DNA of 64,000 nucleotides from Bacteroidia bacterium (GTDB taxonomy: Bacteria; Bacteroidota; Bacteroidia; Flavobacteriales; Flavobacteriaceae): positions 124,001 through 188,000 of the forward strand of contig JAUIBP010000006.1 of NCBI GenBank assembly GCA_030427735.1, in the 5' to 3' direction. The translations under genes were made by a program, and so were the position numbers. Positions within the stretch are counted from its first letter, which is position 1. Each line of letters opens with the position of its first letter. This document shows positions 1 to 64,000 of this stretch, in pieces. A model generated the notes under the pieces. It saw only the letters and a program-made list of their open reading frames with translations. It did no database searches and was not told where the DNA came from.

Positions 1-1632
1 TTTTGCATATTCATTTGGCGTCTTATCTCCAAATATAGATTTTACATAGTCAAACGGTGAAGCCTCAACTTCATTTCTTAATTTTAAAGCTTCTTGTATT
101 TTGTTTATCTGCAAAAGAGTTGCTGCTTCTGCTTTTGCTTTTAATTGAAGATATTTAATGTATTTATCTCCGTTAGTAATAAGGCGTTCTTCTAGTTCAA
201 TATAATTTTTAACGGCTCCTAATGTGTTTCCAAATTCTTTGTTATAGTCTTTGACTGCTTCTTTTTGTTGATCTAATGTTGCGCTACCTCTTTCAACGGC
301 ACTAATCATTACTTTTAACTTTGCTACTTGTTCGGTATAAATGGAATTAGTTTCCTTATTCAAGGTGTTAATTTCTTCTGTCTCCTCGTTAACTATCCCC
401 ATCCATTTAGCGATATCTTCCCAATACACAACAATAGCAGCCAAAGCACCAATCAATAAGCCGACTCCTAAAAGTTTACTTGCTGCCAATAGGCGAGAGG
501 TGGCTTTTGCTGAGGTGTCTACTGCTATAGAATATTGTTTTTGAATTAGTGTTAACCCTTTATAGGCTAGAGTGTCTTTCTTGGCTAATTCTATTTGTAC
601 GGCTTGCAGTCCGTTTAATAGGGCTATAGCACCGTTAAGCTTTATTAATGTTTGTTCTAATTCTTCCTCTTGTTCTCCAAATAATGCTGCTGCTCCTTCA
701 GCGGCACTAAATGCACCAACTAAACCACTTACGGCACCAAGTAAGTGATCTAAATTCGAGGTGTGAGAAGATGCACGGTTTAATTCTTGGTTTGTGTCTC
801 TGATTACCTCATTGTATTGTGCAGCTTTATCACGAAGTTCTTCCCATCTTGCAGAACCACGTTTACCTTCTAATTCCAGCTCTATTAACTCATCTTTTAC
901 CCGTCTTAATTGGGTTTCTAGACTTACGTTTTCTTTAGCGACACTTTTTATTTGTGCTTTGTAATCTTCGAGCGCGACTTTTTCTTCGATTAATGCTTTC
1001 TTAGCGGCTTCTCTTTCTTGTATTAGTTCTGCTTGAAATTTACCCGGAGCCGTGTTTTTAATCTGGTCATTGACCGATTTAATGTAGTCTTCTGTGGATT
1101 TTATATTTAGTTTGGTCTCCTCGATTTTAGAACTAATAGAATCAAAACTATTGACTGTGTTATTAGAGGCCGTTTTTAACTTACTGTCAAAAAACTCAAT
1201 TAAGGTATTGAGTACTTCAAAATCGTTAGAAGCTTCTTTTAGGTTCTTTGTTAATAAATCTAAATCTTCTAAACTTAGGTCTAAGTTCTTTAAATTTTGT
1301 AGGTTGTTTTCAATTAATGAAAGAGAGGAGTTGAATTCTTTTAACTGTTCGTCATTGAAGGATTGCTTATTTGCTTCGTTTAATGATTGTATTTGTTTTT
1401 CAAGTATAACGGCTGCTTTTGCTTCCTCTGTTAATTGTTTGGTGTTTTTTTTAAGGGCTTGATTTACCTTTTCATAGTCTTTTACTGTATTGGTTGTATA
1501 GTCGTTCATAGCCTTTTCTCCTTTGGCTATTTCTTTATTGTGTTTTTCCCAATATCCAGAAAGGTCTTGAAGGTCGTCTTTTAACCCAGAAAGGTCTGCT
1601 GCTACCTTAAATAGTATTTCATCACTTGCCAT
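1..1632 (-). CDS. Phage tape-measure-like protein (C-terminus beyond window)
   Basis: The frame is open from an ATG at 1632 to the window edge, giving 544 residues with no stop, so the C-terminus is missing. The N-terminus reads MASDEILFKVAADLSGLKDDL. About 330 residues of Lys/Glu/Gln-rich, coiled-coil-like sequence follow, then a hydrophobic segment (LLGVGLLIGALAAIVVYWED, near residues 385-410), then more charged helix. Long helical stretches around one or two hydrophobic segments ending in a YWED/W-type motif are usual for tail tape-measure proteins of Bacteroidetes prophages. In tailed phages such proteins set tail length and help DNA entry. The assignment rests on architecture, not on a catalytic motif. 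Another long coiled-coil membrane-associated element protein is possible. It is the last gene seen of the minus-strand element whose integrase lies near 8.5 kb. Confidence 0.6.
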   Translation of the reverse strand, partial: MASDEILFKVAADLSGLKDDLQDLSGYWEKHNKEIAKGEKAMNDYTTNTVKDYEKVNQALKKNTKQLTEEAKAAVILEKQIQSLNEANKQSFNDEQLKEFNSSLSLIENNLQNLKNLDLSLEDLDLLTKNLKEASNDFEVLNTLIEFFDSKLKTASNNTVNSFDSISSKIEETKLNIKSTEDYIKSVNDQIKNTAPGKFQAELIQEREAAKKALIEEKVALEDYKAQIKSVAKENVSLETQLRRVKDELIELELEGKRGSARWEELRDKAAQYNEVIRDTNQELNRASSHTSNLDHLLGAVSGLVGAFSAAEGAAALFGEQEEELEQTLIKLNGAIALLNGLQAVQIELAKKDTLAYKGLTLIQKQYSIAVDTSAKATSRLLAASKLLGVGLLIGALAAIVVYWEDIAKWMGIVNEETEEINTLNKETNSIYTEQVAKLKVMISAVERGSATLDQQKEAVKDYNKEFGNTLGAVKNYIELEERLITNGDKYIKYLQLKAKAEAATLLQINKIQEALKLRNEVEASPFDYVKSIFGDKTPNEYAK

Positions 1633-1712
1633 AACGGTACGTTTTAATTTATAAATTCTTAAATACCGTTATTGTTGAGCCGCGGTTTGCTCCTGTAACA
1701 AAGTTAATTATT

Positions 1713-2225
1713 TTACCAATCCTTAGTTTCTTCAAACATGGATTCTATTTTTTTATTTACGGAGTTTTCTATAGCAACCTTTTTACCTATAGCAGCAAGA
1801 TTGCTTATATATTCACCATTTCTAGTGAAGTACTGGTCTGGTTCTACTAAATACGTTTGCCCATCAGAGCCTACAGAATAAACAGAGGTTACATTTACCC
1901 TTATTTTATAATCTTTGAATTCAATTTCTAATTCAGGAATAATTACATATTCATACTCTCGTTTTTTACCTTTTTTTGTTTCCCAAGAGTATGTTGTGTT
2001 ATCTAAATACTTGAATTTAATGTATTCATTTTCAACTTCTGAAACGATACAGTTTTTTAGAATATCACAATTGTTAACTACGTTTAGTTTTACCTTTTTG
2101 TAAGATTCTTGTTTTGTTGAGGTGACCTCCTGAACAAATGTATTATAGCCTTCCTTGGTTATGGTAAAACTATCCTGAGAATAAACACTAAGAGTTATAA
2201 ATAAGCACAGTAAAAAAGCCTTCAT
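1713..2225 (-). CDS. Secreted hypothetical protein of the integrated element
   Basis: The frame is open further upstream (to 2357), but the start chosen is the ATG at 2225. It gives a clean signal peptide, MKAFLLCLFITLSVYSQ, followed by DSFTITKEGY, whereas the upstream extension is an unlikely leader that overlaps the next gene. The mature part (about 153 aa) is mostly beta-prone, with alternating hydrophobic and charged residues (YEYVIIPELEIEFKDYKIRV). No family is recognised. Export to the periplasm or outer membrane is inferred from the signal peptide alone. It lies between the tape-measure-like gene and the small DUF5681-like gene, an unusual place for an exported protein in a tail module, so it may be a cargo (lysogenic conversion) gene. 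Confidence 0.6.
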   Translation of the reverse strand: MKAFLLCLFITLSVYSQDSFTITKEGYNTFVQEVTSTKQESYKKVKLNVVNNCDILKNCIVSEVENEYIKFKYLDNTTYSWETKKGKKREYEYVIIPELEIEFKDYKIRVNVTSVYSVGSDGQTYLVEPDQYFTRNGEYISNLAAIGKKVAIENSVNKKIESMFEETKDW

Positions 2226-2268
2226 AGTTTTAAAAAATGGTTTATTAAAGTTAACAAAATTCGAGTCT

Positions 2269-2673
2269 TTAAACCTCATCATTACCATTGAATTCCTGTA
2301 TGATAATCTTACGTTTACCCATAACGGATGATATAGGTTTATTTCCTGAAGTAACATCTACTGATTGTTTGGCCTTACCGTCAATAGTTTCTAATATTAT
2401 TTGTAAGGCTTTTAAACTGTCAGAACCTTTTTTACTCATTGCCCAATCGTTTAATTTCATTGCAAGTTGCATTTCTGTAGCGATTTTAATCCTTACCGAT
2501 CCATTGTCTTCTATTTTGATAACATTTTCAGGCTGGATTATCATTTCTCCATTGGATTCTAAGAGTTCTATCATTTGATTTTTTATAGACGGTTTACGCC
2601 CTCCCTTATTCGTGTCCTCTGGTCTTTTATCAAAACCATTTGTGTTTACTTTATCTCCGAAATTATCTATCAT
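2269..2673 (-). CDS. DUF5681/terminase-small-subunit-like phage protein
   Basis: 134 aa. The N-terminus is polar and Gly/Lys/Asn-rich (TNKGGRKPSIKNQMIELLES) and resembles the basic GNPKGR-type opening of DUF5681 proteins. The middle is helical (ATEMQLAMKLNDWAMSKKGS, then LKALQIILETIDGKAKQSVD), and the signature-like stretch IDGKAKQSVDVTSGNKPI resembles the DRxxGKPxQxVxxxG region of DUF5681 and small terminase-like proteins. A DNA-binding role in packaging or replication is an inference from that likeness. The gene lies 21 bases from the HEPN-like gene on the same strand, and its 3' end is close to the secreted protein gene. Confidence 0.45.
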   Translation of the reverse strand: MIDNFGDKVNTNGFDKRPEDTNKGGRKPSIKNQMIELLESNGEMIIQPENVIKIEDNGSVRIKIATEMQLAMKLNDWAMSKKGSDSLKALQIILETIDGKAKQSVDVTSGNKPISSVMGKRKIIIQEFNGNDEV

Positions 2674-2694
2674 ATTTGAGTGTTATTAGAGTGT

Positions 2695-3441
2695 TTAGTC
2701 TGTTAAACTTATTAATTTCAATTTAAATTTTTCTGAGAGCCTTTTATCTAGGTTGTAAAGGAATTCTATTAAATAGTTATTAATCATTGATATTTTTGAG
2801 AATCCAAAAGTTATCATACTTCCTTCATGTCCAGAGTAAATCGGAAATTCCTTTGTAAATTCTTTTGTAATTATGCCTCTATTATGAACTATTAAATTTC
2901 TTTGTTTTATCAATTGATTGAACTCTTTTTTGTCTTCAATAGTTTCAAATAATTCAATGTTCAGTCTGGACTTGAAATATTTCTCTATGTCATTAACACC
3001 TCCATAAAATAATTGAGAAATCTTTTTCTCTACTAAATCTTCTATTAGATCATCCATGTTATCAAAAGAGAGGATATAATCTAAGGGTTCCGTGTCTCTA
3101 GATTTTAATATTTTTGGGTTGATTCTAACAATTTCAGATAGCACTTCTTTAAAATAGCATAAACAACTATCTACTAACCTAGAATAGGCCATTTGCCCAA
3201 ATATATCTTCATACAACCCAACGTCAAAGAGAGCCTCACTATCACTCTTTTCTAAGAATTCGGCCAATATGTTAATTTCGCTTTTACTGGCTTGGGCTGC
3301 CTTTCTAAGAGCTTTTTCTAAATTCAATTTTAGATTTTCTTTTTCTGGATGTTCAGCAAATGTTAAGAACATTATCAGAAATTCGGTCATTCCTGAATTT
3401 TGTAGAAATGTAGAGTAGGATAGAGTGGCTTTTTTTGTCAT
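2695..3441 (-). CDS. HEPN-like hypothetical protein (possible cargo RNase)
   Basis: 248 aa, mostly helical, with no signal peptide or membrane segment. No family is recognised by full-length likeness. Residues 181-186 read RNLIVH, followed by NRG. This fits the Rx4-6H signature of HEPN domains, whose Arg and His form the RNase site in toxins and abortive-infection proteins. The motif sits after a long helical region and before a final helix, as in HEPN proteins of the MAE_28990/RiboL-PSP type. A role in phage exclusion or host-RNA cleavage is inferred from the motif and from its position as an apparent cargo gene inside an integrated element. No antitoxin-like partner is obvious next to it; the 78-aa gene upstream is the nearest small gene. 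Confidence 0.45.
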   Translation of the reverse strand: MTKKATLSYSTFLQNSGMTEFLIMFLTFAEHPEKENLKLNLEKALRKAAQASKSEINILAEFLEKSDSEALFDVGLYEDIFGQMAYSRLVDSCLCYFKEVLSEIVRINPKILKSRDTEPLDYILSFDNMDDLIEDLVEKKISQLFYGGVNDIEKYFKSRLNIELFETIEDKKEFNQLIKQRNLIVHNRGIITKEFTKEFPIYSGHEGSMITFGFSKISMINNYLIEFLYNLDKRLSEKFKLKLISLTD

Positions 3442-3522
3442 AATTAAAAACTGATTTACAGTAAATTTATAAAAGCAGTCGCAAAAAAGAATTTAATAAG
3501 TTCTTTTTTAGGAACAAGTAAA

Positions 3523-3759
3523 TTAAATTTCTGTTTTTAAATTCGAGTATTTGTCTAACTGCCTACCACCTTCAAAAACTACCAACCTTAATAAATCATG
3601 TGTTTCTGTTTCATAGATTACCTCAACAAAGAATTTGTCTACAGCATAACAAAGAAGGGATTCGTGGTCCTTTTGTAGTTGCCCGACTAATTGCCCCAAT
3701 GTACTAATGGTATTCATTTTTTTTCCAAATTCTAAATTACCGAATTCTGTTTTTGTCAT
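3523..3759 (-). CDS. Small hypothetical protein
   Basis: 78 aa, starting MTKTEFGNLEFGKKMNTIST. It is acidic to neutral with a helix (LGQLVGQLQKDHESLLCYAV) and a beta-rich C-terminus. No family is recognised. It starts 11 bases after the stop of the Rep-like gene, so the two are probably co-transcribed. It could regulate replication or act as a partner to the HEPN-like protein 81 bases downstream, but nothing in the sequence decides this. Confidence 0.55.
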   Translation of the reverse strand: MTKTEFGNLEFGKKMNTISTLGQLVGQLQKDHESLLCYAVDKFFVEVIYETETHDLLRLVVFEGGRQLDKYSNLKTEI

Positions 3760-3770
3760 TTTATTAGAGT

Positions 3771-5045
3771 TTAAGTGATGTTGAAAAGTCGCATTTGATT
3801 TTCTGAATAAAGTCCTTTCTGTCTCCTGTTCTGGTTACTGTGTGCGTTTCTTATGTTATGAGCAATTTCTTTTATTTGAGTTTCATAGTCTGAGTTTATC
3901 CAATTCTTAGAAAGAAACTTACTTTTTATCATTTCAAATATTTCTTTATCATACTTGTGATAAAACCTCAACCCTGTATGACTTAATTTATCACTCTTTT
4001 TTTGCATCGAAATGTCAAGGCCAGTAACTAAACAAGTTCTAGGACTGTCTTTGTTTGTGCAGGCTATGCACTCTATAAATGGTGCATAGTTAGGATTTAA
4101 AAGTGGTGCATAGTTAGGGTGTTTTTCTTCTATTAAAAACCAATCCCACTGTTTACGCATGATTTCAAGGATTTTTCCTATTAGGTTTGAACCGTATTTT
4201 TTTGACAACTTATTTAAGTCCTCTTTTTTATCATTGTACTTATCATAAGAGCAATTTTCAAGCTTACAATCTTCAATTAAAGCTCTCCAATACTTGTCGC
4301 TTTTGTAGTTGTTTAGTTTCTCTTGAATTCTTTTTGAAGGTGGTGCTATTATAGTGTAATCATAAATAATTAAGTGCTTAAACTTCTCAATGTGTTTCTC
4401 ACTTATTTTTTTCCAATTATCAATATTAAGCAAGTCTCCTACTGTCTTTATCCCTATGCGTTTTAGCACTCTTGTTTTCTTTATTTGCCATTCTGTTCTT
4501 AGTATATTGTCTTCAGAATATTTAGGGCAATCATGGGATTTACTGTAGAACTTTAAACGGTTATCATTTGCAGGACTGCCCGAAATTTTAGAAGTCTTAA
4601 TGTGTGGAGGATTAAAACTAAATTCCTTCCGTTGTTCACAAAAAGTATATTGTACTACCTCGGTAATATCAAAGGGTATTGATAAATTTAAACCAAACTC
4701 AGGAGGGTTTAATTCTAACTTAAATAGGTCTACGTTAAATAGACTAGCGAACTCTAGTAAAAAATGTTTCGCCTTTGTAAAATTGACTTTGTCTGCATTG
4801 TGCTTCCCTTGGTTCATAAGATAATGAAATGAACCCTTGCATTTTAACTCATCGTATTCATCCTTAGAAGTGTATGTTAGTGTGAAAAAAAGGTTGTAGT
4901 ATTTATAAGTTCTTTTAGTAGTGTACTGCTCCCCAGAATCCTTGCAGTATCCTACATATTCGTTTACAGGTTTTAATAGACCACTATTAAGAAAGTTTTC
5001 TATTTGCTGTTTATTGGAGGTGAAAAAGGGCAAATTATCGTACAT
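3771..5045 (-). CDS. Rep-like replication initiation protein (phage/plasmid gene II/X type)
   Basis: 424 aa. The central block KFYSKSHDCP (165-174) followed by ILRTEWQIKK (181-190), a VLKRIGIKTVGDLL element and IDNWKKI resembles the 'K-x-Y-x-K ... LRxE ... L...GI.t..DLL' core of gene II/X-family rolling-circle initiators in Bacteroidetes elements. The C-terminus has a possible zinc site: CIAC (326-329) with a further Cys at 338, then VTGLDISMQKKSDKLSHTGL, a tail I associate with Bacteroidetes phage/plasmid Rep proteins. Predicted role: nicking and starting replication of the excised element. An 8-residue unit (NYAP repeated) at about 311-322 comes from a 24-base DNA duplication. Family placement is from motif recall, not a search. 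Confidence 0.5.
   Translation of the reverse strand: MYDNLPFFTSNKQQIENFLNSGLLKPVNEYVGYCKDSGEQYTTKRTYKYYNLFFTLTYTSKDEYDELKCKGSFHYLMNQGKHNADKVNFTKAKHFLLEFASLFNVDLFKLELNPPEFGLNLSIPFDITEVVQYTFCEQRKEFSFNPPHIKTSKISGSPANDNRLKFYSKSHDCPKYSEDNILRTEWQIKKTRVLKRIGIKTVGDLLNIDNWKKISEKHIEKFKHLIIYDYTIIAPPSKRIQEKLNNYKSDKYWRALIEDCKLENCSYDKYNDKKEDLNKLSKKYGSNLIGKILEIMRKQWDWFLIEEKHPNYAPLLNPNYAPFIECIACTNKDSPRTCLVTGLDISMQKKSDKLSHTGLRFYHKYDKEIFEMIKSKFLSKNWINSDYETQIKEIAHNIRNAHSNQNRRQKGLYSENQMRLFNIT
4081..4118. repeat. 24-base internal tandem duplication in the Rep-like gene
   Basis: The 14-mer GGTGCATAGTTAGG occurs at 4081-4094 and again at 4105-4118, a 24-base period. It encodes the repeated Asn-Tyr-Ala-Pro unit in the Rep-like protein. 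Because the period is a multiple of three, the reading frame is kept. Confidence 0.8.
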
Positions 5046-5136
5046 TCAAGGACTTTTATAGGATATTCTATCAAAGAATTATTTTATATTTGTTGTTAGG
5101 TAATGCGTTGCCAAGTATTACTCATTTGAACGATTT

Positions 5137-5163
5137 AAAAGACGGGAGGAATACCCGTCTTTT
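5137..5163 (-). terminator. Rho-independent terminator after the 127-aa gene
   Basis: A 6-bp GC-rich stem (GACGGG at 5141-5146, CCCGTC at 5154-5159) with a 7-base loop is flanked by A4 on the left and T7 on the right, so it can work on both strands. It lies just downstream of the minus-strand gene ending at 5181 and separates it from the Rep-like gene. Confidence 0.8.
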
Positions 5164-5180
5164 TTTATGTTCTGTGAGTA

Positions 5181-5564
5181 CTATTTGATTTGCTTTGTTA
5201 GATTTAGAAAATCTTTTGTGTAGAAATTTTGAAAATAGTAGATCGTTAGAATACTATATCCCTGAGAGAATTCGAATAATAAGAGGTGTTTTTTCTTATC
5301 AATATCCCCTCTGTAGAAGTTCTTTTTACCTATTTTAAAAAGCCCTGTTAAACATTCGCTCCATTTATCACCTTCCCTAACTTTTAACCAATAGTCTGGA
5401 CTAGATTTTGCAAAACTTTGGTCTTTACTAAGGTTTAATTTGTTGGTTAGTTGTGAAACTCCGTTTCTGACTTCTTTTAACTCGTAGTGCTTTACTGTGT
5501 TGTATTCTCCTCCTGTAGTTTCTTGAAATACATGGGTTATCATTATCGGGTATTGCGTTGCCAT
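5181..5564 (-). CDS. Small hypothetical protein, element-encoded
   Basis: 127 aa from the ATG at 5564 (MATQYPIMITHVF); the frame extends a little upstream (MLNLISKA...) but would then overlap the HTH gene. The C-terminal part is beta-rich with aromatics (KKHLLLFEFSQGYSILTIYY, then FQNFYTKDFLNL). This vaguely recalls the core strand pattern of RelE-like folds, but I cannot support a toxin call. It starts 4 bases after the HTH gene's stop, so the two form a small operon closed by the terminator at about 5150. Such a position next to an excisionase-like gene is common for small accessory proteins of integrative elements. Confidence 0.5.
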   Translation of the reverse strand: MATQYPIMITHVFQETTGGEYNTVKHYELKEVRNGVSQLTNKLNLSKDQSFAKSSPDYWLKVREGDKWSECLTGLFKIGKKNFYRGDIDKKKHLLLFEFSQGYSILTIYYFQNFYTKDFLNLTKQIK

Positions 5565-5568
5565 TGCT

Positions 5569-5838
5569 TTACTTATTAAGTTTAACAATGGCTTTTTCTA
5601 CCTCAGCACGTTTGTAATAGACGCGGCCTCCGCACTGATACGCGGTCAAGATGCCTTTCTTTGTCCAGTTATGAACAGAACTAGCATTGATTTTGAAGAA
5701 GTCTCCAACTTCATTCCTTGTTAAAAGTTCTTCAGATTTTTTAGGAGAGAACTTTGATTTAAGTTCCTTTAGTTCTGATTTGATTAAGTCAATGTCAGAC
5801 TTGAACTCTGTAGGTAATTCTAATTTAATTGCTTGCAT
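5569..5838 (-). CDS. Helix-turn-helix excisionase-like DNA-binding protein
   Basis: 89 aa. Residues 1-35 are a charged, coiled-coil-like helix (IDLIKSELKELKSKFS). Residues 39-89 form a MerR/HTH_17-type winged helix: LLTRNEVGDFFKINASSVHN, then WTKKGILTAYQCGGRVYYKR with the usual wing Gly and Tyr-Tyr-Lys-Arg, then a closing helix EVEKAIVKL. This is the common excisionase/regulator of Bacteroidetes integrative elements. It probably helps excision and controls neighbouring promoters. A perfect 9-bp inverted repeat lies just upstream of its start (5842-5868), a likely autoregulatory operator. Confidence 0.8.
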   Translation of the reverse strand: MQAIKLELPTEFKSDIDLIKSELKELKSKFSPKKSEELLTRNEVGDFFKINASSVHNWTKKGILTAYQCGGRVYYKRAEVEKAIVKLNK

Positions 5839-5841
5839 TTT

Positions 5842-5868
5842 CCAAATATTTGAAAGATTAATATTTGG
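5842..5868. promoter_or_regulatory. Inverted repeat upstream of the HTH gene, candidate operator
   Basis: CCAAATATT (5842-5850) and AATATTTGG (5860-5868) are perfect 9-bp arms around a 9-base spacer, centred about 17 bases upstream of the HTH start codon. The symmetry and position suggest a binding site for the HTH protein or a related dimeric regulator. The function is inferred. Confidence 0.5.
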
Positions 5869-5893
5869 CTAAATTGCATTGATTTCAAGTGCT

Positions 5894-5925
5894 TTAACCC
5901 ATAGGTATGGCCTACCTATGGTTAG
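5894..5925 (-). terminator. Hairpin between the RteC-like and HTH genes
   Basis: CCATAGGTA (5899-5907) pairs perfectly with TACCTATGG (5913-5921) around TGGCC; the stem extends to TAACC/GGTTA with one bulged C. It lies immediately 3' of the RteC-like gene's stop at 5933 on the minus strand. There is no clear T-run on that strand, so it may stabilise a transcript end or be a protein-binding dyad instead of an intrinsic terminator. Confidence 0.4.
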
Positions 5926-5932
5926 TTTTAAT

Positions 5933-7039
5933 TCATTTTGTTTTGTTTTGTAACTCGTTGTATAAAGTCTCTGTTAAATTAGTTAGGAATTTAGTTTCAT
6001 TACCGTTGTTCCTTTTTTTTATTTCTTGCAATTGTTGAGGTATGGTTTCTGGATTAATCTTTACCCCAAAAAATTCAGAAGCACTTAAGATGGCGTTTTC
6101 ATAGGTTCCCTTAAATGTACCATTAACATGTAATGCTTTTATTAACTCTGTAAATTCTACATTTTTTCCATGCCATTGCAATTTTATGTTAGTTTTATTA
6201 ATTCCTTTATTTTCTAATTCATTAATTTTATTCTTAATTTTTTGTTCAAACCTATAAAGCGAAAAGAATTCATAGGGGAACAATAAGCCTTCCAAATCTA
6301 TACTTGATTGCATGTTCTGGAATAATTTTTCTCCTTTTTGTGTAAGGTTTTTAGGTTTAGTGGTTGTATTTAAAGGCACTTCTAGGCCGTTATTTATTCT
6401 TTCTTTAATGGCAAGGTCTATTTGTTCAGAAGTATATCCGTTTTCTTGTGTTTCTTTTTCTTCAAAGAGATAAAAAGATAAGTCGTATAGTAAGGCCTTC
6501 AATAATTCAATATTATAATTTTTTGAGGTTTCCTGTAACAAAATAGTCATATCAAAATCACCTATTTCCTCATATCTTATTTTGTCAAATAATTTAAAAC
6601 TTTCCGACTCATGATCTCTCGTGTTGTCTTCAATAACGTTGGTTTTTTCATACTTCTCAGATCCGAAAAACATTTCATGGTTATTTTTTTCACTTATAAA
6701 GTAGTTTAGAATTCTCTCGAAAGCATATTTTAAACGTTTTCTTTCTTCTTCAATAACAACATTATTACCGTCCTTGATTTTAAATAGGATAACTTGATGT
6801 AAATTTGTGCCGATATATTCTGACTCTATTATTTCTTCTCCAGATGTTGAGGTAATGTACGTTACATTTTGTAAGCAAATTTCATAATGTTTAATGCCTT
6901 CCTCTATGAAATGAATTTCTGTACTGTCTGGATATTTTTCATTATAATATTCTTTGTCTTGTGAATAGTTTTCTTTGAATTCTTTATAGTTAAAGTATGT
7001 CCTAAAGTCTAAGCCGGATTGATTTTTGTCTGATTTCAT
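5933..7039 (-). CDS. RteC-like protein of the integrative element
   Basis: 368 aa. The C-terminal third contains KLQWHGKNVEFTELIKALHV then NGTFKGTYENAILSASEFFG with VKINP. This matches the 'I.W.g....LiELIyAL...G.i..g...i..i...FE..F.i.l' pattern at the C-terminus of RteC, the regulator of excision and transfer genes of Bacteroides conjugative transposons. The N-terminal 230 residues are acidic and helical and show no recognisable domain. It lies 43 bases downstream of the integrase on the same strand, next to the HTH gene, the usual place for an excision/mobility regulator. The RteC link is confined to the C-terminal domain. Confidence 0.6.
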   Translation of the reverse strand: MKSDKNQSGLDFRTYFNYKEFKENYSQDKEYYNEKYPDSTEIHFIEEGIKHYEICLQNVTYITSTSGEEIIESEYIGTNLHQVILFKIKDGNNVVIEEERKRLKYAFERILNYFISEKNNHEMFFGSEKYEKTNVIEDNTRDHESESFKLFDKIRYEEIGDFDMTILLQETSKNYNIELLKALLYDLSFYLFEEKETQENGYTSEQIDLAIKERINNGLEVPLNTTTKPKNLTQKGEKLFQNMQSSIDLEGLLFPYEFFSLYRFEQKIKNKINELENKGINKTNIKLQWHGKNVEFTELIKALHVNGTFKGTYENAILSASEFFGVKINPETIPQQLQEIKKRNNGNETKFLTNLTETLYNELQNKTK

Positions 7040-7082
7040 TTGAACTTTTTTGTTGCGTTGCCTATTCGTTTACTGCCGTATT

Positions 7083-8510
7083 CTAAATTATTTTAAGTTT
7101 ATGAGGCTTATTGGTTTCTTTCGTTCGCGTGTTGTGGAAATGGTCTATTTGTTCCTTGGTTCTTTCTATATTGCTTTCGTCTTTATTGTTAATGTAGGCT
7201 CTAAGTTGGTTTTCTGTGGAATGGCCTGTTATGGCTGTTATTAATGCTGTGTCAATTTTTCCATAATAGTTAGTTGCAAACGAACGTCTAAAGGTTCTCG
7301 ATGTTATTAATTTACATTTAGGGTATTCACCTCTAATATTTCTGATAACCTTTTTTCCTTCAACCTTAATTACTTCTGCTTTGCTGCCTTTTACCAGCTC
7401 TTTAATGCCTGCTTCTTCGCAAACTTCCTTTATGTCCTCATTAAGTTTTACTCCGTTGTCTGGATAGTTGGTTTGAGGAATCCCATATTTGTCAATCAAG
7501 TATTTAATTCTTTCTGTGATTATGATCTGAACAACTGTATCGGTTTTTTCTGTTCTGAATTTCCAGTAATCCACACCGTTTATAGTTTGAATATTTTCAT
7601 CATTTAATTTGTTGAAGTCGGAGTATCTTAAACCTGTTTCGCAACCTATTAAAATTGCTTTTTTCGCATCGAATAACGATTCGTTTTCAAGTTTGGTTTC
7701 GTCTATGGTGTCTAGTTCATTATAGTTTAATGTAATAACAATTTTGTCTTTGTAGACTTTATCAAACATTTTGAATGTTTTAAGCTTCTTACTTACTTGG
7801 ATATAATCTTTATCATCATTTTCATAGGCGTTTACTGCCGAACTTCTAAACCTTTTCAATTGCGCGTTTGTATAAGATTTGCTGTACCTCATATCAAGGA
7901 CACTCCAGTTCATAAATTCATCTGCAAAATCTTGATTAAGGTCTTTGATGTTGAATTTTATTTTTTTTGCCTCTTGATATTTCAAAAGCATGTTATAAGT
8001 AACCTTATACTTTTTAAGTTCGTTCTCGTTGGTTTTATATTTGACGAACATTTTTTTTATTGCGGATTCTAGAAGATTGGCCTTTATTATTTCTTTTTCT
8101 TCCTGGTCCTTTTTGTTTTTCGCTTCGGTTATTTGTTTTGAAATTGCGTCTATCTTGGTTTTAGTGTCCAAAACATTAGTCAAATCAAAAACCTTTTTCT
8201 TTAACCATTTTGAGGTTATAGGCACCCCTTTATTATAGTCGGAAATGAAGTGTTCAATAATAGAATCTTGAATGTTTGTTAATTCTTCCTTATGATTTTT
8301 AAATTGAGAAGAACCGTTGTTAGGGAGGTCTTTTAATTGAAGATGTCTGTTTATGGTTTTTCCTTTACGTGTAGTTCGTTTAAACCAATACTCTTTTCTT
8401 GATTCTATGGGAGTTGCAACCCTATAATCTATCTCTTTTCCGTGAACAAACCTTATTGAAAGTTTGCCTATATCGTTAGTGCTCCGATATATGAAGTTTA
8501 TTTTTGCCAT
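7083..8510 (-). CDS. Tyrosine recombinase/integrase
   Basis: 475 aa from the ATG at 8510 (MAKINFIYRSTNDIGKL); an in-frame ATG at 8528 would add six residues. Order: an Arm/DUF-type N-terminus (1-60), a SAM-like core-binding domain (about 145-250, Lys/Leu-rich), and a catalytic domain (260-445). Catalytic residues visible: Arg295 (ETGLRYSDF), Lys322 (RTEKTDTV), the box SRTFRRSFATN with Arg408 but Arg in place of the usual first His, His430 (ITGHSTENQ) and nucleophile Tyr439 (LRAYI). The His substitution is common in Bacteroidetes integrases. It integrates and excises the element; the attachment site lies about 165 bases upstream of its start. Confidence 0.93.
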   Translation of the reverse strand: MAKINFIYRSTNDIGKLSIRFVHGKEIDYRVATPIESRKEYWFKRTTRKGKTINRHLQLKDLPNNGSSQFKNHKEELTNIQDSIIEHFISDYNKGVPITSKWLKKKVFDLTNVLDTKTKIDAISKQITEAKNKKDQEEKEIIKANLLESAIKKMFVKYKTNENELKKYKVTYNMLLKYQEAKKIKFNIKDLNQDFADEFMNWSVLDMRYSKSYTNAQLKRFRSSAVNAYENDDKDYIQVSKKLKTFKMFDKVYKDKIVITLNYNELDTIDETKLENESLFDAKKAILIGCETGLRYSDFNKLNDENIQTINGVDYWKFRTEKTDTVVQIIITERIKYLIDKYGIPQTNYPDNGVKLNEDIKEVCEEAGIKELVKGSKAEVIKVEGKKVIRNIRGEYPKCKLITSRTFRRSFATNYYGKIDTALITAITGHSTENQLRAYINNKDESNIERTKEQIDHFHNTRTKETNKPHKLKII

Positions 8511-8544
8511 AAGGAATAATTTGAACAATGTAAATATACAAAAT

Positions 8545-8564
8545 GGTACAATCTGCGGTACAAT
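8545..8564. repeat. Direct repeats GGTACAAT near the attachment site
   Basis: GGTACAAT occurs at 8545-8552 and 8557-8564, a 12-base period, between the integrase start and the att core. Short direct repeats here are typical of arm-type or excisionase binding sites in tyrosine-recombinase elements. The role is inferred from position. Confidence 0.4.
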
Positions 8565-8673
8565 TATGTTGTTATATTTTAAATTATTTTAAATCATTTT
8601 ATAACCTTAGTGCGTGTAAAGTGCCATTAATAAAGGAAATTCTATAATAATCTGTTATAATCTATTTTTATTA

Positions 8674-8696
8674 TTCGAATCCCTCCGCGGTCACCA
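8674..8696 (+). other. attR: duplicated tRNA 3' end at the element boundary
   Basis: The segment reads as the T-loop (TTCGAAT, 8674-8680), 3' T-stem (CCCTC), 3' acceptor strand (CGCGGTC, 8686-8692), discriminator A and encoded CCA (8694-8696) of a tRNA. No matching 5' half (an acceptor start like GACCGCG) or anticodon arm is present upstream, so this is a fragment, not a gene. It marks the host-side copy left when an element integrates into a tRNA 3' end. The intact tRNA should lie at the far left end of the element, outside the window. Isoacceptor identity cannot be read from the fragment. Confidence 0.8.
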
Positions 8697-8699
8697 TAA

Positions 8700-8731
8700 A
8701 AAGCGTCATTAACAACTGTTAATGGCGCTTT
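8700..8731 (+). terminator. Hairpin terminator, probably that of the target tRNA gene
   Basis: AAAGCGTCATTAACA (8700-8714) pairs with TGTTAATGGCGCTTT (8717-8731) with one T:G wobble, followed by the T-rich run GTTGTTTTA. It directly follows the encoded CCA, so before integration it would have terminated the tRNA transcript. It now ends any transcription leaving the element rightwards. Confidence 0.75.
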
Positions 8732-8808
8732 GTTGTTTTATAATATAAACATTCGTTAAAATCAAAGGTTCGCTCGTAGTATACCTGCAATTTCTATACA
8801 TTTACGGC

Positions 8809-9513
8809 ATGAAAGCACAATTTTTAATCCGTTTGTATTTAGGCTTAATGTTTTTAAGTGTTATGGCTTGTCAGCAAGATGAACATAGGTTACTTGCTCC
8901 ATCTGGAGTGGCTCAAATTATTGAAGAACAACAAACCCTACAAATTATAGACGTAAGAACTCCAGAGGAATTTAATGGTGGTCATTTAGAGGATGCTAAA
9001 AATTTCAATTGGAAGGATGATAGTTTTACTGATCAAATTTCAGCTTTAAATCCATCAGAGCCAATACTAGTATATTGTTTGAGTGGAGGTAGAAGTGCCA
9101 AAGCAGCCGAATATCTACGAAATGAAGGTTTCAAATACGTGTATGAGTTGGATGGAGGAATAGTAAAATGGCGTAGTGAAAACCGTAAGGAAGTAGCCGA
9201 GGAGGTTGTAGATTCTGGGATGAGTCTTGCTGAGTTTCAGCATATGTTGGTGTCGGATAAATTAGTATTGGTCGATTTTTATGCCGAATGGTGTTTACCG
9301 TGTAAAAAGATGGAACCTTATTTAAACGATATAGCATCCGATATGGCAACTACGGTTAAAGTAGTTAGAATAGATGCCGATAAAAATAAAGCCCTCTGCA
9401 AAACGTTAAATGTAGCTGCTTTACCTGTTTTGCAATTGTATAAAGATGAAACTAAAATCTGGGTACATTCTGGGTTTATAGAGAAAGAAGAAGTCTTAAA
9501 ACAGTTGCAATAA
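8809..9513 (+). CDS. Rhodanese-thioredoxin fusion lipoprotein
   Basis: 234 aa. The lipoprotein signal peptide ends in LSVMAC (Cys21). A rhodanese domain follows (about 28-125: IIDVRTPEEFNGGHLEDAKN, active-site loop YCLSGGRS with the catalytic Cys, then ELDGGIVKW). A thioredoxin domain comes next (about 138-234: VLVDFYAEWCLPCKKMEPYL, then RIDADKNKALCKTLNVAALP with the cis-Pro). The redox motif is WCLPC, not the standard WCGPC, which should shift the redox potential. Expected location is the periplasm, anchored to a membrane, in sulfur or disulfide handling. It is the first host gene to the right of the att site and converges on the nucleotidyltransferase gene with an 11-base gap. Confidence 0.9.
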   Translation: MKAQFLIRLYLGLMFLSVMACQQDEHRLLAPSGVAQIIEEQQTLQIIDVRTPEEFNGGHLEDAKNFNWKDDSFTDQISALNPSEPILVYCLSGGRSAKAAEYLRNEGFKYVYELDGGIVKWRSENRKEVAEEVVDSGMSLAEFQHMLVSDKLVLVDFYAEWCLPCKKMEPYLNDIASDMATTVKVVRIDADKNKALCKTLNVAALPVLQLYKDETKIWVHSGFIEKEEVLKQLQ

Positions 9514-9524
9514 TTAGTATAAAA

Positions 9525-10559
9525 TTACTTCTTTTTAAATAGCTTATTCTTGAAAATATGCGATCGGTAACTTTTGTTGGTAGCAAAAGTGATGACCCGG
9601 TCTTTAATATTGATGTAATATCGCTTTAGCCTGTATGTGGTCTTTAAATAGTTGCGATGGTTAATGGCGTAACGATAATCATTTTGTTTGCGTTCTAAAT
9701 GTTGCTTTAAAGGTGGAAGCTGATATTCTGGAAAGAGCACTTTGTTTAAAGCAAGATAATGGGCGCATACTGGAGTTTTTGCGAGTGATTCTATAAGCGT
9801 TTTATTGTTGAATAATTTAAGAACCAGACTGTCGTAACTATTCTTTAATGAGAGATGGTTGTAGTAATAGCCATCATCATTAATTTGCCATGCTAAAATA
9901 TTATGTAAATTCAGGAAGTAATTATTGGGGACGTTTATTTGGTTAATTTCTTCTTTGGTTTGCAACATGTCATTAATGTCTAATAAATGATGATGATTAT
10001 ATTTTAAGACATTGGTGTGTAGCTCCACAGCGGCCAATTTATGCTCGGAAGCTTGTCTCGGATAATGCCTGTGATGTTTTACTTCGTAATCAAAATCGTA
10101 ATGCTTGGTGTAACCTGCGGTATTTAGTAAATGAAAAGCTTGGTCTATTTGGTGTTGCGCAATTAAAATATCAATGTCCCCAATCATACGTTCGGAAATC
10201 GATTCGTATAATCCGCTAGCGAGCATAGCAGCACCTTTTAAAAATACATGATCGATATTATGCGCTTTAAGTAATGCGCTTAAGGTGGTAACTTCTTCTA
10301 AAATTTGAAGGTTTCGTTCTAAATTTAACCGGTTTATTTCTTCTAAATACAACACAAGGTCTTCGGGAATACTATCTAACAATCCTTTACTTTTAAGCCT
10401 AATGTATATTACAGGAATAATTAAATGACTACTCGCTACACGAACCACATCTTCCCAATCGATAGGCGATTTCTGGATACACGCTTTTAATTCGGTAACA
10501 TCGGTTTCAAAACTTAATATACTGGCAATCGTAAAATACGTTGAGTGTATGTAAGGCAT
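9525..10559 (-). CDS. NTP_transf_5-family nucleotidyltransferase
   Basis: 344 aa. The core of the family is clear: HVFLKGAAMLASGLYES (about 104-120) then ERMIGDIDILI (123-133), where the GDxDxL aspartates are the expected metal ligands. A helical N-terminus precedes it and a basic C-terminal tail follows (YRLKRYYINIKDRV, NKLFKKK). Members of this family transfer a nucleotide to an unknown substrate and often lie beside HprK-like kinases in peptide or polysaccharide clusters. Here it starts 32 bases after the HprK-like kinase gene on the same strand and is the last gene of a four-gene operon. Its substrate is unknown; the 85-aa peptide of the operon is a candidate. Confidence 0.8.
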   Translation of the reverse strand: MPYIHSTYFTIASILSFETDVTELKACIQKSPIDWEDVVRVASSHLIIPVIYIRLKSKGLLDSIPEDLVLYLEEINRLNLERNLQILEEVTTLSALLKAHNIDHVFLKGAAMLASGLYESISERMIGDIDILIAQHQIDQAFHLLNTAGYTKHYDFDYEVKHHRHYPRQASEHKLAAVELHTNVLKYNHHHLLDINDMLQTKEEINQINVPNNYFLNLHNILAWQINDDGYYYNHLSLKNSYDSLVLKLFNNKTLIESLAKTPVCAHYLALNKVLFPEYQLPPLKQHLERKQNDYRYAINHRNYLKTTYRLKRYYINIKDRVITFATNKSYRSHIFKNKLFKKK

Positions 10560-10591
10560 AAATGGTTGTTGAATTGAACTGTAATTTACAA

Positions 10592-11725
10592 TTAAATGGG
10601 CAAAATAGAACGAAATTTTAAAATGGCATCCTCATTATTACTATACGTTAATTTGTAAAAACTGAGTGTTGTTAACCATTCTAAAAAGGCTTTGGCATTT
10701 TCTGGTTTTGGCGAAATCCAAGAATCGGGAATAAGAATTTCTAGAGCTTTTTTAGCGTTAATACGCTTTAATTCTGTAGCAGCATCTTTCTGGTAGTTTA
10801 TTAAAACTAAGGTTTTGCAGGGGACCTGTAACTTATCGGGTGTTAGTGCTGGGATGTATTTTATAGCACCTTTATAAGCTCTTAAATGATTGTTTTCGAG
10901 TTCATCTATATTTGGGATGTATGCGCGGAGTGTATTGAAAGCCCCTTCTTTAGTGGAAATAGCATTTGGCAAATGATATACATTGAAATCTGTATTTAGT
11001 AACGGTGTGTTATCGTCTGCAATTAAGGAATAACCAGAGCAGGTTAATAGTGTTGTGAAGGTGCTTTTGCCGCTGCCGGATTGCCCGATTAACATCACTG
11101 AGTCTCTGTTGTTGGAGACTGTCGAAGCATGAAATACTCCAATCCAATCGTGGTTCACCTTATTGTGCAATGCATTTATGAGTTCCATATAAATTCTGCC
11201 TTGTAATTTGTGGTAGTGATTGGTTGGGAAAGCTCTTACAAAGACATCGTTTTTATATAATAAATGTAAATTATTTTTAATTGAAAGATTAAAATAGAAA
11301 TCTGTTTTGCTGTATTTAGTGGTTTCTAAATGTGCTAATTGCGGGTGGATATATGTTAGAAGGTCCTCTGATTCATAATTTATACAGAAGATTTTCTTTG
11401 AACTACTATAGTATTTGGTAAGAACATAATTTGGTTTTTCGATTGGATGGTCTAATTGCGCAATGCTCTCTTCAATAATATTAGAATTTCGGTCGGTGAG
11501 AAATTTTTCAACATCGTTAAGCAATTGTTCGGCTTGAACCGAGCTTAATTGAAATTGTTTTTTATAAAGAGAAACGCATTGCTTTTCTGTATCCGTATCA
11601 AAATACGTTTGCAAACAAAAAAACAATCCGTTATCGACAATAGTGTATTGATTTGAAGGCTCAAACCATAAAACCATTAAATCGTTAACGGATTGTGTAT
11701 ATCTAGGTTTTAAAAAACCTTTCAA
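10592..11725 (-). CDS. HprK-like Ser kinase with a PqqD-like N-terminal region
   Basis: 377 aa. The C-terminal two thirds resemble HPr kinase/PEPCK-type P-loop kinases: GVFHASTV (about 196-203), Walker A GQSGSGKST (214-222) and the acidic ADD (236-238) that follows the P-loop in HprK proteins. Residues 27-80 (YTIVDNGLFFCLQTYFDTDT, then VSLYKKQFQLSSVQAEQLL) have the strand-helix pattern and length of PqqD/RRE domains, which bind leader peptides. This is a fold guess from pattern. The gene starts 12 bases after the 85-aa peptide gene, so translation is probably linked. Expected role: ATP-dependent phosphorylation of a peptide or protein Ser/Thr. HPr itself is unlikely, since no PTS genes are near. 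Confidence 0.75.
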   Translation of the reverse strand: MKGFLKPRYTQSVNDLMVLWFEPSNQYTIVDNGLFFCLQTYFDTDTEKQCVSLYKKQFQLSSVQAEQLLNDVEKFLTDRNSNIIEESIAQLDHPIEKPNYVLTKYYSSSKKIFCINYESEDLLTYIHPQLAHLETTKYSKTDFYFNLSIKNNLHLLYKNDVFVRAFPTNHYHKLQGRIYMELINALHNKVNHDWIGVFHASTVSNNRDSVMLIGQSGSGKSTFTTLLTCSGYSLIADDNTPLLNTDFNVYHLPNAISTKEGAFNTLRAYIPNIDELENNHLRAYKGAIKYIPALTPDKLQVPCKTLVLINYQKDAATELKRINAKKALEILIPDSWISPKPENAKAFLEWLTTLSFYKLTYSNNEDAILKFRSILPI

Positions 11726-11737
11726 TATCGTTTTATA

Positions 11738-11995
11738 TTAAAAGTTGCTTTTTACCTGATTTTTGTCTATTTGGGTATCCTGAATGGTACTACTGTTAGC
11801 AGGAGCACTACTGTCGTCAATTGTAGCTTCGCCACTAGTTCTTGATGCATCTGGATCTGGTGGGTTGCTTGTTTCCTGAGCTCGTAAAGGATTTAACACA
11901 GCAAACGTACCTACAGCAGTAAAGGCTGCATATTTACCTAGTTTTTTAATGGCTTCTTTACGAGTGATTTCTGTATGTTTTATTTCCTTTTTCAT
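11738..11995 (-). CDS. Small exported Ser/Thr/Asp-rich peptide, candidate modification substrate
   Basis: 85 aa. Residues 1-20 are polar and basic (MKKEIKHTEITRKEAIKKLG). Residues 21-40 form a hydrophobic export-type segment (KYAAFTAVGTFAVLNPLRAQ) ending in a signal-peptidase-like ALRAQ-type site. The leader has the shape of a Tat-like signal but with TRK in place of RR. The 45-residue remainder is Ser-, Thr-, Asp- and Pro-rich (NPPDPDASRTSGEATIDDSS) and ends in KSNF, with no Cys. It lies 38 bases after the T9SS protein gene and 12 bases before the HprK-like kinase. Size, composition and spacing make it a likely substrate of the kinase and nucleotidyltransferase. No family is recognised. Confidence 0.7.
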   Translation of the reverse strand: MKKEIKHTEITRKEAIKKLGKYAAFTAVGTFAVLNPLRAQETSNPPDPDASRTSGEATIDDSSAPANSSTIQDTQIDKNQVKSNF

Positions 11996-12033
11996 AAGTG
12001 TAAATATAAAATAAGTTTTTGGTAAACAAAATG

Positions 12034-14220
12034 TTATTTTAAAATAACACGTTTAGAGATTTGGTTTCCAGTATTATTTTCTATGCGAACAATGTAAATA
12101 CCGCTGCCTAAACCAGTCGTGTTAATAGTATATTCATTAACCGTTTGATTTAAAACAGTATTGTGTACTTGTCGACCTTGGATATCGAAAATGGCTAATT
12201 TGGTATTTCTATATAATTGTCCTTTAAGTTTTATAGAGCGTTCACCTGTAAATATTTGTATTTGATCTTTGGTGCTGTCTTCTATACTAAGTTTACTGTC
12301 GTCGGTTGTATGTAGAATAAAGCGGCCCAAGCCAGACAGTTTTTCGTCGGTAGTAAAGGTGTAAGCTTTATCCGATAAAAGAGTCCAGGTGTTTGTTTTA
12401 GTATCTTCTAAGTACACTGTTGCACTTTCGCTTAAAGTAGATTCTTTAATTTCTAAAGTAATTTGCTGTCCTTTTGGGGCTATTATACCAAGCGGGATAT
12501 CAATTCCAGTTGCTAAATTACTGTTAGGTAATGTTTGGATGGCTATTTTAAAGTCAGGATTAGATTCTACCATTTGTGTGAAAAGGGTGTAACCTGAGGC
12601 ATTGTTGCCATAAATTGTGGCATCGTAACCTTTATCAAAACCTAAACTTGCGATATCGTTGAAGTATACTTCTGTAGTGTGTCGCGTTGTTTCACCACTG
12701 TTCATTGCTAATTTAAAGTGCGTTTTATTAATGTTTGTTGTTCTGCCGGCTATAAAGTCATCGCCAGGACCATTGGTTCTCATCTCTGGATTGAAAACCA
12801 TGTACGCGTCTGGGCTTGATGAAGGGATCGCAACGAAAAACCCTTGCCCAGGTGCCATTTGCACACCAGAACTTAGATTATAAACTAACCAACCATCAGA
12901 AGCATTCCCGTCGTAACCATAAACAGCTTCTTTCCCTGACTGAAATAAATCTTCATTGGTTGAAACAAAATTTGCAATATCAAGATAAGACGTGTATGGA
13001 TTTCCAATTAAATTCCATTGCGATGCATATTCATCGGTATATAAAACAAAACGAGATACTGATCCTGTTTCTATATCTCCAGAAAAGACAAAGAAGTTGC
13101 CGTTTGAGTTAGTTTGTGAACGATACCCTTCACCTGCTTCTAAAATTTCACCTTCTATCACTTCTTCTGTAGACCAGTTAAGGTAGCTACCAGAAAGCTT
13201 GGAGTAAGGGCCAAAACGTACTTGATTTGTACCTGCATCTACCATATTGTCGGCATTTGTTATTGCGAAATCTGAAAACAATTCTCCTGGTAAAGGTGAA
13301 GAGATTAAATCGCTTGTAGCTTCATTAACATGTCTTGAATACCTAGCACTACCAATTGGAGATCCATTAACTATTAAAGAGCCATAATTCTGAGAATTAG
13401 ATTCAATTAATAGGTTGTTAGCTGTAGTAATATCGTTAACTGTTAAAGAACCTGTTGGGGCTATAGTTATACCAGCTCCAGTTTCAGTGTATACATTTTG
13501 TAGTTGTATGGCGGAGTCTATAATATATGTGCCGTCTACAATAAGGGCATTACTATCACCCGTTTCATTATCAGGAATAGGGTGTTCCGTTGTGCCTCCT
13601 GTCCAAAGTCCACCTTGATAAATGAAACCGTCAAAAGAATCTATAGCAACTGCTTTAAAGTTGTCAAAAGAAAAAACTGCAGCTGCATAGTTGTTGTGAA
13701 AACCTGCAGGATAATTTACCTGAATATAAAAAGCTATTATTGAGCTATTATTGGGCACATTGATTGATACAGTTCCAGAACCAGATCCTGAATTTAATGC
13801 GTTGGAAGCTAAAGTCTCTGAAGCAAATTCTTCACCATCTACATATAACTGATAAGTTAGGGTAGGTACAAAATTTTGATTTTGAGCTATATATTCATAG
13901 TCGAAGCTAGCAACAACATCTTCAAATTCACTAATATCTAAATCATCAAATTCTAAATAGTAATTTAATCTAGAAGCTGGAGTCTTGGCGCTATTCTGTA
14001 AACCAAAAAAGAAATCTCCATCATCAGCTGTTCCTATTGATCCAAGGATATCAAGCACCCTCCATTGAGTAGCAGCAGTGTTTATTGGAGCTGTTGGAGT
14101 AGTTGAATAATTCCATGTGCTTTCAGTGTCGAAATTTTGAGAGCCAATCGTCACATCTTGTCCATAACTAGCAGATGCAAGCGTTATACAACATAATAAT
14201 AAAAAGTAAATTTTCTTCAT
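12034..14220 (-). CDS. T9SS type A sorting-domain surface protein
   Basis: 728 aa. The signal peptide is MKKIYFLLLCCITLASASYG, followed by Gln. Residues 22-200 look like a beta-sandwich with Asp/Asn-rich loops. The middle (about 240-460) is a stretch of repeats typical of secreted flavobacterial proteins (GSLTVNDITTANNLLIESNS; WNLIGNPYTSYLDIANFV). The last 80 residues are a type A sorting domain, with KLAIFDIQGRQV, YTINTTGLGSGIYIVRIEN and a KRVILK end. The protein should cross the outer membrane through the type IX system and be anchored outside or released. It is the first gene of the operon that continues into the small peptide, kinase and nucleotidyltransferase. No catalytic motif is seen. 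Confidence 0.85.
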   Translation of the reverse strand: MKKIYFLLLCCITLASASYGQDVTIGSQNFDTESTWNYSTTPTAPINTAATQWRVLDILGSIGTADDGDFFFGLQNSAKTPASRLNYYLEFDDLDISEFEDVVASFDYEYIAQNQNFVPTLTYQLYVDGEEFASETLASNALNSGSGSGTVSINVPNNSSIIAFYIQVNYPAGFHNNYAAAVFSFDNFKAVAIDSFDGFIYQGGLWTGGTTEHPIPDNETGDSNALIVDGTYIIDSAIQLQNVYTETGAGITIAPTGSLTVNDITTANNLLIESNSQNYGSLIVNGSPIGSARYSRHVNEATSDLISSPLPGELFSDFAITNADNMVDAGTNQVRFGPYSKLSGSYLNWSTEEVIEGEILEAGEGYRSQTNSNGNFFVFSGDIETGSVSRFVLYTDEYASQWNLIGNPYTSYLDIANFVSTNEDLFQSGKEAVYGYDGNASDGWLVYNLSSGVQMAPGQGFFVAIPSSSPDAYMVFNPEMRTNGPGDDFIAGRTTNINKTHFKLAMNSGETTRHTTEVYFNDIASLGFDKGYDATIYGNNASGYTLFTQMVESNPDFKIAIQTLPNSNLATGIDIPLGIIAPKGQQITLEIKESTLSESATVYLEDTKTNTWTLLSDKAYTFTTDEKLSGLGRFILHTTDDSKLSIEDSTKDQIQIFTGERSIKLKGQLYRNTKLAIFDIQGRQVHNTVLNQTVNEYTINTTGLGSGIYIVRIENNTGNQISKRVILK

Positions 14221-14531
14221 AGTTATTAATTTTTAAGATTCATAGCAACTTACCTGTAGTAAGTGTTTGGTATTTAACTAAATAATAGTTTAGGTGGTAC
14301 AAAGATAAATAAATTTATATTGTGTGTTTTAATATACGATTAAACTTTCTGTTTTTTGATAAAATACCAATTTTTAAGACGAAATGGTGTATGTATTTGT
14401 AAAATAGGTTGCTTATCGGTAAATTCTTTAGTCTTATCTAAAACTTTGTGTATCACTACTATAGTCAGGTATTTGTGCTTATCTTTAGTATTCAAAATTC
14501 CCTCGCTTTACTAACTTTAAAAATCTAAACT
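14221..14531. other. Divergent intergenic region
   Basis: No gene is seen. It holds a minus-strand TAnnTTTG element (14300-14307) and a small dyad, ACTTAC (14248-14253) / GTAAGT (14259-14264), in the leader of the T9SS operon. The other half is AT-rich and presumably carries the promoter of the plus-strand MtfA-like gene, but I see no convincing TAnnTTTG match there. Confidence 0.6.
14300..14307 (-). promoter_or_regulatory. -7 element of the T9SS/kinase operon promoter
   Basis: The minus strand reads TATCTTTG, a full match to the Bacteroidetes -7 consensus TAnnTTTG. No good TTG is found 17-19 bases upstream, so the promoter may be weak or activator-dependent. The predicted start of transcription is about 14295, giving a leader of about 75 bases. 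Confidence 0.45.
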
Positions 14532-15386
14532 ATGGCTTTGGCTATATCTTCGTTGCAACAGTTTAGCTTACCGAGTAAGCTTATTTTGGGCGTTTTTCTT
14601 GCGCTTTTGATATCTATTATGGTGTATTATACCTTTAAAATGATTGAAATGGTGTATGTTATTCGTTTTAAAAAACCACTGTTTGTTCATTTTTATATGG
14701 CGCTTAAAAAACTTAATGACGCCGATAAAGCGTTGTTGTATAAGAATTTTAATTTTTATAAATCTTTAAACGAAAAACAACGCCTGTATTTCGATCATCG
14801 TGTTATTGCTTTTATTAATGATAAAGAGTTTATTGGACGTGATGGATTAACTGTTACTCACGACATGAAGTTGTTAATTTCTGCGCATGCGGTTATTTTA
14901 ACATTTGGTTTTAGAGATTTCTTTATTGGTTTAATCGATAAGATATTTATTTATCCGAACAAATTTTACTCCAGCTCTAGCGATGCTTATCATAAAGGTG
15001 AAATGAATCCGAGATTGAAAACGCTTGTTATTTCTTGGGAAGATTTTATGCATGGTCTAGAAATGACTAATAATACTGTGAATGTTGGTATTTTTGAGTT
15101 TACCCATGCTATTCATTTTAATAGTATGAAGGAAGGCGATGTGAGCTCTACTATTTTCTCAGATTCTTTTAAAGAGCTGGCGCGTATGCTAACCAAAAAC
15201 GAGGGGCTGCGTAAAGAATTGATGGAGTCTCGTTTTTTTAAGGATCATCAAATTTTGAACCAGTTCGATTTTCTTGCCGTTATCATGGAGCATTTTATAG
15301 AACGTCCTACTGAGTTTAAAGGGCAATTTCCTCAGGTTTATGCCAAGGCTAAGCAAATGTTGAATTTTAACTTCGTAGGGTATTAG
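14532..15386 (+). CDS. MtfA-like protein with a degenerate zinc-peptidase motif
   Basis: 284 aa. One N-terminal membrane helix (about 14-45: LILGVFLALLISIMVYYTFK) anchors a soluble domain similar to MtfA/zinc-dependent peptidase proteins (DHRVIAFINDKEFIGRDGLT; ISWEDFMHGLEMTNNTVNVG). MtfA proteins carry HEFxH. Here residues 188-192 read FEFTH, so the first zinc His is Phe (codon TTT) while Glu189 and His192 remain. The acidic and structural residues downstream are kept. This points to a binding or regulatory pseudoenzyme unless another residue supplies the ligand. In Enterobacteria MtfA titrates the Mlc repressor; no such partner is seen here. It is alone on its strand. Confidence 0.75.
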   Translation: MALAISSLQQFSLPSKLILGVFLALLISIMVYYTFKMIEMVYVIRFKKPLFVHFYMALKKLNDADKALLYKNFNFYKSLNEKQRLYFDHRVIAFINDKEFIGRDGLTVTHDMKLLISAHAVILTFGFRDFFIGLIDKIFIYPNKFYSSSSDAYHKGEMNPRLKTLVISWEDFMHGLEMTNNTVNVGIFEFTHAIHFNSMKEGDVSSTIFSDSFKELARMLTKNEGLRKELMESRFFKDHQILNQFDFLAVIMEHFIERPTEFKGQFPQVYAKAKQMLNFNFVGY

Positions 15387-15649
15387 ATGGTGAATCAGTT
15401 ATGTGGTTATTTGATTTAATTGTCTTGGTGATTTTTTCGTTGGAATAATCGCTTTTTAATACGTTATCCATGAAGTATCTATACTTGAGCTGTGGCGTAT
15501 CTGTATAGTAACCTTACTTCGGAATTATTTAAAAATATCATTTAGCAAATTGATAGAGTGTTGATTTTTAGTTGCATCATTGTTCTTGTTCGTTAGTTGA
15601 AAATATGCGCTGTTAGTGCAGGACTTTCATTTTCTGTAAATATTTTTGC

Positions 15650-15708
15650 GCCACGAATGCACGAACATTTGACATAGTTTTTATAAAAAATATTCGTGTA
15701 TTTGTGGC
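15650..15708. repeat. Inverted repeat of an intergenic palindromic type
   Basis: GCCACGAATGCACGAA (15650-15665) and TTCGTGTATTTGTGGC (15693-15708) are 16-base arms that differ from perfect complementarity at two positions, both G:U-compatible in RNA, around a 27-base AT-rich loop. Similar GCCACGAATGCACGAA-type sequences recur in intergenic regions of flavobacterial genomes as far as I recall, so this may be a dispersed repeat. A single copy is seen here. Confidence 0.6.
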
Positions 15709-15844
15709 TAAAATGAACACAAATAATAGAACTTTCAGTCTGTTTTCAAACTTATGGAATTCCAGTCTTTTTTGGTTTGGTTGACTAGAGTGTTAAATTT
15801 CGGTAAACAAAAACGTTTTCGGTAAAAACTTCTGCAAAAATATT

Positions 15845-15873
15845 TTTGTAATAAATAAAAAAGAGTAGTTTTG
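15845..15873 (+). promoter_or_regulatory. Promoter of the exopolysaccharide locus
   Basis: TTTG (15845-15848), a 17-base spacer, then TAGTTTTG (15866-15873), an exact TAnnTTTG match. The predicted start of transcription is about 15877, only 17 bases before the wHTH gene's ATG at 15894. The leader is too short to hold a regulatory RNA, which matters for how the NusG-like protein might act. Confidence 0.75.
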
Positions 15874-15893
15874 TTACTCGTTTATTAATCAAA

Positions 15894-16427
15894 ATGCTAG
15901 AGTCCCTAATCACCTCAAAAACCCGAATCAGGATATTGGTTAAGTTGTTTCTTAATGCAAACAACAGTGGGTATTTACGTGGCTTAGCTCTAGAGTTTAA
16001 CGAGTCTACAAACGCTGTTCGTAAAGAACTTAATCAGTTGTCTTCCGCAGGTTACCTTGGTAAAGGTAAAGAGCAAAACAAAGTTACATACAAAGCAAAT
16101 ACACAACATCCGTTGTTTGTGCCGTTACAAAATATGGTGCGAAAATATGTAGGGATAGATACTATCGTACGTACGGTTTTACAGCGTATGGGCGAGGTAT
16201 CTCGTGTTATAGTTGTTGGAGATTATGCGAAGGGTGTAGATAGTGGATTGATAGATGTAGTTGTTGAAGGTGAAGATTTAAATACGGTTTATATTAATCA
16301 GATGGCCGGAAAAATTGAACAGGAGATAGGGAGGAAGGTGAGTTTTTCCTTTACCAGTACGTTTTCTCACGACGATGGTTTTGTGATTTATGATAAACGT
16401 ATAGAAGAGGATACAACACAGGTGTGA
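15894..16427 (+). CDS. Winged-helix regulator at the head of the exopolysaccharide locus
   Basis: 177 aa. Residues 5-75 form an ArsR/MarR-like winged helix (SLITSKTRIRILVKLFLN, then YLRGLALEFNESTNAVRKEL and a basic wing KGKEQNKVTYK). Residues 85-170 look like a nucleotidyltransferase-like domain (RVIVVGDYAKGVDSGLIDVV), with a GDYA-xG pattern resembling the GSxARG motif of MNT-type proteins, though Arg is missing and activity is doubtful. This two-domain protein is common at the start of Bacteroidetes polysaccharide clusters. Its TGA overlaps the next start (tgATG), so it is coupled to the NusG-like gene. It probably controls expression of the locus. Confidence 0.8.
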   Translation: MLESLITSKTRIRILVKLFLNANNSGYLRGLALEFNESTNAVRKELNQLSSAGYLGKGKEQNKVTYKANTQHPLFVPLQNMVRKYVGIDTIVRTVLQRMGEVSRVIVVGDYAKGVDSGLIDVVVEGEDLNTVYINQMAGKIEQEIGRKVSFSFTSTFSHDDGFVIYDKRIEEDTTQV

Positions 16428-16897
16428 TGGAAGAGAAATGGTATGTGGTGTATACAAAGTCGAGAGGTGAAAAGAAGGTTGCTGAGCAACTGAATGCTTT
16501 AGGAGTAAAAGCTTATTGTCCTGTAAAAACCGAAATGCGCGTTTGGAGCGACAGAAAGAAAAAAGTTGTAGTGCCCTTGTTGCCATCTATGATATTAGTG
16601 AAGTTGCCAGAGCAAGATAGAGATAGGGTGTTTGCGGTTTCTGGTGTTGTAAGATATATGTTTTGGGGAGGAAAGCCAGTTGTGGTTAGAGAGCATGAAG
16701 TGGAAGTGCTTAAAGAAGTGGAACAAAATAATGGTATGGAGCTTAATGCTGTTGAGGCTATTGGTCCAGGAACACAATTGGAGTTGAGCAACTTTGGTTT
16801 TGAAGACCAGTCAGGAGAGGTGAAGCATGTGTCGGGAAACCAATGTTGGGTGGTGTTGAAAGATTTAGGATATGTAGTGAAACTGCAATTGCAGTAA
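16427..16897 (+). CDS. UpxY/NusG-like transcription antiterminator
   Basis: 156 aa from the ATG at 16427; a GTG at 16424 is also in frame. Residues 1-95 are a NusG N-terminal domain (MEEKWYVVYTKSRGEKKVAE; PLLPSMILVKLPEQDRDRVF). Residues 110-156 are a KOW-type beta domain (GPGTQLELSNFGFEDQSGEV). In Bacteroides, UpxY proteins bind the elongating polymerase and prevent premature termination in the leader of their own capsule operon, giving locus specificity. It starts one base inside the stop of the wHTH gene. The GC-rich hairpin at 16923-16963, just downstream, may be its target. The protein length is normal for the family. Confidence 0.88.
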   Translation: MEEKWYVVYTKSRGEKKVAEQLNALGVKAYCPVKTEMRVWSDRKKKVVVPLLPSMILVKLPEQDRDRVFAVSGVVRYMFWGGKPVVVREHEVEVLKEVEQNNGMELNAVEAIGPGTQLELSNFGFEDQSGEVKHVSGNQCWVVLKDLGYVVKLQLQ

Positions 16898-16922
16898 AAA
16901 ATAAAATAGAAATAAATACGTT

Positions 16923-16963
16923 GGGAGCAACCCGAAATGGGATGCACCACGGCGGAGCCGTGG
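16923..16963 (+). promoter_or_regulatory. GC-rich structured leader between the antiterminator and the first biosynthesis gene
   Basis: A 41-base GC-rich island in AT-rich DNA. It has GGG (16923-16925) / CCC (16931-16933), then a perfect 7-bp hairpin CCACGGC-GGA-GCCGTGG (16947-16963) followed by ATTTTAC. It could be an attenuator overcome by the NusG-like protein, an RNA or non-template DNA recruitment site (ops-like), or a processing site. All three roles are inferred from position and structure. Confidence 0.5.
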
Positions 16964-16991
16964 ATTTTACATAATTAACGGAAGTTTAAGG

Positions 16992-18296
16992 ATGACAAAA
17001 CAATTGAAAGAAAAAACAATAGCGGTTATTGGTTTAGGCTATGTTGGCTTACCATTAGCTGTTGAATTTGCAAAACAATATAAAACTATTGGTTTTGATA
17101 TAAATGGGAAGCGGGTAGCGGAGTTGTTGCAGGGAGAAGATCATACTTTGGAAGTGAGTTCGAGTCAACTACAAGATGTTTTAGTTCAAGATGATTTGTT
17201 TGAAAGTAATAAGAAGGGTTTGGTGCCAACTTCTAATGAAGCTATTTTATCCAAAGCCAATATTTTTATAATAACCGTCCCTACGCCTACAGATAAAAAT
17301 AATCGACCAGTTTTAACACCTTTAATCAAAGCTTCAGAAACCGTTGGACGTGTTTTAAAAGTGGGCGATATTGTTATTTATGAATCTACAGTTTACCCAG
17401 GGGTGACGGAAGATGAATGTGTACCAGTTTTAGAGTCGTTCTCTGGTTTAAAGTTTAATGTTGATTTTTATGCGGGTTATTCACCAGAGCGAATTAACCC
17501 TGGAGATAAAGAGCATACGGTGTCTAAAATATTAAAAGTAACCTCAGGGTCAACACCTGAAATTGCTGAAGAGGTAGATGTGTTATATAAGTCTATAATT
17601 ACTGCAGGAACTTTTAAAGCTACTTCCATTAAAGTAGCTGAGGCAGCAAAAGTTATCGAAAATAGCCAAAGGGATATAAATATTGCTTTCGTTAACGAAT
17701 TGGCAAAAATATTTAATTTATTAAATATTAATACGCATGACGTATTAGAAGCGGCTAGTACCAAATGGAACTTTTTGCCTTTTAAACCAGGTTTGGTAGG
17801 CGGTCATTGTATAGGTGTGGATCCTTATTATTTGGCTCAAAAGGCTCAAGAAGTTGGGTATCATCCAGAGATTATACTTGCGGGAAGGCGTTTAAACGAT
17901 ACCATGGGGAATTATGTGTCGCAAGAAATTGTTAAAACCATGATTGGAAAAGGGCAATGTGTTAAAGGAGCTAAGGCTCTTTTATTAGGTATAACTTTTA
18001 AGGAAAACTGTCCAGATATTAGAAATACTAAGGCAATTGATATTTACAACGGATTAAAGGGGTTTCATGTTGATGTAGATGTTTATGATCCGTGGGCAAA
18101 TAGTTTGGAAGTGAAAGAAGAATTTGAAATAGATTTATTATCGGATTTAGGTGATACTATTTATGATTGTATAGTGTTGGCTGTTGCACATAAGGCATTT
18201 TTAACGATTAATATCAGTCAATTAAAATCGAGTCAAGGAATTATTTATGATGTTAAGGGTATCTTACCAGATGCTATTGTCGATAAGCGTTTGTAG
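16992..18296 (+). CDS. UDP-N-acetylhexosamine 6-dehydrogenase (TviB/WbpO type)
   Basis: 434 aa, the usual length. The Rossmann motif is GLGYVGLP (14-21). The middle domain carries KVAEAAKVIENSQRDINIAF, where TviB/WbpO/WecC proteins have the AE..K..EN.xR..NIA signature. The catalytic Cys273 lies in GLVGGHCIGVDPYY, which is the HexNAc-type spelling; glucose dehydrogenases usually have GxGG(S/P)CxxKD. It should oxidise UDP-GalNAc or UDP-GlcNAc/ManNAc at C6 to the uronate with NAD+. It is the first biosynthetic gene of the exopolysaccharide locus and supplies a HexNAcA building block. The exact epimer cannot be told from sequence. Confidence 0.88.
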   Translation: MTKQLKEKTIAVIGLGYVGLPLAVEFAKQYKTIGFDINGKRVAELLQGEDHTLEVSSSQLQDVLVQDDLFESNKKGLVPTSNEAILSKANIFIITVPTPTDKNNRPVLTPLIKASETVGRVLKVGDIVIYESTVYPGVTEDECVPVLESFSGLKFNVDFYAGYSPERINPGDKEHTVSKILKVTSGSTPEIAEEVDVLYKSIITAGTFKATSIKVAEAAKVIENSQRDINIAFVNELAKIFNLLNINTHDVLEAASTKWNFLPFKPGLVGGHCIGVDPYYLAQKAQEVGYHPEIILAGRRLNDTMGNYVSQEIVKTMIGKGQCVKGAKALLLGITFKENCPDIRNTKAIDIYNGLKGFHVDVDVYDPWANSLEVKEEFEIDLLSDLGDTIYDCIVLAVAHKAFLTINISQLKSSQGIIYDVKGILPDAIVDKRL

Positions 18297-18444
18297 AAAT
18301 AATACTAATTATAAATAGATTTATTTAATTCTTGTCAGAACATTAAAAAATCAAATAACATAGGTCGCACCAGAATGGAAACGTGACCTCTGTGAAAAAA
18401 TATTAGAAATTACACCAAAAGGTGATTTAAATTTTATCAGTCTA

Positions 18445-19563
18445 ATGAAACAAAAAGTAGCGTTAATTACAGGCGTAACAGGACAAGATGGAGCTTACTT
18501 GAGTGAGTTTTTATTGAAAAAGGGATATCAGGTACACGGTTTAAAACGTCGTTCTTCATTATTTAATACCGATCGTATCGATCACTTGTATCAGGATCCG
18601 CATGTCGATGAACGTAATTTCTTTTTACATTATGGCGATATGACTGATAGTACGAATTTAATTCGTTTGATTCAAGAAATTCAGCCAGATGAGATTTATA
18701 ATTTGGCGGCTATGAGTCACGTACATGTGTCTTTCGAAGTGCCAGAATATACTGGTAATGCCGATGGTTTGGGGACACTTCGTATTTTAGATGCAGTACG
18801 ATTATTAGGACTGGAAAAGAAAACGAGAATTTATCAGGCATCAACATCAGAGTTGTATGGAAAAGTACAAGAAGTACCACAGTCTGAAACCACGCCGTTT
18901 TACCCGCGTAGTCCGTATGCGGTTGCCAAAATGTATGCGTATTGGATTACCGTAAATTATCGTGAAGCTTATGGCATGTATGCGTGTAATGGTATTCTAT
19001 TTAATCACGAATCACCAATTCGAGGAGAAACATTTGTAACCCGTAAAATTACAAGAGCTGTGTCTCGTATTGCTTTAGGATTACAGGATAAATTTTATTT
19101 AGGAAATTTAGATGCGCAACGCGATTGGGGACATGCTAAAGATTATGTGCGTATGATGTGGATGATTCTTCAAGCCGATGAAGCCGAAGATTGGGTAATT
19201 GCTACTGGTAAAACGACTCCAGTTAGAGATTTTGTACGCATGGCATTTTCCGAAGTTGGAATCACTTTAGAATTTAAAGGTGAAGGAGTCGAAGAGAAAG
19301 CTTATGTAGCATCTTGTGACAATCCTGAATATCAATTAGAAATTGGGAAAGAAGTTCTAGCGGTTGATCCTAAATATTTCAGACCTACAGAGGTTGATTT
19401 ATTAATTGGAGATGCCACTAAAGCTAATACAAAACTAGGATGGATACCAGAGTTTGAACTGCAAGACTTAGTGAAGGATATGATGAAGAGTGATGTAAAG
19501 CTGATGCAGAAAGACCAATATCTTAAGGATGGAGGTTACGAGATTTTAAATTATTTTGAATAA
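18445..19563 (+). CDS. gmd: GDP-mannose 4,6-dehydratase
   Basis: 372 aa, full length for Gmd. The Rossmann motif is [15 protein letters not shown] (10-24). [15 protein letters not shown] is the GDP-mannose-type segment. The catalytic Ser/Thr region is [20 protein letters not shown], and Tyr158-x3-Lys162 lies in [26 protein letters not shown] follows. It converts GDP-mannose to GDP-4-keto-6-deoxymannose. The next gene, fcl, finishes GDP-L-fucose, and their coordinates nearly touch. Before it is a 148-base gap with a small imperfect hairpin (AGGTC/GACCT near 18360-18390). Confidence 0.95.
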
Positions 19564-19585
19564 TTTAAAATCTAAATCAATATTT

Positions 19586-20542
19586 ATGGACAAGACTTCA
19601 AAAATATATATAGCAGGCCATCGTGGTATGGTTGGTTCAGCTGTTTGGCGAGCTTTAGAGGCCGATGGATTTACAAATCTTATAGGGCGTACAAGTTCGG
19701 AATTGGATTTACGTGACCAGAAAGCTGTAAATCAATTCATTATAGACAAACAACCCGATGTTGTTATCGATGCTGCTGCACGTGTTGGTGGTATTTTAGC
19801 AAATAACAATTATCCGTATCAGTTTTTAATGGAGAATTTACAGATTCAAAATAACCTTATTGATGCTGCTCATAAATTGGATGTCAAAAAGTTTATTTTT
19901 CTAGGTAGCTCCTGTATATATCCAAAATTAGCGCCGCAACCTTTAAAAGAAGCCTATTTATTAACCGATAGTTTAGAACCTACCAACGAGTGGTATGCTA
20001 TTGCAAAAATAACAGGTGTTAAGGCTTGCGAAGCGATTAGAAAGCAATACCAGAAAGATTTTGTGAGTTTGATGCCTACAAATTTATACGGCACACACGA
20101 TAATTTCGATTTAGAAACTTCCCATGTGCTACCAGCCATGATTCGTAAGTTTCATGAAGCCAAAGAACATGGTAATGCGCCAGTAACCTTATGGGGAAGT
20201 GGCACACCTATGCGCGAATTTTTATATGTAGATGATATGGCCGAAGCTGTAGTATTTGCTGTAAATAATGTACTTCCAGAACATTTATATAACGTAGGTA
20301 CGGGAACCGATGTTACAATTAAGCAATTGGCTGAGACTATTCAAAGTGTAACTGGCCATGAAGGGGAGATTATCTGGGATGCTGAAAAACCAGATGGTAC
20401 ACCAAGAAAATTGATGGACGTATCGAAACTTAAATCAGCAGGATGGTCTTACAAAACAGATTTATTAGCAGGTATACAAAAAACATATACTTGGTTTTTA
20501 GAACATCAAACCACAATAAAACAAGTAAAATTGTCTAAATAA
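19586..20542 (+). CDS. fcl: GDP-L-fucose synthase
   Basis: 318 aa from the ATG at 19586 (MDKTSKIYIAGHRGMVG); the upstream ATG at 19556 would overlap gmd and adds ten residues with no family likeness. The Rossmann motif is AGHRGMVGSAVW. The catalytic Tyr137-x3-Lys141 (EWYAIAKITG) and GSSCIYPK are family hallmarks, as is LMPTNLYGTHDNFD. It epimerises and reduces GDP-4-keto-6-deoxymannose to GDP-L-fucose. Together with gmd, this shows that the exopolysaccharide can contain L-fucose. Confidence 0.95.
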   Translation: MDKTSKIYIAGHRGMVGSAVWRALEADGFTNLIGRTSSELDLRDQKAVNQFIIDKQPDVVIDAAARVGGILANNNYPYQFLMENLQIQNNLIDAAHKLDVKKFIFLGSSCIYPKLAPQPLKEAYLLTDSLEPTNEWYAIAKITGVKACEAIRKQYQKDFVSLMPTNLYGTHDNFDLETSHVLPAMIRKFHEAKEHGNAPVTLWGSGTPMREFLYVDDMAEAVVFAVNNVLPEHLYNVGTGTDVTIKQLAETIQSVTGHEGEIIWDAEKPDGTPRKLMDVSKLKSAGWSYKTDLLAGIQKTYTWFLEHQTTIKQVKLSK

Positions 20543-20548
20543 ATCCAC

Positions 20549-21940
20549 ATGAAAGTAAAAAATATTTGTTGTATCGGTGCAGGTTATGTTGGAGGTCCAA
20601 CTATGGCTGTTATCGCACAAAAAAATCCGAACATTAACGTAACTGTAGTCGATTTAAACGAAAAGCGAATTGCTGCATGGAACGACGATAATTTAGATAA
20701 CCTGCCAGTTTATGAACCAGGTTTAGATGCTGTAGTAGGCGAATCACGTGGTAGAAATTTGTTTTTTAGTACAGCTGTAGATGCCGCTATAGATGCCGCA
20801 GATATGATTTTTATATCGGTAAATACGCCTACAAAAACGTATGGAGTAGGTAAAGGCATGGCTGCCGATTTAAAATATATCGAGTTGTGCGCGCGTCAGA
20901 TCGCTAGAGTATCCAAAAGCGATAAAATCATTGTAGAAAAATCGACACTCCCGGTAAGAACTGCAGAAGCAGTTAAAAACATTTTAGATAATACAGGAAA
21001 TGGTGTTAAATATCAAATATTATCAAATCCTGAGTTTTTAGCTGAAGGTACAGCGGTAGAAGATTTACAAGCTCCAGATCGTGTGTTGATTGGTGGAGAA
21101 CAAACTCCTGAAGGTTTAGAAGCCATTCAGGCATTAGTAGATGTTTATGCAAGTTGGGTGCCTAAAGCTCAAATTATAACTACTAACCTATGGTCATCGG
21201 AGTTATCTAAATTAACTGCGAACGCCTTTTTAGCGCAACGTGTGTCTTCTATAAATGCGTTGTCGGAATTATGTGAAGTTACTGGTGCTAACGTAGACGA
21301 AGTGGCGAATGCTATTGGTAAAGACAGTCGTATTGGACCTAAGTTTTTAAAAGCATCCGTTGGTTTTGGCGGATCTTGTTTCCAGAAAGATATTTTAAAC
21401 TTAGTGTATATCGCTAAATCTTATGGATTAGATGCTGTTGCCGATTATTGGGAACAAGTGATTATTATGAACGATCATCAAAAGCATCGCTTTGCAGCGA
21501 ATATGGTGAGAACCATGTATAACACGGTTTCTGGTAAAAAATTGGCTTTCTTAGGATGGGCTTTCAAAAAAGACACAAACGATACCCGTGAATCGGCTGC
21601 TATTTATGTGGCTGATAAATTAATCGATGAACAAGCTAATGTTGTGGTATACGATCCTAAGGTAACAGATCAGCAAATGTACAGTGACTTAGATTACTTG
21701 CAAACTAGATCTTCAGAAGCGAATCAAAATGCTTTAACCGTTGAGAACGATCCGTACAAAGCTTTAGAAGGTGCTCACGCCATAGCTGTGTTAACCGAAT
21801 GGGATGAATTTAAAACGTACGATTGGCAACGCATTTACGATAACATGCACAAGCCAGCATTTGTATTTGATGGTAGAAGCTTATTAGATAAATCCGCATT
21901 GGAACAGGTTGGTTTTCAGGTTTATGTAATTGGGCAGTAA
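20549..21940 (+). CDS. ugd: UDP-glucose 6-dehydrogenase
   Basis: 463 aa, the length of the animal/plant-like Ugd class. Motifs: [16 protein letters not shown] (8-23), [33 protein letters not shown], and catalytic Cys277 in [27 protein letters not shown] marks the C-terminal domain. It makes UDP-glucuronate from UDP-glucose with two NAD+. It starts 6 bases after fcl. UDP-glucuronate feeds two other enzymes in the locus, the 4-epimerase (22083) and the UDP-xylose synthase (44101), and is probably a backbone sugar itself. Confidence 0.95.
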
Positions 21941-21960
21941 ATCGGTTACTCAGTGAAGTG

Positions 21961-21992
21961 GTGACGCAGTGATGCTGTGATGCCGTGAATTG
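21961..21992. repeat. 8-bp tandem repeat upstream of the epimerase gene
   Basis: GTGACGCA, GTGATGCT, GTGATGCC and GTGAATTG follow one another from 21961: about 3.5 units of an 8-base degenerate GTGAyGCn repeat. The 142-base gap between ugd and the epimerase gene is otherwise AT-rich. A slippage-prone tract here could vary the spacing, but it lies outside coding sequence. Confidence 0.7.
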
Positions 21993-22082
21993 TGGTTGAA
22001 TAGTGAATCGAAGACACAGTGTGATTTCTAATAGTCTAAGTTATATAAAGGTATAACAGCATAACCTTATAACCATTATATT

Positions 22083-23129
22083 ATGGAACAACAAAATGAT
22101 AAAACTGAAATAAAAACGATACTTGTAACGGGAGTCGCAGGCTTCATTGGTTTTCATGTTGCAAAATCGCTTTTGAATTTAGGACATTGTATTATCGGTA
22201 TCGACAATATTAATGATTATTACGACATCAATTTAAAATATGCGCGTTTAACAGAATTAGGTGTTTTAAGAACTGAAGCTGAGCAGGATTTACATGCTAC
22301 TTCAAGCGAAACTTTTGGCGATCGTATGCAATTCATTAAAATGAATTTGGAAGATCGTGAAGCTATGGCGCAGTTGTTTCAAGATTTCAAGTTTGATTCT
22401 GTTTGCAATTTAGCCGCGCAGGCAGGTGTGCGTTATTCATTACAAAATCCTAATGCTTATGCCGATAGTAACCTGATTGGTTTTTTAAATATCTTAGAAG
22501 GTTGCCGAAATCATCATATCAAGCGCTTGGTTTATGCCAGTAGCTCTAGTGTTTATGGTAATAGCGATGCGGTTCCGTTTAAAGAAACAGCTAATGTAGA
22601 TTACCCTATTAGCTTATATGCGGCCACAAAAAAGGCTAATGAGTTGATGGCACATACTTATAGTCATTTGTATGGTTTTGAGACCATAGGCTTACGATTC
22701 TTTACGGTGTATGGGCCTTGGGGCAGACCCGATATGGCTATGTTTTTATTTACAGATGCAATTATTAACGATAGACCAATCAAGGTATTTAATAACGGTG
22801 ATTTATCTCGTGATTTTACTTATATAGACGATATTGTTTCGGGAGTAGTTGCTACGTTATTACAGCCTTCGGAGGCATCGAGATTATACAAACTTTATAA
22901 CATTGGCAATAGCCAGCCTGTACAATTACTAGATTATATTGAAGCTGTAGAGGAGGCTTTAGGGAAAACTGCCATTAAAGATATGCTCCCTATGCAGCCA
23001 GGCGATGTTAAACAAACGTATGCCGATACCTCAGCTTTAGAACAACAATATAAATACAAACCTAAAACCGATGTCAAAGCTGGTGTTAAAGCTTTTGTAG
23101 ATTGGTATAAAACATTTTATAAAAATTAA
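22083..23129 (+). CDS. UDP-glucuronate 4-epimerase
   Basis: 348 aa. It is an SDR-family epimerase with TGVAGFIGFHVAKSLL (16-31), DNINDYYDINLKYARL (the GAE/CapI-type second region), NLAAQAGVRYSLQNPNAYAD, and catalytic Tyr179-x3-Lys183 (SLYAATKKANELMA). RFFTVYGPWGRPDMA is the UDP-GlcA 4-epimerase signature. It should convert UDP-glucuronate to UDP-galacturonate, so it follows Ugd in the pathway. It is separated from ugd by the 8-bp repeat region and is followed after 5 bases by the ABC transporter gene. Confidence 0.9.
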   Translation: MEQQNDKTEIKTILVTGVAGFIGFHVAKSLLNLGHCIIGIDNINDYYDINLKYARLTELGVLRTEAEQDLHATSSETFGDRMQFIKMNLEDREAMAQLFQDFKFDSVCNLAAQAGVRYSLQNPNAYADSNLIGFLNILEGCRNHHIKRLVYASSSSVYGNSDAVPFKETANVDYPISLYAATKKANELMAHTYSHLYGFETIGLRFFTVYGPWGRPDMAMFLFTDAIINDRPIKVFNNGDLSRDFTYIDDIVSGVVATLLQPSEASRLYKLYNIGNSQPVQLLDYIEAVEEALGKTAIKDMLPMQPGDVKQTYADTSALEQQYKYKPKTDVKAGVKAFVDWYKTFYKN

Positions 23130-23134
23130 AATGC

Positions 23135-24865
23135 ATGAAAATAGTTTATAAAACAATTCGTTTTGTAATAGAAATACTTCCTTCAAAAGATAGGATGAAA
23201 TTAATTATTGTAGGATGTTTACTGTTTTTAAGTTCATTTTTAGATTTACTTGGACTCGGTGCTTTATTACCTGTTTTTTCTGTTTTGCTGGAAGATGATG
23301 GTATAGGAAAAAATCCTTATCTAAAAGGGATTTATGATACACTACATTTAACAAATGAGAACCAATTAGTAGTTATTCTGGCTATTGGCTTATTTTTAGT
23401 AATATTAGGTAAAAACTTAATAGGTTTATTAATAGTCAAGCATAATTCTAAATTTGCACTTGGTTTATCAAAAGATTTTGCCTTAAAGATGCATCAAATT
23501 TATTATAAAAAAGGCTTTTCTTTTTTTAAAACTACAAACTCTAATGTTGTAATGAGAAATGTTCGTGTAGCAACAACACAATTTGCACAATTACAGGTGT
23601 TAGGCGCATTGAATTTTTTAAACGAAGTTATAGTTTTAGTATTTATAGTTGTATTTATAGCAATTTACAATTTTAAAATTTTATTGTTGCTAGCTTGTAC
23701 TGTACTGCCTCCATTTTTAATATTTTATAGTTGGGTTAGAAAAAAATCGCATGAGCTAGGTAATGTTACTCAAAAGGTTACTCCCTTGGTGGGTAAAAAC
23801 ATGTTTCAAAGTATATTTGGTTTTGTCGATGTGAAAATAATGGGGGCAGAACAAGAGTTTAGAGATAAAATTGAAGAGAATTTAGACGATTTAGTAGATG
23901 TAAGTGTTAAAACTAATATTTATAACTTGGTTCCTACTCGAGTAATTGAAACTTCAATTATGCTAGCAGTAGCTATTATGATTTCTTTTGGTATTTATTA
24001 CTTTCCATCTAAAGTAGAACTTTTAAAATTATTGGGTTTATTTGCTGTTGCAGGATATCGTATTATGCCATCTATAAATCGTATGATGGTCGCAATTAAT
24101 GGACTAAATAGGTCTAATTGGATTTTTGAGGTGCTATCTCCTTTAAAAACCGAGGCCAGATTACTTGAAGAACCAAAACAATATCCTATAGCTTTTAATC
24201 AACATTTAAGGTTAGAACAAGTAGAATTTAGTTACCCAAATTCAGAAACCCCAGTTTTAAAGAATATTAACCTGACTATTAAAAAGGGAGAGGTTATAGG
24301 TTTAGTAGGGCCATCTGGAGCAGGTAAAACGACTTTAATGAATATCTTATTGGGATTTTTATCGCCAACTAAGGGTAGTTTTCTTATTGACCAGACAGTA
24401 TTGGATATTAGTCACGAGAAGGCTTTCTACGAAAAAGTGGGCTATGTGCAGCAACAGGTTTATTTGATAGATGGTACTATTGCCGAAAACATAGCTTTTG
24501 GTTGTAAAGAAGAAGAGATAGATAATAAAAAGCTTCAAACGGTTATAGAAAAGGCCAATTTAAGGAGTATGGTTGATAGTTTGGAGTTTGGGGAGAAAGA
24601 AATTATTGGCGAAAATGGGACGCGATTATCTGGAGGACAAAGACAACGGATTGGAATAGCTAGAGCTTTATATTTTGATTCTGAAATTCTTTTTCTTGAT
24701 GAAGCCACATCCGCTCTAGATACCGAAACAGAAAAGGAGATTACAGATTCAATACACACTTTAAGTGATGGCAACCTTACGTTAATAATTATAGCGCATA
24801 GATTGAGTACTTTAAAACACTGTAATAGAATTATTACAATTGAAGATGGGGAAATAAAAAAATAA
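23135..24865 (+). CDS. PglK/MsbA-type ABC flippase, fused TMD-NBD
   Basis: 576 aa. The membrane domain (about 20-330) has five or six helices (LIIVGCLLFLSSFLDLLGLG; VVILAIGLFLVILGKNLIGL; FIVVFIAIYNFKILLLLACT). The ATPase domain (about 358-576) has Walker A GPSGAGKTT (392-400), signature LSGGQRQR (498-505), Walker B ILFLDEA (519-525) and the H-loop IIIAHRLSTL. The protein is a half-transporter that works as a homodimer. In a locus with Wzy and Wza/Wzc genes but no Wzx, it most likely flips the lipid-linked oligosaccharide repeat, as PglK does for N-glycans. Lipid A export (MsbA) is less likely by context. Confidence 0.85.
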   Translation: MKIVYKTIRFVIEILPSKDRMKLIIVGCLLFLSSFLDLLGLGALLPVFSVLLEDDGIGKNPYLKGIYDTLHLTNENQLVVILAIGLFLVILGKNLIGLLIVKHNSKFALGLSKDFALKMHQIYYKKGFSFFKTTNSNVVMRNVRVATTQFAQLQVLGALNFLNEVIVLVFIVVFIAIYNFKILLLLACTVLPPFLIFYSWVRKKSHELGNVTQKVTPLVGKNMFQSIFGFVDVKIMGAEQEFRDKIEENLDDLVDVSVKTNIYNLVPTRVIETSIMLAVAIMISFGIYYFPSKVELLKLLGLFAVAGYRIMPSINRMMVAINGLNRSNWIFEVLSPLKTEARLLEEPKQYPIAFNQHLRLEQVEFSYPNSETPVLKNINLTIKKGEVIGLVGPSGAGKTTLMNILLGFLSPTKGSFLIDQTVLDISHEKAFYEKVGYVQQQVYLIDGTIAENIAFGCKEEEIDNKKLQTVIEKANLRSMVDSLEFGEKEIIGENGTRLSGGQRQRIGIARALYFDSEILFLDEATSALDTETEKEITDSIHTLSDGNLTLIIIAHRLSTLKHCNRIITIEDGEIKK

Positions 24866-24892
24866 AAATATTTTAAACTATTTTAAGAATTA

Positions 24893-25657
24893 ATGATTGT
24901 TACTAAAGATTTTGTTTTGTTAAACTACCCCAAAACAGGTAGTTCGTATATGCGAGAATGTATAAAACAATTATATAAAGAAGATAGCTTATTTAATAGT
25001 ATCTTTTACAAACAAGAAGTTTTTAAAGAGTTATATTTTCCTAAAATATATGGTAACCCGTCGTCTAACTATAAGGATCAACATGGGATAGCAAAACAAA
25101 TCCCTAAGATGTATCAAGACCGCCCAATTTTAACAGTTGTAAGAAATCCTTTAGAAAGAATAACGTCCTCTTATTATTTTGGATGGTGGAAAAGAAATCC
25201 GGTAGGGGAGATATCTTCAATCGAAAAAGAATATCCAGATTATCCGAATATAGATCTGTTAACTTATGCGAAGTTATTAAATAATCCAAAGTTAACACCT
25301 TCTAACTTATTGCCGCAATATGCAGATACGTTAGGATATAGTACGCGACTTTTTTTAATATTTTATTCTGAAGATCCTGAACATTCAGCACAACGCTTAA
25401 TCTCAGGACAAACAGAAGACTTATTGGGTGTTATTAAACCGAATATTCATTTTTTGAAACAAGAGCACTTGCAAGAAGATTTAACACAATATATAAAAAC
25501 ACATACATCTAGAGATCATAAAGTTCTGTCTTCAGTTCCTGAAAAAAATAAAGGGAATTATAATAAGAAAGCTTATGATAATGATTTTGTAGAATATATG
25601 CTAAGTATGGATAAATATCTTATTAATACTTTCTATAAAAATGAAATAACTTTATAA
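24893..25657 (+). CDS. Sulfotransferase-family protein 1
   Basis: 254 aa. The N-terminal PAPS-binding loop has the family form NYPKTGSSYMRECIK (about 12-26). The 3'-phosphate-binding region is VVRNPLERITSSYYFGWWKR (about 83-102), with the Arg/Ser pair. It is soluble and cytoplasmic, with no signal or membrane segment, so it would sulfate sugars on nucleotide- or lipid-linked intermediates using PAPS. It is one of four sulfotransferases in this locus. It starts 27 bases after the ABC gene and ends one base before the next start. Confidence 0.75.
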   Translation: MIVTKDFVLLNYPKTGSSYMRECIKQLYKEDSLFNSIFYKQEVFKELYFPKIYGNPSSNYKDQHGIAKQIPKMYQDRPILTVVRNPLERITSSYYFGWWKRNPVGEISSIEKEYPDYPNIDLLTYAKLLNNPKLTPSNLLPQYADTLGYSTRLFLIFYSEDPEHSAQRLISGQTEDLLGVIKPNIHFLKQEHLQEDLTQYIKTHTSRDHKVLSSVPEKNKGNYNKKAYDNDFVEYMLSMDKYLINTFYKNEITL

Positions 25658-26686
25658 ATGAAAATTGGAATTTTAGGTTGGTATTACCAGAATAATGCAG
25701 GTGACGATAGAATTTTAGAATGTTTAAGTGGAAAATTGAAAGCATTAGGAGTAACTGATGTAGCGGTATTTATAGCATGGGAAGAACTAGAAACTAAAAT
25801 ACATGATATTAATACCTGCGATTTTTTGCTAGTAGGAGGAGGAGGATTAATTCTTAGAAACACTAATAGAGTTGTTGATTTAATGGAAAGGGTAACTATT
25901 CCATGGGGGTTTATTGGTGTAAGTATTGATAGTGTAGGAAATGATAATATCGACTTTATAACCTATATAGCTAAGCATGCTAAATTTGTTGTGGTAAGAG
26001 ATAAATTTAGTGTTGATATTTTCAATAATTATATGGATGGCAATCTCTTTTTAGCTCCAGATTTAACCTTCTTAAATCCTTACCCTAAAGCTTCTAATTC
26101 AGGAGAGCAAGGCACTGTCGCATTATCTTTAAGGCCTTGGAAAGCTAACATATTTAAACAGTACACTAGAAATTACCACAGATTTAATAAATTAAATCAT
26201 AAATTACCTTTTTTATCTTCTGTTTTAGGATTGTGGGATATAAAAAAGTTTTTGAATTTAGTTAAAATTAGTACCACAAAACGTATAACACCATTCCCTT
26301 TACACATTAATTCGAAAAATGGAGATAATTTATTATTTCGAGATTATTTAAATTTTAATGAGGAATTAGAATTTAATATTAATGACCTGAGAAATAGCGA
26401 TTATCTTATAGGCATGCGTTTACATTCTTTGATATTTGCTACTCAAATGGGAGTTCCTTTTATTGCTGTGAGTTATGCGAATAAAATTGATAACTATTTG
26501 GCCGATTTGGGAATGCTGGAGTTTTGTGTGAATGTAAATGATTTTAAAAAACTACCAAACAAAATAAAAGCATTGCAAAGTAATAGGACGCGTATTGTTG
26601 AAATGTTGGTATCCAAAAGTGACAAGAATCAAAGTGAAATTAATACACTTTTAGAGCAGATTTATAAAACATATATTCTATGTTAA
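25658..26686 (+). CDS. Polysaccharide pyruvyltransferase-family protein 1
   Basis: 342 aa. PS_pyruv_trans pattern: GILGWYYQNNAGDDRILECL (3-22), then FLLVGGGGLILRN (about 55-67), DLTFLNPYP, and the family C-terminal box IGMRLHSLIFATQMGVPFIA with SYANKI. Such enzymes add a pyruvate ketal from PEP to a sugar or, in some relatives, transfer other groups. It starts at the base following the preceding stop, so it is co-translated with the sulfotransferase. It adds further acidity to the polysaccharide. Confidence 0.82.
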   Translation: MKIGILGWYYQNNAGDDRILECLSGKLKALGVTDVAVFIAWEELETKIHDINTCDFLLVGGGGLILRNTNRVVDLMERVTIPWGFIGVSIDSVGNDNIDFITYIAKHAKFVVVRDKFSVDIFNNYMDGNLFLAPDLTFLNPYPKASNSGEQGTVALSLRPWKANIFKQYTRNYHRFNKLNHKLPFLSSVLGLWDIKKFLNLVKISTTKRITPFPLHINSKNGDNLLFRDYLNFNEELEFNINDLRNSDYLIGMRLHSLIFATQMGVPFIAVSYANKIDNYLADLGMLEFCVNVNDFKKLPNKIKALQSNRTRIVEMLVSKSDKNQSEINTLLEQIYKTYILC

Positions 26687-27912
26687 AAACACCTATGTTG
26701 TTTGTAACAAATCTTCATTTTAGGAAAGATGGCAATGGAGGACAACAACGCACTTATTTTTTGATTAAGGAATTATCCAAACATTTCGATTTACATGTTT
26801 TGTCTCCATATAGCAATAGTAACAATCTTGATGTTGATGCTAATTTTATAGTAAGCAAAGCAGTTAGAGCAAAAAAAACACTTATTCAAAATAGATTTGT
26901 TTTTCAAGGTTTTAAAATGTTAAATAACATTCTTAAAAAATATGAATCTGAAACAGCTTTGCACCAATCAAACTTAGAAACCTATTTGTTAAAAAAACAA
27001 TTGCAAGAAATTAAACACAATCCAAAGTGTACAAATTTGGACACGATTGTGTTTGATACTTTAGCTGTGGTCCAAAATGTTAATGGTCTTTTTAAGAATA
27101 AGATTCTTAATGCGCATAATTTTGACTCGGAGTTGGCGCAAATGAGTATAGATAATAAACGTAATAATGCAGAAACTACCGATTCAGAACTGTTAAAAAA
27201 CGAAAATGAGTTAAACGTTTTGCAACGTTATGAGCATAACATTGATGCCTATTTTTCAGAAATTTGGGTATGTAGTAAAGCTGATGAGGTTAAATTTAAA
27301 AACGCCAATCCGAAGACTAATGTGAGGTTTTTTGAAATTCCTAATGGGTCAGATATCGAGTCTAGGACTTTTCAAGACGTCAAAGAGGATTACAAGAATA
27401 TTTTGTTTGTAGGTACTTTAAATTATTTTCCAAATGTTAACGGATTACAATGGTTTGTAGAAAATATTTTTGGTGCTTTACCCAAAGCATATACATTAAC
27501 CATAGTTGGTAAATCTCCAAATTTAAATGATTTCAAATTTATAAAACCTTTTAATAATATTCGGTTGGTTGGAGAAGTAGAAGATATTGAAGCTGAATAT
27601 AAAAAATACGATGTAGTGGTTGTGCCTCTTTTAGAAGGTAGCGGAACTAGACTTAAAATATTAGAAGCGATGTCTTATGGGAAATTGGTACTGAGTACAG
27701 CTAAAGGAATAGAAGGTATAGATGCTATAGATGGGGAACACTTTTTTGAATTTAATTCTGATGTAGATTTTTTAAACATCCTAAAACATTTTGATGATAA
27801 GGAGCAATTATTAAAGATCAGAAAAAATGGAAGACGATTAATGAAAGATAGGTATAGTTGGCAGGGAGTTATTCAAAAATACGTAGAAGATCTAGAGGCT
27901 AACAAATTATAA
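26680..27912 (+). CDS. Glycosyltransferase family 4
   Basis: 410 aa. The N-terminal Rossmann domain has MLFVTNLHFRKDGNGGQQRT, the Gly-rich donor-side loop of GT4. The C-terminal domain contains ILFVGTLNYFPNVNGLQWFV, VVVPLLEGSGTRLKILEAMS and YGKLVLSTAKGIEGI, the EX7E-type region. It is a retaining GT-B enzyme acting in the cytoplasm on the lipid-linked repeat. Its start overlaps the end of the pyruvyltransferase gene by 7 bases. The sugar specificity cannot be told. Confidence 0.88.
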   Translation: MLKTPMLFVTNLHFRKDGNGGQQRTYFLIKELSKHFDLHVLSPYSNSNNLDVDANFIVSKAVRAKKTLIQNRFVFQGFKMLNNILKKYESETALHQSNLETYLLKKQLQEIKHNPKCTNLDTIVFDTLAVVQNVNGLFKNKILNAHNFDSELAQMSIDNKRNNAETTDSELLKNENELNVLQRYEHNIDAYFSEIWVCSKADEVKFKNANPKTNVRFFEIPNGSDIESRTFQDVKEDYKNILFVGTLNYFPNVNGLQWFVENIFGALPKAYTLTIVGKSPNLNDFKFIKPFNNIRLVGEVEDIEAEYKKYDVVVVPLLEGSGTRLKILEAMSYGKLVLSTAKGIEGIDAIDGEHFFEFNSDVDFLNILKHFDDKEQLLKIRKNGRRLMKDRYSWQGVIQKYVEDLEANKL

Positions 27913-27976
27913 ATTTTTAATTTATTTACAATAGTGCGCGTAATTAACTAAAATGAATAGACATCTCCTTAACTAA

Positions 27977-28933
27977 ATGGAACATAGAATAGTTAATAAG
28001 ACTTACCTCATACTAGCTCATAAAAATCCTGAACAATTAAAGCGATTAATTGATAGATTAGATGATAGTTGTTCTAAATTCTTAATTCACATTGATTTAA
28101 AATCAGACATCACTCCTTTTGTCGATCTAATCAAGACAGCTAATGTGCAATTTATAGTTAATCGAGTAAATTGTGTTTGGGGAGATTATTCTCAAGTAGC
28201 GGCAACACTAAACCTTATTGAAATAGCATTGCAGACTTCCTCGGAAGGACATGTAATATTATTAAGCGGTCAGGACTATCCAATAAAAAATTCTTTATTT
28301 ATAAACGATTTTTTATATACAAATAAAGATCATGATTTTATAATAACACGACCAGTAGAAAATAACACACATACTTACGAACGTGTAAAAAAGTATAAAT
28401 TTAATTTGTCAGATAAAAGAGGAGATTATATTCTTTTACCTCCCATAGTGGGTTTGTCTGTTAAAGATATTAAAGCAATAACACGGCTTTTATTAAAACG
28501 CACTAAGTTTTTTTAAAAATTATGGCCCATATTGAGCATTAAGCGCTCTAGCTGTTTTGATAGTTATCATTGGGGAGGCCAGTGGTGGTGTTTAACTTAC
28601 AGTACATTACAAAAAATTTATTCTTATTATTTAGAGCACCGTAAAGAGTTAGACGCTTATTATAAACATACATTTTGTGCAGATGAACAATTTTTTCAAA
28701 CTATACTTAATGTGGTGTCTAAAGATGATGCCTCTATAAAAATTGAGCCAAACCTTCATTTTACAGATTGGAGCAGGAAAAACGAACCTTTACCCGTAAC
28801 TTTTAAAGCAGAAGATTTAAACTTGTTATTAAATCAACCAGAAAATAAGCTGTTTGCCAGAAAATTTGATTTTGATGTAGATGTTGATATTATGAATTTA
28901 TTAGATCAAAATTTAACTGTTAAAGGGAGTTAG
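27977..28933 (+). pseudogene. Core-2/I-branching-type glycosyltransferase interrupted by an in-frame TAA
   Basis: Two stretches lie in one frame, separated only by a TAA at 28514-28516 (codon 180). Part one (179 aa) has the Branch-family opening TYLILAHKNPEQLKRLIDRL and ILLSGQDYPIKN. Part two continues with HWGGQWWCLTYSTLQKIYSY and FCADEQFFQTILN, the family's GSQWW and DE..fq motifs. Read through, it is 318 aa, normal for a beta-1,6-GlcNAc-transferase-like enzyme. The stop lies in a T7/A5 tract, but the same frame continues, so a single indel cannot explain it; one substitution (for example AAA to TAA) can. No good start codon lies close after the stop (TTG at 28532). Confidence 0.8.
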
Positions 28934-28990
28934 TATAAAATACTGAAATTAAATTATTGAAAAATTAGTACTGTGAAGCAGAAAAGTAAC

Positions 28991-29956
28991 ATGGAATTAA
29001 GAAAACAAAGATTAATTAAAATTTTTGTTACCTATATATATAAATATTATCCCAAGCAGTATGACAAAACCATATGGTTAATTGGGTCGGGGCGTAGCGG
29101 CACAACTTGGGTGTCTTCTTTAATTAATTTTAATAATTCCTTTAGAGAATTATTCGAACCTTTCCACCCCAGTTATTCCGAATTAAGTGCCGTTGGTTTT
29201 TGCCAACATAAATATTTAAATGATGCAAATGATAATATAGCAATAGAAACGTTGTCTTCTCAGATATTGAAGGGCAATTTTTATCAAAAACGATCAGAGG
29301 AAGCAAATAGGTTTATATGGCAAAGACCGAGATATAAAAATATGTTGATTAAAGATATTTTTACAAATTTATTGGCCTATCAGATTTGTAAAACCAATAA
29401 ATATGTAAAACCTGTACTCTTAATTAGAAATCCGTTTTCTGTGGCATTATCTAAATCAAGAACTAAAGATTGGTATTGGATGACAGATCCGATAGATTTT
29501 TTAAATCAGAAAGAACTTATGAATGACTTTTTGAATCCGTTTGAAAACTTAATTAAGGATATTTCTAAAAATGGTACTCATTTAGATAAGCAAATATTAA
29601 TATGGTCCATAATTAATTATGTTCCTCTTAAACAATTTAAAGGAAATGAGTTATTAGTAACTTTTTATGAGGACTGGGTAATAAATCCAGAAAAAGAGTT
29701 AAATCGTATTCAAGAATTTGTGAAATTAGATTTATCTGTGAATGGCGATTTTAAAGATTTTAAAAAATTTAAGAAACCCTCAAAAACATCGGTTACCAAT
29801 AATTTCAGTATATCAAACTGGAAGAGTCAAATTAATCAAGAGCAACTAAAATCGGCTTCAGATATTTTGGAGCGTTTTGGTTTTAAAGAGTTGTATGATG
29901 AAAACTCAATTCCCAACCATTTTATTTTAGAATCATTAATAGAAGAAAATAAATAA
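28991..29956 (+). CDS. Sulfotransferase-family protein 2
   Basis: 321 aa from the ATG at 28991; a GTG at 28973 adds six residues. The PAPS loop is WLIGSGRSGTTWVSSLI (about 30-46), the textbook SGRSGTTW form. VLLIRNPFSVALSKSRTKDW (about 150-169) is the 3'-phosphate region. A basic N-terminus (KQRLIKIFVTYIYKYYPKQY) may contact a membrane. It is cytoplasmic, sulfating a sugar or lipid-linked intermediate. It follows the broken branching transferase, and the next gene begins 16 bases on. Confidence 0.87.
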   Translation: MELRKQRLIKIFVTYIYKYYPKQYDKTIWLIGSGRSGTTWVSSLINFNNSFRELFEPFHPSYSELSAVGFCQHKYLNDANDNIAIETLSSQILKGNFYQKRSEEANRFIWQRPRYKNMLIKDIFTNLLAYQICKTNKYVKPVLLIRNPFSVALSKSRTKDWYWMTDPIDFLNQKELMNDFLNPFENLIKDISKNGTHLDKQILIWSIINYVPLKQFKGNELLVTFYEDWVINPEKELNRIQEFVKLDLSVNGDFKDFKKFKKPSKTSVTNNFSISNWKSQINQEQLKSASDILERFGFKELYDENSIPNHFILESLIEENK

Positions 29957-29971
29957 GATTCGATAAGATAG

Positions 29972-30844
29972 ATGAAAGCAAATCCTTTAGTATCCGTTTT
30001 AATGACGGTTTATAATAGAGAAAAGTATATAGCAGAAGCCATACAGTCTGTAATAAATTCTACCTATCAAAACTGGGAGTTAATTATTGTAGATGACCGT
30101 TCTAAAGATAACTCAGTTGCAATAGCAAAGTCTTTTGAAGAAAAGGATGAACGTATAAAAGTTTACATAAATGAAGTTAATTTAGGAGATTACCCTAATC
30201 GAAACAAAGCGGCTTCGTATGCTAAAGGGAAATATATAAAATATGTTGATGCAGACGATATGATTTATCCTTATGGTTTGGAACAATTGGTGTTTTATAT
30301 GGAGCAATTCCCAGAGTCTGGATACGGTTTGTGTTCGTTAGAACAAGATAAAGCTCAAATATATCCGTTTCTATTAAGTCAAGAGCAAGCTTACAAACGG
30401 CATTATTTTGTACAGCAGATATTTCATAAGGCACCATTATCAGCTATTATAAAAAAAGAAGCGTTTGAAGCAGTAGGTAAATTTACAGGTAAACAGCATT
30501 TAGGCGATTTCGAGCTTTGGCATTTGCTGTCTCAAAAATATCCTGTAGTATTAATGCCCCATGGTATCGTGTGGTACAGAGAACATGACGATCAGCAGAT
30601 GAATGATAATCGTACCGATCCTTATGTGCCGTTTAAATATATTTTGTTAGCAGAAGAATTATTACAAGTTACGGATTGTCCACTATCTGAAACTGACCGT
30701 CTATTAGCTGTAGAAAATGTGAAAAAACAGCAAGGAACGGCTGTGATTTCAGCAATAAAACACCATTCACTTGCTAAGGCAAAAGAAATGGCTAAAGCTT
30801 CAGGTAAAAGTTTAGTAGAACATTTAAAATATAAATTAAGTTGA
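29972..30844 (+). CDS. Glycosyltransferase family 2
   Basis: 290 aa. It has the GT-A fold of family 2: VSVLMTVYNREKYIAEAIQS (8-27), WELIIVDDRSKDNSV (the nucleotide-binding Asp-Asp), the metal DxD in YVDADDMIYPYG (about 90-101), and HLGDFELWHLLSQKYPV. It is an inverting transferase, cytoplasmic or peripheral. Its TGA overlaps the TTG start of the next gene by 4 bases, so the two are coupled. Confidence 0.9.
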   Translation: MKANPLVSVLMTVYNREKYIAEAIQSVINSTYQNWELIIVDDRSKDNSVAIAKSFEEKDERIKVYINEVNLGDYPNRNKAASYAKGKYIKYVDADDMIYPYGLEQLVFYMEQFPESGYGLCSLEQDKAQIYPFLLSQEQAYKRHYFVQQIFHKAPLSAIIKKEAFEAVGKFTGKQHLGDFELWHLLSQKYPVVLMPHGIVWYREHDDQQMNDNRTDPYVPFKYILLAEELLQVTDCPLSETDRLLAVENVKKQQGTAVISAIKHHSLAKAKEMAKASGKSLVEHLKYKLS

Positions 30845-31584
30845 TAGTATTTCAATTTATATCATATACATTAAAAACGGTATTACGCCATGTATTTTGG
30901 CTATATAAGTTATCGCAGTCATCGATAGGGAAACAAAGTCAGATTGTATTTCCTGTTATTCGTGAAGGTGCAGGAACATTAACCATAGGCGATAAGGTTA
31001 GATTAGAAAAGCACACTAATTTAGGCATCGGGCAGAAAGGAACACTTTCTATTGGGCAAGCAGCAGTATTTGAAACTCAGTCGACTATTTTGGTGAATAA
31101 AAATTGTCAAGTCACTATTGGTGAAAATTTTAAATTAGGTGCCCACGCCAGATTGTATGTTAATAACCATTGGGAATTTGGAAATGATGTGAAAATTGAA
31201 ACGCATTGCGCTATATTTTCAAGAGAACCTCAAGGCCAAGGCATTCTTAAAATAGGTAATGGCACACATATTGGTGATTTTACAATTATAGATCTTGTGC
31301 AAGATGTTACATTAGGTAATGAAGTAGCCATAGGGCCTAATTGTACGCTGTATACCCACGACCATGAATACACCAACAAGGAGTTGCCTGCTTGGAAAGG
31401 TGGTTTAGTATCGAAACCTATCTTTATAGAAGATGGTGCATGGATAGGCTCAAATGTTACCATTTTACCAGGAGTAACTATTGGTAAGCGAGCTGTAATA
31501 GCAGCTGGATCTGTAGTGACTAAAAATGTGCCAAGTGAAACGATATATGGCGGGATACCAGCAAAATTGATTAAAGAGATATAA
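30841..31584 (+). CDS. Left-handed beta-helix acyltransferase (Maa/NodL-like)
   Basis: 247 aa. The start is a TTG at 30841, overlapping the previous stop (TTGA); there is no internal ATG in frame before the hexapeptide domain. Repeats run from about 45 to the end (IGDKVRLEKHTNLGIGQKGT; IGNGTHIGDFTIIDLVQDVT), with the catalytic-type His in YTHDHEYTNKELP and a closing GGIPAKLIKE. It should O- or N-acetylate a sugar of the repeat from acetyl-CoA. It is co-transcribed with two GT2 genes. Confidence 0.85.
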   Translation: MIVFQFISYTLKTVLRHVFWLYKLSQSSIGKQSQIVFPVIREGAGTLTIGDKVRLEKHTNLGIGQKGTLSIGQAAVFETQSTILVNKNCQVTIGENFKLGAHARLYVNNHWEFGNDVKIETHCAIFSREPQGQGILKIGNGTHIGDFTIIDLVQDVTLGNEVAIGPNCTLYTHDHEYTNKELPAWKGGLVSKPIFIEDGAWIGSNVTILPGVTIGKRAVIAAGSVVTKNVPSETIYGGIPAKLIKEI

Positions 31585-32555
31585 TGCAACCTCTAGTATC
31601 TATTATCATTCCCTTATACGATGCCGTTACTTTTTTTGAAGAAACGCTGCAATCTGTATTACAGCAATCGTATAACAATATTGAAGTAATTGTTGTAGAT
31701 GATGGTTCTACAGACGGATCTTGGGAACTGGCCGAATCTTTTTTAAGTGATAAGATCAAAGTCCTTAAAAATAAAGGGAAAGGTGCTTGTGCTGCCAGAA
31801 ATTATGGCTTTGATGTAAGCTCTGGCGATTATATTCAATATTTGGATGCCGACGATCTGTTAAGTTCCAATAAAATTGAATGCCAAGTCAATGCTTTAAA
31901 TGGAGTTCAGAACAAATTGGCAGTTTGCAATACCATACACTTTTACGATACAATTGAAAATGGTAGTTGTTCCGATGTCGATTATGTATTTTCTACAGAC
32001 ACTCCAGAGGAATTATTTATAAAACTTTGGGGAGGTTTAGATGCAAATATGAATATGGTACAAACCAGTGCCTGGTTAATACCTAGAAAATTAATTGAGC
32101 AAGCAGATCCTTGGAACGAGCAATTAGCTAAAGACCAAGATGGCGAGTTTTTTGCACGGGTAGGGTTACAGAGTGAAGGAATAATTTATGTTCCTGAGGC
32201 CAAAAATTATTACCGAAAACATATTAAGGGGCAAAATATAGCCTCAAAAAAGCAGATAAAACATATAGAAAGTAATTTGTTGGCCACGAGTCTAAAAGCC
32301 GATTATTTGTTTAAAAAAACTGAATCTCAGCAAGCTAAACAAGCAATTGCAACCCAATATAAACATGTGGCTATGGAGGCTTGGCCTGAGTTTAAAGATA
32401 TCACTAAGCGCGCACTAAAGTCTTGTGAAGATTTAGGTGGGAGTGCTTATAATCCAATTTTAGGAGGAACAATGATCGAGTTAATCAAAAAGATCTTTGG
32501 TTGGAAGTTGGCAAAATCCGTTGCTGTTAACGGACGAAAATTATTAAACCGATAA
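31584..32555 (+). CDS. Glycosyltransferase family 2
   Basis: 323 aa. VSIIIPLYDAVTFFEETLQS (4-23), VIVVDDGSTDGSWELAESF and DYIQYLDADDLLSSNKIE (the DxD) place it in GT2. DGEFFARVGLQSEGIIYV is the acceptor-side region. The ATG shares one base with the stop of the acyltransferase gene. The C-terminus (KIFGWKLAKSVAVNGRKLL) is basic, suggesting membrane contact. Sugar specificity is unknown. Confidence 0.9.
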   Translation: MQPLVSIIIPLYDAVTFFEETLQSVLQQSYNNIEVIVVDDGSTDGSWELAESFLSDKIKVLKNKGKGACAARNYGFDVSSGDYIQYLDADDLLSSNKIECQVNALNGVQNKLAVCNTIHFYDTIENGSCSDVDYVFSTDTPEELFIKLWGGLDANMNMVQTSAWLIPRKLIEQADPWNEQLAKDQDGEFFARVGLQSEGIIYVPEAKNYYRKHIKGQNIASKKQIKHIESNLLATSLKADYLFKKTESQQAKQAIATQYKHVAMEAWPEFKDITKRALKSCEDLGGSAYNPILGGTMIELIKKIFGWKLAKSVAVNGRKLLNR

Positions 32556-32606
32556 GCTATATATTGTTAATATAGCGTATTTAAGAATCACGAAAAGAAA
32601 ACGGCA

Positions 32607-33881
32607 TTGAAACACCTACTATTTTTAACCACAAGTAATTTAGCTACTAACCCCCGATTGTATAAAGAACTACAATTGGCATTGCAAGAAGGCTACAAAG
32701 CTACGGTGCTTCAGTTTAAATTACATAATTGGAGCGATGCCAAAACAAAAGTGTTACATTCTGAACTTGAATTAGCATATCCTGAGGCAGCAGATCGCTT
32801 GCAATTAGTCGATATAGAGGCTATTCCAACTAATAAATTAGATTGGTTGTATTGGGGACTGAGTGAAAAAGTGGCTAAAAAGGCTTATTCGGTATTCTCA
32901 AATCATTTAAAATGGAATGTTTTAGGGAACTCTAGAAGAGCATTTCAATTATTGAAGACTGCAAGTCAGATTGATTTACGTGTAGATTTAATTTGCGCAC
33001 ACAATTTAGGCGCATTATATCCAGCTTACCAATTGGGTAAACAATGGGATGTACCGTTTATTTTTGATGTAGAAGATTATCATCCAGGAGAAACTGTTGC
33101 GTTTGATGCCGAAAATGAAAAGCGTCGGCGAGAATTTTTAATGAAAACACTGTTGCCAAAGGCGAAGGCAGTAACGTTTGCCAGTCCGCTTATAGCACAA
33201 TACACTACAGATTTAGTGGGCCAGTTTAACAATTCGGAAACGATCCTTAACGGATTTAATGCAGAAGATTTTACCTTTCAGGAAGATAATAAAGCTGATG
33301 AAGTATTAAGTTTAGTCTGGTTTAGCCAGAAAATAAGTTATGGCAGAGGCTTAGAGGAGTTATTCTCTGCTTTAGAGATGCTAGTAGAATCTCATTCTGA
33401 AATCGTTTTGGATTTGATATTAATAGGCGATATGGATGCCAATTTTCAGAAGGAAGTTATAGTACCTTTACAATTACAGTTACAAGACACGAACATTGGT
33501 CTGCAAATAAAAGAACCATTACAACAACGTGAACTTCATGCCGAAGTTAGTCAGTACGATATAGGTCTGGCGTTAGAATTTAATTCAACAGATTTAAACC
33601 GTCAGATTTGTTTAACAAATAAAATCATCACTTACGCCCAAGCAGGGTTATATATTTTAGCAACCGATACCCCTGCTCAAAAAGATTTTTTAGAATCTAA
33701 CAAAACATTGGGCAGATTATGCGGTCAAAATACACTCGATATATCTAAAGCTATTACTTCTATTTATAAAGAAAAACCAGAGATTATAAAGAGTAAAGCA
33801 GATAGGTTAGAGTCTGGAAAAGTCTTTAGCTGGAATAAAGAAAAAGAAAAGTTACGACGTATCTGGCTTACTTTTGTTTAA
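32607..33881 (+). CDS. GT4-like glycosyltransferase
   Basis: 424 aa, TTG start. GT-B type: LFLTTSNLATNPRLYKELQL (4-23), FIFDVEDYHPGETVAFDAEN, then LSLVWFSQKISYGRGLEELF with DLILIGDMDANFQKEV and YAQAGLYILATDTPAQKDFL as the C-terminal donor domain. The EX7E region is less clear than in its neighbours. Probable cytoplasmic transferase of the repeat. Confidence 0.75.
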   Translation: MKHLLFLTTSNLATNPRLYKELQLALQEGYKATVLQFKLHNWSDAKTKVLHSELELAYPEAADRLQLVDIEAIPTNKLDWLYWGLSEKVAKKAYSVFSNHLKWNVLGNSRRAFQLLKTASQIDLRVDLICAHNLGALYPAYQLGKQWDVPFIFDVEDYHPGETVAFDAENEKRRREFLMKTLLPKAKAVTFASPLIAQYTTDLVGQFNNSETILNGFNAEDFTFQEDNKADEVLSLVWFSQKISYGRGLEELFSALEMLVESHSEIVLDLILIGDMDANFQKEVIVPLQLQLQDTNIGLQIKEPLQQRELHAEVSQYDIGLALEFNSTDLNRQICLTNKIITYAQAGLYILATDTPAQKDFLESNKTLGRLCGQNTLDISKAITSIYKEKPEIIKSKADRLESGKVFSWNKEKEKLRRIWLTFV

Positions 33882-33899
33882 TATATATCCTTATAAACT

Positions 33900-34763
33900 A
33901 TGCAACCACAATTTATAGTAGCAGGTGCAGCAAAGGCAGGTACCACAGCATTGTGCGAATATTTAGGAAGAGATCCTAAGATTTTTATGACATCCCCAAA
34001 GGAGTTGGATTTTTTTTTAAGACCAAGAACTCCAGAGGATGTTGAAGAATATAGTGTCTTTTTTAAAAATGCAGGTCAGTTGTTAGCAGGCGAGGGTTCG
34101 GTGTCGTATTTGTCTAATGCACAGCAAGCAGCACCACAGTTGAAAGCTAATTTTCCAAACTTAAAATTAGTCTTTATGCTAAGAAATCCTGTAGATCGTT
34201 ATGTGTCTGATTTTTGGTTTTATGTAGCAAAAGGTACAATAGTTAATAAGCGTAATTTATTTGAAAACATTTTATTAGGTAAAGAGTCCTTATACATTCA
34301 CAATGGGAAAGTAAACTTTAGAGATTATTTGATAGAGCGTGGTCAATATGCACAACATTTAAAAATATTTATGCAGTATTTTGATGCTTCTCAAATTCAT
34401 ATTATTTTTTTTGAAGATTTCATTAAAGAACAGGAGCGTACAATAAAAGATTTATATAAATTTTTAGGTGTAGATTATGTTCGAAAAGAACAAGTTGTTA
34501 AACAATCTAATAAAACGGTTTATCCAGGTAGAATGATGCCTCTTTTTGTGCTTTGGAAAAATGTTAAACGATTTTTGCCTACTAAAATTGTAAATAATAA
34601 AGCTTTTAAGGATAAGTTGTTGGGAGTTAAGTCATTATTTTTTAATAATAAAAAACCAAAATTATCTCAGGCTTCGAAAGAAAAATTGAATAAAATTTAT
34701 AAAACTTCGATAACAGATCTAGAAGTTTTACTAAACAAAGATTTGTCTCATTGGAAATTGTAA
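33900..34763 (+). CDS. Sulfotransferase-family protein 3 (heparan/NDST-like)
   Basis: 287 aa. FIVAGAAKAGTTALCEYLGR (5-24) carries the KxGTT PAPS loop of Sulfotransfer_1 proteins. SPKELDFFLRPRTPEDV and YLSNAQQAAPQLKANFPNLK are typical of heparan-type enzymes. VFMLRNPVDRYVSDFWFYVA (about 92-111) is the 3'-phosphate box, and IIFFEDFIKEQERTIKDLYK the C-terminal helix region. Cytoplasmic, PAPS-dependent. It is the best-conserved sulfotransferase of the four. Confidence 0.88.
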   Translation: MQPQFIVAGAAKAGTTALCEYLGRDPKIFMTSPKELDFFLRPRTPEDVEEYSVFFKNAGQLLAGEGSVSYLSNAQQAAPQLKANFPNLKLVFMLRNPVDRYVSDFWFYVAKGTIVNKRNLFENILLGKESLYIHNGKVNFRDYLIERGQYAQHLKIFMQYFDASQIHIIFFEDFIKEQERTIKDLYKFLGVDYVRKEQVVKQSNKTVYPGRMMPLFVLWKNVKRFLPTKIVNNKAFKDKLLGVKSLFFNNKKPKLSQASKEKLNKIYKTSITDLEVLLNKDLSHWKL

Positions 34764-34786
34764 TTTAATTTCAAAAAATAAAATTA

Positions 34787-36028
34787 TTGAAAACAGTACT
34801 TATTATATATCCACATTGGGTGCCTGCTAACTTAGCAGGTGTACAGCGCCCACGTTTAATAGGCAATTATTTAAAATCGTTTGGCTGGCATCCCTTATTG
34901 CTAACAGTCGACTCGAAATATTACGAAGAGACGCCCGATCCTGTAATTGCTAAAACAGCTTCTAAAGATATTGAAGTGGTTTATACAAAGGCGTATAAAG
35001 TTTCAAAACCACGCATTATAGGGGATATTGGTTTGCGAGCGTTTCCGTTTTTAAAAGAAAAGGCTTTAGAACTCTGTAAAACACGAAAAATAGATTGTAT
35101 ATGGATTCCGATACCGTCGTTTTATACGGCGTTGTTAGGCCGTATTATTCATGATAAAACAGGTATTCCGTATGGGATAGATTATATAGATCCATGGGTG
35201 CGGGATATCACCAATCAAAGCGATACACGTGCCAAGTTAAGTCAGCTGGTTGCACGAAATTTAGAACCTTATGCTGTAAAAAAAGCATCGTTTATTACAG
35301 GTGTGTCTACGCCTTATTATTGGCCGGTTATCGAGCGTAATTTTAAAACTCCTCCGGCACATGTGGGTATGCCATATGGTTTCGACCCTAACGATCATAA
35401 AATACAATTACCTAATTTAAAAATGCCATGGTATGGAATGCCAAATTGTAAACCTTGGATTTATGCAGGAGCATTCCTACCGAATTCCCATGTGTTTATG
35501 GATGCGTTTTTTAAGGCCATTGCTAAATTAAAAGATGATGGAAATTGGGATCCAGCAATACGCTTGTTTTTTATAGGAACTGGACCCTATCCAGCAAAGC
35601 GTATCACCGCTTATGCAGCAGATTATGGCCTAGAAGATATCGTAATCGAGCAACGCGAACGCCAGCCGTTTTTGTATATTCTAAATTATTTAAGTGCAGC
35701 CGATCGCGTGATGCTTTTTGGAAGCACTGAAAAGCATTATACGGCATCAAAAACCTATCAATGTTTATTAAGTGAGCGTCCTTTATTTACAGTATTGCAT
35801 GGGGAAAGCCAAGCGGTACAGGTTTTAAAGGATGTGAAAGCAGACCCCTTTTTAGTGCCTTATCATAACAGTGATATTAATGAAAACGTTTCAGAAGCTA
35901 TGGTTGATACCTTAAAAGCTTTTCAAAAAGAAGATTTGAACTGGCAACCCGATTTAAGCGAATTAAATCAATATTCGTCCAAAGAATCGGCTAGAGCTTT
36001 GGTTGAGGTGATGGATAGTGTTGTATAA
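34787..36028 (+). CDS. GT4-like glycosyltransferase
   Basis: 413 aa from a TTG (34787). VLIIYPHWVPANLAGVQRPR and LIGNYLKSFGWHPLLLTVDS match the N-terminus of a GT4-related family seen in flavobacterial polysaccharide loci. IDYIDPWVRDITNQSDTRAK and FITGVSTPYYWPVIERNF complete domain one. The C-terminal domain has RLFFIGTGPYPAKRITAYAA and RVMLFGSTEKHYTASKTYQC. No metal-binding motif is expected in this fold. Specificity unknown. Confidence 0.75.
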   Translation: MKTVLIIYPHWVPANLAGVQRPRLIGNYLKSFGWHPLLLTVDSKYYEETPDPVIAKTASKDIEVVYTKAYKVSKPRIIGDIGLRAFPFLKEKALELCKTRKIDCIWIPIPSFYTALLGRIIHDKTGIPYGIDYIDPWVRDITNQSDTRAKLSQLVARNLEPYAVKKASFITGVSTPYYWPVIERNFKTPPAHVGMPYGFDPNDHKIQLPNLKMPWYGMPNCKPWIYAGAFLPNSHVFMDAFFKAIAKLKDDGNWDPAIRLFFIGTGPYPAKRITAYAADYGLEDIVIEQRERQPFLYILNYLSAADRVMLFGSTEKHYTASKTYQCLLSERPLFTVLHGESQAVQVLKDVKADPFLVPYHNSDINENVSEAMVDTLKAFQKEDLNWQPDLSELNQYSSKESARALVEVMDSVV

Positions 36029-36114
36029 AAAAGTATTAAATAAAGTCTTCTAAAATGTAAAAACTAATTGAAAAATTACTATTAAGAGGATTTTAAAAAA
36101 AAATAAGTATACCT

Positions 36115-36867
36115 ATGTCAAATATAAATATGCGAAAAACATTATCTGAAGTTAAATCTAAATTTGAAATTCAATTTAGTAATTCTAAATATCTATTCAT
36201 CCTCAGTCATATGCGGAGTCGTTCTTCAGTTCTTTCTCATATTTTAGGGAGTAATGAAGGTATATGCGGTTATCGCGAAATGCATAAATCATATGTAAAT
36301 TATAAGGATGTTGTAAATATGAAAGCAACTTTGAAGGAGGAATTTAAAGATGAAATAGAAGGAAGGTATTTATTGGATAAAATTCTTCATAATAATCAGG
36401 AGATTTCTAGAAAAGTTATAGACATCACAAATCCTAAATTTATTTTTTTATTGAGAGAACCTGAGAGTACTATTAAAAGCATTATAAAAATGGGGATTAC
36501 TAGAGGTAACGATTTGTATAAAAACCCAAAGGATGCTACCAATTATTATTGTTCTCGATTAAATAGACTCTCTGAACTTGCAGAAGTTCAGAATCGTGAT
36601 TTTATTTTTGTCGATTCAGACGATCTTGTTAAAAAAACAGATTCTGTTTTAAGTAGTTTAACAGGTTGGCTGGGGCTTGAATCACCTCTAACTAGTGATT
36701 ATAAAATATTTAATAACACTGGAAAACCAAGTCATGGAGACCCATCAAAAAACATATTAGGAGGGAAATTAATGAAGACGGGTGGGCATCCAGAGATTGA
36801 AATTCCATCTCAGCTTCTGCAAGAAGCTAATGTTTCTTATGAAAGATGTAAAAGGATTTTAACTTAA
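36115..36867 (+). CDS. Sulfotransferase-like P-loop protein 4
   Basis: 250 aa. YLFILSHMRSRSSVLSHILG (about 24-43) has the hydrophobic strand followed by a Ser/Arg-rich PAPS loop (SHMRSRSS) used by a divergent sulfotransferase group. KFIFLLREPESTIKSIIKMG is the 3'-phosphate-type box, and RDFIFVDSDDLVKKTDSVLS a late strand-helix pair. Less canonical than the other three; a related nucleotide-binding transferase is possible. It lies among glycosyltransferase genes on the same strand. Confidence 0.65.
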   Translation: MSNINMRKTLSEVKSKFEIQFSNSKYLFILSHMRSRSSVLSHILGSNEGICGYREMHKSYVNYKDVVNMKATLKEEFKDEIEGRYLLDKILHNNQEISRKVIDITNPKFIFLLREPESTIKSIIKMGITRGNDLYKNPKDATNYYCSRLNRLSELAEVQNRDFIFVDSDDLVKKTDSVLSSLTGWLGLESPLTSDYKIFNNTGKPSHGDPSKNILGGKLMKTGGHPEIEIPSQLLQEANVSYERCKRILT

Positions 36868-37028
36868 AGATTTTATTGAATCATAAAAATCAAATATGTG
36901 ACGAGAAGTTTGAAGATATTAGAAAGTAATATAATGGATGCGAAATATATAAGGTTTATGATTCTTATGTTAGGTCGTTAATAAAATAATATAAATATAA
37001 TTTTATATAGTAAGAAATGACTCCAGTC

Positions 37029-38195
37029 ATGAAAAAAATAGCTATAGTATCTACACACCCTATACAATATAACGCACCTTGGTTTAAATTGCTATCTGCC
37101 AAATCAGAAGTAACTTTAAAAGTATTTTACACATGGTCTCAGGCAGCAGAAGATGTGAAAGATAAAACATTTGGAAAAACGATTAAATGGGATATACCGC
37201 TTTTAGAAGGCTACGATTACGAATTTGTTGAAAATAGTTCTAAAGATCCAGGAACGCATCATAAAAATGGTATAAATTGTCCAGAATTGGTTTCGAAAAT
37301 AGCGGCATGGCAGCCTGATGCGATTTTGGTTTTTGGTTGGTATTTGAAGAGTCATTTTAAAGTGATGAAACACTTTAAAGGAAAAATTCCAGTTTGGTTT
37401 CGAGGCGATTCTACACTTTTGGATGATCATCCAGGATTTAAACAGCAACTCAGAAAATATTATTTAACTTATGTTTACAGGTATATCGATAAGGTATTCT
37501 ATGTTGGGTCTGAAAATAAAAAATATTTTAAAGCAGTTGGGCTTAAAGACAAGCAATTAATTTATGCACCACATGCTATCGATAATGATCGTTTTTTTGA
37601 TTCCGAATCTAAGCTGTATGAGGAACAGGCCAAGAAATGGCGCTTAGAATTAGGGTATCAGCCTGATGATTTAGTGGTGTTATTTGCAGGGAAATTCGAG
37701 CCTAAAAAGCAACCAGACACCTTGTTAAAAGCTGTACAAGATGCAAATAAACTGAGAACGCAGCCAGTGAAATTACTTTTGGTGGGGCATGGCCCTTTAG
37801 AAGCCGATTTGCAACAACAGGCAAAAGGCGATACTAATATAAAATTCTTATCGTTTCAAAATCAATCTAAAATGCCAATACTGTATCGTTTGGGAAATGT
37901 GATGTGTCTACCTTCCAAAGGGCCAGGCGAAACTTGGGGGTTGGCGGTAAATGAAGCCATGGCTTGTGCAAGACCTGTAATCGTGAGCGATAAAGTAGGC
38001 TGCGCTACCGATTTGGTGCAACCCAGTGAAAATGGTTTTGTAATTAAAGCCAACGACAGTACTACTTTAAAACAAGTACTTTTAGACATTGATCAAGATG
38101 AATTAAAAACCTTGGGGGCTTATGCGCAAAATTATATTAAACAATGGAATTTTGAGCGCATTGTTACTGCTCTTGTTAACCAATTGAAATCTTAA
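37029..38195 (+). CDS. Glycosyltransferase family 4
   Basis: 388 aa from the ATG at 37029 (MKKIAIVSTHPIQYNAPWFK), the usual start of this group; an ATG at 37017 adds four residues. The C-terminal domain has VVLFAGKFEPKKQPDTLLKA, LLVGHGPLEADLQQQAKGDT and PGETWGLAVNEAMACARPVI, which contains the GT4 E-x7-E motif. It is a retaining, cytoplasmic glycosyltransferase, separated by 161 bases from the sulfotransferase-like gene. Confidence 0.9.
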   Translation: MKKIAIVSTHPIQYNAPWFKLLSAKSEVTLKVFYTWSQAAEDVKDKTFGKTIKWDIPLLEGYDYEFVENSSKDPGTHHKNGINCPELVSKIAAWQPDAILVFGWYLKSHFKVMKHFKGKIPVWFRGDSTLLDDHPGFKQQLRKYYLTYVYRYIDKVFYVGSENKKYFKAVGLKDKQLIYAPHAIDNDRFFDSESKLYEEQAKKWRLELGYQPDDLVVLFAGKFEPKKQPDTLLKAVQDANKLRTQPVKLLLVGHGPLEADLQQQAKGDTNIKFLSFQNQSKMPILYRLGNVMCLPSKGPGETWGLAVNEAMACARPVIVSDKVGCATDLVQPSENGFVIKANDSTTLKQVLLDIDQDELKTLGAYAQNYIKQWNFERIVTALVNQLKS

Positions 38196-38198
38196 GCT

Positions 38199-39176
38199 AT
38201 GAAAGATCAAACTATCGATATTTCTGTGGTGATGCCTACTTATAAGGGCATGCCATTAATGAAACAGTCATTGGAATCATTACTAAATCAGAACGATGTT
38301 ACTTTTGAAGTTTTAGTTGGAAACGATTGCCCTACAGATGAAGCTACTAAAGTTTATTTAGATAGTGTAAAAGATTCTAGATTAAGAGTATTTCATCACC
38401 CTCAAAATTTGGGGCTTTTCGGAAATCTTAATTTTTTAATAAAGCAAGCCAAGGGAAGTATTATACATTTATGGTCCCAAGATGATATCATGATGCCTAA
38501 TTGTTTATCTGAAACGGTGAAGTTTCATAAAGAAAATCCAGATATTGCTTATGCTTTTAGCCGTGTTGAGGTGATTGATGAATATGGAAAACTGATAGAG
38601 AAAATGCCTATTGGTAAAAATGAAACAATGAGTTCTTTAACTCATGATTTAACCTCCATTCTTGTAGGTAGTGTTCCTGGAAATATAGCTAATGTATCCA
38701 TTAGGAAAACTGTTTTTGAGCACTATGGTTATTTTAGAGAAGATTTAAAATATTCCGGCGATTTCGAGTTTTGGTGTCGCATAACGGATACATTACCAGT
38801 AGGCATTATACAAAAGCACTTGATACAGTTAAGACGTCATACGGGACAACTAAGTCGAAACCCAAGAATGTGGATTTACCGCATTCAGGAAAATGATGAG
38901 ATTATTAAAACATTTATGTCACGTGTTCCAAAGGATAAAAAAAAGTATTTAGAACGCGGTTTGTTATGGCGCGTGTATAATCAATACTTTGGACTGTATT
39001 TAAATTTATTACGTTCTGGAGATTCTCAGGAAGCCAAAGCATTTTTAAAAGTGATTAAAAAATATAGTAGTGTGCCGGGGTTTTATCTCCGATATGGTTT
39101 TTTAAAAGGGTTGCGTATAATCAAACAAGATAAACCTTTTTTACACTGGTTGTATTACAATAAAGCATTTGCTTAA
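38199..39176 (+). CDS. Glycosyltransferase family 2
   Basis: 325 aa. ISVVMPTYKGMPLMKQSLES (8-27), FEVLVGNDCPTDEATKVYL, and IIHLWSQDDIMMPNCLSETV (the acidic DxD-like pair is QDD). LKYSGDFEFWCRITDTLPVG is the acceptor region. GT-A fold, inverting. It starts 3 bases after the preceding GT4 gene. Confidence 0.9.
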   Translation: MKDQTIDISVVMPTYKGMPLMKQSLESLLNQNDVTFEVLVGNDCPTDEATKVYLDSVKDSRLRVFHHPQNLGLFGNLNFLIKQAKGSIIHLWSQDDIMMPNCLSETVKFHKENPDIAYAFSRVEVIDEYGKLIEKMPIGKNETMSSLTHDLTSILVGSVPGNIANVSIRKTVFEHYGYFREDLKYSGDFEFWCRITDTLPVGIIQKHLIQLRRHTGQLSRNPRMWIYRIQENDEIIKTFMSRVPKDKKKYLERGLLWRVYNQYFGLYLNLLRSGDSQEAKAFLKVIKKYSSVPGFYLRYGFLKGLRIIKQDKPFLHWLYYNKAFA

Positions 39177-39249
39177 TATGAAACAAAAAAGTCAGGCTAT
39201 TTGCAAGTGCAGACAGTAATAATTTTACTATTAACAATAAATTAAACTT

Positions 39250-40428
39250 ATGTCTATTAATACTGCAATTAATATTTTGGGAGCTTATGATCGCCATAAC
39301 TATGGCGATTTATTATTTCCTATTATTTTACAAAATTTTTTAAAAGATAATCTTGATAATGAAAAATATTCTATAAATATATATGCTATTTTAGAATCTG
39401 ATTTAAGTAGTTATGGAGCCTTAAAAACAAAAAGGATAAGTGATTTATACGAATCGATGAAAGGAGATTCGTCTGTTCTTATAGTCGCTGGAGGCGATGT
39501 TTTAACAGCGCAATGGGCATCTGTTTTATTGGCTTTAGATCACCCTGGGAAGGTACTTATGAAAGGGGGGAGAGTAACAAGCCGACTTTTTAATAGAAAT
39601 AAGTTAGCAAAATACTTATTAGGGGGAAAATCAGATTGGCCTTTTGTAATTAAAAAATCCGATTTCCAAAATTTAAAAGCGCTATTATATAATTCGGTAG
39701 GAGGAACTAATTACCATAAATTTGCAAATTTATTTGATGGATCTCTTTTTGGGGATTATTTTTCGGTTAGAGATGAAATTGTTTGTAATTCAATTAAAAA
39801 ACAGTATGAAGCTGTCAAATTAGTTCCAGATTCTGCAATTATTATGTCTGAATTTTATCCTTTGGATACATTAAAAACAATGATTAGTTCTAGTGTTAGT
39901 AAATTTGCCCAGGAACAGTCTTATGTGTTTTTCCAAATAAATAGGACTTTGGCTAGAGGTAAAGAGACAGAGTTAGCTCAAATCCTAAAAAGTATCTCTG
40001 AAAAATTTAACTTAAAAATATGTTTATGTCCAATAGGGAGAGCAAACAAACATGAAGATCATGTGCCATTACAGGATATTCATGCTATGCTCGAAACACA
40101 ATCATTTTATATAGACCATCCATCAATTTGGGACACTATGTTTTTAATAGCAAATTCTCGAATGTATATTGGTACTAGTTTGCATGGAGCTATTACAGCA
40201 ATGAGCTATAATGTACCTTATATGGGCATTGAAGTTACTAAGTTGAATCAGTATTTAAAAACATGGTCCGTTGAACCATTAAACAAAACTTTTAAGATAA
40301 ACAATATTTTGAACAACTTCAACGAAATTATAAATGTGGATAAAGAATTGTTAAAACAATCAAGAGACAAGCAAATACAGCTTGTGAAAGAATCTTTTGA
40401 TAATATGATACGTATAATTAAAGATTAA
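39250..40428 (+). CDS. Polysaccharide pyruvyltransferase-family protein 2
   Basis: 392 aa. ILGAYDRHNYGDLLFPIILQ (9-28) is the N-terminal GxxxxxNxGD pattern. VLIVAGGDVLTAQWASVLLA replaces the usual GGGG loop with AGGD. The C-terminal box MYIGTSLHGAITAMSYNVPY fits the family's S-x-H-G signature. It would add a pyruvate ketal, or a related PEP-derived group, to the repeat. It is longer than the first family member (342 aa) and only distantly similar, so the two probably have different acceptors. Confidence 0.78.
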   Translation: MSINTAINILGAYDRHNYGDLLFPIILQNFLKDNLDNEKYSINIYAILESDLSSYGALKTKRISDLYESMKGDSSVLIVAGGDVLTAQWASVLLALDHPGKVLMKGGRVTSRLFNRNKLAKYLLGGKSDWPFVIKKSDFQNLKALLYNSVGGTNYHKFANLFDGSLFGDYFSVRDEIVCNSIKKQYEAVKLVPDSAIIMSEFYPLDTLKTMISSSVSKFAQEQSYVFFQINRTLARGKETELAQILKSISEKFNLKICLCPIGRANKHEDHVPLQDIHAMLETQSFYIDHPSIWDTMFLIANSRMYIGTSLHGAITAMSYNVPYMGIEVTKLNQYLKTWSVEPLNKTFKINNILNNFNEIINVDKELLKQSRDKQIQLVKESFDNMIRIIKD

Positions 40429-40542
40429 CATTTAAAAAAACAAGAGCTGGAGCGTAATACGCCTTGTTATATTTTTTAAAACAAGAACGGTGAGCATTAA
40501 ATTAAAATTACGAACAGAAAAAATAAATAGAACTCAAGTAAA

Positions 40543-41946
40543 TTGAATAAAGAAGCGTCTAAAATTATTGGAATTTTGGCGGTGCCATGGCTAATAGGTG
40601 CTATAATGGGGCCACATTTTATGTCGAGTATGTTGGCTTTTTTAGCATTGGGTGTAATAATAAGTCTGTTTTTTAAATTGCGGAATCCGATTTATTGTAT
40701 TTTGTTTTTTGCCTTAGCATTCCAATGGTTAGCTATAAATATAAAAATAGTATATGGTAATATTATTGGGTTAAGGTTAGACGAACAGTTCAGTTTTTAT
40801 CAAAATATTTATAGGTTGTATGATGCAAATACGATTAGTAATATTGGATTGATATGTTTTAGTCTAGGCTTGTATTTAGCAACAAGGAAAAAATTATCTA
40901 ATATTACAATAGACGATATTATAGATCCGAGCTACTCTGTAAGAAAAATTTTAATTGCCTATTTAGTGCTTACATTTGGCTTTACATTCTTATTTGTATT
41001 AAAACGGTTTATCCCCGGTATTAATACCGTTTTAGAGGCGTTTTCGAAACTAAAGTGGGGTGTATTCATTTGGGCATTTATTTATGCTAATTATTATAAA
41101 AGAGATTTAAAACTTTTGTATTTGGTAATAGCAGCAGAAATTTTAATTGGTTTTACAGGTTATTTTTCATCGTTTAAAGATATTATTATTGTAACAGCAA
41201 TTGGCGTTTTAAGTGTTCTGTATAAAATTGATGGCACTAAATTATTAAAACTGTCCATTCTTGGTGTAGCTACTTTGTGTTTAGGCTTAGTTTGGACCGC
41301 TGTAAAATTCGATTATAGGGAATATCTTTCAGGCGGGGGAGGTCAGAAAGTTGTAGTTTCACAGGGAGAAGCTGTTAATAAAATGATTGAGTTATTGGAG
41401 GGACTAGATGCAGAAAAGTTAGAAGATGCTACAGATGATTTATTAGACCGAATCAGTTATATCGAGTTTTTCTCCATTACTTTAGATAATGTGCCTAGCG
41501 TTCTGCCTCATGAAAATGGAGCGATATTTAAAGAATCTGTATTGTTTTATTTTAAGCCGCGGATATTTTTTCCTGACAAGGGAATTATAGATGATTCCGA
41601 GCATACAAATAAATACACCATGTTGGGGTTGGCCGGAGATGGAAAAGCATCGCATAGTATTGGTTATATGACGGATGCCTATATTGATTTTGGTCCTTTG
41701 TATATGTTTCCTTTTTTAATGTTTTTGGGAGCCATTTTTGGCTATGCAGTTGTATTGTTTGCTAATAAATCAAAAAATATGTTTTGGGCTATTATTTTTA
41801 TCGCTCCTTTTTATTTCTTAATAAGTATATATAGTTTTAATATGATGAAAGTAATGGGGAAGTTTATAACCTATTTAATTCCTGTTTTTTTTGTAAGAAA
41901 TATATTATATAAACAATTTGATCGTTTTTTTCGAGTAACTGCGTAA
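40543..41946 (+). CDS. Wzy-like O-antigen/exopolysaccharide polymerase
   Basis: 467 aa, TTG start at 40543. It has about ten to twelve hydrophobic segments (IIGILAVPWLIGAIMG; LAFLALGVIISLFFKL; ILIAYLVLTFGFTFLFVLKR; and a C-terminal group up to FITYLIPVFFVRNILY). A large polar loop lies at about 255-370 (YREYLSGGGGQKVVVSQGEA to DSEHTNKYTMLGLAGDGKAS), as in Wzy/WaaL-type membrane proteins. It would join repeat units in the periplasm. Sequence identity in this group is always low, so the call is by topology and locus. Confidence 0.75.
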   Translation: MNKEASKIIGILAVPWLIGAIMGPHFMSSMLAFLALGVIISLFFKLRNPIYCILFFALAFQWLAINIKIVYGNIIGLRLDEQFSFYQNIYRLYDANTISNIGLICFSLGLYLATRKKLSNITIDDIIDPSYSVRKILIAYLVLTFGFTFLFVLKRFIPGINTVLEAFSKLKWGVFIWAFIYANYYKRDLKLLYLVIAAEILIGFTGYFSSFKDIIIVTAIGVLSVLYKIDGTKLLKLSILGVATLCLGLVWTAVKFDYREYLSGGGGQKVVVSQGEAVNKMIELLEGLDAEKLEDATDDLLDRISYIEFFSITLDNVPSVLPHENGAIFKESVLFYFKPRIFFPDKGIIDDSEHTNKYTMLGLAGDGKASHSIGYMTDAYIDFGPLYMFPFLMFLGAIFGYAVVLFANKSKNMFWAIIFIAPFYFLISIYSFNMMKVMGKFITYLIPVFFVRNILYKQFDRFFRVTA

Positions 41947-41947
41947 A

Positions 41948-42925
41948 ATGAAAGTCAACTATATTTTTAGAAAACGTTTACAACAATTCAATAGTATTGA
42001 GGAATTGTTTTATAGTATAAAGGCAGCACTGGTAACAGATAACCTTATTAAGGTTACGAGCGTACCGTTTTCTGGAGGTTCGCCTAATACGATTTTAAAA
42101 AATTTAAAGGCTTTCTCGAAAGAAAAAGAAACGGTATATCACATTACAGGCGATGTGCATTATATGGCTTTAGTTACAGGGAAGAAGACGATTTTAACTA
42201 TACATGACATTGGCTCTGCATTTCAAGGGAATGTGTTAAAACAATTATACATTAAGTTGTTTTGGTTTTGGTTGCCAGCTATATTTGTAAAGAAAATTAC
42301 AGTGATTTCAGAATTCACTAAAAAGGAACTGTCTAAAATTATTCCCTTCGCAATACAAAAGATTGTTGTAATTCCCAACCCCGTAAATTCGAAACTAAAT
42401 TATACTCCTGAAACTTTTAATACCACTTCTCCTCAAATTTTATTAATAGGGACTAAACCAAATAAAAATTTAGAACGTACTTTTGAAGCTTTACAGGGGG
42501 TAACATGTAAATTGTATATTGTTGGTAAACTCACCGAAAAGCAAAGTGATTTGCTAAAGAAATATAATTTAGAATTTATCAATGTGTTTCATGTGCCGTA
42601 TGATTCCATAGTGAAAGCCTATCAAGATTCAGATTTGGTATTATTTGCTTCTACTTATGAAGGATTTGGAATGCCTATAATAGAAGCTCAAGCTATTGGG
42701 CGACCAGTAGTTACATCAGGTTTAGGAGCTATGAAAGAGGTTGCTAATAATAGTGCTTGTTTGGTCGATCCGTATGATGTAAAGTCAATTCGGGATGGCG
42801 TTCAACGAGTAATTGATAATGCTGAATTTAGAGGAACTCTAATAGACCAAGGAAAAGAAAATATTAAGCGATTTCAATTAGAAATTATTGCAAAACAATA
42901 TCAGGATTTATATAAATCCATTTAA
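41948..42925 (+). CDS. Glycosyltransferase family 4
   Basis: 325 aa. VYHITGDVHYMALVTGKKTI and LTIHDIGSAFQGNVLKQLYI, then ITVISEFTKKELSKII and PQILLIGTKPNKNLERTFEA; the EX7E box is STYEGFGMPIIEAQAIGRPV. Retaining GT-B enzyme. It starts one base after the Wzy-like gene's stop and is shorter at the N-terminus than most GT4 proteins, which is normal for this subgroup. Confidence 0.9.
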   Translation: MKVNYIFRKRLQQFNSIEELFYSIKAALVTDNLIKVTSVPFSGGSPNTILKNLKAFSKEKETVYHITGDVHYMALVTGKKTILTIHDIGSAFQGNVLKQLYIKLFWFWLPAIFVKKITVISEFTKKELSKIIPFAIQKIVVIPNPVNSKLNYTPETFNTTSPQILLIGTKPNKNLERTFEALQGVTCKLYIVGKLTEKQSDLLKKYNLEFINVFHVPYDSIVKAYQDSDLVLFASTYEGFGMPIIEAQAIGRPVVTSGLGAMKEVANNSACLVDPYDVKSIRDGVQRVIDNAEFRGTLIDQGKENIKRFQLEIIAKQYQDLYKSI

Positions 42926-42938
42926 ATAAGGCTAGAAT

Positions 42939-44081
42939 TTGAAAAGTAATAAAGCTAAAGTATTAATTTTTATAGACTGGTTTTTACCAGGAACCCGATC
43001 TGGAGGGCCAGTGCGATCGTACGCAAATTTAATTACGCATTTCGAAAACGAATTCGAGTTTTATATAGTAACGCGAGATACAGATTATTGCGAAACACAA
43101 CCCTATACAAGTATTAAGTCAAATACGTGGAATCAATGGTCTAAAAACACTAAGGTGTATTATGTGTCTAATGATCAATTAAATAAAGAGACAATTAAAA
43201 AGGTTATTGCCAGTACAAATTTTGATTATGGGTATGTTAATGGTATATATTCGTTATATTTTTCAATATTGCCCTTATTTTATTTAAAGAAAACCAATAA
43301 ACCTGTAATTGTTGCGGCACGAGGTATGCTAAACCCTCAAGCATTTTCAGTTAAAAAGCATAGAAAACAATTGTTTTTAAAGCTGGCTAAAGTATTAGGG
43401 CTTTATAAGAATATAACATTTCATGCTACAAATTTAACTGAAGCAGATTATATAAAAACTATTACAGGTCAAAGTCAGGTTAAAATAGCGGCTAACTTGC
43501 CAAGGATACTGTCGGAAACAGTTAAAGAGCGTTACAAAGTTTCAGGAGAAGTATCAATGGTAAGTATAGCTAGAATTTCTAAAGAAAAGGGAACGCATCA
43601 TATATTGAATGCACTGAAATACGTACAAAATAAAAAAATACAATTAGATTTGTACGGACCAATTTACGATAGTGAATATTGGGAATCGTGTCTGGGTATC
43701 ATTAATAGTTTGCCAAGTACTATTAATGTGCAACATAAGGGCGTTATCGATGGGGAGAATATTCCTGAAACTCTAAAGGCTTACGAATTTCTTGTGCTGT
43801 TATCTGAAGGAGAGAATTTTGGTCATGCTATTTTGGAAGGATTATCAGCTGGATGTCCTGTGTTGATTTCAGACCAAACTCCTTGGCAGCAGTTGGAAGA
43901 TAAGCAGATTGGTTGGGACGTAGCATTAACTAATCCTGAGCAAATTCAAAACGCTTTGAATTATGCTATAAATATGGATGCAGAAGAATATAAAAAATGG
44001 TCTTTTAATGCTTTTAGATATGCCAAAGCCTTTTGTGATAATCCAGAGGTTTTAGAGGCTAATAGACAATTATTTAAATAA
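42939..44081 (+). CDS. Glycosyltransferase family 4
   Basis: 380 aa from a TTG (42939). ILIFIDWFLPGTRSGGPVRS is the GT4 donor loop with its GG. MVSIARISKEKGTHHILNAL begins domain two, and LLSEGENFGHAILEGLSAGC is the E-x7-E-like box. Retaining, cytoplasmic. It is followed after 19 bases by the UDP-xylose synthase gene. Confidence 0.9.
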   Translation: MKSNKAKVLIFIDWFLPGTRSGGPVRSYANLITHFENEFEFYIVTRDTDYCETQPYTSIKSNTWNQWSKNTKVYYVSNDQLNKETIKKVIASTNFDYGYVNGIYSLYFSILPLFYLKKTNKPVIVAARGMLNPQAFSVKKHRKQLFLKLAKVLGLYKNITFHATNLTEADYIKTITGQSQVKIAANLPRILSETVKERYKVSGEVSMVSIARISKEKGTHHILNALKYVQNKKIQLDLYGPIYDSEYWESCLGIINSLPSTINVQHKGVIDGENIPETLKAYEFLVLLSEGENFGHAILEGLSAGCPVLISDQTPWQQLEDKQIGWDVALTNPEQIQNALNYAINMDAEEYKKWSFNAFRYAKAFCDNPEVLEANRQLFK

Positions 44082-44100
44082 AGGAAATAAAAAATAAAAA

Positions 44101-45042
44101 ATGAAACGCATATTAATCACTGGAGGAGCTGGTTTTGTTGGATCGCATTTATGCGAACGTTTATTAAAGGAAGGTAATGAAGTTATTTGTTTGGATAACT
44201 ATTTTACTGGAAGTAAAAAGAATATCGAGCATTTAATGGATCATCATTATTTCGAATTGGTGAGACATGATGTTACGGAGCCTTATATGATAGAGGTAGA
44301 TGAAATTTATAATATGGCTTGTCCGGCATCGCCTGTACATTATCAATATAATCCTATTAAAACGATTAAAACGTCAGTTATGGGGGCTATTAATATGTTA
44401 GGTTTGGCCAAACGAGTTAAGGCGAAAATTTTACAAGCATCTACAAGTGAAGTGTATGGCGATCCTGCTGTGCATCCACAACCAGAAAGTTACTGGGGCA
44501 ATGTAAACCCAATTGGCCTGCGCTCGTGTTACGACGAAGGTAAACGTTGTGCAGAGACTTTGTTTATGGATTATCATATTCAAAATCAAGTTGCTGTTAA
44601 GATTATTAGAATTTTTAATACTTATGGCCCAAACATGAATCCTAATGACGGGCGTGTAGTTTCTAATTTTATTGTTCAAGCGTTGAAAGGTGAAGACATT
44701 ACCATTTTTGGAGATGGTACACAAACCCGTTCGTTTCAGTATGTAGACGATTTGGTTGAAGGTACGATTAGAATGATGAATAGTCGTGACGGTTTTATGG
44801 GACCTGTAAATATTGGAAACCCAGGAGAATTTACCATGATAGAATTGGCAGAGAAAATTTTGAAATTAACTAATTCTAAATCGAAATTGATTCATTTACC
44901 ATTGCCAAAAGACGACCCCATGCAGCGTAAACCTGTTATCGATTTAGCAAAAAAAGAATTAAACGGTTGGGAGCCTAAAGTGCAGTTAGAAGAAGGGTTG
45001 GTGAAAACTATAGCATATTTTGATAATTTGCTGAAAGCTTAA
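44101..45042 (+). CDS. uxs: UDP-glucuronate decarboxylase (UDP-xylose synthase)
   Basis: 313 aa. SDR fold: [17 protein letters not shown] (5-21), [31 protein letters not shown], and catalytic Tyr144-x3-Lys148 in [13 protein letters not shown]. The YDEGK spelling and [20 protein letters not shown] are diagnostic of UXS. It decarboxylates UDP-glucuronate (from Ugd, 20549) to UDP-xylose with bound NAD+. It shows that xylose can be a sugar of this polysaccharide. The gene stands apart from the other precursor genes, in the middle of the glycosyltransferases. Confidence 0.95.
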
Positions 45043-45359
45043 TTTTTGGTTTTTATTTAATCATAGTGAGAGAATGAATTTTATCGGAGTTCTACAATTA
45101 TAATAATGGCTGTTCAGATTGTTAAATAATAGTTAGTTAAGTATTTTTAAGATTTCTATTTGAATTGTGAGATTGGGTTATTTTGTTGGAATTGGCTTTT
45201 GGAAACAGTTTTGAATTTGAATAAATAACAGGATTTTTAGATTGATTTTATAGCAGGACAAAACCATTTAAATTACAGAACCAAAGGAGATAGGAAACAT
45301 TAAGTTTTGAAAAGAATTTTCTATGAATAGAAATATATAATATACAAGGGTAAAATAAA
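45043..45359. other. Intergenic region, no gene seen
   Basis: 317 AT-rich bases with no supported coding sequence, hairpin terminator or TAnnTTTG promoter. It may hold decayed sequence; a weak promoter for the acyltransferase gene cannot be excluded. Confidence 0.5.
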
Positions 45360-46451
45360 ATGAAATTAACGTATTATAAAAATCTTGATGGTATTAGAGC
45401 TATTGCAGCTTTAATGGTGATGTTTTTTCATTTCTTTATAGGAATTGAATCTAAAGGAGGTTTGTTAGGTTTTTTGACCAAAGTTTCAGTTTTTGGTCAA
45501 ACAGGAGTCACTTTGTTTTTTGTACTATCTGGGTTTTTGATAACAAGGATTTTAATAGCTACTAAGAATACAGAAGGATTTTTTAAAAATTTTTATTTAA
45601 GAAGGACACTAAGAATATTTCCGCTATATTATTTATTTCTGTTCATATCGTACTATATCGCACCAATTTTTTTTGGTACTAAAATACCAGAATTACATCA
45701 GCAGTTGTATTATTATACTTATTTGCAAAATTTTGCTTCGACCTTTAACTGGGATGCAATTGGACCTAGTCATTTTTGGTCTTTAGCTGTAGAGGAGCAT
45801 TTTTATTTATTTTGGCCATTTGTTGTCTATCTATTTTCAAATAAAAATCTGATCAAAATAATCTCTGGAATTATTATAGTAGCTTTAGTATTAAGGTGGT
45901 ATATGCTTTCTGAAGGGTATCAAGTTTTTTATTTTACCTTTACAAGGTTTGATTCCTTAGCGATTGGTGCATTATTAGCAATTATAGAAATTGAATGTGG
46001 CTTTAAGAAGAGAACAGCTAAAAAGTTTTCTGTTTTACTATTGAGCTTGATAGTTCCAACCATAATGATGTGGACTATTTTTACAGGCACCGGAGATATT
46101 TATATTCAAACATTTAAATTTTTATTGTTATCAGGAATCTATTTTTCTTTAATAGGCATGTTGTTGTGTTTAAAAGAAGAGCATTTTGTAAATAAAATTT
46201 TAAGGACTAAATTTTTCTTATTTACCGGGAAAATTAGTTATGGCCTGTATGTTTACCACCCTTTGGCATATAAATTTTGTGAACATTATTTTGAAATAGA
46301 AAACGTTTTCTTGAGATTTATTGTGGGGATTACTTGTTCATTTTTATTGTCAATTATTAGTTTTTATCTTTTTGAATCCTCCTTTTTAAAACTTAAGAAA
46401 TATTTTGACTATGATAAAAAACAATTAACTGCAAATGTTGCAAAAGTCTGA
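45360..46451 (+). CDS. Acyltransferase family 3 membrane protein
   Basis: 363 aa. The N-terminus has the family signature NLDGIRAIAALMVMFFHFFI (catalytic His in FFH), then VTLFFVLSGFLITRILI, NFYLRRTLRIFPLYYLFLFI and SHFWSLAVEEHFYLFWPFVV. About ten membrane helices extend to ISYGLYVYHPLAYKFCEHYF. It transfers an acyl group, usually acetyl, to sugars across the membrane. It is the third acylating enzyme of the locus. Confidence 0.93.
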   Translation: MKLTYYKNLDGIRAIAALMVMFFHFFIGIESKGGLLGFLTKVSVFGQTGVTLFFVLSGFLITRILIATKNTEGFFKNFYLRRTLRIFPLYYLFLFISYYIAPIFFGTKIPELHQQLYYYTYLQNFASTFNWDAIGPSHFWSLAVEEHFYLFWPFVVYLFSNKNLIKIISGIIIVALVLRWYMLSEGYQVFYFTFTRFDSLAIGALLAIIEIECGFKKRTAKKFSVLLLSLIVPTIMMWTIFTGTGDIYIQTFKFLLLSGIYFSLIGMLLCLKEEHFVNKILRTKFFLFTGKISYGLYVYHPLAYKFCEHYFEIENVFLRFIVGITCSFLLSIISFYLFESSFLKLKKYFDYDKKQLTANVAKV

Positions 46452-46497
46452 GGATAAGAATTAATGAAAATAGAAGAAGTTTAAGAACTAATATAGA

Positions 46498-47067
46498 GTG
46501 AAAACAGATTTATCTACTTATAATAATAGTTGGTATAAACCAGGCGGGAAACTAAAAGTTTTGCTTTGGTATTTCGTTAATGCGTTGTTTTTTATTAATC
46601 CGTTGAATCCTGTTTCAAAGTTAAAAGTGGTGTTGTTAAAGCTTTTTGGAGCGAAAATTGGGCAGGGCGTGGTGATTAAGCCAGGTGTTAATATTAAATA
46701 TCCGTGGTTATTATCCATAGACGATTATACTTGGATTGGCGAAAAGGTATGGATAGATAATTTGGCTCAAGTAACTATTGGAAAAAACGTTTGCCTTTCA
46801 CAAGAAGCGATGTTGCTTTGTGGCAATCATAATTATAAAAAATCGACTTTCGATCTCATTGTCGGTAAGATAACCATTGAAGACGGGGCTTGGATTGGCG
46901 CAAAATCGGTAGTTTGTCCAGGTGTACATGTTGAATCTCACGCTATTTTGACAGTGCAATCTGTCGCTACCAAAAACATGGAAGCTTATGGCATTTATCA
47001 AGGGAATCCAGCGATGTTGGTAAGGAAACGAGAAATTAGTCGTACGGATTTAAAAAATAGAAAATAG
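46498..47067 (+). CDS. WcaF-family acetyltransferase
   Basis: 189 aa from a GTG (46498). The N-terminus is hydrophobic-basic (SWYKPGGKLKVLLWYFVNAL; FINPLNPVSKLKVVLLKLFG), followed by hexapeptide repeats (KIGQGVVIKPGVNIKYPWLL; IGKNVCLSQEAMLLCGNHNY with the catalytic His; VGKITIEDGAWIGAKSVVCP). The family acetylates fucosyl or galactosyl residues in colanic acid-type polymers, which suits a locus that makes GDP-fucose. Confidence 0.9.
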   Translation: MKTDLSTYNNSWYKPGGKLKVLLWYFVNALFFINPLNPVSKLKVVLLKLFGAKIGQGVVIKPGVNIKYPWLLSIDDYTWIGEKVWIDNLAQVTIGKNVCLSQEAMLLCGNHNYKKSTFDLIVGKITIEDGAWIGAKSVVCPGVHVESHAILTVQSVATKNMEAYGIYQGNPAMLVRKREISRTDLKNRK

Positions 47068-47155
47068 AATAAAGCGAATAGACTGTTTAGATACGTGTTT
47101 TTTGAGTGCTTAAAATAGGTGAATCAGGTATTCAGAATTTAGAAGTGAAAAGAGT

Positions 47156-47908
47156 ATGAAAGTTTCAATTATAACAGCAACTTACAATAGTGAGAAAACC
47201 ATAGGCGATTGTTTGCAATCGGTTTTGTCGCAAGATTATCAAGATATTGAGTATATCATTATCGATGGTGCTTCTTCAGATGGCACTTTGCCAAAAGTGG
47301 AAGCTGCACAAACTCAAAATAAAAATATCATCTGTATTTCTGAACCGGATAAAGGTATTTATGATGCATTGAATAAAGGCATCCAAAAAGCTACAGGGGA
47401 TATTATTGGATTTTTACATTCCGACGATTATTTCAATTCAACCCAAACTATCAGTCATATTGTTGCTGCTTTTCAAAATTCTAATGTAGATGGCGTTTAT
47501 GGCGATTTGCATTACATATCGAGTGAATCTGATACGATTGTTAGAAATTGGAAGAGTAAACCGTTTTCTGAAAAACTCTTAAAGGAGGGGTGGATGCCGG
47601 CACATCCTACCTTGTTTTTAAAGCAAAATGTTTATAAAAAACACGGCCAGTTTAATTTGAAATTTAAAATTGCCGCAGATTACGATTTGATGCTACGTAT
47701 ATTTAAAGATAAGGATTTAACATTCTTATATTTACCTGAGGTTGTAACAAAAATGCGAGTTGGTGGCGCTAGTAACAGAAGCCTGAAGAATATTTGGTTA
47801 AAAACGCGAGAAGATTACATGGCTGTAAAAGGGAACAATATAGGTAGTCCAGCATTGGTAGTTTGCTCTAAGAACTTGTCTAAAATTCCACAATGGTTTA
47901 AGAAGTAA
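47156..47908 (+). CDS. Glycosyltransferase family 2 (WcaE-like)
   Basis: 250 aa. VSIITATYNSEKTIGDCLQS (3-22), IEYIIIDGASSDGTL (the nucleotide-binding IDGxSxDGT), EPDKGIYDALNKGIQKATGD and IGFLHSDDYF (metal DD). This spelling is typical of WcaE/GT2 enzymes of Bacteroidetes loci. PAHPTLFLKQNVYKKHGQFN follows, ending in KFKIAADYDLMLRIF. It is the last glycosyltransferase gene before the initiation and export genes. Confidence 0.92.
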   Translation: MKVSIITATYNSEKTIGDCLQSVLSQDYQDIEYIIIDGASSDGTLPKVEAAQTQNKNIICISEPDKGIYDALNKGIQKATGDIIGFLHSDDYFNSTQTISHIVAAFQNSNVDGVYGDLHYISSESDTIVRNWKSKPFSEKLLKEGWMPAHPTLFLKQNVYKKHGQFNLKFKIAADYDLMLRIFKDKDLTFLYLPEVVTKMRVGGASNRSLKNIWLKTREDYMAVKGNNIGSPALVVCSKNLSKIPQWFKK

Positions 47909-48032
47909 AGTGTTTTATTTTCTGTAAAATTCGTTTTGTTACGGTTAATTTTAAAATGAATTCGGTTACTATAAGTTGTAATAGCAATGTAATTTTAACA
48001 GTCTTAATATTGAACGAAAAAAAAGTGAAACC

Positions 48033-48062
48033 TTGTACATCGGGTTTTAAGTTGTACATTTG
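48033..48062 (+). promoter_or_regulatory. Promoter of the WecA-like gene
   Basis: TTG (48033-48035), a 19-base spacer, then TACATTTG (48055-48062), an exact TAnnTTTG match. Transcription should start near 48066, 14 bases before the ATG. TTGTACAT occurs twice in this stretch, 18 bases apart, so a regulator site is possible. Confidence 0.7.
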
Positions 48063-48079
48063 TATTTAAATCGCTATCG

Positions 48080-49228
48080 ATGAATTATATAAACCAGCTT
48101 ATCAGTCAGTTAGACGATACTACATTATTGTTGTTTCCATTTTTATTGGCTTTAATTACCGCGTTTTTAGCATTTCCAACCATTATTTTTATTGCCCATG
48201 CAAAACAGTTGGTAGACGTTCCCGATAAACGTAGTGTGCATTCTAAAACAGTGCCAACTTTAGGGGGAATAGGTATATTTTTTGCGGTGGCCATAGTTAT
48301 TACGTTAACGGGAGCTTTCTTAAATGCAAAATTATTAATGCCTATTGTAGGTGCCCTAATTATTTTATTCTTTTTAGGTGTGAAGGATGATATTTTGATT
48401 CTATCTCCAAAGAAAAAAATGATGGGACAAATTATAGCTTCATTACTTGTTATACTAGTTACCGATGTCAGAATTACTACGTTTTCTGGAATTTTGGGCA
48501 TTCATCATTTACCGTATATTGTGTCTATCGCTTTTACTTTGTTTGTTTTTATATTAATTATTAATGCTTACAATTTAATAGACGGCTTAGATGGGTTAGC
48601 TGGTTCTGTAGGACTTTTAGCCTCTTTGTTTTTTGGATTTTTATTTTATAAAATGCAGGACATGTCTTTAACGGTAGTGTCGTTGGCTTTAGTAGGGGCT
48701 TTAATTGCATTTTTGTATTTCAATTTTTCAAAAGTTAGAAAAATATTTATGGGGGATACAGGTTCTATGGTTGTTGGGTTTTTATTGGCATTTCAAGCAA
48801 TTGCTTTTATTAATTTAAATCAGCTTAATCCTATAGCTCAGTTTCATTTAAATGCTCCAATTATAGTACTTGCTATTTTGTTTTTTCCATTGTTGGATAC
48901 TTTACGAATCTTTTATGTGCGGGTTGTCATTTATAAAAAGCACCCGTTTAGTCCAGATAAGAACCATATCCACCATCAAATGCTTCAGCTGGGGTTAAGG
49001 CACTGGCAGGTGACTTTAGTGATCTCCATAGCATCAACTTCGGTGTTAATCTTCGCATTAATGTCTCAATATTTAACTGTCAATTGGCAGTTGTTAGTTG
49101 TAGTTATTACTGGATTAATTATGTTTTCGCTACCATTTTTCATCAATTATAGTGTTTTTAACAAGCGTTTTAAATTAAATAAACTGTTAAGAAAACTCAA
49201 TTTGGTGAGTTACTCTAAAGTAAAATAA
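48080..49228 (+). CDS. WecA/TagO-like undecaprenyl-phosphate sugar-1-phosphate transferase
   Basis: 382 aa, about eleven membrane helices. PDKRSVHSKTVPTLGGIGIF (about 48-67) is the MraY/WecA family opening. NAYNLIDGLDGLAGSVGLLA carries the conserved Asp pair, FMGDTGSMVVGFLLAFQAIA the next one, and PFSPDKNHIHHQMLQLGLRH the HIHH loop. It starts repeat synthesis by moving GlcNAc- or GalNAc-1-P to undecaprenyl phosphate. A PNPT-type initiator, not a WcaJ-type one, starts this polymer. It has its own promoter. Confidence 0.9.
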   Translation: MNYINQLISQLDDTTLLLFPFLLALITAFLAFPTIIFIAHAKQLVDVPDKRSVHSKTVPTLGGIGIFFAVAIVITLTGAFLNAKLLMPIVGALIILFFLGVKDDILILSPKKKMMGQIIASLLVILVTDVRITTFSGILGIHHLPYIVSIAFTLFVFILIINAYNLIDGLDGLAGSVGLLASLFFGFLFYKMQDMSLTVVSLALVGALIAFLYFNFSKVRKIFMGDTGSMVVGFLLAFQAIAFINLNQLNPIAQFHLNAPIIVLAILFFPLLDTLRIFYVRVVIYKKHPFSPDKNHIHHQMLQLGLRHWQVTLVISIASTSVLIFALMSQYLTVNWQLLVVVITGLIMFSLPFFINYSVFNKRFKLNKLLRKLNLVSYSKVK

Positions 49229-49252
49229 AACGATTCAATTCCATCTTAAACA

Positions 49253-49283
49253 TTTGTTTATATAGGCAATCCCTCTATATTTG
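49253..49283 (+). promoter_or_regulatory. Promoter directly upstream of wza
   Basis: TTTG (49253-49256), a 19-base spacer and TATATTTG (49276-49283) match the Bacteroidetes consensus. Transcription is predicted to start around 49287, the first base of the wza ATG, which would make the mRNA leaderless. Confidence 0.65.
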
Positions 49284-49286
49284 TAA

Positions 49287-50075
49287 ATGAACCCAAAATT
49301 AATTTCTGTGAGATTACCATCCCTTCTAAAATTGTTATGTGCTTTTGTTTTTATAACATCTTGTGCAACTAAAAAAGAAATATTATACTTTCAAGATAGC
49401 GGGAATATTCCAGAAGAAGTTGTAAGGCAAATGACTCAAATTCAGGTTAACGACATCTTGAATATTACCGTTAAAACTATAGATCCAGAAGCTGCGGCAC
49501 CATATAATAGAACAGATGCTGCTAGTGGTGGTAACAGTAATAATACCACTATGTTAAAATTACAAGGCTATCTGGTAAGACCTGATGGGACTATTACTTT
49601 TCCGATCCTTGGAGATTTTTCAGTCCTCAATATGACCACGAAAGAGGCTCAAGAATATATCATAAAGCTTTTAGTAGACGGAGGGCATTTAAAAAAACCG
49701 ACTGTAATTGTTAGAATTGTTAATGCTAAATTTACTGTTTTAGGAGAGGTAAAAAAGCCAGGTACTTATGAGTATGATGAGGAAACTTTAACGTTACCCC
49801 AAGCTTTAGGATTAGCGGGGGATTTAAGTATAAATGGTGTTAGAGAAGACATTAGAATTATTCGAGAAGTTGATGGTGTTCGTACAGTTGCACAAGTAGA
49901 TATGACAAAGACGGATTGGTTTACTAGCCCTTATTATAACATAAAACAGAATGATGTTATAGTTGTTAATCAAAATGGTCCAGCAGTTAAGAGAGCGGGG
50001 TATATACCAAGTATAGGTGGTTTAATGGGAGCTGTGTCGTTTATTATTACTTTAATTCTTTTAATTCAAAGTTAA
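49287..50075 (+). CDS. wza: Polysaccharide export outer membrane lipoprotein (Wza)
   Basis: 262 aa. The signal ends in a lipobox (CAFVFITSC, Cys27), so the protein is lipidated and reaches the outer membrane. The PES domain follows (QVNDILNITVKTIDPEAAAP; LKLQGYLVRPDGTITFPILG, the YLVxxDGxI motif) and an SLBB domain (KFTVLGEVKKPGTYEYDEET). It ends in a membrane segment (GGLMGAVSFIITLILLIQS), as in other Bacteroidetes homologues. It forms the outer-membrane channel for the polymer and works with Wzc, whose gene starts 3 bases later. Confidence 0.92.
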   Translation: MNPKLISVRLPSLLKLLCAFVFITSCATKKEILYFQDSGNIPEEVVRQMTQIQVNDILNITVKTIDPEAAAPYNRTDAASGGNSNNTTMLKLQGYLVRPDGTITFPILGDFSVLNMTTKEAQEYIIKLLVDGGHLKKPTVIVRIVNAKFTVLGEVKKPGTYEYDEETLTLPQALGLAGDLSINGVREDIRIIREVDGVRTVAQVDMTKTDWFTSPYYNIKQNDVIVVNQNGPAVKRAGYIPSIGGLMGAVSFIITLILLIQS

Positions 50076-50078
50076 TTT

Positions 50079-52472
50079 ATGAGTGAGATGCATGTGCCTT
50101 TAGATCAGGATACAGAGGATAATGGTATCAATATTAAAGATGAAATTTTAAGATATTTAAAGTTTTGGAAATGGTTTGTTTTGGCAGCTATAATTGGGGT
50201 ATTAGTTGCTTTTCTTTATTTGAGATTTACCCCTGAAACTTATAAGTCTTTTTCTAAAATTAAAATTTTAGATGAATCGTCAGACCTTGAGTTGTCTACA
50301 GGTAAAAGCGGTGGGTTGTTTTCAGAAACTAAGAATCTGGATAATGAAATTCAAGTTATCAGATCTAAACGACTATTAAGTAAAGTCGTAGATAGTCTAG
50401 ACCTTCATATTCGTTATTATTTTGAAGGCAAATTTAAGCAACAAGAAGCTTGGAATCCTCCTTTTAAATTTGTTAGTGTTTTACCTAAAGAGAGTGTTAA
50501 ATGGGGCACGTACTATGTTGAGGTTCTTCAAGATGGCTTTAAAATTAGAAGGGGTGATGCTATAGAAACCGAATTTATTACTAAAGGATATAATGTTAAT
50601 AATCCGCAAAAAGATTTTCCTTTTATCATTACTTCTTCACCAAGTATAAAAAGATATGTTAACTTTTTCTTTAGAGTAGATGTACAGCCTATTAGTGCCG
50701 CAGCGGCTAGTTTGTCAAATCAAATTGGAATTACACGTGTAGGAGCTACAGATATTTTACAACTTAATTTAGTAGGAGAAAGTAGGGAGCGATCTGAGGC
50801 TGTACTTAACAAAGTTATGGAGCAGTTTAATTTGGATGGTGTAGAAGATAGACAGCTTGTATTCCAAAGAACTATAGATTTTGTTGATGAACGTTTTGTG
50901 TTTTTGGCAGAGGAATTAGACTCCATAGAAGTAGATAAAAAAGAGTTCCAACAGAATAATAATATGGTATCTTTTGGAGCAGATGTAGGCTATAGCATGA
51001 CAAAAAAAGCTAGTACAGAAAGTGCCGTGTTTGATATTGAAAATCAAATAGCCTTATCAAAATTATTAATTAATACTTTAGCGGAAGATAATTTAGGTAC
51101 CTTATTACCGCAAAGTATAGGGCTAGATAATGCCAGTGCTAATGGGTTAATTGATAGTTATAATACAGTTGTATTGGAGCGAGAGGCACTTATAACAAGT
51201 GCAGGAGATAATAACCCTAAAGTAATAGCATTAAATGAACATCTAGAAGAGTTGAGAAGTAATTTAAATAAATCACTATCTACTTATCAACGCCAATTAG
51301 ATGTGTCGTTAAGCCGTTTAAAGCAGGAGGAAAGCAATGCGGTAGGGTTGTTTAAAAGTATGCCCCAAAAAGAGAAGATTTTACGATCTATTGAAAGACA
51401 GCAAAATTTAAAAGAGAATTTATATTTATTACTATTACAGAAGCGAGAGGAGGCTGCCATTAATTTAGCGATAACAGCACCTAGTATTAAGATTGTAGAA
51501 TATGCAGCAAGTTCAGGAAGACCTGTAAGTCCAGATCGTAATGGTATCTATATTAAGTCGCTTTTAGGTGCATTGATTATACCTTTCGGGGTCATTTTCT
51601 TATTGTTTAAATTGGACACAAAGATTCATGATAAATCAGATGTTACAAAAGCAACAAAAAGTATTCCTATTGCTGGAGAAATACCTAAATTGATTGGTGA
51701 ACAAGATAAATTGTTTACAAATCCTCATGATAGGACTATGTTGGCCGAATCTTTTAGAATTTTAAGTACTAATTTAAATTATGTTTTACCAGCTAAAAAT
51801 CAAAACGATAAAGCACAAGTTATTTATGTAACATCTTCTATAAAAGGAGAGGGTAAGACTTTTGTTTCCGTTAATTTGGCCTTAGCTTATTCCAGTATCA
51901 GTAAGCGTGTACTATTAATAGGCGCTGACTTGAGAAACCCAAAAATAAAAGTTACTGGACAACAAAAACATGTTAAAGGATTGTCTGATGTTTTGTATAA
52001 TAACCTAGATTGGAGGACTGTATTACAAGATAGTGAATACAACAAACAATATTTAGATGTATTAATAGCAGGGACTATCCCTCCTAATCCAGCCGAATTA
52101 TTGTCTAATGGTAAATTAAAAGCTATTATTGAAGATGCTAAGGATGAATATGATTATATCATCATTGATACAGCTCCTGTTGTACCTGTTACAGACACAT
52201 TATTAATATCTCAGTATGCAGATGCGACTATCTATGTGGTTCGTGCTGGTTATACAGAGAAGAAACTCTTAGGATTTTCAAAAGAAATTTATAGCCATAA
52301 AAAATTAAACAACATGGTTTATGTTGTAAATGATATTAGTGAAGCTAAATCGTCTAGAGGTTATGGCTATAATTACGGGTACGGATATGGTTATAATAAT
52401 GATTCAACGATTAAAAAGTATACTTGGACATGGTTTAAGGAAGGTATTAAAAATAAGCTTAGAAATTTATAA
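50079..52472 (+). CDS. wzc: Wzc-type tyrosine autokinase and chain-length regulator
   Basis: 797 aa. A Wzz domain comes first, with membrane helix one at about 30-50 (WFVLAAIIGVLVAFLYLRF). A long periplasmic coiled coil (about 250-490) and helix two (SLLGALIIPFGVIFLLF, about 490-507) follow. The BY-kinase domain has Walker A SSIKGEGKTFVSVNLAL, Walker A' LLIGADLRNPK and Walker B YDYIIIDTAPV. The tail is a Tyr cluster (RGYGYNYGYGYGYNNDS) that is the expected autophosphorylation site. Cycles of phosphorylation drive polymerisation and export through Wza. Next downstream is a good terminator (52502-52534), marking the end of the locus. Confidence 0.95.
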   Translation: MSEMHVPLDQDTEDNGINIKDEILRYLKFWKWFVLAAIIGVLVAFLYLRFTPETYKSFSKIKILDESSDLELSTGKSGGLFSETKNLDNEIQVIRSKRLLSKVVDSLDLHIRYYFEGKFKQQEAWNPPFKFVSVLPKESVKWGTYYVEVLQDGFKIRRGDAIETEFITKGYNVNNPQKDFPFIITSSPSIKRYVNFFFRVDVQPISAAAASLSNQIGITRVGATDILQLNLVGESRERSEAVLNKVMEQFNLDGVEDRQLVFQRTIDFVDERFVFLAEELDSIEVDKKEFQQNNNMVSFGADVGYSMTKKASTESAVFDIENQIALSKLLINTLAEDNLGTLLPQSIGLDNASANGLIDSYNTVVLEREALITSAGDNNPKVIALNEHLEELRSNLNKSLSTYQRQLDVSLSRLKQEESNAVGLFKSMPQKEKILRSIERQQNLKENLYLLLLQKREEAAINLAITAPSIKIVEYAASSGRPVSPDRNGIYIKSLLGALIIPFGVIFLLFKLDTKIHDKSDVTKATKSIPIAGEIPKLIGEQDKLFTNPHDRTMLAESFRILSTNLNYVLPAKNQNDKAQVIYVTSSIKGEGKTFVSVNLALAYSSISKRVLLIGADLRNPKIKVTGQQKHVKGLSDVLYNNLDWRTVLQDSEYNKQYLDVLIAGTIPPNPAELLSNGKLKAIIEDAKDEYDYIIIDTAPVVPVTDTLLISQYADATIYVVRAGYTEKKLLGFSKEIYSHKKLNNMVYVVNDISEAKSSRGYGYNYGYGYGYNNDSTIKKYTWTWFKEGIKNKLRNL

Positions 52473-52501
52473 TTATATTAAGGAATTATATGAAAAATAT
52501 G

Positions 52502-52534
52502 AAAGGTTAAGACTTAAAGTTTTAACCTTTTTTT
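52502..52534 (+). terminator. Terminator after wzc
   Basis: AAAGGTTAA (52502-52510) pairs with TTAACCTTT (52522-52530), and the T-run continues to 52534. It lies 30 bases after the wzc stop. Confidence 0.8.
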
Positions 52535-52850
52535 ATAGGTTTCAAATTAGCTTATGAAGCTCTGAAATTTCTTAGTTAAAATGAAAATTTAAAATAGGTT
52601 TTAAGTATTATAGAGTTTTAATCCCAGATTTAAACTATTCTTAGTTTAGAATGATAGTAACTTCCTTCAGTCCTTCATATTACACAATGATGGGTTTCCA
52701 GTTTATAATGGTTTAGTCCGGTCTTTTTTATTCTCTAAGGTTTGTTACAAGGTTTTTATATATTAATAATAATTTACTCTAATGGATGATGGGTATGTTA
52801 TCAAAATAACTTTACTCATCTGTTAGAATATTTTTATTAGTGAAATTATG

Positions 52851-52898
52851 AAAAAAAGAGCGGCCATCAATGTATTATAAATTACATTGATAGCCGCT
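52851..52898 (-). terminator. Strong terminator of the outer membrane protein gene
   Basis: AGCGGCCATCAATGTA (52859-52874) pairs with TACATTGATAGCCGCT (52883-52898) with one C/A mismatch, and A7 at 52851-52857 gives a T-run on the minus strand. It lies 26 bases after the stop at 52924. Confidence 0.85.
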
Positions 52899-52923
52899 TA
52901 TCTATGTTTGGCAGCACGTAAAT

Positions 52924-53487
52924 TTAGAATCTATATAAGAATTCTAAACTGTGTATAAAGTTGTTGTTAGCGTAAATGTGGTCGTTCGCATCAAATGCAA
53001 ACTTCGATAAACTTTGAATTCTAGCTCCAAATTCAGGGGTGAACCAAAATCGCATTCCTATGTTGAAGTTTATGGAACCATTGGTTTCAGGGCCTACATC
53101 AAAAACTCCTAAGCCAAGTCCAGAATATAGGTTGATATTTTCATTGTCCCAAATGTAGTGGCCAAAATAAAATTTTCCATTAACATCGAAGGACATGTAA
53201 GTTTCATCGCCTTCAATCCAGCCCACACCTTTTTCATACGCTCTTTCTATGCCATTAAAACTTAACATAGGGTTTATTGCCCAATTGTCATCAAACTTAT
53301 ATTCAACACCAACAGTGATTGGGTTTTTAAAATTCCAACGTTCAGAACCTTTAATAGGGTCTCTAAACGCACTGTTGTCTAAAATATTTATACCTACACT
53401 AGCAACCCACTCATCGTAACCACGATATTGACTATAAGCGGCGGTACTGCATATTAAGAATAATAGTATAGCTGTAATCTTTTTCAT
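52924..53487 (-). CDS. Outer membrane beta-barrel protein
   Basis: 187 aa. The signal peptide is MKKITAILLFLICSTAAYSQ. The rest is alternating beta strands with terminal aromatics (WNFKNPITVGVEYKFDDNWA; INPMLSFNGIERAYEKGVGW; NGKFYFGHYIWDNENINLYS; ending FLYRF), the pattern of small eight-strand porin-like barrels. The protein has no OmpA peptidoglycan domain. Function is unknown; it may be structural or a stress-linked barrel. It stands alone with its own terminator. Confidence 0.82.
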   Translation of the reverse strand: MKKITAILLFLICSTAAYSQYRGYDEWVASVGINILDNSAFRDPIKGSERWNFKNPITVGVEYKFDDNWAINPMLSFNGIERAYEKGVGWIEGDETYMSFDVNGKFYFGHYIWDNENINLYSGLGLGVFDVGPETNGSINFNIGMRFWFTPEFGARIQSLSKFAFDANDHIYANNNFIHSLEFLYRF

Positions 53488-53648
53488 ATTAAAATTTTTA
53501 ATAAAATTAAGGTTTAATTTGTTATTAGAGAAGTGTAATTTTATTTTTTTCTATATAGAATTATTTTGGGGTTAATTTTTTTGCTAAAGTATAAGCTAAC
53601 ATAATCAATTTTAATTACTTATTGAAATAATAGTGGTTTAAATGTAAA

Positions 53649-54311
53649 TTAATTGTTGATTATTTTTTTGATATTTGAAATAGTATTTAATTGATCTGCA
53701 GCTTTAAAAACAAAGCTTCCTGCAACCAAAACATCAGCGCCAGCATCTACTAATTGTTTTGCATTTTTGTCGGTAACACCACCGTCTATTTCTATAATTG
53801 TAGCAGCATTTTTTTGTTGTATTAATGCTTTTAGGGTTTTAATTTTATTGTAGGTGCTTTCTATAAAACTTTGTCCGCCAAAGCCTGGATTTACACTCAT
53901 TATTAATACTAAATCTATATCGTTTATTACATCTTCCAACACATTTATATTAGTGTGCGGATTTAAAGCAACACCAGCCTTCATGCCTTCAGCTTTAATG
54001 GCTTGTAAGGTTCTGTGTAAATGTGTGCATGCTTCGTAATGCACTGTAAGTACATCGCTACCTAAATCTGCGAAAGTTTTAATGTAGCGATCGGGATCTA
54101 CAATCATTAAATGTACATCTAAGGTTTTTTTTGCATGTTTAGAAATGGCTTCTAAAACAGGCATTCCGTAGGATATATTAGGAACAAAAACACCGTCCAT
54201 GATATCAATGTGAAACCAATCTGCTTCACTATTATTAACCATTTCGATATCGCGTTGTAAGTTGCCGAAATCTGCCGCCAATAATGATGGCGCAATTAAT
54301 TTAGAATTCAT
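53649..54311 (-). CDS. rpe: Ribulose-phosphate 3-epimerase
   Basis: 220 aa, full length. TIM-barrel motifs: APSLLAADFGNLQRDIEMV, WFHIDIMDGVFVPNISYG, LDVHLMIVDPDRYI, VNPGFGGQSFIEST, and the phosphate loop EIDGGVTDKNAKQLVDAGAD. It interconverts ribulose 5-phosphate and xylulose 5-phosphate in the pentose phosphate pathway. The rpoD terminator lies just upstream, so it probably has its own promoter. Confidence 0.96.
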   Translation of the reverse strand: MNSKLIAPSLLAADFGNLQRDIEMVNNSEADWFHIDIMDGVFVPNISYGMPVLEAISKHAKKTLDVHLMIVDPDRYIKTFADLGSDVLTVHYEACTHLHRTLQAIKAEGMKAGVALNPHTNINVLEDVINDIDLVLIMSVNPGFGGQSFIESTYNKIKTLKALIQQKNAATIIEIDGGVTDKNAKQLVDAGADVLVAGSFVFKAADQLNTISNIKKIINN

Positions 54312-54351
54312 TGTATTGACTTAAATTTTTGCAAAAATAGTATAAAAAAAT

Positions 54352-54378
54352 GAACCCTCGGTAATCAGCCGAGGGTTC
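54352..54378 (-). terminator. Terminator of rpoD
   Basis: GAACCCTCGG (54352-54361) pairs perfectly with CCGAGGGTTC (54369-54378) around a 7-base loop. The minus strand continues with A then T7, so it ends the rpoD transcript about 70 bases after its stop. Confidence 0.88.
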
Positions 54379-54449
54379 TTTCATCAATCAAAAAACGAAC
54401 AGTTATTGTATGCTCTTTCGAGCTTAAACTGTTGTTACTGTAATTAGGT

Positions 54450-55313
54450 TTAACCTAAATATGTTTTTAATATTTTGCTTCGTGATGTATGTTTTAATCT
54501 ACGAATTGCTTTTTCTTTTATTTGTCTTACACGTTCACGCGTTAAGTCGAAAGTTTCTCCTATTTCCTCTAAGGTCATAGGATGTTGGTTACCTAATCCA
54601 AAATACAGACGGATAACATCGGCTTCACGTGGGGTTAAGGTTTCTAAAGCACGTTCTATTTCTGTGCGTAAAGACTCGTGTAATAATTCACGATCTGGGT
54701 TAGGAGATTCTCCACTATTTAATACGTCGTATAAATTAGAGTCTTCACCTTCTACAAGTGGTGCATCCATGCTGACATGGCGACCAGAATTTTTCATAGA
54801 CTCTTTAACGTCGTTAATGGTCATGTCTAATTCTTTGGCAATTTCTTCGGCACTTGGCGGACGTTCGTGCGCTTGCTCTAAAAATGCAAATGTTTTATTA
54901 ATTTTATTGATAGAACCGATTTTGTTTAATGGTAAACGTACAATTCTAGATTGCTCGGCCAAAGCCTGTAGGATAGACTGACGAATCCACCAAACGGCAT
55001 ACGATATAAATTTAAAACCACGGGTTTCATCAAAACGCTGTGCAGCCTTTATTAATCCTAAATTTCCTTCATTAATCAAATCGGGTAAAGTTAAACCCTG
55101 ATTTTGATATTGCTTTGCTACCGAAACCACAAAACGTAAATTAGCTTTTGTTAATTTTTCTAAAGCAACTTGATCGCCAGCTTTAATACGTTGTGCTAAT
55201 TCTACTTCTTCGTCTGCGGTAATTAAGTCAACTTTTCCAATTTCTTGAAGATATTTATCTAGCGAAGCTGTTTCTCTATTGGTAACCTGCTTCGTAATTT
55301 TAAGTTGTCTCAT
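54450..55313 (-). CDS. rpoD: Primary sigma factor, Bacteroidetes short type
   Basis: 287 aa. It lacks region 1.1, as Bacteroidetes primary sigma factors do, and starts with region 1.2 ([20 protein letters not shown]). Region 2 is intact ([58 protein letters not shown]). Region 3 ([20 protein letters not shown]) and region 4 ([40 protein letters not shown]) follow. It directs polymerase to TTG/TAnnTTTG promoters such as those in this window. A clean terminator ends it. Confidence 0.95.
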
Positions 55314-55406
55314 GTAAAGTTCTCCTGTAAATAATTAAGTGAATACTCCTTTGTAATTAGTTATACGTAAGTATTACAATAAATGTTACAAAAACAGTAT
55401 TTATTT

Positions 55407-55781
55407 TTAAATCTTTATAAGATTTTTATGCTCAAGATTAATCGCTTCAAGCATGTCTGAGGCGAATTTATAATGCCCGCGTGTGGTTATAAGCCTGAAT
55501 CTGTACGATTTTAAATTACTTAGCGTGTTTAGAAATAGCCATTTTGATTTTAGTAAATTAGGTTTCTCAGATTTTAAACTGATATCAAAAACATACTTAC
55601 GGCCCTCTTTAGTAGCAACAACATCTGGAGTAATAGCGATGTTGCTTCCTTTTTTTAGATATGATTTTGGCGTGTCGTAACCTTCTAAATCTGCTTTAAT
55701 GTTTTGATAGCCATGATGTTCTAAATAGGAAATAGAGTGCTTTAAAATGTCGGTGTATTTTGCTTTGTCTTCTTGAATCAT
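55407..55781 (-). CDS. Hypothetical protein with a restriction-endonuclease-like core
   Basis: 124 aa, soluble. ITPDVVATKEGRKYVFDISL with KSE suggests a PD-(D/E)xK-like strand-turn-strand, with Asp in PDVV and a second acidic residue in FDISLK, though the Lys spacing is loose. The N-terminal helix (YTDILKHSISYLEHHGYQNI) and C-terminal helices fit that fold. Function unknown; a housekeeping neighbour is likely because it sits between rpoD and pnp. Divergence is too great for a firm family. Confidence 0.6.
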   Translation of the reverse strand: MIQEDKAKYTDILKHSISYLEHHGYQNIKADLEGYDTPKSYLKKGSNIAITPDVVATKEGRKYVFDISLKSEKPNLLKSKWLFLNTLSNLKSYRFRLITTRGHYKFASDMLEAINLEHKNLIKI

Positions 55782-55840
55782 AACTTATAATATAATGAAA
55801 ATGAGAAGAATTGCAACTTTTAAAAGCGATTTAACAAAAA

Positions 55841-55863
55841 AGCCCATCGTGTTTCGATGGGCT
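55841..55863 (-). terminator. Terminator of pnp
   Basis: AGCCCATCG (55841-55849) pairs with CGATGGGCT (55855-55863), with A and T runs on both flanks, about 20 bases after the pnp stop. Confidence 0.85.
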
Positions 55864-55884
55864 TTTACATTTATATTGAAAAAA

Positions 55885-58113
55885 TTAATTTTCTTTTCTA
55901 TCGTGTCTCGGTTTTCTATCATCACGACGGTTGTCGCGATTTCTGTTATCTCGGTTTCCTCCTTTATTATCTCTAGGCGGTCTTGCTACGTAACCTTCTG
56001 GTTTTGGCAAAATAGCTTTGCGAGATACTTTTTCTTTTCTAGTTTTAGGATCTATACCAAAGTATTTTACTTCAAATACATCACCCATATTCACCACATC
56101 CGATACGTTTTCTGTGCGTTCCCAAGCCAACTCACTTACGTGTAATAACACTTCGTTTCCTGGAGCTTGAGTATATTCTACAACAGCACCAAAGTCAAGC
56201 ATTTTAATAACTTTTACTTCGTAAACTTCGCCAACTTGCGGTTTGAATAGCAATGAGTCAATTTTAGCAAGTACAGCATTTATTCCTTCTTGGCCAGTTC
56301 CTAAAATTTCTACGATACCTTCTTCTGTTACAGGGTCTTCGTTAATTACAATAGTAGTATTGGTTTCTTTTTGTAATTCTTGAATTACTTTTCCACCAGG
56401 ACCAATTAAAGCGCCTATAAATTCGTTAGGAATCACGCGAGTTACCATTTTAGGTGCATGTGCTTTAACATCGGCGTTAGGCGTAGCAATAGTATCAGTC
56501 AACTTGCCTAATATGTGCATACGACCTTCTTTAGCTTGATTTAAAGCGTTTACTAAAATTTCGTAGCTTAAGCCTTTAATTTTGATATCCATTTGGCAAG
56601 CAGTAATACCATCTTCTGTACCTGTAACTTTAAAATCCATGTCGCCTAAGTGATCTTCATCACCTAAAATATCCGATAAAACAGCGTAACGCTCACCATC
56701 AGAAATTAATCCCATAGCAATACCAGATACTGGTTTTTTCATTTGCACACCAGCGTCCATTAACGCCATCGTTCCAGCACAAACTGTAGCCATAGATGAT
56801 GAACCGTTAGATTCTAATACCTCGGATACTACTCTTACAGTATAAGGACAATCTGCAGGAACCATGCGTTTTAATGCACGTTGTGCTAAGTTACCGTGAC
56901 CAATTTCACGACGCGATGTGCCTCTTAACGGTCTTGCTTCTCCCGTTGAAAACGGTGGGAAGTTATAATGTAAATAGAAACGCTCTTCGCCTTCTAACGA
57001 TGGGTTATCGATCATGTTAGCTTCACGTGATGTACCTAAAGTAACTGTAGCTAATGCTTGAGTTTCCCCACGTGTAAAGATTGAAGAACCGTGTGTAGAT
57101 GGTAAATAATCTACTTCGCACCATATTGGGCGTATTTCGGTAGTTTTACGTCCGTCTAAACGAATACCTTCTTCTAACACAAGATTTCTTACAGCTTCTT
57201 TTTGAATTTTGTTGAAATATTTTGATACTAAACCACCAACTTCTTCCAATTCTTCTTCTGTATATTCTGCTTTTAAAGCTTCTTTTACTTCGGAGAAAGC
57301 TAAACCTCTGTCGTGCTTAGAAGATGCATCTTTAGCAATTTCGTAACATTTATCGTAAGCAAAGGCTTTTACTTTTTCAAGAACAGCATCGTCTTCGGCT
57401 TCTGGCTCATATTCGCGAGTTTCTTTTGCTCCAACTTGAGCAACTAAACGTTTTTGAGCTTCAATTTGAACTTTAATGGCATCGTGAGCAACTTTAATGG
57501 CTTCAACCATTTCTTCTTCCGAAATTTCGCTCATTTCACCTTCAACCATCATTACAGAATCTTCGGAAGCACCAATAACCATATCGATATCTGATTGTGC
57601 TAATTGAGATAAACTTGGGTTGATGATAAATTCGCCATCAATTCTAGCTACACGGACTTCAGAAATTGGAGTTTCAAAAGGAATATCGCTTAATTGAATA
57701 GCGGCAGATGCTGCTAAACCAGCTAATGCATCTGGCATAACATCTTTATCTAAAGACATTAACTGAATCATTACCTGAGTTTCGGCATGATAGTCTTTAG
57801 GGAATAACGGGCGTAATACGCGGTCTACAATACGCATTACTAAAATTTCTTCGGTGCTTGGGCGTGCCTCACGTTTAAAAAAACCGCCAGGGTAACGACC
57901 TGCAGCAGCAAATTTTTCGCGATAATCTACCGTTAACGGTAAAAAGTCTACATCGGCGGCATCGTAGTTAGATACTACTGTACAAAGTAGCATAGTCTCT
58001 CCCGATTGCACTACAACACTACCATGAGCTTGTTTTGCTAGTTTTCCAGTTTCGATAGAAATTTCTCTACCGTCACCTAGGTCTATAACCTCTTTAAATG
58101 TTTGTGGAATCAT
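55885..58113 (-). CDS. pnp: Polyribonucleotide nucleotidyltransferase
   Basis: 742 aa. Two RNase PH domains ([40 protein letters not shown]; second [20 protein letters not shown] and [20 protein letters not shown]), a KH domain ([20 protein letters not shown]) and an S1 domain ([20 protein letters not shown]). A disordered Arg/Asp/Asn-rich tail ends the protein ([20 protein letters not shown]). It degrades RNA 3' to 5' by phosphorolysis. The gene follows rpsO, the usual bacterial order, but with a terminator and a structured gap in between. Confidence 0.97.
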
Positions 58114-58129
58114 AAATTTTAATTCTTTA

Positions 58130-58149
58130 TCAAGCTTATTTATGCTTGA
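58130..58149 (-). promoter_or_regulatory. Hairpin in the pnp leader
   Basis: TCAAGC (58130-58135) and GCTTGA (58144-58149) form a hairpin about 17 bases upstream of the pnp ATG. In E. coli a leader stem cut by RNase III controls pnp; a similar role here is inference only. A second arm pair, TGGTC (58164-58168) / GACCA (58196-58200), encloses a GTTGTTG-rich loop. Confidence 0.35.
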
Positions 58150-58272
58150 AACATGTTAAACAATGGTCGTTGTGTTGTTGTGTAGTTGTTGTAGTGACCA
58201 ATGAAAAACTGTAAAAGCTTCTTCAATTGTCGATGGTTATGCTCGTTCGAACTCGAGTTATAAATGAAAAAA

Positions 58273-58289
58273 AGAGGCATAAAGCCTCT
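58273..58289 (-). terminator. Terminator of rpsO
   Basis: AGAGGC (58273-58278) pairs with GCCTCT (58284-58289), with an A-run on the left that gives T7 on the minus strand. It lies 7 bases beyond the rpsO stop, so most transcripts should end before pnp. Confidence 0.8.
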
Positions 58290-58295
58290 CTTTTG

Positions 58296-58565
58296 TTATT
58301 TTCTTAATCCTAATTCCTTAACGATAGCACGGTATCTTAAGATATCCTTTTTAGTTAAGTAATCTAGTAGCGCTCTACGCTTACCTACTAATTTTACTAA
58401 CGAACGCTCTGTGTTGTAATCTTTACGATTGTTTTTTAAGTGTTCTGTTAAGTGATTAATTCTGTGCGTGAATAACGCGATTTGACCTTCAGCAGAACCT
58501 GTATCGTTCTTTCCTTTACCGTGTTTTGCGAAGATTTCTTCTTTTGATTCTTTTGTTAAATACAT
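58296..58565 (-). CDS. rpsO: Ribosomal protein S15
   Basis: 89 aa, exact family length. FAKHGKGKNDTGSAEGQIAL, FTHRINHLTEHLKNNRKDYN and SLVKLVGKRRALLDYLTKKD are the conserved 16S rRNA-binding helices. A minus-strand TATATTTG (58619-58626) lies 54 bases upstream. Between it and the start codon is a hairpin, TGAAAG/CTTTCA, that could be an S15 autoregulatory site; this is inferred from the well-known feedback in other bacteria. Confidence 0.97.
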   Translation of the reverse strand: MYLTKESKEEIFAKHGKGKNDTGSAEGQIALFTHRINHLTEHLKNNRKDYNTERSLVKLVGKRRALLDYLTKKDILRYRAIVKELGLRK

Positions 58566-58618
58566 TCCAATATTATTTAAATGATTTTTATGTACATGAA
58601 AGATTTTCTTTCAAGCGG

Positions 58619-58626
58619 CAAATATA
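58619..58626 (-). promoter_or_regulatory. -7 element of the rpsO promoter
   Basis: TATATTTG on the minus strand matches the Bacteroidetes consensus. No TTG is found at the right distance, but ribosomal protein promoters may rely on other elements. The leader would be about 50 bases. Confidence 0.5.
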
Positions 58627-58749
58627 TGAATATAATATGATTTAATGCTTAAATTGTCAATCTTTTATATTTCTCACATAAAAATGAAGTCATTTAGTTT
58701 TATTAGCAATCCTCATATTGCGAGCGCGTAAAGGATTATTGTTTAATTA

Positions 58750-59607
58750 TTACGCACGAATGGGTTGATTGGTAATTAAATCGATGTATAAGTTTACCTT
58801 ATTTTTTAAATCTTTACGTTGGGTTATAAAGTCTAAGAATCCGTGTTCTAATAAAAATTCGGCGGTTTGAAACCCTTCTGGTAATTCTTTTCCTGTAGTA
58901 TCTCTAACAATTCGTGGGCCAGCAAAACCAATTAAAGCTCCCGGTTCGCTAATGTTAATATCGCCTAACATGGCAAAAGAAGCTGTTGTTCCTCCTGTTG
59001 TTGGGTCTGTACATAACGAGATGTAAGGTATGCCAGCATCTGCTAGTTGGGCTAGTTTAACCGATGTTTTGGCTAATTGCATTAATGACAAAGCGGCTTC
59101 CATCATACGGGCGCCTCCAGATTTAGAGATAATCATTAATGGCATTTTCTTTTTTAATGCATAGTCTGCTGCACGTGCTATTTTTTCGCCGACTACACTT
59201 CCCATAGATCCACCAATAAAGGCAAAATCCATACACGCAATAACTAAGTCTTTACCTTTAGATTTGCCAACGGCTGTTCTAACAGCATCTTTTAGTTTTG
59301 TTTTTTCTTGTGCGGCTTTTAAACGGTCTGGGTATTTTTTTGTGTCTACAAATTTAAGCGGGTCTTTAGACTCTAAGTTCTGGTCTAATTCTTTAAACTT
59401 GTTGTCATCGAAAAGAATTTCGAAATATTCTTTGCTGCCAATTCTTACGTGATAGCCATCTTCAGGACTTACGTAAAAGTTTTTTTCTAACTCTTCGGTA
59501 TCTACAATTTTGCCTGTTGGAGACTTGTACCATAACCCTTTAGGAGTATCTTTTTTTTCTTGGGTTGTGGTTGTTATTCCTTTTGTTTTTCGTTTAAACC
59601 AAGACAT
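58750..59607 (-). CDS. accD: Acetyl-CoA carboxylase carboxyltransferase subunit beta
   Basis: 285 aa. It has the crotonase-like carboxyltransferase core ([80 protein letters not shown]). The N-terminus ([20 protein letters not shown]) keeps the frame of the zinc ribbon but has none of its four Cys, as is usual in this family's flavobacterial members. With AccA and biotin-AccB/AccC it makes malonyl-CoA. Upstream is an unusually structured gap of 240 bases. Confidence 0.95.
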
Positions 59608-59847
59608 ATTGATTTTATTTTTAGCTTTTAAGCTATCGGGGAAGCTTAAAATGTTTTGTTTAGCGTTTATAAACTAACGTAAATGTAGCGTAAAACGGTA
59701 CATTTACGTTAGTTAATTTTTTACAAGTAAGGTATTACGTGTTTGAAGACAAGGTGTTTAAACCATAATCTTTATGTAATACCATTAGGTTGCAGGGGTC
59801 AAAATTAAAATTTTGTTTTTAATTTTAGCAAAACGCTAAGATTTATT
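59608..59847. promoter_or_regulatory. Highly structured accD leader and intergenic region
   Basis: Four inverted repeats lie in 240 bases: TTTTAAGCT/AGCTTAAAA (59626-59634, 59643-59651); a perfect 16-bp AACTAACGTAAATGTA (59672-59687) / TACATTTACGTTAGTT (59699-59714); GGTATTACGT/ATGTAATACC (59731-59740, 59774-59783); and AAAATTAAAA/TTTTAATTTT (59801-59810, 59817-59826). None has a convincing minus-strand T-run after it. They may include the fbaA terminator and an operator or leader control of accD. Confidence 0.6.
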
Positions 59848-60915
59848 TTACAATGTATTTACATTATTTAAATCTTCAAATGCCTTTTTTAGTCTAGAAA
59901 CAAATGTTTCTTCGCCTTTTCTTAACCAAACTCGAGGGTCGTAATATTTTTTATTTGGAGCTTCAGGACCTTCTGGGCTACCAATTTGCGTTTTTAAATA
60001 ATCGGCTTTATCGTTCATATAATCACGAATTCCGCTCATGAAGGCAAATTGCATGTCGGTGTCTATATTCATTTTAATTACACCGTAACTGATACCTTCT
60101 CTAATTTCTTCTACAGAAGAACCAGATCCGCCATGGAATACAAAATCGATGTGATTATGACCTACACCATATTTTTCTGAAATATATTCTTGAGAATTTT
60201 TAAGAATTTTTGGAGTTAATTTTACGTTACCAGGCTTGTAAACCCCGTGTACGTTACCAAAAGCAGCTGCAATAGTAAACTGATCGCTTACTTTACTTAA
60301 CTCTTCGTAAGCATAAGCAACTTCTTCTGGTTGGGTGTATAATTTAGATTCATCGACATCGCTGTTATCTACACCATCTTCTTCACCACCGGTAATACCT
60401 AGTTCTATCTCTAAGGTCATACCCATTTTGCTCATGCGCTCTAGGTATTGTTTACAGATTTCGATGTTTTCTTTTATAGGCTCCTCGCTTAAATCGATCA
60501 TGTGCGAGCTGAATAATGGTTTTCCTGTTTCTGCAAAATGTTTTTCGCTGGCATCTAATAAACCATCTATCCAAGGCAATAATTTTTTGGCGCAATGGTC
60601 TGTGTGTAAAATTACAGGAACACCATACGCTTCGGCCATTAAATGAACGTGTTTGGCACCAGCAGTTGCTCCAGCGATGGCCGCTTTTTGTCCGTCGTTA
60701 CTTAGTCCTTTTCCTGCGTTAAATACCGCACCGCCATTAGAAAACTGTATAATTACGGGCGCATTTAAATCTCTTGCGGTTTCTAAAACACCGTTAATGG
60801 TGTTCGAGCCAATTACGTTTACAGCAGGAAGAGCAAATCCTTTCTCTTTTGCATATTTAAAAATGTTTTGAACTTCTTTACCAGTTGCAACACCAGGTTT
60901 AATGTTATGTCCCAT
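59848..60915 (-). CDS. fbaA: Class II fructose-bisphosphate aldolase
   Basis: 355 aa, E. coli FbaA type. FALPAVNVIGSNTINGVLET, IIQFSNGGAVFNAGKGLSND, and the zinc/catalytic loop VILHTDHCAKKLLPWIDGLL with Asp106 and His107; then GGEEDGVDNSDVDE, FGNVHGVYKPGNVKLTP and FVFHGGSGSSVEEIREGISY. It cleaves fructose 1,6-bisphosphate in glycolysis and gluconeogenesis, using zinc. It is a single gene. Confidence 0.97.
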   Translation of the reverse strand: MGHNIKPGVATGKEVQNIFKYAKEKGFALPAVNVIGSNTINGVLETARDLNAPVIIQFSNGGAVFNAGKGLSNDGQKAAIAGATAGAKHVHLMAEAYGVPVILHTDHCAKKLLPWIDGLLDASEKHFAETGKPLFSSHMIDLSEEPIKENIEICKQYLERMSKMGMTLEIELGITGGEEDGVDNSDVDESKLYTQPEEVAYAYEELSKVSDQFTIAAAFGNVHGVYKPGNVKLTPKILKNSQEYISEKYGVGHNHIDFVFHGGSGSSVEEIREGISYGVIKMNIDTDMQFAFMSGIRDYMNDKADYLKTQIGSPEGPEAPNKKYYDPRVWLRKGEETFVSRLKKAFEDLNNVNTL

Positions 60916-61046
60916 AATTATTTTGTTTAATGTTTAAGTTTGATTTCCTCAAAAGTAATACTTTTTTAAGTATTTTTTTGCAGGTATTGGGTGATAAAAC
61001 CGCTGAAATTGACGAAATCGTTATAAATTATGGGTGTTTTTTTTGA

Positions 61047-63572
61047 TTAGAACGGATAGTTGATACCTACGTTATAAACGGCATTTCCGAAATTAAAATC
61101 GTTTAACCAACGTTCGTCGTTAGAGTAAGACGGATCGTAAGTTTTAAATCCGATATCGAATCTGAAGACTAAAAAACTAAAATCGTAACGTAATCCAAAT
61201 CCAGAGCCAATGGCAATGTCTTTTAACGATTCGATACTTTCGAAGGTGGCGCCTGGGTCTTGCACATTATCAAAAACATTCCAGATGTTACCCATGTCTA
61301 CAAATAAAGCTCCGTATAAATCTTCGTAAACGTTAAAGCGGTGTTCAATATTAAGGGCAATTTTTAAGTTAGCTTCGTTAAAATCGTCTTTGTTTTGAGA
61401 GCTTCCAGGGCCTAAGTCGTAGGCCGACCAAGCACGGTTATCGTTGGCACCTCCTGCAAAAAAACTTTTAGAGAACGGAATGTTAGGCGAGTTGCCATAC
61501 GGAATCGCAATGCCAAAAAAACTGCGAACGGCTAATATGTTTTTGTGGCCCAAATCCCAGTGCTTGGTGAAATCCAATTCGGTTTTAATGTATTGCGAAT
61601 AGGCTACATTAAATAGTTCGTAGCGTCCATCGCTGTTTTTGCTCTGATTAGATAGCGACGAGCCTAATGCTAATAAATTTCCAGCCGATTCTATGCGGCC
61701 TCTAAAAATGTAAAAATCTTCATCGGAAACATCTCTACGGCTGTCCCGAATATAGGTGAAGGCACTCGATACAATCAGGTTGTTTTCGGTTAACCTAACT
61801 TGGCGTTCATCAATATTATTTACGGTTTGGATATCATCGTCGGAAATGCCTCTAGGTGGATTCGGACCCAATACTTCATTTATAAACTCGTTGGTGCCTT
61901 CTGGTATTTCTAAGTCTTCATTTCTTGGTAAATAGCCACTATCGTGCGCGATATCATTTAAAGTGTTGTATGATGTACTGTAAACGTTAAAGTAATTGTC
62001 TGGATTTAAATTTCTTACGTATTGCGCACTAAAAAGTTCTAGCGATTGGGTAACACGTCGGGACGGTTTCCAATTGTAGTTTAATGCCCCTGTAAACGAT
62101 CTTTTGTCTAAACCAATATTTTTTTGACTCGCTACCGAGAGTCCCATTTTGGTTGTAGGCGACATGTGTTTTGGGATTAAACTATCGGTATTAAAAGGGA
62201 AAAACAATCTGGGGATGGTAAGTTTTAAATCGGCTCCAACTTCGTTGATGTCGAAAAAACGATCTTCGTTTTGGTTAGCATCTTTAGACGACCCTATTGA
62301 AGCAAAACCCGATAATTCTAAAGTTTCGGCACCTTTAAAAATATTTCTGGCCAATAAACTCGGGTTAACAGAAAATCCAATAACCTGAATATTACTCGTG
62401 GATACTTCGGTGCTAAATCCTAAATTGAATTTTTTTAAGGGCGTTAAATATATGTTGGCAGTAAGCGTAGTGTCGGGGTTTTCAACATATTTAATATCTG
62501 GATATTTAAACGTTCTCAATTCGCTTAAATGTTTGTAGGTTCTGGTACGGTCTATATCTCTAAAAATAGATCCTGGCGAAATAAAAACAGCATCGGTAAG
62601 TGCTTTAGGTCTGTAAGTCATTTTACTGGTGCTATACAAATTGTAGCCTTTGTAGGTTATAGAGTCTTGTAATTGATCGTTTCTGTTTTCGTTCGAGGCA
62701 TCGGTGTAAATATTAACATCTTTAATTGTAAAAATTTTAAAAGGTTCTCTGCGCACTGAATCTTGATTGCGTTGGTTGAAGTTCTTTATTTGAACTTCAA
62801 CATTCATTTTTTTATTGGTGTTAATCGTATCGACTTGAAAAATAACATAGTCCTGACTAAATTGGTAGACACCATGGTTTCTTAAATTACTTGTAATCCT
62901 GTCGCGTTCGGCTTCAAAATTATCGGTCGTATAGCGTTCGCCAGATTTTATAAAAGACCGTCTTTTAAATTGATGGTATAGCGAGTCTACAATTGGAGAC
63001 ATAATTTGCGTGGTTAAACTGTCTATTATAAAAGGCGTGCCAAGGTTTACATGGTAATTTACTTCAGCTTTTTTGGTGCCAGTAATAATGGTGTCGTAAC
63101 GGGCTTCTACATCAAAATAACCGTTGTTAGTGTAATAATCCTCTAGTCTTGTGACCGATTTTTTGCTGCGCAGTTCGTTAATGGTAACCGGGGCTTCTCC
63201 AGTTGTTTTAAGCCAAGAGTTAAAACCTTTTCTGGCTTCTACAAATTGGTGTAATTGTTTTTTAGATAGGAAACGTTCTAAGCGTTTTCTGTGTTTTTCG
63301 CTTCGGTTTATTTGTGCATTAACAATAGAGTCTATATTGGGTCTGGCTAAATTGTAAATGTATAATCTAATGGGTAAGCCCAGTAGCGTTTTGTTTGGTT
63401 CTTGATATAAGAGATTTTCTATCGTTTCAGATTTATTTTTTACACTGTCTACATAAATGGTGTTTTTTACCAAGAGGTGTTTGTCTTCTCCCACGCGTTT
63501 AATAGAATTACAAGCGGTAATTAAACCTGTTATTACAATAAATAACACTATTTTTGGGAACCTGTGTTTCAA
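61047..63572 (-). CDS. tamL: TamL-like outer membrane lipoprotein barrel (Omp85 family)
   Basis: 841 aa. A lipoprotein signal ends in LITAC (Cys21), unlike BamA, which is not lipidated. POTRA-like repeats (NNGYFDVEARYDTIITGTKK; NLRNHGVYQFSQDYVIFQVD) and an Omp85 barrel (FKYPDIKYVENPDTTLTANI; FFAGGANDNRAWSAYDLGPG, the L6-type region; ending YNVGINYPF) follow. Bacteroidetes TamL works with TamB in outer membrane biogenesis. It is transcribed divergently from the RNA methyltransferase gene. Confidence 0.88.
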   Translation of the reverse strand: MKHRFPKIVLFIVITGLITACNSIKRVGEDKHLLVKNTIYVDSVKNKSETIENLLYQEPNKTLLGLPIRLYIYNLARPNIDSIVNAQINRSEKHRKRLERFLSKKQLHQFVEARKGFNSWLKTTGEAPVTINELRSKKSVTRLEDYYTNNGYFDVEARYDTIITGTKKAEVNYHVNLGTPFIIDSLTTQIMSPIVDSLYHQFKRRSFIKSGERYTTDNFEAERDRITSNLRNHGVYQFSQDYVIFQVDTINTNKKMNVEVQIKNFNQRNQDSVRREPFKIFTIKDVNIYTDASNENRNDQLQDSITYKGYNLYSTSKMTYRPKALTDAVFISPGSIFRDIDRTRTYKHLSELRTFKYPDIKYVENPDTTLTANIYLTPLKKFNLGFSTEVSTSNIQVIGFSVNPSLLARNIFKGAETLELSGFASIGSSKDANQNEDRFFDINEVGADLKLTIPRLFFPFNTDSLIPKHMSPTTKMGLSVASQKNIGLDKRSFTGALNYNWKPSRRVTQSLELFSAQYVRNLNPDNYFNVYSTSYNTLNDIAHDSGYLPRNEDLEIPEGTNEFINEVLGPNPPRGISDDDIQTVNNIDERQVRLTENNLIVSSAFTYIRDSRRDVSDEDFYIFRGRIESAGNLLALGSSLSNQSKNSDGRYELFNVAYSQYIKTELDFTKHWDLGHKNILAVRSFFGIAIPYGNSPNIPFSKSFFAGGANDNRAWSAYDLGPGSSQNKDDFNEANLKIALNIEHRFNVYEDLYGALFVDMGNIWNVFDNVQDPGATFESIESLKDIAIGSGFGLRYDFSFLVFRFDIGFKTYDPSYSNDERWLNDFNFGNAVYNVGINYPF

Positions 63573-63659
63573 GAATAAAAAAGAAATTAGAAAAGTTTAA
63601 AGCCTTGTTTTAAGTTTGTAAATTGTTTTAAACAAAACGACTAAAGGTACTTATAAAAT

Positions 63660-63688
63660 CAAAAATACATTATTTGAATGTTATCAAA
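63660..63688 (-). promoter_or_regulatory. Promoter of tamL
   Basis: On the minus strand, TTTG (63685-63688) is followed after 17 bases by TATTTTTG (63660-63667). Transcription should begin near 63656, about 84 bases before the tamL ATG. The -33 element overlaps the first codons of the divergent methyltransferase gene. Confidence 0.5.
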
Positions 63689-64000
63689 AAATCAAATAAA
63701 ATTAATTGCAAAGTTAAAGCAAAAAAAGTATAGACAAGACACTAAATTGTTTGTTGTAGAAGGCGAAAAAGGGATAGACGAACTTTTGCAGTCTTCGTTT
63801 AAACTCCATAAGTTGTTTACAACAGCAGCATTCGATTTGCCTTTAGAACACCAGGTTGTTGTTTCTGAAGCCGATTTAAAACGCATTAGTTTTTTAACGA
63901 CACCCAATAAAGCTCTAGCGGTTTTTGAAATGCCAGAAGTACAGCCCATACAAACTACTAAACTTTGTGTTGCTTTAGACAATGTTAGAGATCCTGGGAA
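63678..64000 (+). CDS. SpoU/TrmH-family RNA methyltransferase (N-terminal part)
   Basis: The frame starts at the ATG 63678 (MLSKNQIKLIAKLKQKKYRQ) and runs off the window after about 107 residues. The N-terminal SpoU substrate-binding domain is visible (FVVEGEKGIDELLQSSFKLH; VVVSEADLKRISFLTTPNKA), and the SPOUT domain begins with LCVALDNVRDPGN, the family's first motif. It 2'-O-methylates rRNA or tRNA ribose. Its 5' end lies 105 bases from the divergent tamL gene. The missing C-terminus holds the SAM knot. Confidence 0.88.
   Translation, partial: MLSKNQIKLIAKLKQKKYRQDTKLFVVEGEKGIDELLQSSFKLHKLFTTAAFDLPLEHQVVVSEADLKRISFLTTPNKALAVFEMPEVQPIQTTKLCVALDNVRDPG

Follow-up and report, generated by a model that had tools for sequence, protein, structure and literature searches.

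A putative RRE-guided peptide phosphorylation operon paired with a T9SS surface protein in Flavobacteriaceae

A four-gene operon in a 64,000-nucleotide stretch of contig JAUIBP010000006.1 of a Bacteroidia bacterium (hereafter the window) probably encodes a dedicated system for the RRE-guided phosphorylation of peptides that are partners of T9SS surface proteins. Computational analyses recovered the conserved parts of this system, the co-occurrence of its genes, the RRE fold, the catalytic residues and the pairing of T9SS and peptide genes. The genes and their main features are:

12034..14220, minus strand: T9SS-secreted surface protein, 728 aa (Por_Secre_tail, TIGR04183, module alignment A6)
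11738..11995, minus strand: precursor peptide, 85 aa (family alignment A2; 49 copies compared)
11867..11869, minus strand: codon of Ser43, the proposed phosphate acceptor (Ser in 49/49 intact copies)
10592..11725, minus strand: RRE-HprK fusion kinase, 377 aa, TTG start (profile, alignment and model evidence)
11453..11725, minus strand: predicted RRE (PqqD-like) domain, kinase residues 1-91 (model, Foldseek, hhalign)
11129..11131, minus strand: codon of kinase His199, first of the His-Lys-Asp-Asp set (invariant in 18/18)
11063..11086, minus strand: P-loop G-Q-S-G-S-G-K-S, kinase residues 214-221, including Lys220 (alignment of 18)
11012..11017, minus strand: codons of kinase Asp237-Asp238, the Asp-Asp of lasso kinases (invariant in 18/18)
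9525..10559, minus strand: NTP_transf_5 nucleotidyltransferase, 344 aa (PF14907, E 4e-36; alignment A3)
10170..10181, minus strand: nucleotidyltransferase G-D-I-D core, residues 127-130 (alignment of 15)

The four ORFs are separated by gaps of 38, 12 and 32 bases, in agreement with an earlier note on this DNA that had described four minus-strand genes so spaced. That note had also proposed a search for the same gene order in other Bacteroidetes. Among 21 kinase loci, comprising those of 20 sampled genomes (the window's included) and that of Gelidibacter japonicus, all four genes form a single block in 14, an arrangement that is far above chance expectation; the kinase frame is broken in one of these blocks (L037) and the order of the kinase and nucleotidyltransferase genes is swapped in another (L041). 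One further locus of the 21 (L038) has all four genes, interrupted by a single gene on the opposite strand. The kinase and nucleotidyltransferase genes are the only system genes together in L026, the kinase is the sole system gene in L036, and L031, L034, L040 and L042 are truncated by contig ends. At 2.8 kb from the T9SS gene starts a capsule cluster of ~36 kb, within which an ABC exporter is encoded (23135-24865). In the operon itself, neither a dedicated peptidase nor an exporter was seen, and no protein of the peptidase S24/S26 family was found among the 47 window ORFs of at least 180 aa, the related loci being read by ORF and profile only. Nor was any member of the asparagine-synthetase family (macrolactam cyclase) found in the operon or those 47 ORFs; the earlier note had likewise seen no lasso cyclase or dedicated exporter. 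The Bacteroidetes-type promoter pattern matched at 7 places in the window, where 6.0 were expected, and the operon has no match.

The 85-aa ORF has no match to Pfam or NCBIfam families at E up to 1. It is considered a real gene because homologues with a near-identical leader are found at the equivalent place of most related loci. The peptide consists of a basic, Tat/Sec-like leader followed by a Ser/Thr/Pro-rich tail with a terminal Phe. The leader is presumably of the Tat type, with an R-K pair instead of R-R; TatC is encoded in the window's genome, which permits Tat export and does not show it. In the alignment of 17 peptides (A2), the leader is invariant at R12, A15, A23, T26, A27, G29, L34 and P36, none of the 17 leaders contains the motif [Y/W]xxP, and the tails are variable except for Ser43. 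Comparison of the 49 intact copies, from which the decayed copies of L034 and L105 were excluded, placed a Ser 7 residues after the conserved Pro and, at 1 or 2 positions past this Pro, a basic residue in every copy. Ala is found at 4 and at 2 residues before this Ser in 44 of the 49 copies each (a signal-peptidase-like AQA site), which fits a signal-peptidase cut that leaves Ser as the second mature residue; the window's peptide reads Ala-Gln-Glu, the last place of which is Ala in 44/49. Genomes have up to 7 copies (G830), and the core is only ~10-20 residues long in many peptides. By analogy with S3 of LppA (PMC13381572), Ser43 may be the phosphate acceptor.

The N-terminus of the kinase had been described as PqqD/RRE-shaped, with structure prediction of residues 1-90 as the proposed check. 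The AlphaFold2 model of residues 1-91 (pLDDT 85.1, pTM 0.72) has the order strand-strand-strand-helix-helix-helix, and its top Foldseek matches are to the lasso RRE TbiB1, with 5v1v as the best PDB match (E 3e-3, prob 1.00, TMq 0.62; no match at E <0.001). The lasso RREs 5v1u and 6jx3 are also among the best PDB matches (Z 8.1-8.8, with 8.8 to 6jx3), and the next ones are RREs of other RiPP enzymes. Alignment of the kinase N-terminus with 30 PqqD proteins by hhalign scored 25.5 (P 1.9e-4) vs. a maximum of 12.1 in 60 column permutations. Because the model matches RRE structures best and the profile comparison with PqqD agrees, the check was positive and the prediction of an RRE fold, fused ahead of an HprK-type kinase, is supported. 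The Pfam PqqD family did not report the window's kinase at E up to 1, and no discrete PqqD gene was matched in the window's genome at E<=0.001. The fold evidence covers the N-terminal 91 residues; a full-length model based on only two sequences had a mean pLDDT of 32.4 and was of no use, and a search for additional relatives for modeling yielded none in viral contigs and one in genome contigs. The window's kinase matches TIGR04352 (HprK_rel_A) at E 1.9e-14 with 53.5 bits, short of the curated cut-off of 200 bits, and all 18 kinases match this family at E up to 1 (best E 1.4e-20). The P-loop reported earlier as GQSGSGKST was confirmed, and its residues G214, S216, G217, G219 and K220 are unchanged in 18/18 kinases. 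H199, K220, D237 and D238 are likewise invariant in all 18, and by eye they correspond to the His-Lys-Asp-Asp residues that lasso-peptide kinases require (PMC9266682).

The last gene product passes the gathering cut-off of PF14907 (125.3 vs. 31.2 bits), and its residues G127, D128, D130 and E179 are invariant in 15/15 nucleotidyltransferases, which upholds the earlier assignment to NTP_transf_5 with a GDID core. The HPr-rel-A set consists of a TIGR04352 HprK-related kinase A, a PqqD-like protein and an NTP_transf_5 protein. The operon possesses the identical three enzyme domains; it differs from this set in that its kinase is far under the TIGR04352 cut-off, its PqqD domain is fused to the kinase and it also includes a peptide and a T9SS protein.

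The earlier note had counted kinase homologues that never occur beside a small exported peptide as evidence against its reading, and this is not what was found. Of 199 genomes of 198 genera sampled from the family, 20 have the kinase, 20 the peptide and 18 the nucleotidyltransferase; kinase and peptide occur together in 19, and all 18 genomes with the nucleotidyltransferase are kinase-positive. The peptide is thus present in 19/20 kinase-positive vs. 1/179 kinase-negative genomes, a co-occurrence whose Fisher values take no account of phylogeny. Among 6 kinase-positive genomes held out because they had no row in the query alignment, the peptide was found in 5 (vs. 1/179 kinase-negative genomes), the nucleotidyltransferase in 4 (vs. 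0/179) and a T9SS protein of the subfamily at >200 bits in all 6 (vs. 2/179). These held-out counts and the distant peptides of G283 and G498 led us to reject the explanation that the co-occurrence is an artefact of finding the peptide beside the kinase. Co-occurrence extends to unlinked genes: kinase, nucleotidyltransferase and peptide are on separate contigs in G055 and G149, and the peptides of G123 are ~370 and 490 kb away from the kinase. Exceptions are G048 (kinase without peptide), G136 (peptide without kinase) and G067 and G151 (without nucleotidyltransferase), all of which are 82-87% complete; in G040 a broken kinase lies beside intact peptide, nucleotidyltransferase and T9SS genes.

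In a phylum sample, where each genome contributed no more than 4 candidates to the scoring, the window's family was the only one with full-length kinases (5/395 genomes). That sample also listed 23 kinase places of greater distance, of which 20 were read, with lasso cyclases recognized by eye; a discrete PqqD gene is nearby in 16/20 and an NTP_transf_5-like gene in 9/20. In an order sample, 11/395 genomes have the peptide, including two of other families (G652 and G647), and the kinase searches, which covered 7 of these 11 (all but G830, G787, G652 and G647), found it in each; the nucleotidyltransferase gene is directly behind the peptide in G652.

The pairing of the peptide with a T9SS protein proves to be the most distinctive part of the system. 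The window's 728-aa protein exceeds the cut-offs of Por_Secre_tail (E 1.4e-9, 38.5 bits over a cut-off of 27), which identifies a type A sorting domain, and of TIGR04183 (E 1.3e-8, 34.7 bits over a cut-off of 23). Its last ~475 residues (about 12037-13476) form a conserved module common to the T9SS partners of the system. When up to 8 candidates from each genome were scored, proteins of >200 bits to this module were found in 20/20 kinase-positive genomes, of which 14 gave rows to the T9SS profile and the other 6 pass too, vs. 2 of the 179 other genomes (G066 and G121); the best score among the remaining kinase-negative genomes is 176.7 (G029). At low score, the C-terminal module is widespread (114/199 genomes at E<=1e-15). 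We rejected the possibility that the T9SS gene is merely a neighbor of a common type, as the >200-bit scores are concentrated in kinase-positive genomes. G066 has a T9SS protein without the rest of the system, with no peptide behind its gene (on a 6.9-kb contig) or elsewhere in the genome.

Over all loci, the peptide is found within 400 bases behind a T9SS gene of this one subfamily in 38 of the 45 cases with >600 bases of upstream sequence, which substantiates the link with T9SS cargo claimed earlier. The pairing also holds where the peptide is far from the kinase. In genomes without a row in the profile it was found in 11/12 cases (G283 and G498) and in 10/12 of a further set, most of these genomes coming from genera that include a profile member: G131 is the one such member in the genus of G283, G498, G830 and G787, G873 belongs to the genus of G157, and only G652 and G647 belong to other families. 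In each of G283 and G498, six dispersed peptides accompany a single kinase/nucleotidyltransferase pair; one such pair could serve several T9SS-peptide pairs per genome. Peptide and T9SS-module distances are correlated, with r 0.62 for 38 pairs and r 0.51 for the 21 pairs from one genus; the 7 pairs of G830, a single genome, show no correlation (r 0.26, p 0.12).

From these parts we infer a substrate, a modification site, an order of reactions, an export route and a role for the T9SS protein, with chemistry that would comprise phosphorylation and then nucleotidyl or sugar transfer. The peptide would be synthesized in the cytoplasm with its Tat-like leader, which the N-terminal RRE of the kinase would bind. 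The HprK-type kinase would then phosphorylate the invariant serine just past the leader cleavage site, and the NTP_transf_5 enzyme would add a nucleotidyl or sugar group to this phosphate. After export and trimming by an ordinary signal peptidase, the modified peptide would act with the product of the T9SS gene directly upstream of its own, most likely as a partner bound to it at the cell surface. More speculatively, and with a chance that we put somewhat below even, RiPP-type chemistry may here serve surface display: a subfamily of T9SS cargo would have its own gene-encoded mini-peptide, phosphorylated in the cytoplasm and probably nucleotidylated or glycosylated, which would join the cargo, either at the surface or already in the periplasm, as a bound cofactor, an anchor or a sortase acceptor, with a shared kinase and nucleotidyltransferase serving many pairs. 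The absence of [Y/W]xxP from the 17 leaders, the lack of an operon peptidase or exporter, the best Foldseek E of 3e-3 and the exceptions G048, G136, G067, G151, G066, G040 and G157 count against the proposed peptide phosphorylation system as a whole, as does the unchanged product after deletion of the nucleotidyltransferase gene of the linear polyphosphorylated peptide (LPP) system in a heterologous host (PMC13381572).

The closest known system, and a close functional parallel, is this LPP system of Bacillota (LppA, LppK, LppB and LppN), which was published in 2026. According to PMC13381572, LppK phosphorylates S3 of a core that starts with Ala-Gln-Ser, and S3A abolishes phosphorylation. Both systems have an HprK-like kinase, an NTP-transferase, an RRE, a linear precursor with a serine near the core start (Ser43 here) and no cyclase; LPP clusters are likewise often in capsule loci, with variable C-termini and one to three precursors per cluster. 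However, the RRE of LPP is discrete whereas that of the operon is fused to the kinase, LPP has its own SipW-like peptidase (LppS) and MsbA-like exporter, neither of which is in the operon, the LPP leader reads YxxPxVLxHQxIxFETxxS instead of being Tat/Sec-like, and no T9SS partner of the precursor is described for LPP. The phosphorylated lasso peptides paeninodin and pseudomycoidin (PadeK, ThcoK, PsmK and PsmN) share the kinase His-Lys-Asp-Asp set and, for pseudomycoidin, a nucleotidyltransferase partner; PsmN, whose gene adjoins that of a lasso-peptide kinase, is required for the phosphoserine to carry a hexose (PMC9266682). Their conserved precursor serine is phosphorylated, as proposed here, but it is the C-terminal residue of the core rather than near its start, and their macrolactam cyclase and B2 peptidase have no counterpart in the operon. 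In a search of mainly open literature, no description of an HprK-like kinase joined to T9SS was found, and PMC13381572 alone described an HprK-like kinase with a cyclase-free RiPP; the words 'kinase' and 'HPr' are both absent from the main text of PMC7470986 and PMC12710340. The earlier label of an undescribed operon is weakened in one respect, in that LPP is a published parallel in function; the combination of peptide, kinase, nucleotidyltransferase and T9SS protein was not found described in the literature searched.

The resemblance of the enzyme set to the sets known for LPP and for phosphorylated lasso peptides (PMC13381572 and PMC9266682), the patchy distribution (20/199 genomes) and the multiplied peptides with variable tails (up to 7 in G830) would also suit a free secreted RiPP, i.e., a diffusible, LPP-type antimicrobial or signal to which the T9SS protein would be accessory, for example by carrying it, receiving it or protecting the producer. 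We regard this as unlikely, since the operon is without a dedicated exporter or leader peptidase, many cores have only about 10-20 residues and a large T9SS gene of one subfamily directly upstream in 38/45 cases is an unusual partner for a free peptide.

In Porphyromonas gingivalis, T9SS cargo with a C-terminal sorting domain is amide-linked to a seryl-bearing LPS sugar via a SAGA linker, a transfer ascribed to the sortase PorU (PMC13086638). This precedent, the invariant serine at the predicted second mature residue and the adjoining cargo gene raise the idea that the peptide itself is the sortase acceptor, whose free N-terminus beside the phosphorylated, perhaps glycosylated, serine would be joined to the C-terminus of the partner on removal of the sorting domain, giving a peptide-based anchor. 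A seryl group would be involved in both cases, in the attachment point of P. gingivalis and here in a small molecule paired with the cargo; however, the serine is on an LPS sugar in the former and in a gene-encoded peptide in the latter, for which attachment to cargo is hypothetical. As an acceptor does not need one-to-one pairing, and G157 has at least 8 T9SS proteins of the subfamily and one peptide, this alternative appears distinctly improbable. A last alternative is that the two enzymes have another substrate, such as the T9SS protein, a capsule sugar or a small molecule, with the peptide as an unrelated small exported protein. The nearby capsule cluster and the weak similarity of the kinase to the small-molecule kinase FomB (E 1.8e-4) would suit it, but it is very improbable: peptide and kinase are found together in 19 genomes, also as unlinked genes, the predicted RRE is a peptide-recognition fold and one tail position is Ser in 49/49 copies.

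If the proposed dedication to T9SS partners is true, phosphate-decorated RiPP-type biosynthesis, as known from lasso peptides and LPPs, would be extended to Flavobacteriaceae. PMC13381572 describes what paeninodins and LPPs do as unknown, and serving secreted surface proteins would be the first testable biological role for such chemistry. Given that peptide and cargo genes are paired while the shared enzymes are encoded separately, substrate, site and partner are directly testable in a culturable flavobacterium. The system bears on how T9SS cargo is retained at the flavobacterial surface and may represent a new way of equipping or anchoring surface proteins.

The four minus-strand genes described in the earlier note were confirmed exactly, with intergenic gaps of 38, 12 and 32 bases:

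12034-14220, minus strand: T9SS protein of 728 aa with a type A sorting domain
11738-11995, minus strand: peptide ORF of 85 aa, no family match
10592-11725, minus strand: HprK-like kinase of 377 aa
9525-10559, minus strand: NTP_transf_5 protein (NTP) of 344 aa

The kinase is present in 20 of the 199 genomes (198 genera) sampled from the window's family, and the locus is also carried by Gelidibacter japonicus (Flavobacteriaceae). The search for the same gene order, proposed in that note, found all four genes as a single block in 14 of 21 kinase neighbourhoods (those of the 20 kinase-positive genomes plus Gelidibacter), including one locus with the order of kinase and NTP swapped (L041) and one with a broken kinase reading frame (L037). 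Another locus has all four genes with an opposite-strand gene interposed, L026 has the kinase and NTP only, L036 has the kinase alone, and L031, L034, L040 and L042 are truncated by contig ends. The operon is conserved in these neighbourhoods.

Of the same 199 genomes, 20 carry the peptide and 18 the nucleotidyltransferase. Kinase and peptide occur together in 19 genomes (exceptions G048 and G136), and all genomes with NTP are kinase-positive, G067 and G151 being kinase-positive without NTP; completeness is 82-87% in all four exception genomes. As 14 of the 20 kinase-positive genomes supplied rows to the query profiles, the fair figures are those of the remaining six: among genomes without a profile row, and uncorrected for phylogeny, the peptide is found in 5/6 kinase-positive vs. 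1/179 kinase-negative genomes and NTP in 4/6 vs. 0/179. Kinase, NTP and peptide lie on different contigs in G055 and G149, and two peptides of G123 are distant from the kinase. Such co-occurrence without adjacency argues for a link by shared function rather than by mere neighbourhood.

By profile, the closest solved structures to the kinase are those of HprK (1ko7, 3tqf, 2qmh and 1jb1; E 1.5e-5 to 6e-5). Residues H199, K220, D237 and D238 are invariant (18/18) and match by eye the His-Lys-Asp-Asp set of lasso-peptide kinases, as given in PMC9266682. The PqqD/RRE-like N-terminus claimed previously was borne out by three approaches. The hhalign comparison of 19 kinase N-termini with 30 PqqD proteins of the phylum scored 25.5 (P 1.9e-4, 67 columns), while the controls stayed lower, with no more than 12.1 over 60 column permutations, 9.3 for the reversed alignment and no more than 11.3 for other parts of the kinase and NTP. 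The AlphaFold2 model of residues 1-91 from two sequences (pLDDT 85.1, pTM 0.72) has three strands followed by three helices. Among PDB structures it matches RRE domains best, with TbiB1 in first place (5v1v, E 3e-3, prob 1.00) and then sactipeptide and lasso RREs, with no PDB match below E 0.001; Z-scores are 8.8 for 6jx3, 8.3 for 5v1v and 8.1 for 5v1u, and at most 5.9 for others. Together, profile, model and structure matches make a predicted RRE fused to an HprK-type kinase well supported. Among more distant members of the phylum, the kinase instead has a discrete PqqD gene nearby (16 of 20 loci read). The distant HprK-like kinases of L139, L141, L143, L147 and L152-L155 are clustered with PqqD and asparagine-synthetase-like genes and, L143 excepted, with an NTP_transf_5-like gene; these are probably lasso-peptide clusters, with cyclases recognised by eye.

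The peptide was compared in 49 intact copies (48 distinct), excluding decayed copies with stops in L105 (about 5029-5184) and L034 (about 2391-2510). Its leader is highly conserved, with TRKEA or near variants in 46/49 followed by a KKMGKYAALTAxGTFxILNP-like stretch. A basic residue follows the leader Pro by one or two places in all 49, Ala is found at Pro+3 and at Pro+5 in 44/49 each, forming a signal-peptidase-like AxA site, and Ser at Pro+7 is invariant (49/49); here the window's peptide has Ala-Gln-Glu-Thr-Ser. The residue preceding this Ser is variable, as is the tail, and Phe or Trp is among the final three residues in 41/49. The leader appears to resemble Tat signals in its basic motif, its weakly hydrophobic core and the basic residues that precede the cleavage site; TatC is found in the window's genome. 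No NCBIfam family scored above chance for the 17 members scanned.

The T9SS proteins adjacent to peptides share about 475 C-terminal residues and differ in their front parts. This module scores >200 bits in all 20 kinase-positive genomes vs. 2 of 179 others. G283 and G498, without profile rows, each have a kinase-NTP pair without an adjacent peptide and six peptides elsewhere, and 11 of these 12 peptides are directly behind a subfamily T9SS gene, as are 10 of the 12 peptides with upstream sequence in G830 (seven peptides), G787, G873, G652 and G647; most of these seven genomes share a genus with a profile member. Overall, a subfamily T9SS gene is within 400 bases upstream of 38 of the 45 peptides with >600 bases of upstream sequence. 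Of the seven exceptions, L025 and L169 hold second peptide copies behind a first, the T9SS gene of L038 is 2.0 kb upstream, L098 and L103 have short T9SS remnants (77 aa and 44 aa, respectively) directly before the peptide, and no upstream subfamily T9SS gene was found in L185 and L186. The remnants (L098:4664-4897 and L103:4951-5085) comprise only a signal-peptide start and a sorting-domain end. Thus the T9SS gene and peptide are a two-gene unit that multiplied, whereas kinase and NTP are found once each per genome in the samples searched. A peptide of its own is not universal for these T9SS proteins, as G157 has at least eight of them vs. one peptide. Peptide distances correlate with T9SS-module distances (38 pairs; r 0.62, p 1e-4), also when one genus is taken by itself (21 pairs; r 0.51, p 1e-4), but there is no correlation within G830 alone (seven pairs, r 0.26, p 0.12); what this demonstrates is joint inheritance rather than contact. 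Two G055 contigs (L101:1 and L102:1) both start inside a peptide, at one common residue, which looks as though the assembly was interrupted by a repeated T9SS-peptide stretch.

The T9SS gene is separated by 2.8 kb from the start of a capsule/exopolysaccharide cluster of about 36 kb (16992-52472). The cluster contains two UDP-sugar dehydrogenases, glycosyltransferases, two pyruvyl transferases, an SLBB export protein, a Wzz-type protein and the following, and its product is probably a sulfated polysaccharide:

23135-24865: ABC exporter
24893-25657, 28973-29956, 33900-34763 and 36115-36867: four sulfotransferase-like genes

On the other side, a gene for a rhodanese-thioredoxin fusion protein (8809-9513) is convergent with the operon, and an RteC-like protein (5933-7039, E 1.6e-10) adjoins a tyrosine-integrase-like protein (7083-8528; PF00589 E 1.4e-4, below cut-off), so that 5933-8528 is likely a mobile-element remnant. 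In 8 of 21 loci, a Peptidase_M90-type gene (14532-15386 in the window; also in L023, L024, L027, L029, L030, L032 and L037) lies no more than 5 kb from the kinase, the family being tested on the window copy and the other copies assigned by the similarity of their C-termini. This recurrent neighbour suggests that the chromosomal site is old and fixed, with repeated loss. Several loci have a gene of about 190-200 aa behind the nucleotidyltransferase (L027:8762-9346, L029:8319-8891, L032:4544-5155 and others). By eye its product has a signal peptide, and its C-terminus resembles those of outer-membrane proteins; no Pfam family matched the L027 copy scanned. The gene is a possible fifth component.

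The enzymes represent a known type of chemistry. As far as searched, three features are new: the RRE fused to the kinase, the family of signal-peptide-like leaders and the peptide's pairing with T9SS cargo. No report of them was found in the open-access literature searched. The linear polyphosphorylated peptides (LPP) of Bacillota are the closest characterised parallel, and PMC13381572 leaves the role of their NTP-transferase unresolved; for pseudomycoidin, PMC9266682 reports that the corresponding nucleotidyltransferase is required for hexoses on phosphoserine. By analogy with both, we propose that the fused RRE would bind the peptide leader, the kinase would phosphorylate the invariant Ser, the nucleotidyltransferase would extend the Ser phosphate, and the peptide would be exported and trimmed by an ordinary signal peptidase. 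The window system lacks the discrete RRE and leader motif that define LPP and, in the 47 window ORFs of at least 180 aa, the cyclase that defines phosphorylated lasso peptides, and therefore belongs under neither, although its mode of action is most likely similar. The paired genes point to the modified peptide acting together with the T9SS protein, for which it may be a bound cofactor, an anchor or a sortase acceptor, the last suggested by analogy because Porphyromonas gingivalis, according to PMC13086638, links cargo to LPS via a seryl-bearing sugar.
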